Shown here: positions 1 through 64,000 of the stretch, piece by piece
Layout: every line of letters begins with the position of its first letter
Position numbering within the stretch: the stretch's first letter is position 1
Source of the DNA: Branchiostoma lanceolatum
Taxonomy: Eukaryota; Chordata; Leptocardii; Amphioxiformes; Branchiostomatidae
Direction: 5' to 3'
NCBI RefSeq assembly: GCF_035083965.1
Contig: NC_089726.1
Coordinates: forward strand, 11,723,501 to 11,787,500
DNA length: 64,000 nt
Position numbers and translations under genes: made by a program
Notes under the pieces: generated by a model
Database searches by the model: none
Seen by the model: only the letters and a program-made list of their open reading frames with translations
What the model was told of the DNA's origin: nothing

Positions 1-75
1 TTGTGGAGAATATCTCTAAGCATGCTTGCTTAAAAGACACCATGGAAAGATAGATGAGGAAGACATAACAGGTAC

Positions 76-2678
76 CTTTGAGTGTCTTACACTGTAGATC
101 CTCATCCCATGAGTCCTGGATGTTCTCCACTCTCAGCTCTGGGTCAATCTCTAACTGTTTGCCTGTGAGTTCCAGCCTGGTGGCCAGCTCATGGGGCACA
201 CTGATACAGATATCTCCTGGAATAAAACACTGGATTCACTAACAGGTGACTTTGTTCTATATCCTTCTATGTTCTTTAACACAGTATATAGTGTAGTGAG
301 CACAAGTTACTGCAATGTTTATTTTTGCCATCCTCAAATTGTAGGGAGGCTACAATATGTAAGAGTGTTACCCAGTAGCAAAATGTCATAACATATTCTA
401 ATAACAATGGACACATTAAAAAAACTACCTTCTGCTACATGTAATAATGTTGCTCATGGCTATTGCCTGGAAATAAACACCAAGTCCCCCACCTTCCTCA
501 GAGGTGACATCCACTAGCTGATGTCTGCTGACATACAGGGTAACACTGCCCTTCTGTGTGATGGCTGACAGGTCTCCGTCTACCGTATCTGTAACATGGG
601 AGGGATAAAGCTTAATGATCTATGGGAATTACAACGCCAGCCAACATGATAGCATTATTCCTTTGATCAGAAAATTCTGAAAAGTCTATAATACATCATT
701 AAGGTTGTAAGCAGATGATCTACTGAAGGCGTCATCAAACTGAAGACATCGGAACCTGACCTGACATGGAAACGCCCAAGAGGAAGATGGGAAGACCAGA
801 TCTTTGATACACTCCAAGGGCTGGGGATCTGGAGGGTCCACGCTGAGAGAAGACCAACCTGGCAAGACCTATGCATCTCTGTAGCCGCCATGCATCAGAC
901 CATGATGCTTGGGAATGTTTGATTGATTGATTGATTGATTGTCTTAATACCTGATGCATGGAAAGTTGAACTCACCTATTGTGATATTTCCTTCTGTAGT
1001 TTCCACAGCACCGGTACCTGCATGGATGTTCAATGTATCAAATACAGACAGATTCCATCTGACATGACCTATTAAGTGCATCAGAAATACCAAATGAAGA
1101 CTTCTTGGTTGACATTTACCTATTACTACTTACCATGCATACTTCCAACAGTGATGTTCCCTGAGTCTGAAGTTATTGTTGACAGCTCTGCATAGATGTC
1201 TTTTATATCTATTGTACCTGATTGTGGAAAGCATCAAACCATTTGAAGGTAATTAAGATACCTTAGAATAGTAACAAGTAAACTAAATCTATATATATCA
1301 ACTGCAGTTAACACATATCTGAATTGTTGAAGATATAATGTATTACGAGCAAGCTCAATATTGACATGTTTTTTTCCACTTGTTAAGAAACATAAACACA
1401 CTCACCATCTTGTGCTGCAACACTCATTGTCTGACCTTGGAGCTTGCCTAGTTTTACGCTCTGAAAAAAAGAATAAGTAAGGATGATATGATGAAACCTA
1501 GGAACACATACATGGTACAAAAGGTAAGCAGGTTTTGAAAGGATAAGGGGCATCAAGAAACAGTATAATCAACCCTTCAATCATCTGAATGGATGCTAAG
1601 GAAATGTCAGATTCTCGAAAATAATCTGAATTTCACACAGCCTCTTTCTATCAGCGGGATTGAGTGTTGTTCCTTTTCATTCCATGTCTCTATCTTCTAT
1701 ACATATATACATTTAAACATATCATCAAAGTAGTTTACAAAACCTTGATGGGCCTACTCTTACCCCTTCTGAGTTTGTTGAGACGTCCACATTCCCCAGA
1801 ATGGTGCCGTGCCCATACACACTCCCACCTCCTGTTTCTACCTGTGTACTCATGCCCTGGATATGTAAGCAGGAAAAATTCAGCAGTCAACCATGTAGAC
1901 TTGAGTTAACAACTAGCATTAAGCAATTCATTGCAGGTACAAGCAAAACAATCTTTGATTATCATTTTCAATATCGCATCCCTGAGATATGCTAAGACCT
2001 CTAACATTATCAATGAATGATGGCATACAGCCAGTACTGGCAAGGAGACAGACATACTTGTACCTTGATACTCTTGAGATGACAGTCTCCCTCCTGTGTT
2101 TTCACAATGCATGTGGGACATTCCATATTCTGCACTCTGGCCTCTGCAGCACCGGACACCTGAACATCTACAAAACCACATATTTGTATTAAAATCAAGT
2201 TTATTTTTTAATCAATTTCCTGTCATGGTGAAAAAACTCGCTGAAGTCAGAATTCATCATGAAAGGTGATAAATTCACAACAGATCTTACCATAATTTAT
2301 AGGTGTCATAATGTGACATGTTGGTTTCCCTCTGACTTCTGCCGACCTCTCGACTTCCACTGTTTTCTCATCATTGTTAACAACCACATCAACTCCGTGC
2401 CCCTCCTCCTCATCAGACTCCACGTCAACCACAAACTTATCTGCGTTTGGATGGTCTAGTGGGTCTAAAGGGGAAACGTGGACACTCAGCGGCAGTCTGA
2501 CTTTCAGCTGATAGGCGGCGAACGGCTGGACATCATACGTCTGTGAGGAAATGCCGGCTCGGTGTGGGAGGGGCTCACGATCTAAACATCTCGTCAGAAA
2601 AACGTTTCTCGTCTTGTCATTAAGGGAAAAAGCTCGCCTGCAGATGGATGGGGTCCTAAGAAAGGTCCGAAACAACAT
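76..2678 (-). CDS. FAM185A: FAM185A-like protein, 5' part (gene continues beyond the left edge)
   Basis: Eight exons can be read on the minus strand: 2678-2291, 2167-2064, 1856-1764, 1460-1406, 1217-1134, 1017-976, 588-493 and 216-76. All have AG/GT borders. Exon 1 starts MLFRTFLRTPSICRRAF, a basic, serine-rich start that resembles a mitochondrial presequence. Later exons give short repeated turns such as SDSGNITVGSMHG, TTEGNITIG and TVDGDLSAITQKGSV, the repeating pattern of DUF4097-type beta-solenoids found in FAM185A. The last visible exon ends DEDLQCKTLKG before a donor, so the 3' end lies outside the window. The molecular function of FAM185A is not established. It lies head to head with the giant ATPase gene and its first exon was copied to 16.5 kb. 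The family call comes from remembered vertebrate FAM185A and the solenoid pattern. Confidence 0.8.
731..942 (+). mobile_element. 3' end fragment of a non-LTR retrotransposon with a (TTGA)n tail
   Basis: An open stretch on the plus strand reads KTSEPDLTWKRPRGRWEDQ and then continues with spaced W and R residues to a stop near 921. The pattern GRP/GRW-WED...L...W..A..R..W is typical of the extreme C-terminus of LINE reverse transcriptases, RTE-like in flavour. It is followed directly by about five TTGA units (919-941), matching the short-tandem-repeat 3' tails of such elements. It lies in a FAM185A intron, antisense to the gene, and only the 3' end is present, as expected for 5'-truncated insertion. 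The clade assignment is uncertain. Confidence 0.65.
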
Positions 2679-3769
2679 GGTGAATTGACACTGGCGATAA
2701 TAGTATGTAAACAGCGATTTTGCAGACGTTTTTCTAACGGGACGTACCGAAAGTCAAACTCTCCCTCCCTGACGGATTTAAACCGGAAGTACTGCCTTTG
2801 CACCGACCTTGTGACCTTTGTAAGGTAGATCTCCGTAAAAGTAGTTCCGCCATAAAGATGACAAAATGAGCTGTTTCGGGTGACAATCAGTAATCTCTAT
2901 ACAAAGATAGGTTAGAGAATTTTGTGAATAGCTTAAAAAGTGCTATTGTGTAATGGTATTGATCGATTTAGCACCGTGTACATTTCCCTACTTTACTGAG
3001 GTCATCTTTTATATTTCTCCGCCGAATAATAGTTGCGCGCACTATTTTAGAGATGGAATTATAAATTTGGAATTTGTGCAGTAGATAACATAGCAGATCA
3101 AATCACATCAACCATTCTACAAAACAAAAGTGAACTGTCTTATCTAAATTTCACTGCGTTGCAATTAACAACTATATAATAGAGTTCATTTTGAAATAAC
3201 GTACCCCATCACAATAATGTGATATCGCTTCAGACTTCCGGCGAAACTCTGTTCTGCGCGTGGTCACCGTGAGACCGGTAAACTTTGCTACAGGTACGAT
3301 ATGATTCTTACCGCCGCGATATAGCCGAGTTCCAGTTCGACCTATCCAGGACACCGACATGAAACTGTTAACAGCTTCTAATGTTGTTTCTGGTAATGTT
3401 GTTTGGTGCGTTAAAACTACTAGTACAACTCCCTCAAGGTAGTTCATGTGAATAATTAACAGTTACATACTTGTAACCCTAATTAAATAACCCAAGACCA
3501 TGCATGATGCATGTCCTTACCAGTTGAGCCATTTGAACAATTCCTTTATTGACTACCGTGATCCAATCAATGGAATACCTACGTAGCCTGTCAATAAGAC
3601 ATTTTTTGCACTATTGACAGGGAACAGCCAAGTTATAGGCATTTCCATAACTTTTTCGCATTAAATAGATTCTGTTTTCCATACCTTCTCCTTGGTAACA
3701 GAGGGAAACCACCTGTGCACTCTGCTTGATGATGAATCTTTGATGAATAGAGCAATTCTGGAAGCTGCA
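2679..3769. promoter_or_regulatory. Divergent 5' region between FAM185A and the giant ATPase gene (copy A)
   Basis: No coding sequence is visible. The stretch lies between FAM185A exon 1 (-) and copy A (+). Patches of it recur upstream of copy B at 16840-17350: the block around GGAAGTACTGCCTTTGCACC, a TTACTGAGGTCATCTTT block, and a CAGACTTCCGG block. Survival of these blocks in both duplicates while the sequence between them has diverged suggests promoter or 5' UTR elements. Several CGG/CGC-rich patches (2740-2860, 3230-3360) fit a TATA-less promoter. Transcription start sites cannot be placed from sequence alone. Confidence 0.5.
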
Positions 3770-3808
3770 CTGTGTGTCCATTTGAAGAAGTCAAGCGCTG
3801 CATAAAAC
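3770..3808 (+). other. End of a putative 5' non-coding exon of copy A
   Basis: The segment TTTGAAGAAGTCAAGCGCTG runs into a GTGAGTAA donor at 3809. The paralogous place upstream of copy B (TTTGAAGAAGTCATTGAGTG, donor GTGAGTAG at 17621) has the same layout. A matching acceptor (polypyrimidine tract plus TTTCAG) sits a few bases before the initiator ATG in both genes (about 4761 and 18333). A leader exon spliced to the giant coding exon is therefore likely. The start of the leader exon is unknown. Confidence 0.5.
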
Positions 3809-3990
3809 GTGAGTAACAAAGATGTGAGATTCCAAAGTCAAGGTTAGATTCAGGTACAACCTTTCTGTACATGGCAGACATAACGCTATCTATCTAGATG
3901 GTGCTTCTATTCCTAATTTATCTTTTTACATCCACTTCATCGGTGGATAGGTATACTTTTATTCTCTGTATCGGTATTGTCAGGGCTTGA

Positions 3991-4207
3991 AATACTGTAA
4001 ATGCAGAAATGTTCGCGGTGGTTTTTTGTTTGCGGTTTTCGCGGTGAAATCTTCAGCGCAAACTTAAAACCAACGTGAAACTTTTTGCCCACCTATGGCT
4101 GTAGTGCTACCATTGTTTCAAATGCGAACTTAAGACCACCACGAACACGCCATTTTCTCCCTACTGCGAAATAACCCCCCCGCGAACTTAAGTGCATTTA
4201 CAGTATT
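3991..4207. mobile_element. Small foldback element (MITE-like), about 217 bp
   Basis: The ends are inverted copies: AATACTGTAAATGCA at the left and TGCATTTACAGTATT at the right. Next to them GTTCGCGGTGG is mirrored by CCCGCGAAC-type sequence, and the GCGAACTTAA motif recurs internally. There is no open frame. Short length, terminal inverted repeats and lack of coding capacity fit a miniature inverted-repeat element. It lies in the presumed first intron of copy A and was not seen at the corresponding place in copy B. Confidence 0.7.
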
Positions 4208-4765
4208 TTTTTCTGCAAGGTTACCTGTACCAGACAAGTCTCACTTGCATTGCAATGCTGGAAAAGGAGATTTTAGAAACTATGAATCAAATTGGTAACC
4301 ATTTATGAACTATTTCAATTATTAATAGCATACTCTGAAAACATTGCAGTTGGAAAATATGGAAAGCAAAGAACTTGTGTATTGGGCCCATCAACAAATA
4401 TTGCACATCTTTCTGCTGCAGGAATTCAAAATTCAATATACTTTCGTCTGGTAATAGAATTGACTAGTACTATTACAGCATTTACATGTATTTGGTGTCC
4501 AGTCTTAACCTTGAAGTTAACGGCCCAAGAACAATTTGTTTCTGCTTGACTCAGCGAAATTTTCATTGTATCAAATACTAAGTTACCGGTATTCAATTTT
4601 CATGCATGATTAGTGTTGTTAACTTGTAAATACACCATGGCTGTATGTCAGTGTTTTGCTTTAGTTTCGCTACTGTTTAGTTTAGGCGTGTTCAATTATG
4701 ACAACAATTCGATTACTGTCTGACATACGGAGCCAATTGTACCATCTGGGCCTTGTTTCAGAACC

Positions 4766-7700
4766 ATGGAGCATCTGAAAACAGCAACAGCAGCTCTGAA
4801 AGGACTTTTAGAGCTGGGATATCCACTGGAACTGCAAAGGGTAGTTGACTACTTGGAAAACTTGGACAGTAAGGATGAACTCATAGAGTTTGATGATGAA
4901 GACGCTCTGAGCAGTTTCTTACTGAAATATCCATCAATGTTCTGGGTTGAGGGGAGTAAAGTGTTTCCTGCTCAGATGAAACCTAAAGGGAAATTTAGGT
5001 CCTCACCTCAGACACAGTCACAGCAAAGTCATTCTAAAGTTCAGCCAGTGTCAGACAGCAATGACAAAGCAAGGCAACAGGAACAGAAAAGTGGTAAAGT
5101 TGAGGGAGATAAGAAGAAAAGCAGAGTCATTGGTGCTGATGACAATGTTGACCAAACCGCTAGGCTGGAGGAAGATGGCATCAAAGCTATAGCAGAAGTT
5201 TTGAAGAGGGAAGGACCCATGAGACTGAAAGCTTTGCTCAGATCTGTGCATGGGTTACCATCAGAGGTGAGATCATTTATTGGGAAAGACAAGGAAAGTG
5301 TCATTGAATTCATCCTGGAACATCCTGACATCTTTCTCATTGATGATGATGATATCGTGTTTCATGAAAGCACAGTGCACAAGGAGGCTGCGCAGCAATT
5401 TAAGTCGGTCTTGCAATCAAAAGGAAAGTTACCTGTCAACAAGCTAGCAGGCCACATCAGTGCTTTCAAGCACAAGACTGAAATTCTTTGGTTTATAGGT
5501 GGCAGTCCACCTGCTGTTGAGACATTCGTGAGAGGATATCCAAACACATTCAGAGTAGGTGACAGGGGAACTGTGAGTTTGATTAATACGAAGACCAAAC
5601 AACCCGCATCTGCCAGTACATGTTCAGGTGGAAAAAGCAAGACCACTAGCAATACTACAAAAGTGGCAGTAAAACTAAAAGTTCCACATAAGACGTCAGA
5701 GCAGCCCAAGCAGAACAAACTGCTACAAGAAGGAGTGAAACATTTCAAAGATGTCCTACAAATGAAAGGAAGTTTGCCCATCGAACGGCTGTTTGGACAT
5801 GTCAACCAGTGCAGGAATGAAGTTAAATGGGCAATAGGTACCACAGAGAATGAGGTGAAAGAATTCTTGAGTAATCATCCAGAGGTATTCAGTATTAGTA
5901 AAAAAGGCAATGTCCAGCTGGTAAGTTCCAAAGCAAAACAGCAACAGGTAGATCAAGGTAAAGACAAAGCGATGGCAACCAAAAGCATTTCAACTATAAA
6001 ATGTAGCACCAAGCCTACCAGTGTGCCTTCTGGAGTCACAAATAGCTTGCAAGAAGCAAAACTAGAAAATAAAACCGAGAAGACAATTGATTACTTCAAG
6101 GCAATCTTGTCAAAAAAAGGCCCATCAACCATCCATGTACTCAGCACTTACTTTGGTCAATGTGGTGAAGACATCAGGATGCATGTTGGGAGCACCAAGG
6201 AAGGATTAACTAAATTCTTGAAGGAACATCCACAGATGTTTAAGATAGATGCCCACCAGATAGTGCATCTCAACGATAAAACTTCCAGCAATGACTTGTG
6301 CAGTCCATGTAGGGATGGAGGAATTGGCAACAAATCAGATTCCAGACAAAATGTTGCAGGAAACTCGATTGACGTTTGTAAGCAAAAACCAACCATGGAG
6401 ACAACAAGTGAGCATCGCTATGACCAAATACTTAATATAGATCATGCTTCTGAAAGAGTCAGTCTCAAGGAGGCAAATAATGTGCAGGAGACAGAACCAG
6501 ATGTCCTGCCTAACTCTGCTGATGGAGTGCAACAGAAGCAATCCACACAGCTAACAGTGGAAGAGGAAGTGAAAAGGACAGATTGTCCAATAGACAAACC
6601 AGGAATAAATACTGATGTTAGTGAGGCTGAAGACAACTGTAAGCGCCAACTTGTACCCACCTCAGATGCTGCCATCAGTGCTAATGACAGGGACACAGCA
6701 GAAGTGGGTATTGATAATGTGTCTGACCCATCATCCGTACCTTGTTCCTCAAACAGTAAAGAAGACAGTGATGTTGAGTGTGAAGTTCCAGATGGTGCTC
6801 AGAATGTGGAAGCACTTCTTGAAGAGGGAGTCGCACAGTTCATGAAGGTTTTAGAGAGGAAAGGGAGCAGTATATCACTTGGTACAGTACATGAGCATTT
6901 GAGCCAGTGTAGAGAGGAAGTCAGGAAGGCAATAAGTGGTGGCCCAGAGAAGACCAGAGCACTGTTCCTGAGATTTCCAAGTCATTTCTACATTGATGCC
7001 CATGATGATGTCCATCTCGTGTCCCAGCTAACACAGGAGTTCATTAATGCTGTCTCTGCTGCATTGGAAAGAAAAGGACCATTACATCTGGGAGAGCTGC
7101 TCAGTCATGTACACAGCAATGAACCCCAAACTTGGTGGTCATTCTTTGGAAGAAATAATGCAAGGACATCCTTGGAGCAACATCCAAATGTATTTGTCAT
7201 TGACAAAGATGACATTGTGTATCTTGTCAGTGCCATCAAGAATGAAGGTGTTCAGCACTTCAAAGATGTATTGGAGCTAAGGGGCAGTCTACACATCAAG
7301 GATATCTGTGGGCACAGTGGCCAATATAAGTGTGTGGAGGCTATGCTCAAGGTGATTGGTGGAAGCCCGTCGTCTGTTATGGATTTTGTGAAGGGTTTTC
7401 CCGAGGTGTTCAGTATTGATGATGGTGGTGTGGTGCATCTTACATCTGCCACTATAACCCAGGAGCAGGAGAGCAAGCTTGGGAAGGAGAACAGAGCTGA
7501 TGCAGTGGAAGAAGAGAGTGACCAGAAGATACCTGACCCTGTACCAGTCAACCTGCTGTACCAACTGCAGGAAAATGAGAGGGAAGATAGCAAATGTACC
7601 TCATCAACAACATCAGATCAGGCACCAGGTCAGACGAATAAGGAGGATATTTTGCAAAGAGGACTTAAGCTTGTAAAGGATCTCTTAAAGTCAGAAGGAA

Positions 7701-10700
7701 GCATGCCAGTTCAGAAGGTATTAGAGCATGTCAGCCAGTGTAGGAAAAAAGAGCTGTAGGTACAAAAAAGGCCAAGATGAAAACCTTCCTGAATCAGTAC
7801 CCAGAGGTTTTCCACATTGACCACAAAGACATTGTACATCTTGTAATTGACTATGCAAATGAAAAACAAGGAGTACAACACACGACAAACCAGACTGAAC
7901 GAAAGGCTTTGGCACACTTTAAAGAAATGTTGTCCAGGAAAGGTCTATCAGCCACTCAAACCATTAGTTCTTGCTACCACTCTTGTGATAAGGACATACA
8001 GGTGCATGTTGTAGGAAAGAAGAACCTGAAAAAATTCTTCATGGAGTATCCACTGATGTTTAAAGTGGATGGCAACAAGGTGATGTATCTCAATAACAAT
8101 AGATCATCTGAAATGATAGCCAATGCCGATGGTATGGCTACATTTTCACCATGTGAAGAACAAGATGCTCCAAATCAGAAATCTGAAACATACATCAACA
8201 TCAAGTGTGTCAAAGATATATTATCAGGTAAGCAAAGTTTGCCTCTTGCTCAGCTTTTCAAAGAACTGGCAGCTATGTTTCCACAGGAAAATTTCAAGAT
8301 AAAAGACCTGAGACTTTATCTGAAGAAATGTCCTGGCGTCTTTCATGTGAACAACAAGGATGTGGTTGAAGTGACGCCACCTACAAATGTCTTGGTAACT
8401 GTGCAAGAGGTGGCAGACAGGAGGTGCCGTGCAACCCTGGAGGATGGGAGTAAAGTCGATGTCTTCCTTGCACTGTACAGAGAGAGGATGGGGTTTGACT
8501 GTAACAGTCTTAAGTACCACCTGTCACCAGGAGATATCCTGCTGGTGGACACAGAACGTGACCAACCTGCTTGTAGCATGATGTGGGTAGCAAACAACAT
8601 CGCTGCAGTTTTCAAGTCACCTCTCGATATTGATGTTGTCAAACATGGACTGAAATTAGACATGCCTATGCCTTTTCTTCCTGCAACACCAACTGAAAGA
8701 TCTCCATCTGAGATCTGTGATGTTATAGTTAAACTTATTGCCTCTTCATTAGAGGTGATTTCACCACTGAAGGTTGATGTTCTCAGCTCTTGGATGAAGT
8801 TTTTAAACCCAGATGCAATTATGTACCTCAGGGAAAAGGGAGGACTGCTGCAGTTCTTACAAAGCCAGCCACTGATGTTTCAGGTTCAGGATGGGTGTGT
8901 TACTTTGTTGACAGGGAAAGGAGAGGCTGATAAGGAAAACAGTAAGTGTTTGGCATTTCCAGAAGCAAAATGTGTCATTGGAGAAGTTAAAACAGTTGGC
9001 AACAACACTGCAATCCTAGTCCTCCCCAGTAGGATGGAAGCTACATGTGAGCTACACCTTCTCACACACCACTCAAACAGCACCCTTCCCCTTACTATTG
9101 GAGACAGTGTAGTAGCTTATGTTGTTCCTTGCCCTGGCCAAGGCACAGTCTGTTGGCAGGTGATACAAGTCAAGCATATCATTGCTAAAGCTGCACCCAA
9201 GCAAATCCAAGATGGAAGAGCAGTTGTCACATGCAGCTGTCCAAATCTGAAGGAAGCTCTGCAGCAATGTACTAAAAACAATGACGTAGATGCTCTTCTG
9301 GCCTGGCACGAACTTCTCCGTAGCAAGACTTCAATCTCATGTAAAAACATTCCAGGCTATGTGCAGGAGCTACCCAAGCAAGTAAGGAAGTACACATTAC
9401 AGAAAGGAGGTCCTTTCGGTTTCTTGGAACAGTATCCTACACTGTTCCATGTTGACCGTCTCAAAGTTGAAGTTAGTCTTGCACAGTGTAAGCAAAACAG
9501 GAGTATGTTAGACCCCCTCAATAATGCATTCATCAATGGTGGAGGAAGTGAGCAACAGCAAGACCTAGATCAGGGCTTGGGGAGCCTAAAAGTTCAGAGT
9601 GATGGTAAAGAGAAGAATGAAACAGCTGACTGTGGAGTCACCATCTGTACTAAGGGAAATACTGCAGGTCAGAATCAAAAGGAACAAAAATTGTCTAACA
9701 GTACATGTACATCTGACAGGTATGTTACTGTGGTGAAGAATGTGCTCGCAGTGAAGGAAAACTTGTCTATTCTCCAGCTTGTTGATGTCTTACAGGCAAT
9801 GTTCCCAAAGGACACATTTGATGAGACTAGCATGAGACTTTTCCTGAAGAAACATCCTGATGTATTTCAAATCAACCTCCTAGGTGTGGTTAAGGAGATC
9901 CCACCCATGAATGCCCTCGCAATGGTAAATATTGTGTCCAGAAACTCGTGCCAAGCAACATTAGAAGATGGGAGTAGAGTGTATGTCCCCATTGCACTGT
10001 ACAGAGAGAGGATGGCAGTTGACTGTGACAGTCTTCAGGACCATCTGTCCTATGGAGATGTTCTACTGGTGGACACAGAACGTGGCAAGCGCTGGAGTAG
10101 CTTGAAGTGGTCAGCAAAGAACATAGCAGCAGTTTTCAAATCTTCTAGATCTCATAGTGCTGATGCTGAAATTACGAGAGGAAACCTACAAACACCCATG
10201 CCTTTTCTCCCTGCAACAACCATTGAAAGATCTCCATCTGAGATCTGTGATGCTATCACAAGACACATTGCTTTTTGTCTTGATGTAAGATCACCACTAA
10301 AGTTGGACAGTCTCAGCTGGGATATGAAGTACTTAAACCGTGATGCACGTATTTACCTCAGAGCACAAAAGGGACTCCTGTCCTTCCTGCAAACCCAACC
10401 ACAGAAGTTTCAGGTGGAGGAGGGAAATGTTAGTCTGGTGGGAAAACAGCCAATCACTCGTTGGCCATACAAGATAAGCGACAGTAGAGATGCAGCAGGA
10501 CACTTTCCACAAGAAGGAAATACCATTATAGGAGATACCTTTGCTGATATTGGCATGAGTATGTACAGTGAAGACATTTCTACTCCAGCTGCTAAATCAA
10601 CGGAAATGGAGCCTACTGGTGACACCACTGACCATGGCCAGTTGATACCATCTGAAGCAAAATGTGTTATTGGAGAAGTTAAAGCGATTGACAGTAACAT

Positions 10701-13700
10701 GGTTCATCTCCAACTTCCTAAAGGTCAAGAAGCTGACCTCAACCTCACCATCGTACAGGATTCAATCAACACATCTTGTCTCAGTGTTGGGGACTGTGTG
10801 GTAGCCTATGTTGTGCCTGCTCCTGACCAAAGTGAGATCCCCTGGGTGGTGTCAAAAGTCAAACACGTCATGGGGAAAGCTGCACCTGCCCAGATTCATG
10901 CTAAAACAGCAACAGCCACATGTGGTAGTCACCTTCTCAAGGAGGTACTTCAGCAGTGTGTTCTTGAGGAAGAAGTAGACACAGTACTTACCTGGCACCG
11001 ACTACTGAGTAAGAAGACTAAAGTTTTATTTGAAGAAGTTAAAGGTTGTTTGAAGGAACTATCCAAAAAAGCAAGAATGCACACCTTGGAGATAGGAACC
11101 CCCTGTGCGTTCTTGGAGCAGTATTCTACACTTTTCCATGTTGATAGAGCCATGCGGGAAGTAAGTCTTGTAGAATGTAGTCCAGTGAGTAGGGCAGTGT
11201 TCTCTGGTGGTGTGAAACGTATGAGGACTCCTCTAGTTCAGGTTGAAGGAAATACACAGCCCGTCACAGAGAAACCTGCTGTAGGCTTGATGAAGAGCCA
11301 GTCTGGTGTTGCTACCACTGACCAAGATGCTGTAGCATTCTTCAGAGGCAAGGTGCTAGAAAAAGGCCAGGTTTCCATCCAAGTACTCAGTTCCAGCTTT
11401 GGTTCTTGCCCAAGGGCCATCAGACGGCATGTAGGTAGCAGTCAGAAAGGCCTGGTAAGATTCTTACGGGACCATCCTGACACCTTCAGCCTAGATGAGG
11501 ATGAAATGGTGTGTAGTGTGAAGGATACCTTGCAGGCAGTAAAGGAACAGGAAAAAACAGATCACATTACCCACATAGATACAGCTGCACTACAGGGAGG
11601 ATATGAGCTTGCTACCAATGCACAAGAAGACAGAAATGATTTGTTAGAGCAAGATATCTCAAGAAGCATTTGCCATAATTGGTTTAATCCTCCAAAGTCA
11701 CATGACTCTGAGGTGAAACACACTGTGGATCAAATAGATCCAGTGGAAAATCAAGAGGAGACAGATGAAGAGGTAGATCCAGTCGATGTGGAGAGAGAAA
11801 CATTGGAACTTATTTATGACTTGGTTCAGAGATGTGGAGAGATTTCCATCTGTACACTTCAGGGTTATATCAATCTGCTTGGTGAGGACAAACAAGAATG
11901 TATTAAGGACAGAGGAGGGCTTTTATGTTTCCTTGAGCATGACCAAATATTCAAGATAGATCATGTCTCTGAAGGCATCAGTCTGAAGAAGGTACAGGAG
12001 ACAGAACCAGATTCTAACTCTGCTGACAATGAGCAAGAGCACCAGTCTACAGAGGCAATAATTGTAAAAGGGGAAGTGGAAAAGACAGATGAACCATCTA
12101 AGAATGCTGGTAGTTCTGACATTGAAAACAAACAGGAGAACCAACATATACCTATCAGAGAACATGGAGATGACACTGGTACTTCATTGCTGACAAACAG
12201 CATTAGAACAGAAGATAAACATGATGATGTGGATGTCAGCACAGTTGTGACACCCTCAGAGTTGGTTACAAGTGAGACAAATGTTGTCATTGCCGTTTCA
12301 CCAGTCCAGACTTTGAGGACATTACCTGCACCTGACCTGAATCAACAGGACCAAGTAAGTTGTAGTAGCTCAACAGCTGTCCCAACTGCAACTGTGCATC
12401 CAATGTCTGTCACCAATGACAGCAGTGTACCAAGCACCAGTGGTACTGAAAATGGCCATGATGGTAGGCCTGTTGGTGCCTTCAGTCATGACCTGAGTAC
12501 AGAATCCAGATTGAATACTATACCTGTGCAGATAGAGGAGACTGGAACTGTAGCACAAGTCAGTCAAAGCAGCACAGTTGAGGACACAAATGCTTTGCTT
12601 CCAAGCTCAGCTGAGAGATCTGCAGACTCGAGCCAAGGCACACAGGACCAAACACAAGCTGGGACCGGGAGCACATCAGTACCAGTACAGGGAAGACCCC
12701 TGCATCTGCTAGTGGGAGAAGATGGGACACGTGTCTGGGTAAATTCTGGGCAACAGGTACATTCTTGTGTTTTCAAATCATATCAAGCAGTGTAAATGCA
12801 TTTCCAATAATTTGTGTTGATATTAGTTTTTCTGACATTGAACCAAACAAACAAATGTCAAACAATTGTAAGATTTCTTTTCATGACAGCCATTTTTGAA
12901 GTGGTCACTATAACTACCTTTAGAACTACAGTAATTTATCACAGCTTGTTAGAAAGTTTGACATGTGAATCTTGTAGTGTGAATATATTTTGTGTAACAG
13001 CCATTGTTGTGATCATTATCATTCAGGACATGCAGCCGCTTGCTGTTTTCCCAAAGGAGGGCATTGTACCAGTGGCCAACCCCCCTGGACAACCTGATGA
13101 CTTCACATTACTGCTGCCCATGTTCAAGGACAACCTCAGACCTATCCAGGACAACCTGGTGGAAGTGGAGATGGATATTGGGAGGATTCCTATTGCTAGG
13201 TCAGATTGTATATTTAGGCTTAAGTGTTATTTTGATTGAAAAACAAACTGAGAGTGGCTTTAAATCACTGATTTTTCTTGATGTGTTAGAATGCATTGTG
13301 CCTATACACTTGTGAGTTTCCTATGAATGCTGATTTTTCTGAAATGCATCACCCAGATATTACAGCCCAGAGAGTCCATGTCTCCTGGCTGCCATCAGAC
13401 TGAGTGAGCAGACTCTGACCAGAGAAACCTTAGAAACCATCCTGTTTGCCCTGCCTCTGGAGAGGTCTGCCATTGGTCAGGGGAGAGTTCTACTCAGGGG
13501 CTCACTCCACTGGATCAGGTAACTTATATTCAAACGCCTGTTAAAGGCCATTATGTTCACTACCGGTATCTTTTAATGCACTTGTCTTAGACTTGGTAAT
13601 TGTGGATTGTAAATGAGTATAACATAGACATATAGATGTTTCACACTTATCAAGAAGAGTTGTGGTGACCTGACCATGGTGTGCTTGGCCAATTTGGGGA

Positions 13701-15388
13701 CATTACCTTCTCTTCCATCACTTGAAGTTGTTAAGTCAACAACAGCTATGGTTTCAGCACCATGCAGCGGGCTTCACTTGCTCCAACTATCTATCTCTGT
13801 ATACATGTATAGAAATACATCTACATGTACATATGCTTTTTTCATGTCAGAGGTTTTTGTGCTAGTTACATATATAGACCTTAAACTAAAGCAGAAGATG
13901 TCATCAAATAGCAAATCTATTGAACCCTTCTGCAGCACTCTGAAGAATAGTTTGGGTGAGGTGGTTGGGCTGACCCTGCGGAGAGGTCAGGCAGTGCCTG
14001 GCTGTCTGGACCTGTTGTGGGACGTGGTGACGTCAGGCACATCCACACTCATCGTTGGACGGCCCTGCAGTGGGAAGACCACCCTGCTGAGGGAGTGGGC
14101 CCGAGTACTGAGCGATGTCTGCTACAGGAGGGTCATTGTGGTGGACTCACTGAATGAGGTACACATGAAAATGTTGTGCAAAATGTGTAAGATTTATTTT
14201 CTTAAACTATTTAACTGGCTCAGTTGAAATTTGGCATAGACATGGGTTTGATGTACGACTACAAAATAATTCACATTGTCGTTTTTTTTCAACAGAACAT
14301 GGAAACTAGCAATGTTCTTGGGAATATGAAAACATGTAATTTTGTTGATGCACACCATATCTAGTCCCAGACATTGATTGGTTATGTTCCAATCATCCTG
14401 ACAGCTATCTTGTGTATTTGCAGATTGCTGGTGGAGACGACATCCCACATCCAGGTATAGGAGGTGCCAGGAGGGTTCAGGTGAGGTCAACAATCCTGTC
14501 AGGTATTGTGGTGTGATGGTTGTGTCCAATCATATGTGTGTATCTAGAGATGAAAGTTTTATTCTTTAACAATGAGTTGCTCATAGGACAACATATGGTT
14601 TTGCATGTCATCATTGCTAAAGGAGATCTTGTTCATGACTCCAGGTGCACAACAGGTGTGAGCAGGTGTCCCAGCTGCAGACAGCTGCAAGGAACCACTC
14701 CCCTGACTGCATCATTGTAGATGAAGTACAGACACAGGAGGAGGTTACTGCACTACAGGCCATCAGACTTACAGGTACATCTTAATAAGTTAGACAAATA
14801 AAGAATGCTTTGTAGTGCTAATATCTGTCTTACATTTACAATGCATGTTTGTTCAGACCTCCAGTCTGGAAAGAAAGCTGAAATTCCCAAAATGTTAAAA
14901 AACAGAAAATAATCTGGATCTAATTTTTTTTCAGTCTTCTTAAACACTGACTCAACATATGTACATTACAACACTATCGGGTAGTATACTAGTATATCAG
15001 AAATATAAGTTTGAACCTTCCAGATTTTGACATAATTTTGTATGTTGTGTGACCCTTATAACCCTTTGTTCCAGGCATACAGGTGGTAGCCGGGGTCTGT
15101 GCAGGCTGTCTGACTGACCTTCTACACAACAGTGTGATGAGAGGACTTCTGGGGCTGTCTGATCCACCCTCCTCTATCTCAGCACCACCAGGTGTGAGTC
15201 AGCAGCCTCTCACATTCCCACAGACCCTGCCTGTGTTTCAGGCTGCCGTGACAATCCACAACAGAGACACTGTGTCGGTTTACTCTGACATTGCTTCTTT
15301 TGTGAGTGTGTGGTTATTAGAAGGAAGGTTTCCTCTTGCACAGCACAGGAAGAGGGTTGTCACAAGGGACAGGGAGACAGAACTGTAG
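4766..15388 (+). CDS. Giant winged-helix/OB-repeat protein with C-terminal Ycf45/SpoIIIAA-like P-loop ATPase (copy A), one frame break
   Basis: Not a named gene I recognise. Exons: 4766-12756, 13027-13199, 13357-13518, 13936-14158, 14424-14480, 14645-14774, 15075-15388; all phases agree except one break at 7744-7756. The start is MEHLKTATAALKGLLELGYP, matched by copy B. About ten 65-residue repeats follow (to about 8095), each with the pattern hhKGxh...hG...IGGS...FhxxxPxhFxID...VhLhs. This resembles the winged-helix-like domain of Egalitarian-type and LOTUS proteins (from memory, uncertain). Next come two large modules mixing winged-helix-like and OB/S1-like segments (GD.VVAYVVP, LSPGDILLVDTE), two more repeats, and an acidic low-complexity linker. 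The C-terminal ATPase has Walker A GRPCSGKTT, the motif GGDDIPHPGIGGARR, Walker B CIIVDE and a GIQVVAGVCAG segment. These match Ycf45/SpoIIIAA ATPases in order and spacing. An RNA- or DNA-linked role is inference. Confidence 0.75.
8179..9492 (+). repeat. First copy of the internal OB/winged-helix module in copy A
   Basis: The segment encodes, in order: a variant winged helix ending YLKKCPGVFHVNNKDVVEV; an OB-like stretch with ATLEDGSKVDV and LSPGDILLVDTE; a winged helix beginning SPSEICDVI; a second OB-like stretch AKCVIGEVK...GDSVVAYVVP; and a winged helix ending FLEQYPTLFHVD. The same order returns at 9718-11178, so this is an internal tandem duplication of about 1.4 kb. Copy B has a single module. 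Confidence 0.8.
9718..11178 (+). repeat. Second copy of the internal OB/winged-helix module in copy A
   Basis: It repeats the 8179-9492 module: FLKKHPDVFQIN, ATLEDGSRVYV, LSYGDVLLVDTE, SPSEICDAI, AKCVIGEVKAID, GDCVVAYVVPAPD, FLEQYSTLFHVD. Between SPSEIC and the second OB stretch it has an extra segment of about 60 residues (10450-10650). Its last third is almost identical to the single module of copy B, closer than either is to the first module of copy A. Confidence 0.8.
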
Positions 15389-16523
15389 TATTACTGGAAA
15401 ACCGGTAATGTCAGCTCTGATGGGCCTTGTTAAAAAACTAATCATAGCAAATTGTCAAACCAAAATTGGACCAAAGTAATTATAATACACAGGCACTTGT
15501 ATAGTATCTTAGGTAAAACAGTAAAATTGATACCTATGCAATGTTCAGAGTTTAGGTTTTGTATCAGTGATATGGATTATATGTGGGATTCAGTAGCAGT
15601 GAGAGTATTTCTTAGTGTACCTCAGGAATGCCTGATAAATATTGATATTGCAGGAATTTGCTTTTTTTTCTCATAGAGTGTTTTATTTAAAATATTGTTA
15701 TGATTGAATGTTGAGATATAATAGTCAAAAGTGCTACATTACTGCAAGAGTACACACTCAATCTACTTTCTGTAAAGCTATCTTTGTAAATGTAAAAACC
15801 TTACATATCAGTAAAATCCTACTTTTTACTCCACCAATGACAGCAGCAGATCTAGAGTACTAAGTACCAGTGGTACTGAAAATAGCTTCATTCAAGCCAA
15901 CTAGCTCATGTAATTCTTTCATTTGTGACACATATATATTTTTGTGTTACCTTGTGAGGACCAATAAATTGGACCATAAGATCAACTTGTAACTAAAAGG
16001 CAGAATAATTTGTTTAATTATATTGTTAATTTATTTGACTGAAAGTCTGAGTGAGTGAAGAAAGGTAGACTGATACTACTGATGTCATGATTCTACAGTT
16101 GCATATCTTCTTCTTCTTCATAGTCCGTATGACAACAGAAAGATAGTTGAAATCTGCATGTGGTGAATCACTTATTAATATATTCCTTAGTATAAAAGAA
16201 ATAATTGTGTAATATTATGCCCAGAACTTACTCCTATGTGTATTCTGTACATGCTGTTTAGACAGTCTAAAGATTGACTTATATGATTGCGTCAGTGGGA
16301 TATGATATTGCAGGGATGCAAATTTTTGGTGCTTCTATTTCGATCTATTCTAAAGTCTATTTTGTATTGAATACTGTTCTTCCTATCATTTTCTAGACCA
16401 AGTTGCTGTATGTTTCTAATCTGCAATGACAAAAGAAAAGTATATAAAGTTATAATCTATTAGTTAATTTATGACTGATTAAATTTATGACTGATTAAAG
16501 TATGAAAAAAAAGTACAGCGTTT
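15389..16523 (+). other. 3' UTR and downstream flank of copy A
   Basis: AT-rich sequence without a credible gene. A possible polyadenylation signal AATAAA lies at 15963-15968. Short blocks match the region after copy B, for example TTGCTGTATGTTTCTAATCT (16402-16421) against a near copy at about 26173. The duplicated unit therefore reaches to about 16440. Confidence 0.55.
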
Positions 16524-16763
16524 CTATATTTTACTGGGTATAGTACAGTAGGAAACATGGACACTGAGCGGCAGTCTGACTTTCAGCTGATAGGCGGCGA
16601 GCGGCTGGACATCATACGTCTGTGAGGAAATGCCGGCTCGGTGTGGGAGGGGCTCGCGATCTAAACATCTCGCCAGAAAAACGTTTTTCGTCTTGTCATG
16701 ATCATGAAGGGAGAAAGCTCGTCTGCAGATGGATGGGATCCTAAGAAAGGTACGAAACACCAT
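16524..16763 (-). pseudogene. Stranded fragment of FAM185A exon 1
   Basis: On the minus strand this reads MVFRTFLRIPSICRRAFSL and continues in step with FAM185A exon 1 (2678 downwards). It shares CLDREPLPHRAGISSQTYDV and the LPLSVHVS stretch, with a two-codon insertion (HDHDKT against NDKT). Homology stops after LPLSVHVS, and the frame then runs only a few codons to a stop. No other FAM185A exon follows to the left, where the 3' flank of copy A lies. It is the broken edge of the tandem duplication, probably kept only because it carries the divergent promoter. Confidence 0.85.
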
Positions 16764-18336
16764 GGTGAATTGATACCGACGTTTGTTGTCAGGACGGGTC
16801 CACTCGGTCCAGAAAATTAACTCTGCCGAATTTCCTTAAAACCGGAAGTACTGCCTTTGCACCGACCGTGTGACCTTTGTAACGTAGAGCCCTTTGAAAA
16901 TAGTACTATCAGATAAACAGATATTCTAGAGCTATGCTGAGTAGAATAACTAGTATATGAATGAAAACCAAAGATGACACTTGGCACAATAACCATAGCT
17001 TTATTTTGAGGAATGATTTTGCGCCATCTATATTTGTTTGTTTTTACTGAGGTCATCTTTATATTCCGCCGCCATAAATTGGACAAATACACTACCGTAC
17101 GGGGTGGAAATATTACTAAAGACTAACTAGCTCAGAATCTCCATTCAAGCTTATTGCTAAAATACAACAAATGCACATCAACTAAATCTTATAACGCATA
17201 ATATCTATGTGAAATTTGCCAATGCTAATCGTGTTGAACTGTGCTATGATAGAATTATTTCCCTTCATAATAGTGGAATATCTACCTCAGACTTCCGGGG
17301 AAACTTTCGAAGTTGGAGGGAGTTGCACCCCGAAAGTTTCCAAGGACCTGTAGATAAGCTGCATATATGGTCTGTATCTCCATACTGTTCTCTTACATGT
17401 AGAATTTTACCATTTCCTGTCAATGAACCAGGCATACAAGTATTTCCAACGTTATTGTGATGTTGTTTGAATCTCCTTGGCATATCTGTTACAGCAATGA
17501 GGACTTTAGTTTACTCTCGGGAACAGAGGGGTGCACGGTGTCGCCACTGAACCGTTTAATACCTAATGTCGCCACTGCTTGCCTGACCATTTGAAGAAGT
17601 CATTGAGTGCTGCGTGAACAGTGAGTAGCACAATTGTGAAAGTTTACATTGCGCGGGATGATGCACATTGTTTTTTCTTACACCGTAACATGGAGATCTA
17701 AATAAAACAAACAAACAAACAAACAAACAAACAGTTTTATAGGTCATGTAATGTTTCAGAAAACACCCCTATCTCCATGGAACTGTGGAACAGGTCATTA
17801 AAAGTAACTTAAAGCGGCTTTTGTGTGTCCGCGTTTTCTCCAAGAAGATGTTGGGTTATGTGTTGTTTTATATAACACTACTATTAACAGCCTTTGTCTA
17901 TCGGCTTGACACCAGATGGTGTCATTCTTGCACTCCAAGCAGAGGTCAGGCTCCGGCTTCCTACACTGCCTGTAACTTAGATAGAGAGGAGTAGCAGTAG
18001 ATATCACTTATGCAAATGAAGACCTAATTTGCATGATTGATAAGAAAATACTATTATCAGGTAGTGGTAAATGATGGGAATGTTATTCTTGTGAATAATA
18101 CAGATCAAAGCTTGACTAACATAACTTATGGGCAAATGCTACACTAACCTTCTTTGACTTCTATGATAAATTCATTTAAAAAGTTCTAAATTACACACTC
18201 ACATGTATTGGGTGGGGATGAATGTACTACTGTAATTCAGTGTAAATGCTTGTAGGCAGCAGATATAGTGTTGTTGCAGTAATGCAAAACTGTCTTCATT
18301 AATGTGTCATTTTTAGCTTAATCTCATTTCAGCACC
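16764..18336 (+). promoter_or_regulatory. Duplicated 5' region and presumed leader exon and intron of copy B
   Basis: No coding gene is visible. Homology to the region upstream of copy A is patchy: GGAAGTACTGCCTTTGCACC at about 16844, TTACTGAGGTCATCTTTATA at about 17045, CAGACTTCCGGGGAAAC at about 17288, and TTTGAAGAAGTCATTGAGTG before a GTGAGTAG donor at 17621. A CATTTCAG acceptor sits at about 18333 just before the ATG. A (CAAA)n microsatellite runs from about 17702 to 17733. Confidence 0.5.
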
Positions 18337-21300
18337 ATGAAGGACATCAAAACAGCAACAACAGTCCTGAAAGCAGTTGTGGAGCTTGGATATCCACTGG
18401 AACTGTCAGGGGTAATTGACTACTTGGAAAACTTGGACAGTAGGGATGAACTTATGCAATTTGACAATGAAGAGACTCTGTGCAGCTTCTTGAAGAAGTT
18501 TCCATCAATGTTCTGGGTTGAGGGGAGTCAAGTTTTCCCTTCACAGATGAAACCTAAAGGGGGGCAGAGGAGCTCAAACAATTCACGGTTGCCTCAAAGT
18601 CATCCAGTAGTTCAGCCAGTGTCAGATGGTAGTGATGAGAGAAGGCAGCAAAACCAGCCAATGGGTGAAGCTGAGGAGCAAGATGAGGACAACACCATTG
18701 CTACCAATGATGTTCTTCAAATACAGCCTTCTTCTACAACTGAAGCTAGTGGTGATACTATATTAGCTACACAGTCTTCTGGGAAGAGGACAATGACAAA
18801 GCAGAGGCAAGCAATGACAGCATAGAATTGAATAGGTCATTAGCATCTCAATCTGCCAGCAGTGATGGCACCATATGTACAGATGTGAGCACTATTGATG
18901 CAGCTGTCCTATCAACTGAACCTCACTCCTCAAGCAGTGAAGAAGACAGTGTTGTTGAATGTGATATTGAGGCACTTCTCAAAGAGGGGGCTGCACACAT
19001 TGTAGATACTTTAGAGCAAAAAGGGAGCATGCCACTTGGTAGAATACATGGCCATGTAAACCAGTGCAGGGAGGAAGTCAGAAAGGCAATAGGTGGTGGT
19101 CCAGAAAAGGCCAGAGCACTGTTCTTGAAATTTCCAGCCTATTTCTTCATTGATGATTATGATGATGTTCATCTTACATCCAAGCTTACTCAGGAGTGTG
19201 CCAAAGCTGTCTCAGCTACTTTGGAAAGGAAAGGACCTCTACAACTTGGAGAACTTGTCAGTCACATATGTCAACCAACACTTACCTCATTCTTTAAGAG
19301 AAATGATCCAAAAGCATTCTTGGGGCACCATTCAAAGATATTTGTCATCAATGAATATGACAACATGGTTTATCTTGTCAGTGCCATTAAAGAAGAAGGT
19401 GTAAAGCACTTCAAGAAGATCTTGGAGCTAAAAGGTAGTCTACACATTGAAAACCTATATGGGCACAGTAGCCAATACAAGTATGTGGATGCTCTGCTCA
19501 AGGTGATTGGTGGAAGCCTGTCATCAGTAATGGATTTCTTGAAGGGCTTTCCTAAGGTGTTCAGCATTGATGATGGTGGCGTGGTACATCTTACATCTGC
19601 TACTACAACTCAGTCACAGGGAAACAGGCTTGGAACAGAAAAAAGAACTTATGCAATGGTAGTAGAGACTGGCCAGAAGATACAATCAAGTGCACCAACC
19701 AGGAGTCAACTGCAAGAAAACAAATCGGGAAAGGGTAAAGGTGCCTCATCAACAGCAGTAGTCCAGAATTCAGAGAAGACAGCACAAAAGGCTAACAAGG
19801 AAACTATTCTGCTTGAAGGAGTCAAGCATTTCAAGCAGGTCTTGGAGTCGAAAGGAAGCATGCCTGTTCAGAATATCTTTGGTCATGTCAACCAGTGTAG
19901 AGATAAAGTGAAATGGTCTATTGGTAGCACAGCTGACAAGGTGAAAAAATTCTTACTCAGGTATCCGGACGTCTTTCACATTGACAAGAAGATGATTGTA
20001 CATCTTGTACATAGCAGAGCAAATGAGCAACAAGAACGACACAAGACAAACTTTAACCAGCTGCAGATTGAACAAAAGGCTTTGGCACACTTTAAGGGAA
20101 TGCTGTCCAGGAAAGGCCCATCAACCACTCATGTGCTCAGCAGTTGCTTCAGTTCTTGTGGTGAAGATATCAGGAGGCATGTTGGGAACAGTAAAGAAGG
20201 ATTGACAGAGTTCTTCATGAAACATCCACAGATATTCAAAATGGATGACAATAATGTTGTATACCTCAAGGGCACCAGTTCATCAAGAAGTAACGTCATT
20301 CAGCCTCAAAGGTGGACAAGCTGTGATACCTTGGCTGTACCAACTGACACTGTGTCACTAAAGGTTCTCAGCAAGTTTGGTGGCAGTACACCAGATATCA
20401 GGAGTATTGTACATGGAGGAAGTCTTCTTCAAGTAAAAGAGGTCCAGGACAAACCTAGCCAACAGCCACAGGAAGAGTGTAAAGACAAGAAAGAAACAGG
20501 TGATGACACATCTACAAGTAAGGTTGTAAAGACTCAAAGGTGGGCCAGCTGTGACACCTTAGCTGTACCAACAGTGATTCCAAAGGTTCTCAGCAAGTAC
20601 GGTGGCAGTACACCAGATGTCAGAAGTACTGTGTGTGGAGGAAGACTTCAGCAAGCAAAAGAGTTCCAGGACAAACCTAGCCAGCAGCCACAGAAAGATT
20701 GTAAAGACAAGAATGGAACAGATGAAAACACATCTACAGGTAGATCTATGCCTTATCCTGAACGACAACATACCCCAGGTCAGAAGGCTGATTTTTGCAA
20801 AAACAGTTCAGACAAGGTATTCACTGCAGTGAAGGACATATTATCAGAAAAGGGATGTTTGCATCTTGTTCAGCTTGTAAAAAAGTTGAGCACCATATTT
20901 CCATATGAAAGGTTTGAGGTGAGTGAAGTGAGACTTTTTCTGAAGAAATGTCCAGATAATTTTCATGTGAACCAAGATATGGTTGAGGAACTTCCACCTA
21001 TGAATGTCCCTGCAATTGTAACAAAGATGTTCAGTAACAACAGCTGTTATGCAACATTGGAAGATACAAGTAGAGTATTTGTCTACAGAACTCTATACAG
21101 AGAGAGGTTGGGGGTTGACTGTGAAGGTCTTAAGGACCACCTGTCTCCTGGTGATATCCTACTGGTGGACACAGAACATGGCAAACCTGGGAGTAGTGTG
21201 AAGTGGACAGCAACAAACATTACAGCAGTTTTCAAGTCTTCTAAAAGAGTTGATGCTGACAAAAATGGAGTGAATCTGCAAACACCCATACCTTTCCTGC

Positions 21301-24300
21301 CTGCAACAACCATTGAAAGGTCTCCATCTGAGATCTGTAATGCCATTATGAAATTTGTGGCTTCTTTCCTTAAGGTACCTTTACCTGTGCAGGTTAAAGA
21401 TCTCAGCTCTAAGATTAAATACTTAAATCATGATGCAATTGTGTACCTCCGGGCAAGGGGAGGACTACTGCCCTTCTTGCAAAACCAACCACAATTGTTT
21501 CAGGTACTGGATGGGTGTGTTAGTTTGGTGGCAGGTAAAGGAGAGCTTGATGAAGGCACTAGTCAAAGTTTAACCTCTCCAGATGCAAAATGCACAATTG
21601 GAACAGTCAGTATGATTGCTAAGAATATTGCACATTTTCGCCTACCTGATGATAAGAAAGCTATAATTGACCTTTCAGATGCACATAATTCAATCAGCAC
21701 ATCTAGTCTCAGTGTTGGGGACTGTGTGGTAGCCTATGTTGTGCCTGCTCCTGACCAATGTGAGATCCCCTGGGTGGTGTCAAAAGTCAAACATGTTATG
21801 GGGAAAGCTGCACCTGCTGAGATTCATGCTAAAACTGCAACAGCCACATGTAGTAGTCACCGTCTCAAGGAGGTACTACAACAATGTGTTCTGGAGGAAG
21901 AAGTGGACACCGTACTTGGCTGGCATAAAGTACTGAGTAAAAAGCTTGAAATGTCATTTGAAAGCCTTGTGGGATGTTTTAATGACCTACCCAAAGAAGC
22001 ACAGAAGTATACATTGCAGGCAGGAGGCCCTCGTAAAGTCTTGGAGCAGTATCCTACACTTTTCCATTTTGACAATGTCAGAGGTACAGTATGTCTTGTA
22101 GAATGTAGTCCAATGGACAGGGAGGTGTTCAGATCAGATCAGATTGCGAAGAAGACTATTGCATACTTCCAGGCAATACTGACTAAGATGGGCCCCTCAA
22201 CATTAGGGCCACTACCTGGACAACACTTGAATCAAGAACAAGTAGTTTGTGATAGTTCAGGTCTCCCAACTGCAACAGTTCATCCAATGACTCCTCCAAG
22301 TGTCAACAACAATGTACCCTGTGCTGATGGTAGTAGTGATGATGTGTATACTCAAAGGGGCTCTATAGTCATGGATCAAAACGCTAAAGCTCTGCATTCA
22401 GCTCAACCCAATGTAACAGCCACTCATCATGTTGACCTGACTTCAGCATCCAGAGCTTTGCATACAGGGGTGCAAGAAGATCTAAAGGATGTCAGAATTG
22501 ACCCACAGGTCAGTCATACCAGCACAGCTGAGGACGGATATTCTTTGCCTCCAAGCTCAGTTGACATTTCTTCTGACTCAAGCCAAGGTCTACAGGGCAC
22601 AAAGAATAATGTCTGGGCTGGGAGCAACCCAAGTCTGGGACAGGGATGGCCTCTCCAACTTCTTGGGACAGAAGATGGGGCAGGTGTCTGGGCAGATTCC
22701 AGAAAGCAGGTAAATTCTTCCATATCTAAATTAGAATATATGTCCAACAGTCTTTTTTTGTATTGAAACACATCTTAACTCTTGAATTTTCTTTCCGACA
22801 TTTGGCCAAATGAAGAGAAAAAGAAAGAGAAACACACAAATTCATGGTACAGCATAGCAATTTGAAAAGTCTGAATTATTATTACAGCTTGTTAGAAAGT
22901 TTATGTACAATATTTTTTTACATGTATCTGACTTTGCTACATAGGATGAGCAGTCGCTTGAAGCTGTTTGCCAAACAAAGTTTGTTGTGCCCGGTGCCAA
23001 TGCTTCTGGATATGATGACTTCACATCACTGCTGCCCATGTTCAAGGACATCCTCAGACCTATCCAGGACAACCTGGTGGAAGTGGAGATGGATATTGGG
23101 AGGATTCCAATAGCTAGGTCAGATTGTATTCTTAAGATACATTTTTTTTTAAAGCAAACTGAAAGTGACTTTAAGCACTAGGTAAATTTTCTCGCTGTCT
23201 TAATAGAACTTAGAATACGACTTTGAATTCCCATTGCATGGTTATTTTGCTTCCCCAGATATTACAACCCGCAGAGTCCTCTCCTGGCTGCCATCAGACT
23301 GAGTGAGCAGACTCTGACCAGAGAAACCTTAGAAACCATCCTGTTTGCCCTGCCTCTGGAGAGGTCTGCCATTGGTCAGGGGAGAGTTCTACTCAGGGGC
23401 TCACTGCACTGGATCAGGTAACTTATTTTCAAATTTCTGTTAAAGGTCATTATGTTCACTACCGGTAACTTTGAATGCACTTGTATTAGACTTGGTAATT
23501 GTGGATTGTAAATGAGTATAACATAGAAATTTAGATGTTCACACTTATCAAGAAGAGTAGGGGTGACATGACCATGCTGTGCTTGGCCAATTTGGGGACA
23601 ATACTTTCTCTTCCATCACTTGAAGTTGTTTAGTAAACAACAGCTATGGTTTCAGCACCATGCAGTGGGCTTCACTTGCTCCAACTATCTATCTATCTCT
23701 ATATATAGAAATTATCTGCATGTACATATGCTTTTTTCATGTCAGAAGTTTTTGTGCTAGTTACAAAAAATGTATATAAACCTTAAACTAAAGTAGAGGA
23801 AAATGTCATCAAGGAGCAAATTTATTGGACCCTTCTGCAGCACACTGAAGAACAGTTTGGGTGAGGTAGTTGGGCTGACCCTGCGGAGAGGTCAGGCAGT
23901 GCCTGGCTGTCTGGACCTGTTGTGGGACGTGGTGACATCAGGCACATCCACACTCATCGTTGGACGGCCCTGCAGTGGGAAGACCACCCTGCTGAGGGAG
24001 TGGGCCCGAGTACTGAGCGATGTCTGCTACAGGAGGGTCATTGTGGTAGACACACTGAATGAGGTACGTATTGGAAAGTCATGATGAGAGAGACACTTTA
24101 TTCTTTTGAAATATGTATAATAACTTGTTCCATTAAGATTTGGCACACACACACTTGTTAACATGACCCCAAGAAGTGGATTTGGTGTATGATTTTATGA
24201 TCCAGTTTTAAGAAAATGATGGAAGTGATATTGCTTTTGGGAATAAGATCAACTCATTCCTGACAGCTTTACTGTGTATTTGCAGATTGCTGGTGGAGAC

Positions 24301-25253
24301 GACATCCCACATCCAGGTATAGGAGGTGCCAGGAGGGTTCAGGTGAGGTCAACAATCCTGTCAGGTATTGTGGTGTGATGGTTGTGTCCAAGTCTGGGAT
24401 ATCTAAATATTGAGCTCAACTTTAAAACTTCTGTTCTTTAAGAATTCTGTCTTACCGGGGTAACACATCTTGTATGTCGTCATTGTTCATTGCTCCAGGT
24501 GCACAACAGGTGTGAGCAGGTGTCCCAGCTGCAGACAGCTGCGAGGAACCACTCCCCTGACTGCATCATTGTGGATGAAGTACAGACACAGGAGGAGGTT
24601 ACTGCACTACAGGCCATCAGACTTACAGGTACATGTTTTAAAAGAGAAACAAATATGATTTTGTAGAATGCCTGTAGTCCTAATGTCAATGTATCTGCCT
24701 GACCTTGTGTGTTCATTAGATTGACAATCTGGAAAAAAAGTTGACAAATCTGGATCAAATTTTCTTTCATCACTTAAGCACTGACTCAATACATGTACAT
24801 CAGAGCACTTTACTCCTGACACTTTATTTATTTATTGTCATTATTAAGATTCCCAGAATCGTTTAATCCTTCCAAATTTTGACATATAGACCATAATTTT
24901 GTATGTTGTGTGACAGATTATAACCCTTAATTGTTCCAGGCATACAGGTGGTAGCCGGGGTCTGTGCAGGCTGTCTGCCAGACCTTCTACACAACAGTGT
25001 GATGAGAGGACTTCTGGGGCTGTCTGATCCACCTTCCTCTACCTCAGCACCACTAGGTGTGAGTCAGCAGCCTCTCACATTCCCACAGACCCTGCCTGTG
25101 TTTCAGGCTGCCGTGACAATCCACAATAGAGAGACCGTGTCGGTTTACCCTGACATTGCTTCGTTTGTAAGGGTGTGGTTATTAGAAGGAAGGTTTCCTC
25201 TTGCACAGCACAGAAAGAGGGTTGTCACAAGGGACAGGGAGACAGAACTGTAG
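18337..25253 (+). CDS. Tandem paralogue of the winged-helix/OB-repeat ATPase gene (copy B), one frame break
   Basis: Exons: 18337-22709, 22945-23117, 23259-23417, 23841-24063, 24286-24342, 24499-24628, 24940-25253. Sizes match copy A except the third (159 against 162) and the first. The start is MKDIKTATTVLKAVVELGYP. Compared with copy A, the block holding repeats 2-5 is missing; repeats 6-10 follow the first repeat, then one OB/winged-helix module instead of two, then the acidic linker. The ATPase keeps Walker A GRPCSGKTT, GGDDIPHPGIGGARR and CIIVDE, so it is probably catalytically competent if translated. The reading frame changes between about 18755 and 18822 (frame of 18337 ends at a stop at 18823-18825; the downstream frame is open from about 18756). 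This is a mutation, an assembly error or an unrecognised short intron. Total about 1,800 codons. Confidence 0.75.
20296..20741 (+). repeat. Two-copy in-frame tandem repeat in copy B, unit about 225 bp
   Basis: Unit 1 (20296-20522) encodes VIQPQRWTSCDTLAVPT, VLSKFGGSTPDIRS and QDKPSQQPQEECKDKK. Unit 2 (20526-20741) encodes VVKTQRWASCDTLAVPT, VLSKYGGSTPDVRS and QDKPSQQPQKDCKDKN. I found no counterpart in copy A at the same position, between the tenth repeat and the variant winged helix. It is a recent copy-B-specific expansion of a hydrophilic linker. Confidence 0.85.
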
Positions 25254-26343
25254 GATTACTGTTAGTCCTTAAAATTAATTGCAGCAAATTGATTTAACAA
25301 GATTGAACCAAAGTAATTATATTATTCAAGCATATATAGTATCTTAGATAAAACAGTACATTGTCAGGAGGCCTATGATATTAATGGTCAGAGTTTATGT
25401 TAGTATAAGTGTGAGGATTATATGTGGGATTCAGTAGTAATGAGAGGGAATTTTTGTTCCGTCCCACTCATTGTTTGGGAACCCATGTTGTTGTTCTGGA
25501 GACAGCCCTGAATGAGAGTCTGTCTCAGTGTTTGTCAGAAATGTTTGTCAGAAATCCCTTGATTTTGCAGGGATTTGTTTCTTTTTCTCACAGAGAGTTA
25601 AAATCTCAGTGCTATGTTACTCCGAGAGTACACACTCAATGATAATTTGGCACTGCATGTACATGTATTTGTGTATAGCCAGTAACATTCTTTGTAAAAT
25701 GTAAAATCCTACATATTAGTAAAATCATAGTTTTTAAAGTTTACTGTAAGTTGTTTATTCAGGCCAACTTACTCATGTAATGCTGTTGTTTGTGAAATTG
25801 ATTTGTTACCTTACAAACGAAGGCCCATAAGCTCAACTTGTAACGCACGGCAGAATAATTCTTATCATACTGAAAGCCAATGAAAAATGGTACATAGTTA
25901 CCATGAATAGTCCATATAAATCACTGATATTATTTCCTTTGTATAAAACCTTTATATATGGTATGTCCAGAAGTTACTATGGTCTTCCTACTACATGTAT
26001 TCTGTACATCCTGTTTAGAAAATCAAGAGATTGATGTACATCATTGCCTAAGTGCCTTAAGATATAGTGTTGCAATATCAGAGATGAAAATTTATGGTGC
26101 TTCTTACTCAGATTTATACTATAGTCTATCTTGTCTTAATAGTATTGTTGCTCCTGTCATTTTCGACACTAAGTTGCTGTATATTTCTATCTTCAATGAT
26201 AAAAGAAAATAGAAAGCTGCAATTATTTTTCAGAAATTTGTCATGTACCAGAAATCATCTTTATTTTCCATGTACATGTACATGTCTAATGTACAAGGCT
26301 GCCTTGTAAGGCTAAAAGATTGCATTCTGTAATATCAAATAAA
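25254..26343 (+). other. 3' UTR and flank of copy B
   Basis: AT-rich, no credible gene. Homologous in patches to the copy A flank. A possible polyadenylation signal AATAAA lies at 26338-26343. The sequence from 26344 to about 26840 shows nothing recognisable. Confidence 0.5.
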
Positions 26344-26843
26344 TGGGTTTTGAACCATGATGACTATCTCTAGTTTGTTTTTGCAGCATTACTTTGAGTG
26401 GTAATGGATGGGAACTCAATCCTGGTGACACATTTAAGTTGGAGGGGAACATATGCAGCATCCTAAAATGTAAACAGGAAAAAAATGCTGTACATATTGT
26501 ATTTGCAATATGTTGACAATCATGTACCATACAGTGATACCTTTGATCACATTTCAGCATAATGTTTATCTGATATCATTAATTACATGGGACCAGTAAA
26601 ACACCCCTGTGCGGGGACAGTCTGGTTTCAAAGAAATTGCATGTACAACACACATGGCTCAAAAGCGCCACTTATTAGCAGCTAGGAATATAATTACAGG
26701 CAAACCAGCATCAAGCAGAGGCAAAAATAACTTGGACCGTTTTAGACTCAGATGTTTTTCTGATGTCAAAAGTCCTTATCCTTCTTCTACCGCAAAAGGA
26801 GCATAACCAAAAAGATAACACACTCCATGAAGTTTAAAATTCA

Positions 26844-28870
26844 TTTATTGAAATATATGATTGAAACTGTAGACTTCATGAATCAATCATATTAAATGCA
26901 TAGAAAATAAAATTGAGTTCTAATACATCACAAATTCAGGTTATCTAAAAATAATCAATGTTTCCAAACATATAACATAAACCATTTTGTAATCTATATC
27001 ATCATTCTTTTATGTTACAAATTCATAGATGATTTTGTACATATGAAAAAGTGAGAATATATTATTCTTCACAGTATGCTAACTTGACCATAATCTCTTT
27101 GAAAGGCAAAGTACATAACGTTTTTGTATTCAAGAACATCTATATACAGTGTCTCTTGTAATCTCTTAAGTGATTCAAATTATTCACCATCATCTTTGCA
27201 GAGAATATAGACACCAAATCTACATCATCACCCCAGTAGCTTTACAAAAATTGCACCTTTAAATACTGATCAATTTCAACGCCTTTGGTTCAAGCCCTCT
27301 TATTGAACCAAAAGACCCTATCACAGAAAAACATTTACCTGTTCTGTCAATGTGACTTATCTCTGAACATAGCATGGCCTTTTTCTGATCTTTTAATGTC
27401 ATCTAATAATGTACGCTTCCATATGTAATATTGTGGAACAAATTTCGGTATTTAATGAAATAAGAGCCTCCTAGAATAATGCTGAGGGAACAAAGCAACA
27501 AACAAGTCCTACTAAAGCTGCCTCAACTAGTGTGAAAACTAACATAATACATGTACAATACATTTCACTATACCAAATTACATGAAGCTTTGGTAATACT
27601 CAAATACAGTGTAGTTTTAAGCAAATAGTAATGACTCGTACTGTCGTACACTGGAGGAAAGGAGAGCTTTCTGAGTCTAGAATCTTATTGAAAAAACAAT
27701 GAAAACCTTCCCAAAAGCTGTATGTCTGGAGAGTCCAACTCAAAAGCAGAATGAACCTGTACCAGTTTGTACAAAAAAATCACTAAGTACACTTCACCTG
27801 ATCTATAGCAAAAATGTCCGTTTGTTAGCTCAAAAGCCTTTCACAGTACTGAAAACAAAGTTCATAACATCAAAATAAAAATTTCGTGGAGAATGGAGGT
27901 AGTTCAACCCATAGATATTGAGTGATGAACAGGCTATACAAATCTTTGACTTCTTTCACACGTCAGAATCAGATAACAACGTTCCACATTTAAGATTGGT
28001 CCGCAGTCCTCAAAATTTCTCCCACACTCACTGGCCCTCATTTGCATATCCAACACAACACGACCACACTTCATTTACTGTTGGTCAAGCATCTTCCTCT
28101 GATGAACCTTTCTTGGGTTGAAAAAAAAAAGAAAAGAAAAAAGTCTCATTTATCATTTATGTAGACATGCAGGTGAGAAATCTTATCAGGACAAAATGAA
28201 GAGGGCAAAAATGGTGAAGACCAAAAGTTACTTTACTTTATCTTTGGTTGAATCCTGTGGCTCTAGTCCCAGTATGGTGGTCGTCTCTTCACCTCTAGAG
28301 AGACATGTTCTTCATTAAACCTTAAATATCATGTGTTTTATTTTTATTCCTGTTCTACAACATAGAAACTGATTTTTTTTCAACTGTAAGAATTATGACT
28401 ACTTGTTACAAGGAACAAAAAAGTGCTACTTTTGAAATTAGACAACAATATTCTGCAGTTGAAAGAACATTAGATGGAATGATGTTGGGTATGATATAAT
28501 ATTTTTACAAGTAATTCCAGTAACTTAATGAACATCTAGGACCATCCTTGCCTGACTTAGCAATGCACCTTTTTAATCATGTTGCCAAAAGATAAAGTGT
28601 GCCACAATCACAAAATACTGTTTGCTTATGAAAATACAGAAAATTTGCAGCCAAACTTGTAAAAGAGCTTGTTCATTCAGTGGCTGAATTGGTGGTATTT
28701 ACTAACTTCACATATTGATAATTAATGGCAATATTTTGTTACACATTACAGTACCAGGGTATGTACTTCATACACAAAGTACAAAATATCAGTCAAAAAC
28801 ATTGTCCAAATAAAATATGGTTTATAACCAACTAGCTTCGTACATATGATGTACAAATCAGTGGTAAAAC
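26844..28870 (-). other. Long 3' UTR of SLC35C1 with polyadenylation signal
   Basis: This AT-rich stretch of about 2 kb lies between the SLC35C1 stop codon and TTTATT at 26844-26849, which reads AATAAA on the minus strand. No coding pattern is visible on either strand. The length is an inference, since nearer signals could be used. Confidence 0.45.
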
Positions 28871-31800
28871 TTACACCTTATTAAGCTCCCCATTCTTGCT
28901 GTCCTCTATTTTCATCTCGGCTAAAGCCTTCTTTGACTCTTTGTGCTGCTGCTGCATCTCCGAGTGGCGTACTTTCGTGTACATGGCCGAGCCCCCCAAC
29001 ACCAGAGCGTTACTCAACCACCACAGAGCAGTCTTTATATCGTGAGAGTACACCACAGCGATTACAGTCTGTGCACAAGCCTTTGCAGTCCCACTGATGT
29101 TATGTGTCAGGGGGCTGGTGACTTTGATCTGCATACCCGTTATATAACCGATAGCAAAGCCAAACACACCAGACAGAGTCATGAGGGCCCAGAACTTGGA
29201 GGATGTGAGGTGAGGGAAGTTTGTGAGGACGGAGGTTTCACCGAAGATGAGGATGAGCGGAATGAAGAGTATGACGGCGTTGACGTTGTTGTAGTACGTC
29301 AGGCGCCACACGTTGCTGTCCACACATGGGAGGACTTTCTTTGTCATGATGGAGTTCAGGCAGACAAACAGGCTGGCAGAGACGCCGAAGATCACTCCTA
29401 TAACTGACAGGGTACCTGGGAATAAAAGGCAATAGACATTGTTTCACAACTTTTACATAGGACTTAACATTGTGGGATACAGTAATGAAGAACCTAATAA
29501 GTTTCCTTCCAAACTGCAAAATTCAAGTGTATAAATCCTCTCCAAAAGATGACACATGACAGAACTTAACATCTAGTTTCATGTACATAAAGACCCAAAG
29601 ACCCTGCACTCATTTTTCTCTCTCATGTTCTTTTCTCCCATTGAGTTCCTGTGCCCCCCTATCTCTACCCCCTGTACTGACCTGCCGCCCCCTCCTGATC
29701 CACCCCCAGTACAAAGCCGGAAATGATGACCAGACAACAGATGATGGCCTTGAGTGACGTTGTCTGCTTCAGAACGAAGTAGGTCAAAACCTGGAGGGGT
29801 GAGAGCAAGAGAATCTTCAAAACATCCAAGCTGTAGAAAGTTGACAGTACCAAAGTACCATCTCCTCATGCATATTTAGTGACCCTATATTTCTTGGATT
29901 TCTATCATACTGATTCATAGTTATGACAACTTAAGTGTATGTTTTTTCATTACATGTATTTACTTGATATATACTCACCACATTGAATACTGTAGTCAGT
30001 GATCTGCCTACGGTGTAGAAGGCCACGCCCACATACTTCAGGCACAGGTTGTTAAAGGTGATCATTCCAACAAACACCACAGATAAAGGCAACACCTGGA
30101 AGGGGAGGGAGGTAACAGTACACAAACACTTTCAATATGGTACTGTGACATTACATGTTAGCAGGGTTACATGTTACCATAACAACAGAAAAAATTAGGA
30201 GGTACATTGTAGAGTCAATTCCATGTCACCGAGAGGGTTTTCAGGTAATATTGCTAGTGAGTTCAAACAATTTCAGATAAAAGACTATTCCAGTCAAAAT
30301 AGTTCTAAATTGTTCAAACAATCAAGAAAGAAAGTTTGAACATGTTTGAACTTATTTACATATGTTGGAACTATTTGGAAAGTAATTGCACAAATATCTC
30401 TTTATTTAGAACAATTTTCAAACATCTATGTGATTGTTTCACTGTTCGAACATGTTGGAACAATTTGCATCATTTTTCAAATGGTAGATTTGGGTTATTG
30501 CCCCCATAAAAGTAGGTGCTAATCGCACTCTATTGTCCGCCTCTGTATATTTTTAGATTTCACGTCTGGACTTTTGTCTTGAGGTGTCAATGCATGGCAC
30601 CCAGGCCTAATCCCCTATACTTTGAAGGGATGTGTGAATTGCCCTGTTCCCATCCCACTGACCCAGTTATACCATGTTGTTATAATGTTGGAACATGTAG
30701 GAACAAATGATCAACCTATTTTCCAACAGTTTCGAAAATAATACAAATAACATGTGCAATGTTAGAAATTTGTCTAACATGTTGGAACACAGCAGAAACT
30801 ATTAAGAACATCAAATGAATGTTGGAAATTGTTCTAAACAGTCACTTATCTCCCTTAGATTGTTACAAAGGTTTTGCAAATGTTAGAACAAAAGGCAACA
30901 AACACCCTCTCGGTAATGTGGAATTGACTCTAATATGAATGAATTTGTATTGGCAAACCTACAGTATCCTTGAATATCTTTCTTCTTGTGATGGATATAA
31001 ATGTACCTGAATATTCTATTAATTCTTTAATCAAATGTTGCAATCATGACGCCTGCTCACTTGATCTTCAGATGATACAGCTATAGCTTTCCAGCAGATC
31101 AAAATTTTGAGCCACATATTTACTGCTAGCGAAGACGATATATATGTCCTTACCTCCCGAGATATCTTCTTGTCCAGGTGCACAGGTGGGAAGGAGATGA
31201 CACCTGGCATGAGCCTGGACAGGAGCCGTAACAACAGACACAGCATCACTGACACCAAGCACTGGTAGAACGTGATGAACAGGGGTGCCTCCAGCTTTGG
31301 AACAACAAAACAGCTCATGTCAGTACTCGGGATGAAAGGGGTTGATCAAACAACTCAGCAATAAGATTCTGGAGCTGGTATGATTGGTCAGATTCATTCA
31401 CTACTTTCTTCTGGTGTATATAAGCATTGATATAACGATGTGTTGCTTTGACTTCTTTTTTTCACATGAGAAATTCAGTTGTAAAACAGCTAGGTATTGA
31501 AATGGCTGGAATAAATGAAATCACTTGAATTGAAAACACACAACAGTACACAAGTGGTCTCTAGATCCATAATGCTAAAACTCATATTGACATTCTACAT
31601 CATTAATAGGAGTGAAAGAATCAAATCAATGACAGACAAAACCTGCAGAGGGAGACAGCATGTGAAGACAACTTTTGTAACAAAAGTGGCTTCTTGCTAT
31701 TTGGAATATGTAGACAAGAACAGGTACAATTGTAATTGGTAAGACTGGTTTGAGCCAAATTAGAAAAAGGGACAATACAAAACAATAGAGACCAAGTCTA

Positions 31801-34137
31801 GGGTGTCAAGGCAGAAAAATGGAAAACATTGAGAAAAGTGTTTTGTGATTGAATGGTAATCAAGATTTGAAGAAAATTCAAACAATGTTTAAAGCAGATG
31901 CTACAAAAATCAGTCACAAAATCATTTCTACATGAGCAGAATGGCAGCTTGAAGAATCCAAACTTTAAAAAAAGTTTGGATGAAAAGTAAAAAGAGATCA
32001 GATTTGGATCATCTTCTGAGACAGCTCAAACATTCTGCCACAAACCATTTTCCCCTCACTTGCTGTCTTCAAACTCTGTTTAAGGGGAACAACAGCAGAA
32101 AAAATTGAGTGCAAAATGTGGGAACAAACTGTGCACAAACATGGGAATATCTTACTGCTGGAGAACAGCACTGCAAAGTGCTTTAATTTTTGCGGAGTTT
32201 TGTTTTATTGAATTTCTATGATTATGACATATCTTAGTCCATAGAAATGTGGACATACCAGACGGAGCTGGAAAAAAATTCAGGTATGAAACGGACATCT
32301 AGTTACTGTGCTTGCTATTGCAAAACTGCAGTATACGGCCACCAAATCAAAGCATTTTTCAGTGCAGCAGTTCTGACTGGCCCCAGCTCAAAGGGATCAG
32401 GTCGTGTCAGACCATTACCAACTCGGACCAGTCAACTCGGACCAACACCATTGACGATTGTTAGGGATAGGGTTAGGACTTGACATCGGTGTTGTGTTAG
32501 GGCAAGGTTTGTTAGGTTTAGGGTTAGGGCTCGACAGAGGTATCGGTCCGACCTGGCCTGACTACTAATAGTAGGCATGGACAGAGTTGACAATGGTCCA
32601 ACTCGGCTGACATCGCAACTCAAATATTGTTTTCTAACAATCTTAGTGCTGTACTAGTACTGTAATCTCCAAGCAGATCTAACGGTTGCAATAAAAACTC
32701 CTTTTGTCAGTTGGATTCGGTCTTTGCAACTGTTAGATCTGCTTGGAGATTACTGTACTGAAACTCATGAAGTTTAGACATCCAAATCATGAACATAGAA
32801 TTTCAAGATCAACAGAGTGCTGAAAAAAGCTCAAACTCTGCCATACTCTAAATCTAAATTTGTCTCACATTATGCAGGGTTGTTTCATCCATTGTTTGTG
32901 GAGTTAATTAGCATTGGAGGTAAACAATGGCTCTGTACTGGGTTCCACAGCTGCAATTGGGTGCATTGAGTTATAGGAAAAACTTTTGTTATCAGAATCA
33001 GACAACCATCTTTGCTTTGTTAAAGATGAACAGACAATAAATTCTTCCTGTATTTGGTCCTCCCAATTTCTATGTAAAAATACCTTCAGGTCCAGAACAT
33101 AAAACTTATCAAGTGAAAGGGATGGACAGTACGTATTAAATTTTCAGAAGGGGGAGGGACTCTTGATACAAATGTACTACAAGTACAAGTAGTATAATTG
33201 TTCATCCCTTTCACTTTACTATGTTCTGGATCTGGCTACAGCCCTCTCACATTTCCAGGTCATACCATCTATTCAAAAGTGGTGGTTAGCTTTCTGTGTC
33301 TGTACCTGCAATCTGGCATATACTTATAACGGTAATATTAGTAAGAAGAAATAATCAGCATCCTCCCTACCTTCAGCTCTTCTCCACTCAGTAGGTACTT
33401 GTTGAGGAACACCATAGTGATGGAGACAACCCTGTATGGTACAGGCAGGAGAAGAACAAAATCAGAACATTCAAATGTTAAAGTAGATTGATAGTACAAA
33501 TTGTATATCATTTATCATAATGATGTTAAAATTAAATATCAAATCAAAGTTATGTAAAAACGTTCATCCCCCTGATACGATATCAGTTCTCTAAGAATCA
33601 TGGAACCTCTCAGCAACAGAAAATTCCAAACTATCTAGGCTTGTTCTGGCCATTGTCTAACCATCAACGTCACAGGCCTTGGCTCATGTATTTTATTACA
33701 TTACTGGTGACTGTTTTCTTTTTTTACCAAGGATGAATCGAACCTCCTGGGCCTCACAATTTACATGTTCATCACCCTGGCCTAAATACTAGTGGTGTCC
33801 TGGAAAAACAGTTTCCCACTTAAACACAGACACACGTTTAAATTTTGTATTGTAGGAAAGATATTTTTGGAGGCCATTATAATTATTTCAGTGCCACGTC
33901 TACACCTACCGAAATAGTGCCACAAGTAAGACCTTTAATCTCTTAAACACAGGTTACAAGAAGATAATCTTAAGTGCACACATCTCACCAGTAAGCGGTC
34001 ACCACAAGGGCGATCTTCAGAGATTTCCTCAACATCGATTCTTGTTGTTGGCTCTCCATGGTTCTCAGTCCGTAGTTGTACCCGCTCTCTGCGACCCTCG
34101 AGTACTTAAAGGCCCCCGAACTGTTCCCTCGGGGCAT
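28871..34137 (-). CDS. SLC35C1: GDP-fucose transporter, SLC35C1 orthologue
   Basis: Nucleotide-sugar transporter that carries GDP-fucose into the Golgi lumen in exchange for GMP. Six exons on the minus strand: 34137-33989, 33431-33371, 31294-31154, 30095-29979, 29790-29682, 29415-28871. Phases close exactly and give 373 residues (the human protein has 364). The start [19 protein letters not shown] was preferred to an in-frame ATG 48 bases upstream because of its fit to family length. Recognisable family blocks: [111 protein letters not shown] and [12 protein letters not shown]. About ten hydrophobic segments are spread along it. The C-terminus is hydrophilic ([17 protein letters not shown]). 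It is divergent from DPM3, 971 bp apart. Confidence 0.95.
30211..30931. mobile_element. Foldback element of about 721 bp in an SLC35C1 intron
   Basis: The left end AGAGTCAATTCCATGTCACC and right end GGTAATGTGGAATTGACTCT form terminal inverted repeats of 27 bp (30211-30237 and 30905-30931) with about three mismatches. The interior is filled with variants of GTTCAAAC, GTTCGAAC and TGTTGGAAC in both orientations, so much of it could fold back on itself. No open frame of interest. It fits a non-autonomous DNA transposon between SLC35C1 exons 3 and 4. Confidence 0.75.
32459..32530 (+). repeat. Degenerate telomere-like TTAGGG patch
   Basis: The sequence contains TTAGGGATAGGGTTAGGACT and, about 40 bases on, TTAGGTTTAGGGTTAGGGCT. 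It lies within SLC35C1 intron 2. On both sides are related blocks (CAACTCGGACC to the left, GGTCCAACTCGG to the right) in opposite orientation, so the patch sits in the middle of an imperfect foldback of about 200 bp. Confidence 0.6.
32658..32757. mobile_element. MITE-like hairpin, AATCTCCAAGCAGATC family, copy 1
   Basis: The left arm TACTGTAATCTCCAAGCAGA (32658 on, 34 bp) pairs with the right arm 32724-32757 ending TCTGCTTGGAGATTACTGTA, with about two mismatches and a loop of about 32 bp. Two related hairpins occur at 54998-55110 and 63157-63263. Confidence 0.75.
33090..33231. repeat. Short foldback repeat in SLC35C1 intron
   Basis: GTCCAGAACAT at the left and ATGTTCTGGAT at the right are inverted copies. 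AAGTGAAAGGGATGGAC (left) is mirrored by TTCATCCCTTTCACTTT (right). Total length about 142 bp, non-coding. It ends about 140 bp before SLC35C1 exon 2. Confidence 0.6.
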
Positions 34138-35108
34138 CTTGCGCGTCAGACACCTATCTATTATCCGGAAACAAAAGGTAGACAACAGGTTGGACCAGTC
34201 CTGTTACACCTTTACCTGTCCCGGGACCATTTGGATGACCCTCCCCTCCACATGAGGTTTATAAAGAACTATTTGTAAACTTAGATTCAAATAAATTTAA
34301 CAAGAGGTTTCTTGTTTAAAATCTTTTAAAAAATGATTATTTTAGCTTAAAAAAATCTATTGTGTGTATTTTTACATAGCCTGTAATGTTGCATCCATCT
34401 ATAAAAAGCAATTTTCAACAAAAATGGTTTCCCTACGTGGCCAGAGACTTTGAGACAAATAAAGAGCTATGTTAAGTAGCTCGATTTTACGACAGCACTG
34501 TGTTTCCCTAGTTTTCTGATTTTGAACGCAGTGTAAATATTGATTTGAATGATGAAACATAACCGAAAATATCATATAACTATCGACGTCGACATTATTC
34601 TCATGTTGGGACTAGAAATCTATTTGCAACATTACGATTTACGGTAACAGTTTGCACAGTTCAAAGGTCACCAGCTGATCGAAGCTTTCTCCAACAAAGG
34701 GACGTGGCTGAACTTTTTCTGTGATCAAAGCTAATTTTGAACCCTCTAGGTCACGGTAAGCGTTGCACAAGATGTTATTAAAGTCTTCCGCTATCTTTGG
34801 GCTAGAAAATTACATGTACACATGACTATTGGGGGATAATATTGGGGTAAAATATCTGCTAGTGCAATTTCTCCATGATCTTGCATGTTCTCTCCACTCC
34901 GGTTCATCATGTCCACGTCAAAATTCATGTGTTACTTTGTTCAAGAAAGTGAAAACATTTTAAACTGCAAAGAGTAAGACCTGCTTGCCATGTCCTTTGA
35001 TATTGTGAACATTGGAAGTCTGCTGCTCCTAACACATGCAGGGATGTACATATAATAGAGTCCATAATTTCTAACGGTCCATAATTTTTTGTTGTTGATC
35101 GTCAGGTG
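34138..35108. promoter_or_regulatory. Divergent promoter region of SLC35C1 and DPM3
   Basis: About 970 bp between the two initiator codons, with no gene of its own. The SLC35C1 side is more CG-rich (34080-34140); the rest is AT-rich. A shared promoter is inferred from head-to-head layout and short distance. No TATA box or other decisive element can be assigned. Leader exons may exist, as the start sites are not visible. Confidence 0.45.
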
Positions 35109-37042
35109 ATGACGAAGTTGCTGCAGTGGCTGTTGGGAGTGGGGCTCCTGCTGGGTACGTGGGCATGTCTGGTGTGGGACCTGGTGCCAACACAACTCAC
35201 ACCGCAGTGGAAGGAGGTCGTCTGGGTGGTGAGTTCGTCCAAAAGCGGAAGTTGTTATTTCTCTGGAAATTAATAACTTCTTGTCATGTACTGGAAAAAG
35301 GGTTTGCGGATTCGATGGGGTGGTCTACAGGGGTGGGCTAGTGGGGTGGGCTACCTCAGCATCTACCCTTTCTGGACCTCAAGGCTGTGCATGGGGGTTT
35401 GGCCTCTTATGGAATTTCCTTGAAGAGGATCTGGGTCAAGCTGTGGGTGGGCTAGAGGGAAGGTAACAGCTGATCATATGGCAGGTGGGGGGGGGGGGTA
35501 CATGTAGGTGCACCAAGACTGGTAGAAAAGCCATTTATCATAAACAAACTTCTAAGTACTCAGTATACAATTAGGATTTTAGGGAAGAGGTACAAGGGGA
35601 AATAAACTGGAAGTTGCATAGGACAGCTAGGGAATGAGAGAGCCTTTGTTTGACAAAATTCAAAACATATGTCTCACATTTAGACTAGAATGTACCTGAA
35701 TGCATGTGCTTGCATACAATGTACAATGTGGTTATGTGTGTCAGTGTGCATGAGCGTGGGTTGGAATGTTTTAAGTGTGTGTGTTTGTACAATGTATAGT
35801 GTTGCTTTTGTTGCTCATTTCTTTTTTGTAGCCACAATGCTACTGTCCTGTTGGCCTGACTGAGCAGTATATAAAGGAACAGGGAACATAGTCCTCCATG
35901 TTTAAAAATCTAAAACTGGGGATAACAAACTCCTGCACGATGTAAATGTATGCAGTATGCTCATTGCCCACCGCCACCCCACCCCCCACTGTAGCATCCC
36001 CAAAGCAATATGATCCTTCAGCAAAAGAAAGCATTCTTTCCGGCCCTCCCACAGAGTGACCCATCTTTTCCTCAAGGAAATTCCATTCAATGCTAAACCC
36101 CCATGCACAGCCTTGAGGTCCAGAAAGGGTAGATGCTGAGGTAGACCACCCCACTAGCCCACCCCTGTAGACCACCCCATCGAATCCGCAAACCCACTGG
36201 AAAAAATGAAATTGGCCTAAACTGTTTTTGTGTGTGTGTGTGCTCAGCCAGGAACATAACATTCATGTTTCTCTCTCTCTCCTCTCCACAGGCACCCATG
36301 TATCTTCTCATGACTTTTGCAGTAAGTACTGGTATTCTTTAGTTACTAGAATATTCTTCAAACAGTGACTTGATAAAAGGTAGCGAAATACTAACCTCCA
36401 AAGTTTTATTGGTATTCTTTACTCATTAGGGCAGGTGTTAATTGCAGTGAATGATGCCATAGATCTGAACCTGCTAGTGTCATGTCAGGGTTGAATTGAC
36501 AGGGTGTTACAATCAACATGTGAAACTTCATCATTTATTTGTAGAATCGAATTAGGAGACATCACATTGAGCCATCTTCAGTAGCAGTTAACATGTGGTT
36601 CCAATGTACATGTCTCTTTTATTAGTTATAACACCTCTGCAGCTGCACATATACAACTGTCATCAATATTAAGAGCTGCTAATGGAGCAGGTACTGTTTG
36701 ATTAATTCCATTCTTTGCATCACAGAGCAATCATTCACCAATGTCTGCTTTCTGCCTTTTTCTCAGTGCTACTCATTAGCAACAATTGGCTACAGAGTTG
36801 CCACCTTCAATGACTGTGAAGATGCTGCCAAAGAGCTCCAACAGGTGAGTACTCTCATGTTTCTTCAATTTACAGTACCTTGTTCTTCAATCATTCCATT
36901 AGTGTTTTGGTAATTATCAATTCAAGAAGTCTACGCATCTATTTACTCATATTTCCTTTGAATGTTCTCTTTTGTGTCCCTCTCACAGGAAATTGAGGAG
37001 GCAAGAAGAGATTTGACGAAGAAAGGCTTGAAGTTTTCCTGA
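35109..37042 (+). CDS. DPM3: Dolichol-phosphate mannosyltransferase subunit 3
   Basis: Small ER membrane subunit that anchors and stabilises DPM1 in dolichol-phosphate-mannose synthase, which supplies mannose for N-glycans, O-mannose and GPI anchors. Four exons: 35109-35228, 36292-36321, 36767-36844, 36989-37042, phases exact, giving 93 residues (human 92). The start [20 protein letters not shown] matches the vertebrate N-terminus. Two membrane segments are visible (about residues 5-25 and 38-58). The conserved [18 protein letters not shown] is followed by a short charged C-terminal helix ([17 protein letters not shown]), which in the family contacts DPM1. Exon 2 is only 30 bp. Divergent from SLC35C1. 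A possible AATAAA lies at 37513-37518. Intron 1 carries a large foldback element. Confidence 0.95.
35300..36195. mobile_element. Foldback element of about 0.9 kb inside DPM3 intron 1
   Basis: The left arm 35300-35465 (starting GGGTTTGCGGATTCGATGGG) and the right arm 36037-36195 (ending CCCATCGAATCCGCAAACCC) are inverted copies over about 160 bp with few mismatches. The roughly 570 bp between them are unrelated and contain a poly-G run at about 35488. Both arms happen to be open in one frame, which gives deceptive short ORFs. A non-autonomous foldback transposon is the likeliest explanation. Confidence 0.8.
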
Positions 37043-38306
37043 TTGATAGTTTTGTAACCTAGATATTTGTTCTGCAAAATAATTGAAGAGGACCAAACTA
37101 CAAATGATGTAGGACCCAGTCTGAATTATATGTATGATGCCTGCTAATGTGACTAAGAGGGAAATTCATACATGGAAGGTAACAACCAAATAACTGGCCG
37201 TAAATGTGATTTATGAAGAGAAAGACACACTTGCAATTGTGTAGTAAGTTGACTTTAATGTATGATACATGTATCATGTTTTTTATTTTCTAATGACCTT
37301 GCACAGGTTGCAGTGATAAGGCCATAATTTAAAGTTGTACTGGATGAATGTGAAGGTTGCTGCAATTGGCAACGTCTTTATTATCACAAGTAAATGTAAC
37401 TATATGTGTACTTTTATAATAGTTTGTAGAAGCTACAAGTGTAATGTATAGTGCCTGTTAGGCCATCAACTATGTAGTAGATGGCGGCACATTCTGTTAA
37501 AGTAAGAACGTAAATAAAATAATTTAGTAGACAGTGAATTTAAAAAAGAGTTTGTACTCCAAATGGCTAAGTAAGCATTTTTATCAGTAATTGTAACAAT
37601 TACAAGCAAAGCAATAACATGTGGCAAGTATAATTTGAATCTAGAATAACGGAGAGTGAATATTTTCCTTGCAGAATAACTTACATTAAAAGGGCTTACC
37701 GGTATCAATTACACCATATGCTCTGGAATGAATGTTGCACAATATTATTGCAGATAAACAAAATCCATTATGGTTTAAAAAAGATAGTGCACTCTATAAT
37801 GTCTGTTTTGTATTATCATTCTGATCACTGTGTCAAAATAGAACCTATCAACTTTTTTTATACACAATGTCTGTCATGTTTTATATAATATCTTAAATAG
37901 CATCTGTGTGGTAATATAGCAGATCACAGCCTTTCTTCTTTCAATTATCAAATATCACAGTTTTTGCTGACATTAGCAGAATACAACTTATAAATTTATA
38001 ATTTCCAAGACTAGCAAACATCAGACTTGGTATGTGTGTTGGATCTGTAGGTATCAATATGGAAGGCAGCAGCAGCAGGAAAGTTGCAATTTAGCCACTA
38101 TAAGTAGCCACTATATTGAAAGTCAGTTCTGAGTCTATGTACAGCACTAGTCTGGTCATAACAACTCCCTGTACTGTTCAGGAACAATATACCGCCTCAA
38201 TTATATCAGCCAGTATTAAAGTTCCTTCTTGCACTTTGGGTCTTCATTACGCTGGACATACATGTAAGTTCTGTGAAAAGTCTGCAGCATAGGTGACCAA
38301 TGCTCA
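37043..38306. other. Convergent 3' flank of DPM3 (+) and NCKIPSD (-)
   Basis: AT-rich, no coding gene. AATAAA on the plus strand at 37513-37518 could end DPM3. TTTATT at 37377-37382 (AATAAA on the minus strand) could end NCKIPSD. If both are used, the two 3' UTRs overlap by more than 100 bp. Confidence 0.4.
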
Positions 38307-41300
38307 TTAAACCAAGTCTGATCGGGAGAAGACATCAGGAAAGTCTGCCCATATCTGACTGATAATGAACTTGTCTGCTTCACTCTCCTTTTCCTCCTCC
38401 CTCTGGATGGCCAGGAAGCACTGCTGCAGGTCGTCGCGGCGATGGCGGTGTTCTTTGTACGATGTGTTCTTCACGATACTGTGGAACAGGGACAGGTGCT
38501 CTGTCCTGATCTGTGGGGGAGGGCAACGATGGGATATAGCTTAATTAGAGCAAACCTCCTTGATCAGAGATAGCAAATGCATAGCACAAAGAGGCTATTA
38601 TTCTGAAACATGAAGGTCATGACATGTACTGCTACCAGTACATCAATGAAGGTTAGACATCAAGGTAATACAAAACACTAAAGAAAAGCTACTCAAGCAA
38701 ATGGATAAGTTATGTAATCTGTCAGAAGTTTCAGATAGCATAGGCTATATTTCGTCAGTGACTAATATCCCTAGTGCCAGAGTGAAAGTGAACTCACCTC
38801 ATCTCCAGGCGGGAGATCCGACACCTGTCTCACTATGATGTCAATCAGAACCATCATGTCATTAGTGTAGAAGATCCCTGAGGTCACCTCACTCGAGAAC
38901 ACATCAGCAAGGAACTTCAGCAGGGAGTTAGGTGGCCTTGGCTCATGATCAAACATGTGGACTGGGTCATCTGACAATAACAGATTTGTTTTATATAATC
39001 AGCAACATGTATAGAAAATATGTGTGAATGTGTATTTATGTAAAAGGAAAGCAGAACGGTAAATGAATAAACATCTGAATGCATGTAGACAGATAGACAC
39101 CCTCTTACCTCCTCTGTTAACCAGTAGCATAATTTTCTCACTAAAAGCCCTGACATTGCTACTGCTGGCAATGGCTTTCATCACAAGGTTATCTTTTGGG
39201 TCTGCAAACAAGAGAGAAGAAACATGGACATATTGTACTAACTCTAAGAGTTCCTTTTTTCTACAAACACAAAAATGGGATCAATATGGTTAACAGCACC
39301 AGAAAATAACAGGTTACATTGTACTTTGTTTATTGATTTGTACTATACAACACCATAGGTAGGTTACCAGAGAAGTGTAGGTTGAAGGCCAGGATAAGGT
39401 TGAGGAATAAGTCAGGCACTTGTTCATGGACATCTTCCTCTGGAGGCTCCTCCACATGGGACAACAGGAAGCCCAGGAACTCCTCACTCAGGTGCTCTGG
39501 GGGACAGAACAAGCGGCTTAATCATAATACATGTGCAAGCTGTCTCATGTTGTCTCTGTACATTAAGATAACAAAAGAAAAAGAAAAGTAAAGTACTGAC
39601 CATAATGGTGAACAGGTAAGGCCTCCCCTGTAGAGAACAGCATGGTCAGAAGTAAAGCAGAGTATTGGAGTTTCTGCAATGCTGTAATGTGAAACCACAT
39701 GAAAATATAAGTCCTTCCATTTACAGTCTGAGCAAGGAATCATTTTGGTATGTCTAATTACTTACAAAAAACGCATCCAATTACATGTACTTACAAAAAA
39801 TGTATGCTGACTGACACAAAATGTCCCAACAGCATATATACATTCCATTTCCAATCTACCTGAAATTCCTACTAAAGTCTGATTAGCCAAAAGTGCAACA
39901 ATGGTGAAAACACCACGTGGTAGCTTAAACTAAAAAAAAGCCATGTTTAAATTCGTGACCTTCCACACTGTCCTGCATGTCTCTTGCCAGTTCCATGGGC
40001 AGGATGGAGCAGACCAGGGAGGAGATGACCTCCCTCTCCAGCCCACACAGCCCAGCAAACACCTGCAGCAGGGCCAGCCGGATGGGTAGTCTGTGTTCCT
40101 GGGGAGAATACAAACACAGAGTACACTTGTTGGCAGTCACCTTTATTCATCTATTTAGAACATATACATGAATAAATAAGAGTATTGCCTTCATAGTTCA
40201 ATATTCCAGAAAATCTGAATGTAAACAGTTACTTAAGACCACTGAAGAAGAATGCTGGACAGCATCTGAAATGTCTGTTATTTGTCAGACTTGCTTATAT
40301 CACTGGTATACATTGAATGGAAAAATATTCTTATTCATTCTTGGATGCTACTAAGTGTCAGGTTTTCAGTGCTACAACTAAAAAAAGGTCACTTTTGTGA
40401 TGAAATCCATTGTCTTACCATCTGATAGTACTGCACCATGTGGTGTAGAACCTCATAGTTGTCCTGCTGAACTGCCTTTCTACAGACTGCAGGCATGGCA
40501 TTTTCCTTGGACAAACACACACAACTTTGTAAAAGTAACTAGATAGCCAGTCATGTACATGTATTCTTTTAAGAACTGTGGCAGCACCAGTAGCATGTTA
40601 AAAGTTCAAATTTCTGACATAAGTTTTCTGACAAAGTTATGTAGATAATGTATGTTGATTATGTAAATAATGTTGGCCAATAGAGTAATGTGAAATAGTC
40701 TCAACCTAAAACATGACAATGTTGTATCATATCTAGAAGACCTCTTACAACAATATCTTCACGTATAATACCCATGAAATGTGATATGAGGGTTCCAAGA
40801 TTTAAAAAGCTTCCTTTTCCCTGACCAAGCAGTGCTCTGTTTTTTGTAATATCGCTGAACCATCCACAAAATCATACAAGGCTTCAATATGTCACATCTA
40901 CCCTGAAAAAGCTTGTACTTATACCAGTATAGACATGAGTTCCTCCAGGTACTCCAGTATGATGGACTGGTCCTCGTACAGATGCCAGCTCCTCTGCTGT
41001 GAGTCATCCTTCACACTGCTCATCTCACTAAAGATAACCTCCAGACGCTCACTGTCCTGGGTACCATCACCCGACTTCACTGTGTGTAACTGATGAAGAG
41101 GAAAAGGCAATGTAGCGTAGTGGGGGAAATATCTGTCATGTTATTAGATTAACAAGGGGATCAATCTAAAACTATAACAAAACACACATTCCATATAATG
41201 GACTAAAACATAAGTTAAAAGGCCTTAAAATCACAGATGAAAAATCTGTAATCTGACTCTTTAAAATTATGTAAGCAGAAATGTTACATGATAAATCATA

Positions 41301-44031
41301 TCGTCTTTTCCTTTGTGATAATTTTTTCTATGTTAAACAAGATTATAAGAAAAGTCCAAAGCTTTAATCAAATATATCTATGTCATATTAATAACATTAT
41401 ATATTCCCATATTGAATGCAGTGAACTCTGTGAGAATCTTACCTTACTGGAGTTGACCTGTCTCAGAATATCCTCCATTGCCCTTTCAAGGTCAGGTACT
41501 TTATCCTTTATGTGGTTCAAAATGGAGGAGACAGCTATTCTGGACTTATGGAAACTCACATCTGTCTTTACTCGAACAAGTTCGACAAGTTCTGATCCAA
41601 TATTTTCAGGTATGTTGGTTTCCTCTGATCTTTTGTCATTCAAGGGTTCCGTCTGGGAGGAGGAATCTGTTGTAGCCACCTTTGCAGATGTGTCCTGATA
41701 TATCTCAAATTTCTGCATGTGAGCTTTTGATCGGAGGAAGACACAGAAAAAGGATATCTTATATGGTTCAGACAATAATCAAGTGTATCAAATTCACATA
41801 TACATGTAATATATTCAAAATAGCATTTTCATTGCAAACCAACAGTTAACATTTCTAAGTAGGCTTCTCTGGCAATAGAAATACAGAGTCCTGTTGAGGT
41901 TTCAGGCAAACAATACTTGAATACATCAATGACTCGCGATCGGGTCCCAGCAAAATAATAAATGACAATGTAGGTAAAGTAATGTCAACACAAATGAGTG
42001 TGAGTAGTGATAGCGTGATATGTTACCCATTCTCTCTATGCCAGAAGTGTCTGGTGCCTGCATACAGGGTTCACTGAAGGCTGACCTCTGTGGTGGTGCA
42101 GGTACTTGGTTTGGAGCCTGTGGAGCCCTGTGACTTTTTGTGGACCGACGTCTTGTTGGAGAATCTGCAATAACAGCAAGGACTTTTTACTATCAGGTCA
42201 ATCTTATCAGTCAGAAGATATTCAAGAAGTGAAATATCATAATAAAATGAAATAACCCGTTGACCTGTTGCAGACATCACACTTCCATTCAGGTCACGTG
42301 ACATAGGCTTTGGGTCATTTCAGCTTTAGCAGGAACAGAGGACTGATCAAAAGCTTGTTGGTAAAAGCTTTATTAGATAGCATACAAATTCTTCATAAAT
42401 CAATGTCAATTACCGTCACAGATGAACTTCCATTCGGATATAAATGAATTAAGGTAATGTCTAATAATTACATTGGAAATCAATCTGCAGAAGGGACAAT
42501 GTCGATCCTTAACCAGACTATCAATCATTTTTCGTTGATAATCATCCAATGACTACAGTTTAGGTATCCCACCTGGTACTCTGGAGACAGGAGCCTGGGG
42601 TGCTGGGCGAGCTGGTTGGGAAGGAATTCCCACGCTGGGCTGATGCAGATAATCCTGGCTTTGTTTATCTACTGTGGCTTTCCTGTGAGCTATCAGCTTC
42701 CTGTGGTGAAAAATGTGAAGACATCATTATCATGCATTTTGATATCATTTTAGACAGATATAGACAGTAAGAAATAAGCCATATACTATTTGATGCCTTT
42801 GACTTATTCTACCAAAACTCACTTTGCACAGAATTTACTTCAATGAGATATTCTTTGCATATACAAATTGTTATTGTGGTATCTATTTACAATTATGTTG
42901 ATGATGATGTTATCGGGAATGTCCATCTGCTTTGTCATGCCCTCCACACCATGGTGAATTTTCAACAATCAAATAAGCACACAGATGCCAGGCATGACTT
43001 ACTGTAAGACTTCCCTATGCTGTGCTGTGTACGTGCCACCATTGTTCATGGCTGCCATGTGAACTTGCTCGATCCCTCTGTCAATGGACAGGATGATATC
43101 TCCACACTCAGCACTCTACAGGATTAGAAAATGGCAGAAGATGAATGACCCAATTAGATGATTGGGGTAACCTGGATCAATCATGCAATGGGCTGATTCA
43201 ATTAGCATTGACCAGTGCCAATAAAACCAAATTAGGAGGAAGTCCAATCCCACTGCAGTATATATAAAAGCATTTTCAAACAAACATCATCTCTAGTAGT
43301 TGATGTTTGCTATGAACAATGCATCTAATGTGGAAAATGTAATTCAAATTTAATCATGAATATCTTATCTAAATCTAATGTCAATCTTATCTTGCTGTCA
43401 TTGGATTTCCTGTGCAGGATAAACTACATTAACAGCACACAATGGCTATATCCAAATATCATATCCATCTAACTTTATGGAACTTCATGAATCTTACAAA
43501 AATAATGCACATGACACTGACCACAAAATATGTCCTGACACCAGATAGAGGTGGGTGTGTCTACAGGTGGGTGTGGCATGTCAACTTGTGATCTTATGGA
43601 GAACTGTTAGCCAACTAGAATAGAAAAAATGGACAAACGGAAATCTTCGACATTATTCCATTTTTTTCTAGTTGATAAACAGTTTAAAGTCTCCATTATG
43701 TAATTTAGCAAACTCAGATAGTCAGATGAACTTTCATGCTAATTTGTGGTCTCACCAAGGCCAAGACCACCATAGGCGAGAATCTATACAAGAGCACGCA
43801 AAAGACCACAAGCCAGCCCTACACTTCTGATCGTACAACACGCCGAATGAACGCCGAGCCCACCTCATCTTTCTCCATGTAGTTGTACGGGACGTAGCCG
43901 ACCCTGCCGGTGTCGTCTGTCACCTCCCACCAGTGGGCATCGCTCCGGTTCAGGAGGGTGAACCTCTGCCCCACTCGGAACGAGAGCGCCGACGCGTCAT
44001 CCGCTTTGAAATCGTATAACGCGCGATACAT
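38307..44031 (-). CDS. NCKIPSD: NCK-interacting protein with SH3 domain (SPIN90/WISH orthologue)
   Basis: Actin regulator that binds NCK and the Arp2/3 complex and promotes linear actin filament nucleation. Thirteen exons on the minus strand: 44031-43864, 43115-43003, 42700-42573, 42164-42027, 41723-41443, 41089-40925, 40505-40419, 40098-39960, 39681-39601, 39496-39368, 39201-39109, 38970-38798, 38510-38307. Phases close exactly, giving 632 residues (human 722). N-terminal SH3 domain (residues 1-56: [20 protein letters not shown]). Then a short helical block ([17 protein letters not shown]), a proline-rich linker ([17 protein letters not shown]) and the C-terminal SPIN90/LDB17 armadillo-like domain with [58 protein letters not shown] and [13 protein letters not shown]. 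The shorter length is in the linker. Head to head with TUBGCP6. Confidence 0.95.
43613..43676. repeat. Short hairpin repeat in NCKIPSD intron 1
   Basis: AACTAGAATAGAAAAAATGGA at the left is mirrored by TCCATTTTTTTCTAGTT at the right, giving a stem of about 18-20 bp with a loop of about 25 bp. No other feature. Confidence 0.5.
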
Positions 44032-44326
44032 AGTGGCTATGTCCTTCTGAGAGACTATTGTGCTGTTAAAAGTGCACGAAACTTAAATGAATCAAAGAAA
44101 ACCACAACGACCCGAAGTTCTTTTTGTTGATACCGCCATTTTGAATTGCCCAGCTGCGCACTGCATGATGGGATAAAAATCACAACCTCGAAGTGCACTA
44201 TGGGATTGAAATTGGCGCTAAATTTTCAAGATGGCGGTGCGAAGACGACAAATTTTCTGTTTTGAGGATATTTTTGGTTTCTAGCAGTAACATTTCTTCC
44301 CAGAGCGCAGATCGTTTGCTGGAATA
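44032..44326. promoter_or_regulatory. Compact bidirectional promoter of NCKIPSD and TUBGCP6
   Basis: Only 295 bp separate the two initiator ATGs. The stretch contains three motifs of the type CGCCATTTTGAA / CAAGATGGCGG (about 44147 and 44230), which look like YY1 sites (core AAGATGGCGGC) in opposite orientations, and the repeated ACTACATTGGG-like blocks TGCATGATGGGA and TGCACTATGGGA (ZNF143-related ACTAYRNNNCCCR on the reverse strand is possible). There is no TATA box. This is typical of a shared housekeeping promoter, but factor assignments are inference. Confidence 0.6.
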
Positions 44327-47300
44327 ATGTCTGAGGTTGGGATCACCGATCTGTTCAACCAACTGTGCAAAAGTCACTACAAAGTGGACGCTAGACAGCC
44401 CAGAATCGTGCGCCCGAAGCTGTCAAAACAAAAAATCTCCGCCCGACTGAGGAACACCCTCTACAACACACTGTTCGAGGACACACTTGCTAGAAGAAAT
44501 GGGTTGGCGGACAAAGAAAGAATCGGCAAGGAGGAGACGCTGTCCGAGAAGGAAGGGATGCTGGTGTTTGCCTATGAACTCAGGCTGGAGCGAAGATTCG
44601 ATGATGCAGCAAGACTGGAGCACTTGGTGGACAAGCTGTATTCAGGAGCAGGTAAAGTCAAATCGATTTGGTTTGATCCTTGATTTAAATCTATATAGTA
44701 TATACAAATGTACATGCGTATATTCTCATATTCCGACTACTTGGTAAGGTGACAAGGACTCCAGGCTTACTCTATGATACATTATACTCTACGATACTAT
44801 ACGATACGATGCGATACAATACGATGCAACACTCTATGATACTATTACTCTAGGATACGATACGATAGTCTATGATACTATTTAGTATTACTATACTACT
44901 CTACGATACAATACGAAAATTATACTCTAACATACGATACTATACGATATGATGCGATACAATACAATACTCTAACATACGATACTCTACGATACTATAT
45001 ACGATATGATGCGATACAAATTACACTACAATGCGATACAAGCGATTGGATATCAAACAACTGCCCTACAAACTACATTTTGTTTGTTTGTTTGTTTGTA
45101 TTGCACATCCGGTAAACCGCATCAAGGCGTAACACACCAGGTTTGTACTGAAGAGTACAAGTTGCATATCCAAACAGATTTATATGATCCACACACACTG
45201 GGAAGGACCCCTACTCTTTTCGATAAGTGTGTTGGGTTCTTTAACATGCTTGAGTTGTGGCTCTCCTCAAACACGGGACCTCCATTTAACGTCCTATCCG
45301 AGGGACGTCCCTAACCGAAGCTAGGTACTCATTTTAACCTGAGTGAGGTGGGGAAAGTCGTGTAAATTGCCTTTCCCAAGGACACAACGTCAACGGGACA
45401 CATCAAGGAACCCTGTATTCGAACCCGGTATCTCTGGGTTCTGGGGCCAAACACCCTGCCACTACAGCACCGCAACGCCATTTTAAGCAAACACACAGTA
45501 CTGTTTACCACAGGAGGATGGTCAGAGACAGACAAATGACACTTGTGTGTAACGGTTATATGTCTTCATCACAGATGCAGATGTCAAGTCCGTACTGCGT
45601 CTGTTTTTGGGATTGGCTAGATCTGGGAATCAGCCAGATATGCCGTCTATTGGTTACCGTGACCTCCAGTTACCGATGAAAAACCTGAAGCAAAATGAGG
45701 TAATAGTCTGTATATATTACGGGTATCTTTGCATTATAGTTGCATTATACTTTGTGCATATAATATATACACAGATTATATAAACAGTGCTCAATTATAA
45801 CAAATTGACAATGGTTTAAATGATAAGCTTAGTTTCTGATTGTCTAGTAAAGTAAAGATTTCATGTACTCCAACACTTTCACTTTCTGACACAGTCTCAC
45901 ATACGAATTCCACCATGTACATGTGAAGACATACCAATGACAGTCACATCGTTGATTAAAACTTAAATTCAATGTGATCACTAAGATTAGAAATCATAGA
46001 AGGGTTTTCTTCAATGATGAAAGTTAATGGCAAATAAACTGATAATGTTTTGTAGAATCTTACAGTTTCATGACTTGGATGGCCTCCCTGTTTTTCAGAT
46101 GAATGGTTGGCTTTGCCCCTGTGGTCCTGTATTTTACGGAGACAGCAAGTATCTCGTCGACAGTTTCCATGGCTACATGCAGTATGACAGGCAAGTTCTA
46201 TTGAGATCTGTAATCAGTGGCCTATTTTACCCCAAGCAGAAAAGTGCACCAAGCAGCACCATAGTTTCTGATGATTCATAAACTGTTTGTTAACTGGTCC
46301 TTGCAATGTTAAATGAGACATGCTTTAAATGTCTTGTTTTGCTGTAAGACTGATCTTCTTCCTTCTTCCAGGAGCTTGTTTGAACATGGATTACCAGCAT
46401 CTATGATAAGTATGTACTCCACTGGTCAGCCTCAGCCTGGTCTGTCATGGAAGGTAATAATACATGTAGTTTCAAACAAATTATGCTTCTGCCTAGTCTA
46501 GGATATTATGTAAAAGCTTCAACATCCCAGAGCCTTCGAAAGTAAACGTATCTATATCAACAGCAATGTAGTGAATATTTGTTATATACTTACTCATTCA
46601 CTCACAACCATACCCATTTCTTTCCCAGTTGTTTGAGGCAACTCCAGGCCAAGATCTTCTGGGAAATGGATTATTCCAGCTGAAGGTAAAATACATCATT
46701 CTAATCTTTCCCAAATGAATCAGAAGTGACTTTTGTTGGTTACTTTTTTCTCACATTTATTAGGACTATATATATATATATATATATGGGTTTATTAGGA
46801 GTTCAATTAAGTCTTATTGTTATGTTTTGTCTGACCCTCATGACCTCAATGAAGAGAAAACAGCAGGCTGATTTGAGTTTTTCATGTCTCAAACAAAGAA
46901 ACAGACAGAAAAACAGACAAACCTGCAGATTTTAGCTTTCATAAATAACTAAAGTCTCAAACAAACAAATCAACAAAATGTACAAACAAACAAACACATG
47001 GACAAAACATGATTAAGACATGTTTTCTGTTGTTTGACAGGGCATGAAGAATGATCAGTATGAAAGGCAGACCAACACCACGCTGTACGGTGCACTTGTA
47101 CACAGCCACACCCGCAGCATCGACATCAAACTGGGCCTGCCGGAGCTGCCTGATGAGACGGACACTCAGTAAGATCTGCTCTAGTGGTTCTGTCTGAACT
47201 TTAAATTCTTCACTCATTTTGTATAGATATCATATCAATTGTACTATTCTATGATAAACATGCAGCTGCATGCTGACAAATGTTTATTTACTACTTGTAT

Positions 47301-50300
47301 TTCAATTTTCATCATTCTTATTTTACAGGGCTCTAGGACTTAAGATCCATCCATACACAGAGGTAAGAAATAAATGATAACAGATATCAAGTACCCTTCT
47401 CTAAACCTGTGTTCTTTGTGGCACATGATGTGTTGCTGCTACTGATAGCATTATTGAAAAATGTTTAGGGTCCAGATCATAAGGATAACAAAACAGGATG
47501 GGAATGGTGTTGTGGGGCAGTCTAAAGCTCCAGGCTACATGATTTCTGAAGACCAATGATGTAAGATGTTGTTATGTGACTTTAATTGGTATCACCTGCT
47601 TCCTCCACCTCATGATAGTGGTGGTAGGGCATGCTAGACTTCATGTTGTCCATGCCATCCCTTCTGCAGCTGTCAGAAGATGAGGGTTTCACTGAGCCGT
47701 CCGACACAGAGTCCAGTCTGACCACCCCCAGCCCAGACCTGCTGATAGAGGAGGATATCTGGGAGCAGGCACTGACCTACAAACCCAGTCAACACAGGAC
47801 ATGGGAGACCATAGGATGGTTGGTCCTTTGGTGCTGTTTTACATGACATCTTAGTTTGAGATAAAGATGTCAGTGTTTGCACAAAGCCTTTAAGATTCTC
47901 TTTCCGCTAGACACTTTGTGTGGCCCTTCTTTTCGTAATTGAAAAATGATGCAAGATGTAAAAGTGTGACTTAAAAAACAAGGGATCACAAAATGTAGAA
48001 AATGGTTCTTTATGATTGAGTGATCTGTCAAATCTTTGGATCTTATTTTCTTGTATTGATACCTTACTAATTCCTCTGATATTCTCAGACACAAGTATAG
48101 AACTCAACTTATCTGTACATTTTGAAATCTTGTTAAAGAATTGGTCAAAACAATAGAAGCGAAGAGGCACCTTAAGTAAAATTTGTCTGATTCTCCTTCC
48201 CAGTGTCCCCGGCCCTACAGAGAAGCCATACCTGACAGAGGCAGGTCGACAGGTGTTTGATGCCCTGTACACCATGGTTCAGCGCCAGGTGCAGGTGGCA
48301 GGGCTGGACAGCACCACCGTGCAGAAACCAGTCAGCCACATGGTACACGAGAGGGACCTGGTCAGGGATGCTCGAAATGTGCTCATTGGAGTACCCTCAC
48401 ACACCTTTGTCTTGGACCAGGTAAACTGTGCTTCTGATGTCATCTTAAAGTATTTTTTGAATAGTCATGTACCATCAGTTTCCATTCATTAAACAGAAAG
48501 AATCAAACTAAAGAGCATCGGCTAATTGGTTCAGATTAGCTAGAGCCTATGGATATTTTCAGGGTAACGAACTGATAGTCTTCTACAGACTAATCTTGAC
48601 ACTAATCCTACTTTTTAGTGTTTAACTTTTATGGATGTGGCTATTGGAAAAATCTCTTTTGGGCAAAAACAAGTCGTAGAAGACTGTTTGCATTACCATT
48701 TATTCCTCCCTAGATGACACAGTCCTTCAGTGTAAAGGAAGGCATCCACATGTCTGGGACCACCCCGGGGGCTATGCGACAAACTCTGTCCAGATTTGCT
48801 GAGATCGGGACCAACTACCGCCGCCTAGCTATCTTTGCATCACCCCCCATCATGAACTCCTTCTACCAGGGTGGACTGATCTTCCAGGCTTTTACAGGGG
48901 GTCTCAGGAAGTACCTGCAGTACTATAGGTAGGGATACGTTATTTAAAATATATTAGACCAAAAATTTTACTTAACCCTTGTCGTGTGGGACCCCTATAT
49001 ATAGGCAGGCCCCTCATTACAGAGCCTTTTTGTTGGTCCGGTGTTGGCATGTTGGGGGTATTTTTCAGCTGGCTGTGATCAGTTTCCTCCACTGGGGTCT
49101 GTTCTGTGCTAAGGACTGAGCTTCATCCCAGGTGATCCCCATTGCCTCGAGGTCTCTAGTCACAGTGCTTCTCTAGGTATTGTAGATGCAATTATTGCTA
49201 CATGTATGTGTTTAGAAAGGAGTCAGCGATACATATATTATGGTTCACAGTAGTACAATATACATGTATTTTGCCCATGTACAATGTAGGTACTATGTGC
49301 TATCAGGCTCCTCCAGTGTGTCCCTACTCACCCTAGAGATGTGGTACAGGAAGCTTGGGGTACAGATTAGGTAAGTGTTCTTCCCTCTTATGCTCAGTGT
49401 GCAGTTTTATGTCTTCGTGCAGTAACACCCTTGTGAATTCCTCCACCAGTAAGGCATACTTAATTAGGTTTCAATTCTGCTAACAATTTACTACAACAGA
49501 AATCTTACCAGTACATTTTCTAACACTTTTTTTCACATTTCCCCAGGTACCTTGCAGAGTTGTGTATGTGTTCATCTTCCAGTCAGTTCAACCCTGCTGG
49601 GAGGAATGGACTCCCAGATGGATTCCCTACAGTAAGGATTGTTGACACTGCAGTCTTCATAGCTTGTTTTAAGGAAATGGTCCTTTCTTGAGAGTATAAT
49701 AGAATGTCACTATTCAAAGACAATGTTTGGGAAAAGTTTTTTTTTCTTTACTCAGCATTATTCTGATGAATCTCTCCTACTATTGCCACACTAACAGGGA
49801 GTGAAGTTGCTGACATACTTGTACAAGGAATCCCTGGACTCCTGTAACACAGACAACTATTCAGCCCTCCTGTCTCTACTACAGCACTCTACAGGACCCT
49901 ACATCACGTGAGCTACTATTCTTTATACACATTTCATATTTCTTGAAGTGGGATGATCAAAGTTTTAATGTCACATCACTATTTCAATAAAGTATAGTGC
50001 CTTGTAATGTCAAGTACCCTGCATTTGCCTATTCGTCTGTTTTTCTCTGTCTGTTTGTTAGTTTGTATGTTTTTTTATTTGTTTTCAAGCCTTTTTCCTC
50101 TGTCACAGTTTTGTCCAGGACTGGGTGTTTGATGGCATATGTCGAGACATCTATGGAGAGTACACCATAGAAGTCAATGATGAGTTCCTATGCTTCAGAG
50201 GTTGGTAATCATTGTTCTTGTAAAAATATATCTGTGTTGTAGTGTTATTATATGTATTTTCAATAAGAGGAATTGAACATGTCATGCACAGATGGAATAA

Positions 50301-53300
50301 AGGCAATGCTATGACAAAAATATTGTGGAACAGACTCTGTATTAGTACCACTTGCAGTTAGGTTTATTGGTTACCAAAGGAATGGGAATTATTTTAATTT
50401 TCTTTCTCATGTTCATTATGATGTACATTCCTGTGTTTCAGACAAGCACTACTGGACCCAGGGGTTCACTGTTGCCACGGCTACAGTGGAGGAAAGTGTT
50501 CCTCTATTCCTGGCAGACCTAGCTAACAACATCTTTGTGTGTGGAAAGTCTCTGAACCTGCTCAGACTCTGCTGTCCTGGGGTGGGTCACACTCTCAAAT
50601 CAACATTCACAAATGAACTTTGTGTTTCTTTCTGTACAGTTTAGCTTTACTTTCCAAAGGTAGTGAAACAAGGCATCAAACTTGTTAGCTAAACTTTGGT
50701 TCCCGTGTACTACAGGCAGAGGTTGTCAAAATTTGTCTGCTGATGTCTTCTGTCTGAAATTTTGAAGTACACATGTATTAGATTCTGTAGCAGCTCTTCC
50801 AGTAATGGTCCCCACCCCCTACAGCATCACTTGTGCACAAGAGATGTCCCTGTGCCACGGCTGGCCCTGACCTTCTCCATGGAGGACCTGTCTAACATTG
50901 AGGAGCGGTGTGCGGAGTATGTGGGGAAAATGGACGGGATAGCTAGACGTAAGACTGTGTCCAGCGAAGAAATGGTGAGTTCTCATGAACAGACAAGCTC
51001 ACAAACTAAACAGTAAACTTTCATATTTTCTCTCCCCCATTGTTGTATCTTAGACTCTAGTAAAGAGTGTTAAGGATTGATAGAAACATTCAAAATAATT
51101 TGTGAAGGCTACATTTACTGAGATAGTTTCCTTGCTACAGGAGAGAAGAGCAGTCCAGGCCAGACAGGACCTGGTGGTGCTCGCCAGACAGACAGCCTCC
51201 AAGGAGATAGACCGCATCCAGAGTAAGTACTGTGGGGATAGACCAAATTACCAGGAGGTACTATGTTAAATACACTGGGTACACAGTGGCTGCCTTGGGA
51301 AACAGGCTGGATAATCATATATCCAGGCACAATGAGAAATGGACTGCACACTGTCAGAACAATAGTCTTAAATTTTCATGACTCAGTAATCCTCTTTATC
51401 AACATATCTCCCATTGTATCTATTCATAAGGCTGTATCTCTGTGTGACGACCTCCTGATCTCTAACTCTGCACACTTCAGGTGAGAGACAGAAGGCACTG
51501 GAAGCTGCTGATGCCAAGAAGAGACAACAGTTCCAGGAACTGAAAGAGCAGATGGAACAGGATCTTCAGGTACAGAACAGCTCTAGAGTCAACTCTGCTC
51601 TTCTCAGTGACAAAACTATAGTTTATGATAAATGTATGTAGTGCACATGGATTTTCTCATATCCAGCAGCAATGCAACATTTAGGACATAGATATGAATA
51701 TGGGACGATATGTTACATGTATGATGTACATGTATCAGCAGATGCTAATGTAGGTATCACATTTTGTGTCATCTTTTGGTTGTAAGTACAGTCAATCTGC
51801 CTAAGAAGACCACTAATAAAATCTGGTCTTAGTGGACAAGTGGGTTCTAAATGCTTGTATTAATGGGAAAGATATCTAAGGGACTACCAAGTAGTGGTCA
51901 CATTGGCCACGTAGTTGTTATGTAGAAGTGGTACAAATTTGACTATGTTTGTGACAACAAAAAGCGTGCCTACCATGATGTATTAATTGCGTTGTTCCCT
52001 CAGCGACGCGCCTCAGAGAAGGAGAAGGAGGCAGAGGAAGATGTGGCGTTTATCGAGGGGCTGAAGAGGAGGGAGAGTGAGGAGGCAGAGGCTGAGGCTG
52101 AGCTGGAGAGACAAGCCAGGTGAGGAGGACCTGATATATCTACACTAGTCGATTACTTTAACCCTTGCAGGCTTTTTGCTCATTGTTTGAATTCAGTACA
52201 TTATATTTGATATAGCTTTGCCCGTATTGATGTGGTTAAAATGCATACTCATAGAAGCTTGCGCTGCTATCTTAGGCTCTGTTACAAGCAAGAAATGTCT
52301 AACCTTGGCGTCAATAACAATTGTCCTCACCATTTTTATTATCATGTGTCATACAGGGAAGAGGTAGTGGAGTACTATGCCAAGTTAGGTGAAGAAGCAG
52401 CCAAGAGAGAGCAGAGAGCTCTGTGGAAGATCAGGCGGCATCGCCTAGACCAGGCACGTCTCAACTTCTTACTCAACGAGGAGAAGAATCTCAAGAAAGG
52501 AGCTGGGCCAAGCTCTGATGGAGAGGAAGGGAGAGGAACTGGCAGTCCGAATGTTGCAGATCAAACAGGAATGCTGGTTTCATTCGCTGAGAGTCCACAA
52601 CCAAGTGCAGAGACAGGAAAGCTCATTTCATTCATAGCAGAGCCATCAGAACCACCCACAGTTTTACATTCCATCCCAGAAGGGAGGAATCTGCTAGACT
52701 TGTCTATTGAAGAATTCCTGCCCAAGTCCGAGCCAACAGGAGGAGAAACACAGGAAGATGCAAGTGCAGCTAAACTTGACGAAGTATTGTTAGAAATAGG
52801 CTCAGACTTGCCTCATAAAGAAAGAAAGCCCCACCCTTCAGACACCTCTGTACCGGTTCAGACGAAGCCAGGCATTGCTGTCCACCAGCATGGACACCCA
52901 TCTCAGTCTTCTGTCTTCAGTGAGGAAGAGATAACTTCACCTGCAGGTGGAGACGGGATAAAGAGAAGTCATCCTTCTGACTCTGTGTTTACTGCTGATG
53001 GAGGGATGGGGGAGGGAGATGAGGGGAAGGCCAGTGTACAGGTGGGGAAACATGGGCACCACTCTGACTCTGTCTTCACTGCTGGTGGGGAAATGAAGGA
53101 GGGAGAGAGTCACAAGGCACTGATCAGGGTAAGGAAGCACGGGCACCACTCAGAGTCAGTCTTGACAATGGGGGGGGAAGTTAAGGAAGACACTCAGAAG
53201 AGGATAGTTAGACGAGGGGAACATGGGCATCATTCTGACTCCGCCTTTAGCACCGGAGGGGAGATAAGAGAGGCAGACGTGAAGAAGCCTTTGATAAGAG

Positions 53301-56300
53301 TGGGGCAGCATGGCCATGCCTCTGACTCTGTGGTGGGAGACTTGATTTCTGGAGAGCAAGACGAAAACAGTACAAGACTGGTGACAAGAAGCCAACATGG
53401 CCATCCGTCCGATTTGTCTGCAGGGCCGGACACTGCTAGACCGCAGAGAAACAAACATGGGCATGCATCTGACATGTCTCAAGTGCCAGATGCTGGAAGA
53501 CCAAGGAGAAGCCAGCATTGCCATGCATCAGAGTCTGCTGCAAAGGACATTCTCTATCCTACAGAAGATCGAGAACCTGATAGCAGAACCAAACATGGAG
53601 TCAGAGGGAAGATTCCGCATGGGCATTCCTCTGACTCCACAGTAGAGGGAATACTGTATGAGGAGGCCATAGATTCCACCTGGGTGGTCAAGAGGTCGAG
53701 GTTTAAGGAGAGGAACGTCCATGGTCACCACTCTGACTCCAGTGTGCAGAGGCTGCTGTACCCACAGGAGAAAGCAGACAGTGATGCGCAAAAAGGTAAG
53801 CAGAAGTCACATTTCTGGCATGTGGGCATTACTGTAGTTAAGTCTCTTCATACAGTAATACAAGACTGCAAGGGTCAGATACTTGTACTCGTTATATTAT
53901 GATATTACAAACATACATGTAAGTAATCCTATCTTATCATTGTCCAGGTTTATCTTGATTGTCTTTTCTTTAAAAAAAATACATTTCCCTCTATTGATCC
54001 AAAACTAGAATATTTTACTCTTTGGAGTAGATTTTTGTACTGATTGTTGTACTAAAAAGCATATAACTCATTTCCTATTGTTTGTTCTCCTTTCTCCCCA
54101 AAAGTATCTAAAGAGGGAGGCACAGTTTCTGCCAATATAGCAAAGAAGGTGTGGGCAGATCAGCAGGTGGAACCACTGCCAGACAAGTTTGATATGCTGG
54201 GTAAATATTCACTTTGGGGTCACAAATGATTGTACATTGGGTTATTCATGTACATATAGAACCTTGAGGGGGTGACACCATGGTAGTCAGAATGAAACCG
54301 TAGGAGGTAGACAATGATTTGATACATTTGTAGATTTTTTATTACTTAATATTAGAATGAAATGGACTTGAATGTGACAGTGAAAATTTTTGATTTAATG
54401 GAATGGCAACCCGTACATATACATGTAAACAGAATTTCTAGAGAAGTATTTCTGAGATCCAATATTTATTTTGATTACTTGATTATTTATGAAGCAATGG
54501 TTTGTTGACATTAAGTTATGATTAAAAAGGTGATCTGCAATCAGCTGTTTTATTATTTACAACTGTTTCTTTCTTCAATTTGAACACAGATAACCCACCA
54601 TCTGTTGATCTGCTGGGAAACCTTGGTGTGATACCGTACACCATGTTTGGTGACTATGGTTGTGGTGGCAGTGATGAGGTGGACAGTGTGGACATCGTGT
54701 CCCTCCCTGTACTCATCAAGCGCTCCATCACAAGTCCCCTCACTGCTCAGTAAGTCTACAGTCTTACTCGGACATTGTAAGAATGTTGGTGAGGTCTGCG
54801 ACCTTAATTTTAACAGTAATATGTCTACTTCATATTCTATAATGTACTTGTATCCAGTATTTGTTTATTAAAAAAAAAATGAAACAGAAGAAAAATTCAA
54901 ACATTCACAATCCGAGAAAATCCATACGTTTACTCTTTTGGACACAATATCGAGAAGAAACAACTAAAAAATGAGTTAATTTCAAGACATGTAAGATAAT
55001 CTCCAAGAAGATCTATCGGTGGCAAAGACAGTATCCAAAGGGCCATAGCAATTTTATTGGCCAATTAACCTGGATACGGTCTTTACCAATGATAGGTCTG
55101 CTTGGAGATTTATGTAATGCTCATTTTTAATTTCAAATCAGATACCAAATATTAAGTATCAAAGGAATGTAGAAATTGTATTGCAGATTTGGGTACCTTA
55201 GAAACTTTGTAAAAATTATAACATGTTTCATCTTGTAGGATCACTCTGGTGAATAAGGCCATAGTAGATTACTTCATTGTGGAACTGAAGGTACAGCGCC
55301 ACTTTAAAGCCCTGCGGACATATTTACTCATGGAGGATGGGGAGTTTGGGCATGCTTTATCTGACCAGCTTTTTGATAAGGTTGGTTTTGCATTTTGTAC
55401 TGTTTTGATGTTGATTGGTTGGTTCATTGGTTTGGATAAAGACATGGTTTGTTCAATGCTTAGTGGCCAGCTTTCATAAGGAGATTAGTATTTCATAAAT
55501 TTTCTCTATCCCTTAGTCTATTTGACAGTTGGAGCTCCACAGAAGATCTGGCAACCAGTTTTCTCCACCCTTCTCAGTGTTCTTCTTCATTTTTCACTTA
55601 ATGTCATGCCAGTCCAGTCTCTGATATCAGCCTCCCAATTTTTTCTTCTTCCTAGTACTTGAACGGATCCCCGCATAGTTTTGGCTAGTTAGTCCCAATG
55701 ACTGTGACTCGAGGCCGTACCACTTCAGTTTCCCTTTCTTTACTGTGGTTAAGAGTTGGATGACTTATTACAGATTAGTTCATGATGAACACATCTGATG
55801 TACTGTTTACTTGTTGGCTCCCTTAGCTTGCCCAGGGCCTGTCCCCACAAGAGTTGCTGTCCCCCCTGGTGTTGAACAGTGTGTTGACCCGAGCCATCCA
55901 GACCTCAATCAACAGAGACTCTGACTACACGGCAAACTTCAGCTTTGCTCTCAAGTGGCTGCCAGAACACTTCAAGCTCAATGGTCAGTAGAATCTGACT
56001 GTGTTTGTGACAAGCATTTCATGAGGATTACATATTTCAGGGTTGTTAGTGCATTATTGATGTGAGAGATTAAAAACATGGCATTATTTTTTTTCAGCTC
56101 ATGACACACTGGATTGCCTCGAACTTCGTTACAAGGTATTTAAAATTTCAATCTCTAAGTTTCATGTTAAGGCTGATGTCTTCACCTTTCAATAACGACA
56201 TTGCAGACCAATTTTTGTATCAATTGTACATATCTTGTTATTAGCTGTCCTACGTTAGTCTATCCAATGATGAATTATCTGAATTACTAACCCCGCCCGC

Positions 56301-58856
56301 TGTTATGCAGGTGGACTGGCCCCTCAATATTGTCATCACGGACACCACTATCAACAAGTACAACAAGGTGAGGAATTCAGAAAGACTCCATCTTCTGTTA
56401 CTGGTCAGGGCCTTTGTATTACTTGCTGTCTACAGTTTCATCCTGTTGTTTATTAGCCTGGATGCCAGACCCCCAAACTCTGAAATATCTATCGTGTGGG
56501 AGTCTGGTCTGATGGGTGGGGAAATTTTCTCAGTAGAGTGGTGTCAGTGGGAGGAGAAGCTGTGATTAATGGCCACTCGCACCACAGGTAGCCTGGTACA
56601 TGGCACCACAATTGGCCAGCTGGCTATGAACAATAATGAATCATGGACAAGACACAGCTCAACGGTTAATCATTAACCACTCAATTATCAAAATATGCAT
56701 GGAGTTATTTTAAGTGTATTTAGTAATTTACCTCTGGTAATGTCCTATTTGTTAAACTGAGATCATGTGTTAAACAGGTCTACAACCAAATAAGACATTA
56801 CGGGCCCTATCTGCAGTTACATTTTATCTGTTAGTGGATTCAAAAACACAGCTGGGAGTCTGTGACCAATCATGGCAGGGGTGTACATGGCTCCCTGCTG
56901 ATCCTGCTGCTGCTCTATTGGTGGGATCCTCGCTCAGTATTTGAGCTGGCATGAGAAAATTTCCCCAAGCATCAGACCAGACCCCCACACGATAGATATT
57001 TCAGAGTTTGGGGGTCTGGCATCCGGGCTAGTTGTTTATGCTCTTGTCTTATTTTCTGTCCTGCAGATCTTTTCATTCATGCTACAGCTGAAGAGAATCA
57101 CCTGGGTACTCAAGGACATCTGGTTCCACCTGAAGAGAAGTGGTCAGTTTACTGCCTACCAACTTCTGTGTCTTTTATGCACAACTGGTTTAAAAGTGTC
57201 TGTATTGAAATCATAACATTTATACCATAAAAATGCCACTTCAGTTTTAGTTTTGTATTTACATGCAGTTGAGTTTCTGATGATATTAAGTTTCAAAGCC
57301 AATTTTCAGGTTAAAAGATTCTGTCATTTTGTGATTATTAACAGCCTAAAATTAAAATCTTTCTACAGCCATTACCAACAGGGCAGGAAACTCCTCCCAG
57401 TACAGGCAGCTTCAGCTGTTCAGGTGGGAGAATTTTGCAGTTATACTTACAGTTTTCATTCATAATCTTCTTCATATAATGTATTTTCAAGTGATACTTA
57501 GCACGATGACTTTATTGTTCATTTTTCATCCTCTGCTTCTCGATCACAGTCTAGCCTACCAGTCCCTGTAGTCTGGTTTATCACCTTCTACATTGTCTCC
57601 TCCCTGTCAGACATGAGATGCAGCACTTTGTGGGTGTGATGCAGGGATACGTGTCTAACCAGATCATCCACGTGAGCTGGCAGGAGTTCTGTAAGGAGCT
57701 GCGGGAGAATGTGCACAGTCTGGACGAGCTGCACCAGCGCCATGCTGAGTACCTCAACAAAGCCATCTTCAGGTCAGACTCAGCTATATATAATCACCTG
57801 TTACTTCACGCTTTGTATAGCACTCAGTCACTGTTGAAAGAAAGTGGATGCTATCTGAAATGTCTGACCCTTTACAAAATTTATCCACTTGCTTGAGTTG
57901 TAATTTTTGTATTGTGTATCTTATTACCAGGATGTCTAACCTTCATCGATGTACCATGTACAATATTTCTCCAATACATGTTTCTGGACCAGAGGGTCAA
58001 GAAGTCCTCACAGTTACTGGTAACAACTCACAAGATTTCTGTGCTACTGGAAAGGGTTGCAGTTCTTGGGATGGTTAGGACATGGTCAGCTATTTTCTTT
58101 TGTATCCTATGATGATGCAAATGTTGACCTTGTCATCTTAGAGGAAAACATGAGACCTAATGACCTGGCTTGAGAGATAAATGGTTCCTCCCCTCCATGT
58201 GTATTCTGCAGGTCTCTGCTGAGTAGGAAGGCTGGACCAGTGATGAAGGTCATTACTGATATCTTCAACGTCATCCTGAAGTTCAGGATTCAGCTGGTCT
58301 CACATTCCTGGCACTTCGACGAGACTCGGAAAGAGGCTGTTCACCAGGCCTACCCCAACATGATCAGCTCCTTCCACGCATTCCAGAAATATTCCGAGTT
58401 CCTCTACAGAGGTCAGTATTGCTTTCTTCTTCTTTTTGTAGACTGTTGATACTTCTTACTGGTAGATTCTTAGTGCATATCCCGTAAAGGAAGATACAGC
58501 AACATTACTTTTAATACATGTACATGCACTTATCTTGTAGTTTAAATTGCCATGTTCCCCTCCATATAAAAGTGTTACTTGAAAGCCATCTTACATTCCT
58601 TATGCATTTGTTACTGTTTCATTTGCTGATCAGACCTCCATTTTTTTTAATGATCCATTCACTTCACAAACTGAGTAGGAGAAGACCTACAGGATTTTAT
58701 GGTTTGCTTAATGAAAAAGCTCATCGGTTGTTTTGTACAAGAACATTATTTGTCGTACTTGCAGTGGTGAAGAAGTTGGTTGCCCGCGGTTACCAGCCCC
58801 ACCTTGAAGACTTCCTTCTAAGACTCAGCTTCAACAACTACTACCAGGATGTCTAA
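44327..58856 (+). CDS. TUBGCP6: Gamma-tubulin complex component 6
   Basis: Scaffold subunit of the gamma-tubulin ring complex, which nucleates microtubules at centrosomes. 31 exons with exact phases, 1,680 residues (human 1,819): 44327-44651, 45575-45699, 46099-46190, 46372-46453, 46629-46685, 47041-47168, 47329-47362, 47670-47818, 48204-48420, 48714-48928, 49290-49370, 49547-49631, 49798-49907, 50109-50200, 50442-50581, 50825-50974, 51141-51222, 51481-51569, 52004-52119, 52357-53795, 54105-54200, 54590-54749, 55239-55380, 55827-55983, 56098-56135, 56311-56367, 57067-57142, 57369-57423, 57611-57772, 58212-58411, 58765-58856. GRIP1 core: GLIFQAFTGGLRKYLQYYR, WVFDGICRDIYGEY. Then a charged coiled coil (50900-52500) and an insert with HGHxSDS repeats. 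GRIP2 core: LLMEDGEFGHALSDQLF, YKVDWPLNIVIT, GYQPHLEDFLLRLSF. Intron 3 is GC-AG. Confidence 0.95.
44770..45050 (+). repeat. Degenerate GATAC/CTATGATACT satellite in TUBGCP6 intron 1
   Basis: About 280 bp are built from overlapping variants of ACGATAC, TACGATACTA, GATGCGATACAATACGA and CTCTACGATACT. The basic step is 5 bp (GATAC) with a looser step of about 10 bp. It is non-coding and abuts the SINE that follows. Confidence 0.8.
45075..45485 (-). mobile_element. tRNA-derived SINE, minus orientation, with (CAAA)n tail
   Basis: On the minus strand, from about 45485 downwards, a tRNA-like head carries an A box (TAGTGGCAGGGTG) and a B box (GGGTTCGAATAC). It is followed by a body with CTTGGGAAAGGCAATTTACA, ATGAGTACCTAGCTTCGG, CGTTAAATGGAGGTCC and TTATCGAAAAGAGTAGGGG, and ends in CAAACAAACAAAC (45075-45090). 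The body is about 80-90% alike to the element at 60437-60735. It lies in TUBGCP6 intron 1. Confidence 0.85.
46766..46789. repeat. (TA)n microsatellite
   Basis: About eleven TA units in TUBGCP6 intron 5. Simple repeat, nothing else seen. Confidence 0.8.
52880..53765 (+). repeat. HGHxSDS repeat array within TUBGCP6 exon 20
   Basis: About eleven diverged copies of a unit of about 20-30 residues centred on HGHHSDSVFTAGGE or HGHASD: HQHGHPSQSSVF, SHPSDSVFTADGG, KHGHHSDSVFTAGGE, KHGHHSESVLTMGGE, EHGHHSDSAFSTGGE, QHGHASDSVVG, QHGHPSDLSAG, KHGHASDMSQV, QHCHASESAAK, PHGHSSDSTVEG, VHGHHSDSSVQR. Vertebrate GCP6 carries nine 27-residue repeats with HGHVSDAS-type cores at the same place, reported as PLK4 substrates. 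The array is thus an ancient but fast-changing feature of the gene. Confidence 0.9.
54998..55110. mobile_element. MITE-like hairpin, AATCTCCAAGCAGATC family, copy 2
   Basis: The left arm 54998-55037 (AATCTCCAAGAAGATCTATC...) and the right arm 55071-55110 (...GGTCTGCTTGGAGATT) are inverted copies over 40 bp with about five mismatches and a loop of 33 bp. The outer half is the same sequence as the 32.7 kb hairpin. It lies in the intron before TUBGCP6 exon 23. Confidence 0.75.
56454..57031. mobile_element. Foldback element of about 580 bp in TUBGCP6 intron 26
   Basis: The left arm begins TTAGCCTGGATGCCAGACCC and the right arm ends GTCTGGCATCCGGGCTAG. The arms are inverted copies over about 80 bp (56454-56533 and 56952-57031), with only a few mismatches over the outer 60 bp. 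The interior is non-coding. The element ends about 35 bp before exon 27. Confidence 0.8.
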
Positions 58857-59810
58857 GTGTGGAAGAGCATCATGTTAAGTCCATCCCATGATATATAACC
58901 TGCTACATTTGTACCTTGGTACCAGATTGTACTGGTGACTTGGGAAGTGAATGTTCTAGATGTCAAACACGAAGTGGAAAGACATCTGAACAAAAGCATG
59001 ACTATGCTGTCTACAAGCAAAACTGAAAAGTAGGATTACTAGTGTATGGGGCATGTCTGATGTGTAACTTTGTTTAAAGTTTGTTGCAAAAAAAAACAAA
59101 CTTGTCCATTCAGTGGACAAGACTTATGTTTAGGTATTGAATCAAGTTCACCTTTGTTTAAGGATATATATCAACAAACAACTTGTACATATTGATATGT
59201 GACTTTCAAATACTGGTCAGGCATACCAGAAGAGAAAAAAGACATAATTAAATGTTCATATACTGAGCCTGAGGCACATTGAAAGACAAGGATTTCCATG
59301 TGATTCTAATACCGTATGCATGTCAGAAGTAAGTGATATTAACCAGAAGAGAAATACATGTACCTAATACTTAGTAATAGTTAAGGCTTTTACTGGTCTC
59401 AAAGTTGTATCAATCTTTAAGCAAGTTGAAAAGAAGTCGACACTGATTAAAGTGTGTCTGACTACATATAATGTTAAAGACTCAGTATAAGATATTGCTT
59501 TCATTATTTGGAGGGAATGATTGGAGCAAAATATTATTATCGTATGTATAAATTATTGGACTCAAAAGGGAACCTGTGTAGAAAATTCATTTGCAAAGAT
59601 TGCTGATTTGTAAATCATCGCAATATGTCATAGTTTTGTCTTCTAGTTATTGACTTTTTGTAAATATTAGTTAACATTTGATCTCCACAGGAACCTGTAA
59701 GAAACAAAAACAATGGTATCCTGCACATTTGTTTGTCATCAAATTTATTGTTGTATCATATGTGTATATGATTGAATGTGTGCCAAATAAAAAGATTGTC
59801 TCTTAATTAA
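58857..59810 (+). other. 3' UTR of TUBGCP6
   Basis: AT-rich sequence after the stop codon, with AATAAA at 59786-59791 followed by a GT-rich stretch, a fair polyadenylation site. No gene is visible. Confidence 0.6.
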
Positions 59811-60436
59811 AAGTCTTTAGACAGTTGTGACTAAAGAATGTCTACTGATAACAATTCCTTTTGAAGTATAGACTGAACCTGTCCATTGTTCCAGACACAG
59901 TGGTCATGCATTACAAGCCATGATATGGTCGGCCTGGGAAGGAAAATCTATTGATTTCAACTTTGCTATTTCCCCCTTTGATACTACATGTGTACGTTGA
60001 CGCTATCTTGATCAGGATGTGTGTGTCTGTGTTTTGACACAGGCCACGTCTCATTCCGGACTCTGTTCCACACGGTCCCATCACTGTTTATACCCACTGT
60101 ACCTGAGTGTGTTGCAGAGCTACCGTAGTGTTGGGTGTATTTGGTAAGTAAAGTTTGTATTCATTTATAGGATGTCTTTGATTGGCTTCTTCGATGTCGT
60201 GTTCTGGAGCTTTTTCTAAAAGAGGGGATTATTGACCTCCACACCGGAGAGAAAATTATCATATTATAATTTATGAGTTGGTAAATCAAATGCCGCCAGA
60301 TGGTACAAAACAAAACGTTTCACAGTTGACATCAGATCTTAATGGCAATACTTAGGATATAAAGCTGTACAAAACGCTAAAATACAAAAGTGTCCTAAAA
60401 GGACAGGTCGTCTAGTGCCCACAATGACCGAAAGGT
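59811..60436. other. Spacer without a recognisable gene
   Basis: No convincing coding frame, RNA gene or repeat was recognised between the TUBGCP6 3' end and the SINE. Confidence 0.4.
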
Positions 60437-60735
60437 ACATACATCGTGTGGCGCAATCGGTAGGATTTTTCGCCCAGAATGGTCCCGGGTTCGAAACCAC
60501 TGATATTCCCCTGATGTTGTGCACTTGGGAAGGGAACTTAACACGACTTTCCACACTTCACTCAGGTGAAAATGAGTACCTAGCTTCGGTCAGGGATGTC
60601 CCTCGGATAGGTCGTTAAATGGAGGTCCTGTGTTTGAGGAGAGCCACACCTCGAGCACGTTAAAGAACCCATCGCACTTATCGAAAAGAGTAGGGGTCCT
60701 TCCCGGTTTGAGTGGTTCAAAACAAACAGTCCTAT
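60437..60735 (+). mobile_element. tRNA-derived SINE, plus orientation
   Basis: The head carries an A box TGGCGCAATCGG (about 60450) and a B box GGGTTCGAAACC (about 60486). The body shares CTTGGGAAGGGAACTTAACA, ATGAGTACCTAGCTTCGG, CGTTAAATGGAGGTCCTG and TTATCGAAAAGAGTAGGGG with the TUBGCP6 intron 1 element, in the same order. The tail (GGTTCAAAACAAACAG) is a decayed CAAA-type repeat. Same family as 45075-45485, opposite orientation. Confidence 0.85.
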
Positions 60736-61149
60736 GGCCGCACATGGAGCAATTGTCGTATTGAGGACATCTGAGTTTAATAGTGCCGAATGCCAGTCGC
60801 TCCAGACCATTGCGATCTTGCCCTGCGAATTGTACATGTTAGCTCCTCGCAATTCAGCCCCTGGCTGCGAAGAGAGAGTCGTCCCAGCCAATAACTCTTA
60901 GGGTATGCACTATTTGATAATGACGGATGTGTGTGGGAAGCTTGTTTGTGTAACAAAAACTTTCACCGTCCAGTGATTTTGTTGAACATAGATCAATTGT
61001 AACGAAGTCAAAACACAGTGCATGATGACGCGAAATATGGCTGCTTCTAGTCATAAGAAAACGGCTTATCGAAGAAGAATGACTCGTTAGTAAACATTGT
61101 AGGATAATTTTCTTTTGTTTATGAATAACCTATGTCTGCGTCAATCTAG
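60736..61149. other. Upstream region of the fucosyltransferase-like gene
   Basis: No gene is supported. The part at 60740-60890 has an open minus-strand frame (GAELRGANMYNSQGKIAMVW) with no family I recognise; it may be repeat-derived. The promoter of the downstream gene should lie here or overlap the SINE. Confidence 0.35.
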
Positions 61150-62874
61150 ATGTGTAAAACAATGAAGATCCAGGCATTAGTTTTTGTGACTCTTCTCGTC
61201 TGTGGAGGATTGGGCTATTATATGTTGACAGCCGTGTTTGAGGATAGGCTATCTCTATCCCCAACACCAGAACAACACATGATGGGCAACAGGTAATCAG
61301 TGTTTTACGTAGTTATATATGTCAATTGTCATAGTGACCAAAATGTGCCAAAATTACGCAATATCATGCTTGTAAATTGTATGTTATTAAATTTTCTCTA
61401 TACAGTGAGCTAAAATACGAATATGTATTCTGTGCAAAAAAACTACTCACAAAAACACACCTTTACATTCTGGTAGCCGATTTGCGTAAGACAATAAATT
61501 TCGCAATAAAAAAACTTATTTTCATGGATGATCGAGCATCATTGTAACATATGTATTAGTTGGGCTGACATTAGAATTAATATGAATTATGTGAATAACG
61601 ACATAAGCAACGCGGACTTCCTATGATAACATAGTCGTAAATGATACTGATGCAGATAGGGTAGATCTAGGGATAAACATTTTCACCTGAGATCCTGAAT
61701 ACTAGTACATTTAACTCCAGTACGTTGAATCCCAGGTCCAAGCTTTACTCTGTGTGGCATAGCGGGAATGTCAGCAAATCTCTAGCTAGGCCTCCTGTGC
61801 GGGATTACAAGCTCATTGTCATCTGGACGACATGGTGGGGGATGCGAATGACTTGGATTAACAATAGCACGATTCACGGCTGTCCCTCCATGCCAGAGTG
61901 CGTATTGACAGCAGATCACCAAGAGGTCGGCAATGCGGATGCTGTCGTCTTCCATCACAATAGCCTTCGGAAGGTTTATTCAGCCAAGCTCGCCATGCCA
62001 CCAGTACGATTTCCGCACCAATATTGGGTGTGGTGGACTAGGGAATGTCCAATGGTGACTAGAGTTGTTGATCTCGTATCGTACAGTGGTGTATTCAACT
62101 GGACCATGACTTACAGAAATGACTCGGATGTTTTATCTAGATGTACTGGCGGCTCTACTAGTCGCGTCTACAAGAAGTTGAAAGAAACGAACATTTCTCC
62201 CGACAAGGACTATACCGTGGGAAAGAAATATTTAGCGGTGTGGTTCGTGAGCAATTGTTACAAATATCTCCCTCGTTTTGCGTACGGGATGGAACTAATG
62301 AAACACATAAGTGTGGATGTGTTCGGCAAATGTGGGAGGGCTGTGTGTGCAAAAAAAGATTTCGATTGCTCGAACGGCATCATTAAACAATACAAGTTCT
62401 ACTTGTCCTTCGAAAGCTACAAATGTAAGGAGTACATTTAATACAGAGAAATTTTGGAGGAACGCCATTGGGAATGACGTTGTGCCAGTAGTACTTGGAG
62501 CGGTGAAGACTGAATATGAGAGATTCGTTCCTCCTGGTTCTTTTATTCATGTAAATGACTTCGAGACGCCCAAGGCCTTAGCAGATTACTTAAAGATCCT
62601 TGATAAAGATAAAGAGATGTACCATCAGTACTTCAGATGGAGGACCCAACCTCCAAAGAGTGCATTTCCCGAGGATTACGACGGGATGTGCAATTTATGT
62701 CGGAAGCTTCAGCAGGTGGGCCCAACAGAGAGGAAAGTGTACACCGACCTGGATAGATGGTGGAGAGGGGAGGACTATGAGTTCTGTGAACCTATTGTGC
62801 TCGTGGAGAATGCATATGGAGACCCCAGGAATCTAGTTCGTTTACACAAGGAGGTTATAACCTCCTTGGTTTAA
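61150..62874 (+). CDS. Alpha-1,3-fucosyltransferase-like protein (GT10 family), reading frame interrupted
   Basis: Golgi enzyme type that transfers fucose from GDP-fucose to N-acetylglucosamine-containing glycans. Exon 1 61150-61292 encodes a short cytoplasmic tail and a type II membrane anchor (IQALVFVTLLVCGGLGYYML). Exon 2 starts at 61736 in matching phase. Family motifs: KLIVIWTTWWG; the WVWWTRECP block; WTMTYRNDSDV, the acceptor-side motif with R..SD; and the donor-binding motif FYLSFESYKCKEYI-TEKFWRN. The frame breaks inside this last motif: a stop at 62439-62441 follows KEYI, and translation resumes one frame over as TEKFWRNAIGNDVVPVVLG, then FVPPGSFIHVNDF. Compared with the family, four bases (TTAA or TAAT) are extra at 62436-62442. 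After the break the frame ends at 62874 within a palindromic repeat. It is either a recent pseudogene, a null allele or an assembly error. Confidence 0.8.
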
Positions 62875-62929
62875 ACAAGTAGCGTTTCTTTTATCCTGAT
62901 AAACCAAGGAGGCTATATAACCTCCTTGG
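62848..62929. repeat. Two adjacent palindromes of an AACCTCCTTGG motif
   Basis: AAGGAGGTTATAACCTCCTT (62848-62867) is a perfect 20-base palindrome. CCAAGGAGGCTATATAACCTCCTTGG spans 62904-62929 and is nearly palindromic. The two are joined by about 36 bp and share the core. The last codons of the fucosyltransferase-like frame lie in the first palindrome. Probably a small foldback insertion or a structured 3' element. Confidence 0.7.
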
Positions 62930-63156
62930 ATAAACCAATAGCATCCTAATTTTGATCCTTTGGGTGTTCTCTAGTAGATGTGTAGCACAAATACATGTAC
63001 ATGTAGGTAAAGATTGACTTCATTATGAGGGTCTGTCATACAAGACCGGTGTTGTAAAATATCGTCCGGCAGTCAGAAAATGTTACGACCTTTCACCCTA
63101 ATATCTGCTTGGAGATTAAGTAAAACCATATCATTTTTGAATGGGCATAGTAACTA

Positions 63157-63263
63157 CTCCCCAAGCAGAGTTTCGGCTCAGGATTGGATTTGACGTCATT
63201 TTTTTGGGCCAAACGCCTAAAAAGACATCAAAAAAAGCCGGAGCCGGACCTCTGCTTGGAGAG
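63157..63263. mobile_element. MITE-like hairpin, AATCTCCAAGCAGATC family, copy 3 (distant)
   Basis: The left arm 63157-63179 (CTCCCCAAGCAGAGTTTCGG...) and right arm 63241-63263 (...CCTCTGCTTGGAGAG) are inverted over 23 bp with three mismatches. Another CTGCTTGGAGATTAAGTAAA lies just upstream (about 63107), and AGAGTAAGTAAAAC follows the right arm, so a second partial copy may be nested here. The CTGCTTGGAG core is shared with the hairpins at 32.7 and 55.0 kb. Confidence 0.6.
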
Positions 63264-63567
63264 TAAGTAAAACATGATCTTTAATGTGTTGCTTTGTATA
63301 TGGGTGATACAAAATGTTCTGATTGTACGCTTATTCTCATCGGGCAGATCGCACGTTAATATCTGTCATAACATTGTAAGTTTGTTCTTGATTTTATCAG
63401 TGATAAATATCATCTCATAATAAGCTTCAATTTAATCTCAGTTTTTAAATTTCTCTTTTATGACAATCTCTAACATAATCTTAAAGTGCCTAGTAAATAA
63501 ACATTGAAATGCATAATTTTGTCGGCAAATCTTTAGTAGGGACTTATCAACCTATGATTAATTAATG

Positions 63568-63620
63568 GACTGAAGGCACAGACTTAGGGTTGTTCAGGGT
63601 AAGTCTGTGCTTTCAGTTCT
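63568..63620. repeat. Short perfect-looking hairpin
   Basis: GGACTGAAGGCACAGACTTA at the left pairs with TAAGTCTGTGCTTTCAGTTC at the right, with about two mismatches and a loop of about 13 bp. Too short for a normal microRNA precursor and without flanking paired sequence, so probably a repeat. Confidence 0.5.
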
Positions 63621-64000
63621 TACAACCAATGTCAACGCTCAAAACAAATGATGAATAAACATTAAAGTGGTGCCACAGCGTAATGATTCCACTTTATTTA
63701 GGCTTCACAAGCCACATGGCAGAGCCGGTTCAAGTTGAATCTATGTATAAATGTTACTGCTGATATGAACCATTCCAGGCCTATAACAAACGAGTGTTGT
63801 CATTGGTTGTAAGTAACGCACATGGTTGCAATGTTAACACGATAACCAAACTTCGCAGGCCAAATGGCCTTGTGTACCCCCCCCCCCCCCTACTTTGCCC
63901 CTGACGGGGTTATTCGGTGGTATTAAAGGGCAAGTTGAAGTTGAAGTGATCGTGAAGAAGTTTTCCTTTTCCATCTATTGTATAATAGATATGACGCATT

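Follow-up and report, generated by a model that had tools for sequence, protein, structure and literature searches.

The window, by which we mean the whole 64,000-nucleotide stretch of Branchiostoma lanceolatum DNA analysed here, carries on its forward strand two tandem copies of a gene in which arrays of winged-helix domains precede a Ycf45/SpoIIIAA-type ATPase. In copy 1, the first long frame (4766-7756, + strand, as for all parts of both copies) encodes winged helices 1 to 8, all of Egalitarian type, and half of winged helix 9, the first (PF23713 WH_Egal, 1.3e-86, 285.6 bits, eight stretches); it gave nine repeat matches, and phmmer matched it to the Drosophila Egalitarian sequence in the PDB (3.4e-8). 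The frame breaks inside winged helix 9, at 7744-7759, where the open reading frame 4724-7759 overlaps 7744-12795, which lies in another frame, and the repeat is divided between the two. The large exon that follows (7744-12756, with a GT donor at 12757) contains the second half of winged helix 9, nine more winged-helix matches, OB-like modules and a low-complexity linker. It yielded ten repeat matches, the split one included, and matched PF23713 (3.2e-50, 168.9 bits, seven stretches) and PF24812 (1.7e-10); both PF23713 scores lie above the gathering threshold. The OB-like modules are predicted to be interleaved with the winged helices, two of them having approximate limits of 8371-8619 and 8962-9189 by alignment to a structurally modelled segment of copy 2.

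The ATPase forms the tail of the gene and is encoded by six exons, all introns between them being of the GT..AG type. Exons 1 (13027-13199, EVEMDIGRIPIAR) and 2 (13357-13518), delimited by splice sites and by alignment to bacterial relatives, encode the N-terminal domain of a Ycf45-type ATPase; exon 3 (13936-14158) carries the Walker A motif GRPCSGKTT and the Asp box VDSLNE, exon 4 (14424-14480) IAGGDDIPHPGIGGARRVQ, exon 5 (14645-14774) RNHSPDCIIVDEV with the Walker B motif, and exon 6 (15075-15388) GIQVVAGVCAG, the C-terminal segment and the single terminal stop. Joined, they encode a protein of about 351-352 amino acids. The ATPase motifs quoted in the first-pass annotation are real, all of them lying in frame and in the order it gave in exons 3 to 6. 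Its placement of the ATPase at 13936-15388 captured these core motifs but began too late, as the homology to Ycf45 starts upstream, in exons 1 and 2, and the bacterial alignments cover the 351-aa tail from about residue 23 as far as residue 341. The tail scored 50.6 bits against PF19568 Spore_III_AA (2e-13; cut-off 27), above the gathering threshold and well beyond what chance would give, in agreement with the Ycf45/SpoIIIAA assignment made earlier, and 70.1 bits against the NCBIfam model TIGR02858 SpoIIIAA (1.7e-19), below the equivalog cut-off of 281.3. The tail ATPase is thus a member of the PF19568 family without being a SpoIIIAA equivalog. The Pfam scan of the tail revealed no match to R3H or PF25516 at E<=1.

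The predicted structure of the tail, N-terminal domain included, has a PilT/VirB11-like fold. Among the 50 matches listed per search, the best fold matches of the model were PilU/PilT and the archaeal Holliday-junction helicase 5f4h, and on this modelled fold the ATPase is placed with PilT/PilU/VirB11-type ATPases, in the secretion-ATPase superfamily that also takes in the T2S, T4S and SpoIIIAA enzymes. Searches of PDB sequences returned two short P-loop matches with the ATPase alignment as a profile, and archaeal GspE (0.0028) and FlaI (above 0.1) with a single sequence. No unrelated P-loop family emerged as the best match: STAND and ABC NTPases gave P-loop matches below cut-off only in Pfam and were absent from the 50 matches listed in each of two fold searches. 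An anti-phage system was also considered and set aside; PADLOC returned weak, P-loop-sized mad8 matches for three proteins (best 2.8e-5) and a second weak match for the urchin protein.

Two uncharacterized B. lanceolatum proteins in the public record correspond to copy 1, in keeping with the animal host proposed earlier. P0121 (2012 aa), the public model of the locus, begins downstream of the frame break at 7744-7759 and is included letter for letter in a splice model of 2023 residues built beforehand, and P0001 (351 aa) is a tail-only model with 100% identity to the tail. The length of about 3,000 residues first ascribed to the protein holds only if the frame break is ignored, and not for P0121 or for the other lancelet records of the fusion, which measure 1,247-2,123 aa.

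The second copy of the gene (18337-25253) has the same six tail exons (ATPase tail 22945-25253; exons 22945-23117, 23259-23417, 23841-24063, 24286-24342, 24499-24628 and 24940-25253), with five GT..AG introns as in copy 1. Its N-terminal winged-helix frame (18337-18822) contains a match to the repeat profile at 18355-18537 and scored 19.2 bits against PF23713, below the cut-off of 27; it overlaps the next frame from 18756, which makes a second frame break. The large exon (18756-22709, scanned to 22763, with a GT donor after 22709) encodes winged helices (PF23713, 3.7e-64, seven stretches; PF24812, 4.4e-15) and one WH-OB-WH-OB-WH module (20793-22130) for which a structure was predicted. The model and fold matches of this module are compatible with the OB-like repeats first read from the sequence, which stay a prediction, and its predicted winged helices match Drosophila Egalitarian by fold with modest scores. 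Both frame breaks (7744-7759 and 18756-18822) lie in the N-terminal half of their copy; at the copy-1 break the length difference between the copies is, by eye, not a multiple of three, and the copy-2 break may contain an intron. The breaks may be genuine, bypassed by splicing or due to faulty assembly.

Tail exons 2-6 are 96-100% identical between the copies (13027-15388 versus 22945-25253), and the ATPase exons have a synonymous divergence of just 0.06-0.08. Of the five introns, intron 2 is 91% identical and the remaining four are 61-77% identical. Because the tail exons are near-identical while most introns have diverged, exon-biased homogenisation of the tail between the tandem copies appears likely. 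The dN/dS ratio between copies, which rests on small numbers of differences throughout, was 0.086 in the ATPase core (eight synonymous and two non-synonymous differences). It rose to 0.17 when all ATPase exons were taken together and to 0.32 for the tail as a whole, and was 0.46 over the part preceding the ATPase; within the arrays it was 0.50 for the N-terminal winged helix, 0.275 for one winged-helix block and 0.55 for the WH/OB modules, and two WH/OB modules within copy 1 gave 0.47. A protein, P0122, aligns to copy 1 at 80% over 518 residues of its N-terminal part, which suggests a further copy or allele. Elsewhere in the window, the forward strand carries a fucosyltransferase (61677-62871; PF17039, PF00852) split between two overlapping frames, one with its N-terminal and the other with its C-terminal part, and a 563-aa open frame (52211-53902) with many HGHxSDS-like repeats and no Pfam match at E<=0.01; an exon at 28871-29443 on the reverse strand matches the Triose-phosphate Transporter family (PF03151).

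Walker A GRPCSGKTT and Walker B CIIVDE are present in both window copies, and the Asp box, VDSLNEI or VDTLNEI, aligns to VDTSNEI of the relatives; all three motifs are also intact in Lytechinus. Judged by order and spacing, the Asp box glutamate would correspond to E180 of SpoIIIAA. The His-box signature TAHG, found in all 233 non-animal rows of the alignment, is absent from all 15 animal rows, and the lancelet segment GIQVVAGVCAG has a cysteine at the position of the relatives' His-box histidine. The spacing from Walker B suggests that the lost residue is the counterpart of H250 of SpoIIIAA, whose H250Y mutant behaved like the deletion mutant (PMC2703783). With the His box missing from all of the animal rows, these proteins probably hydrolyse ATP slowly or in an altered manner. 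The Walker A lysine is replaced by arginine in P0002 (B. floridae X4), and three Diadema proteins (P0131-P0133) read VDRI at Walker B and lack its glutamate; with some animal rows thus devoid of one or the other residue, the family may comprise both nucleotide-binding and dead members.

Public gene models show the fusion of ATPase and winged helices in B. floridae and B. belcheri as well as in two genera of sea urchins. In the protein searches, which required shared five-residue words, were limited in length and covered the best 120 of 486 and of 3080 matches, all ten significant matches to the lancelet tail region of the long query were fused proteins (eight lancelet records and two from Lytechinus). 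The urchin query added two Diadema species, one of which also has a 578-aa model in which the ATPase alone was matched. Two Lytechinus and two Diadema fusions exceed both Pfam cut-offs (PF23713 and PF19568), and P0002, named 'ycf45-like' by NCBI, joins the N-terminal winged-helix part to the linker end and the tail. No fusion in other animals was found among the matches listed, in searches of a kind that could easily miss them. The protein unites domain families that were already known, in a fusion that two deuterostome groups have conserved, and we regard the domains and their union in one gene as very nearly certain. The first-pass annotation had known of no animal system with this architecture; similarly, we found no description of the fusion in the open-licence literature covered on Egalitarian, TTC3, LOTUS, amphioxus and, in part, ycf45/SpoIIIAA.

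Ycf45/SpoIIIAA ATPases have been studied in spore formers and are known from bacteria, cyanobacteria and plastids. SpoIIIAA shares with the lancelet tail the ATPase domain family and the succession of Walker A, Asp box and Walker B; the lancelet domain differs in the loss of the His box and in its position at the end of a very long animal protein. The tail is 39-42% identical to Ycf45/R3H proteins among the 118 non-animal matches listed (best 120 of 486), and 33-43% identical in alignment A1, and its identity to PilT/PilU/VirB11 and the archaeal helicase 5f4h is 11-19% in the fold matches listed, another difference from these being its lack of a His box. Most bacterial Ycf45-type proteins among the matches listed have PF25516 and R3H domains, which follow the ATPase in P0080 and P0177. 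Both are missing from the lancelet tail, where WH/OB arrays precede the ATPase. The R3H domain is a nucleic-acid binder, and the pairing of this ATPase with a nucleic-acid-binding domain thus appears as a repeated theme, at opposite ends in bacteria and animals, which is not in itself proof of function.

The lancelet winged helices belong to the same family as those of Drosophila Egalitarian (PDB 9rvy) by Pfam, by sequence and, with a modest Z score, by fold, so that the resemblance to Egalitarian perceived from the sequence is upheld. Egalitarian has three such winged-helix domains and a 3'-5' exonuclease homology domain, and its domains 1 and 2 are reported to contact neighbouring minor grooves in RNA stem loops, two Egl molecules being required for RNA binding (PMC13186709). 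The lancelet protein has the ATPase at its end instead, and the scanned exons gave no match to exonuclease families in Pfam at E<=1. Serine 127, a residue of Egl domain 2 that contacts a base, aligns within G-H-x-S-Q, in a stretch that is weak on its own (i-Evalue 11), and the motif [GE]-H-x-[SN]-Q is retained in 6 of the 29 repeat matches in the window. The proposed LOTUS-type kinship holds by fold, by way of Egalitarian, whose winged helices are said to resemble LOTUS in that report (PMC13186709), but not by sequence profile, the scanned exons having no LOTUS/OST-HTH match in Pfam at E<=1. Repeats of both copies also exceed the cut-off of the TTC3-like winged helix PF24812, but in contrast to TTC3 the lancelet frames have no TPR or RING match in Pfam.

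The ATPase domain was presumably derived from a bacterial or plastid-type Ycf45. In a 60-row tree (ten animal rows, ten other proteins and 40 of 80 bacterial-relative loci), the ten animal rows form one side of a branch (99/98). None of the alternatives was rejected in the four finished AU tests: a grouping of animals with cyanobacteria/Closterium (p 0.562; here the constrained tree outscored the unconstrained one by 2.12 log units), one of animals with Acidobacteriota and their neighbours (p 0.191), and lancelets alone (p 0.215) or urchins alone (p 0.253) with cyanobacteria/Closterium. When the lancelets are left out, the urchins join 20 rows of Chloroflexota/Thermomicrobiota type in a set that is supported (98/98). 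When the urchins are left out, the lancelets are placed next to Pseudomonadota, but support for this is weak (37/0 to 70/99). As the lancelet and urchin branches are both very long, long-branch attraction may affect any of these trees. Seven rare positions are common to all lancelet and urchin rows, compared with 0-1 in seven control groups. These shared positions and the common fusion partner tilt the balance somewhat towards one capture rather than two, a preference weakened by the supported association of urchins alone with the Chloroflexota/Thermomicrobiota set. The green algal Ycf45-type proteins of Closterium, P0194 and P0245, group with cyanobacteria in the 60-row tree (94/96), and P0194 has no R3H or PF25516 match at E<=0.001. 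Within the part of a 2009 survey considered here, YCF45 is recorded in the plastid-lacking protists Phytophthora and Naegleria and not in Dictyostelium, Saccharomyces or Monosiga (PMC3087521).

What such a protein might do can be outlined conditionally. A very long nuclear-encoded lancelet protein, built of winged-helix strings that alternate with putative OB-like modules and ending in a Ycf45/SpoIIIAA-type ATPase, could assemble into a ring through its ATPase domains upon ATP binding; the ring would raise the avidity of the WH/OB arrays for structured RNA, and the RNA would be let go when the nucleotide turns over or leaves. RNA as the ligand, ring assembly and gating are each conjectural steps in this scheme. 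Multivalent, nucleotide-controlled RNA binding is suggested by the combination of winged-helix arrays and OB-like modules with an ATPase whose superfamily is known to form rings, and a nucleotide-gated, oligomerising RNA scaffold or sensor is favoured over a strong motor because the His box is gone in the animal members seen; we would give this reading a probability of about 0.4. A true ATP-driven motor, in which a hexameric ring would pull, remodel or unwind RNA or DNA held by the arrays in the manner of the PilT family or 5f4h, would fit the best fold matches of the model and the intact Walker A, Asp box and Walker B of both window copies and Lytechinus. We nevertheless consider it rather unlikely, given the lack of the His-box signature in 15 of 15 animal rows, the reported deletion-like behaviour of SpoIIIAA H250Y (PMC2703783) and the missing Walker B glutamate in the Diadema rows. 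The first-pass annotation was right in its observation and its domain reading; the function that it proposed from sequence was an ATP-driven machine, conceivably one for germline RNA control or for defence against mobile elements, and the missing His box weakens the 'ATP-driven' part of this proposal.

A fast-evolving RNA sensor or restriction factor directed against viruses or mobile elements, whose ATP-dependent assembly would trigger a response, could account for the tandem copies, the variation in repeat number (counting weak matches, five public lancelet proteins have 6 to 13 and four urchin proteins have 2 to 5) and an array dN/dS of 0.28-0.56 against 0.086 in the ATPase core; it is unlikely, since dN/dS is below 1 in nine of nine comparisons, the Pfam scans found no known effector domain and the PADLOC matches are weak and P-loop-sized. 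Also conceivable, but quite unlikely in all of its parts together, is a single deuterostome capture of a bacterial or plastid-type secretion-ATPase before the lancelet/echinoderm split, after which an Egalitarian-type array would have replaced R3H and the His box would have been dropped. A motor would thereby have become a ring, gated by ATP, for the packaging, localisation or sensing of structured RNA. That none of the 15 animal rows retains the His box, that some have also lost Walker A or Walker B, and that both window copies have frame breaks might instead speak for a decaying domestication, with the ATPase a relic serving folding or dimerisation and devoid of nucleotide-dependent function. 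This seems quite unlikely when set against an ATPase core that is the best-kept part compared (dN/dS 0.086, to which homogenisation may add), tail exons 2-6 that have stayed near-identical beside four diverged introns, and the long continuous proteins of B. floridae and B. belcheri. Finally, the tail-only model P0001 alongside a long one and the upstream frame breaks could be taken as signs of an annotation or assembly artefact, either an ATPase gene mis-joined to a winged-helix neighbour or bacterial contamination. That explanation is hardly credible: the tail of both copies has five GT..AG introns, P0002 joins the winged-helix part to the linker end and tail, and the annotation of the same fusion in B. 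floridae, B. belcheri and two urchin genera argues against a mis-joined model and against the ATPase exons belonging to a different gene.

The joining of an animal Ycf45-type ATPase to the winged helices of the mRNA-localisation protein Egalitarian makes available, in both amphioxus and sea urchin, a definite protein on which tests can be made, and its lack of the His box amounts to a natural experiment on the role of this motif. If the reading as an ATP-gated RNA ring is true, the lancelet and urchin proteins would represent a type of RNP machine for which no animal example has yet been described.
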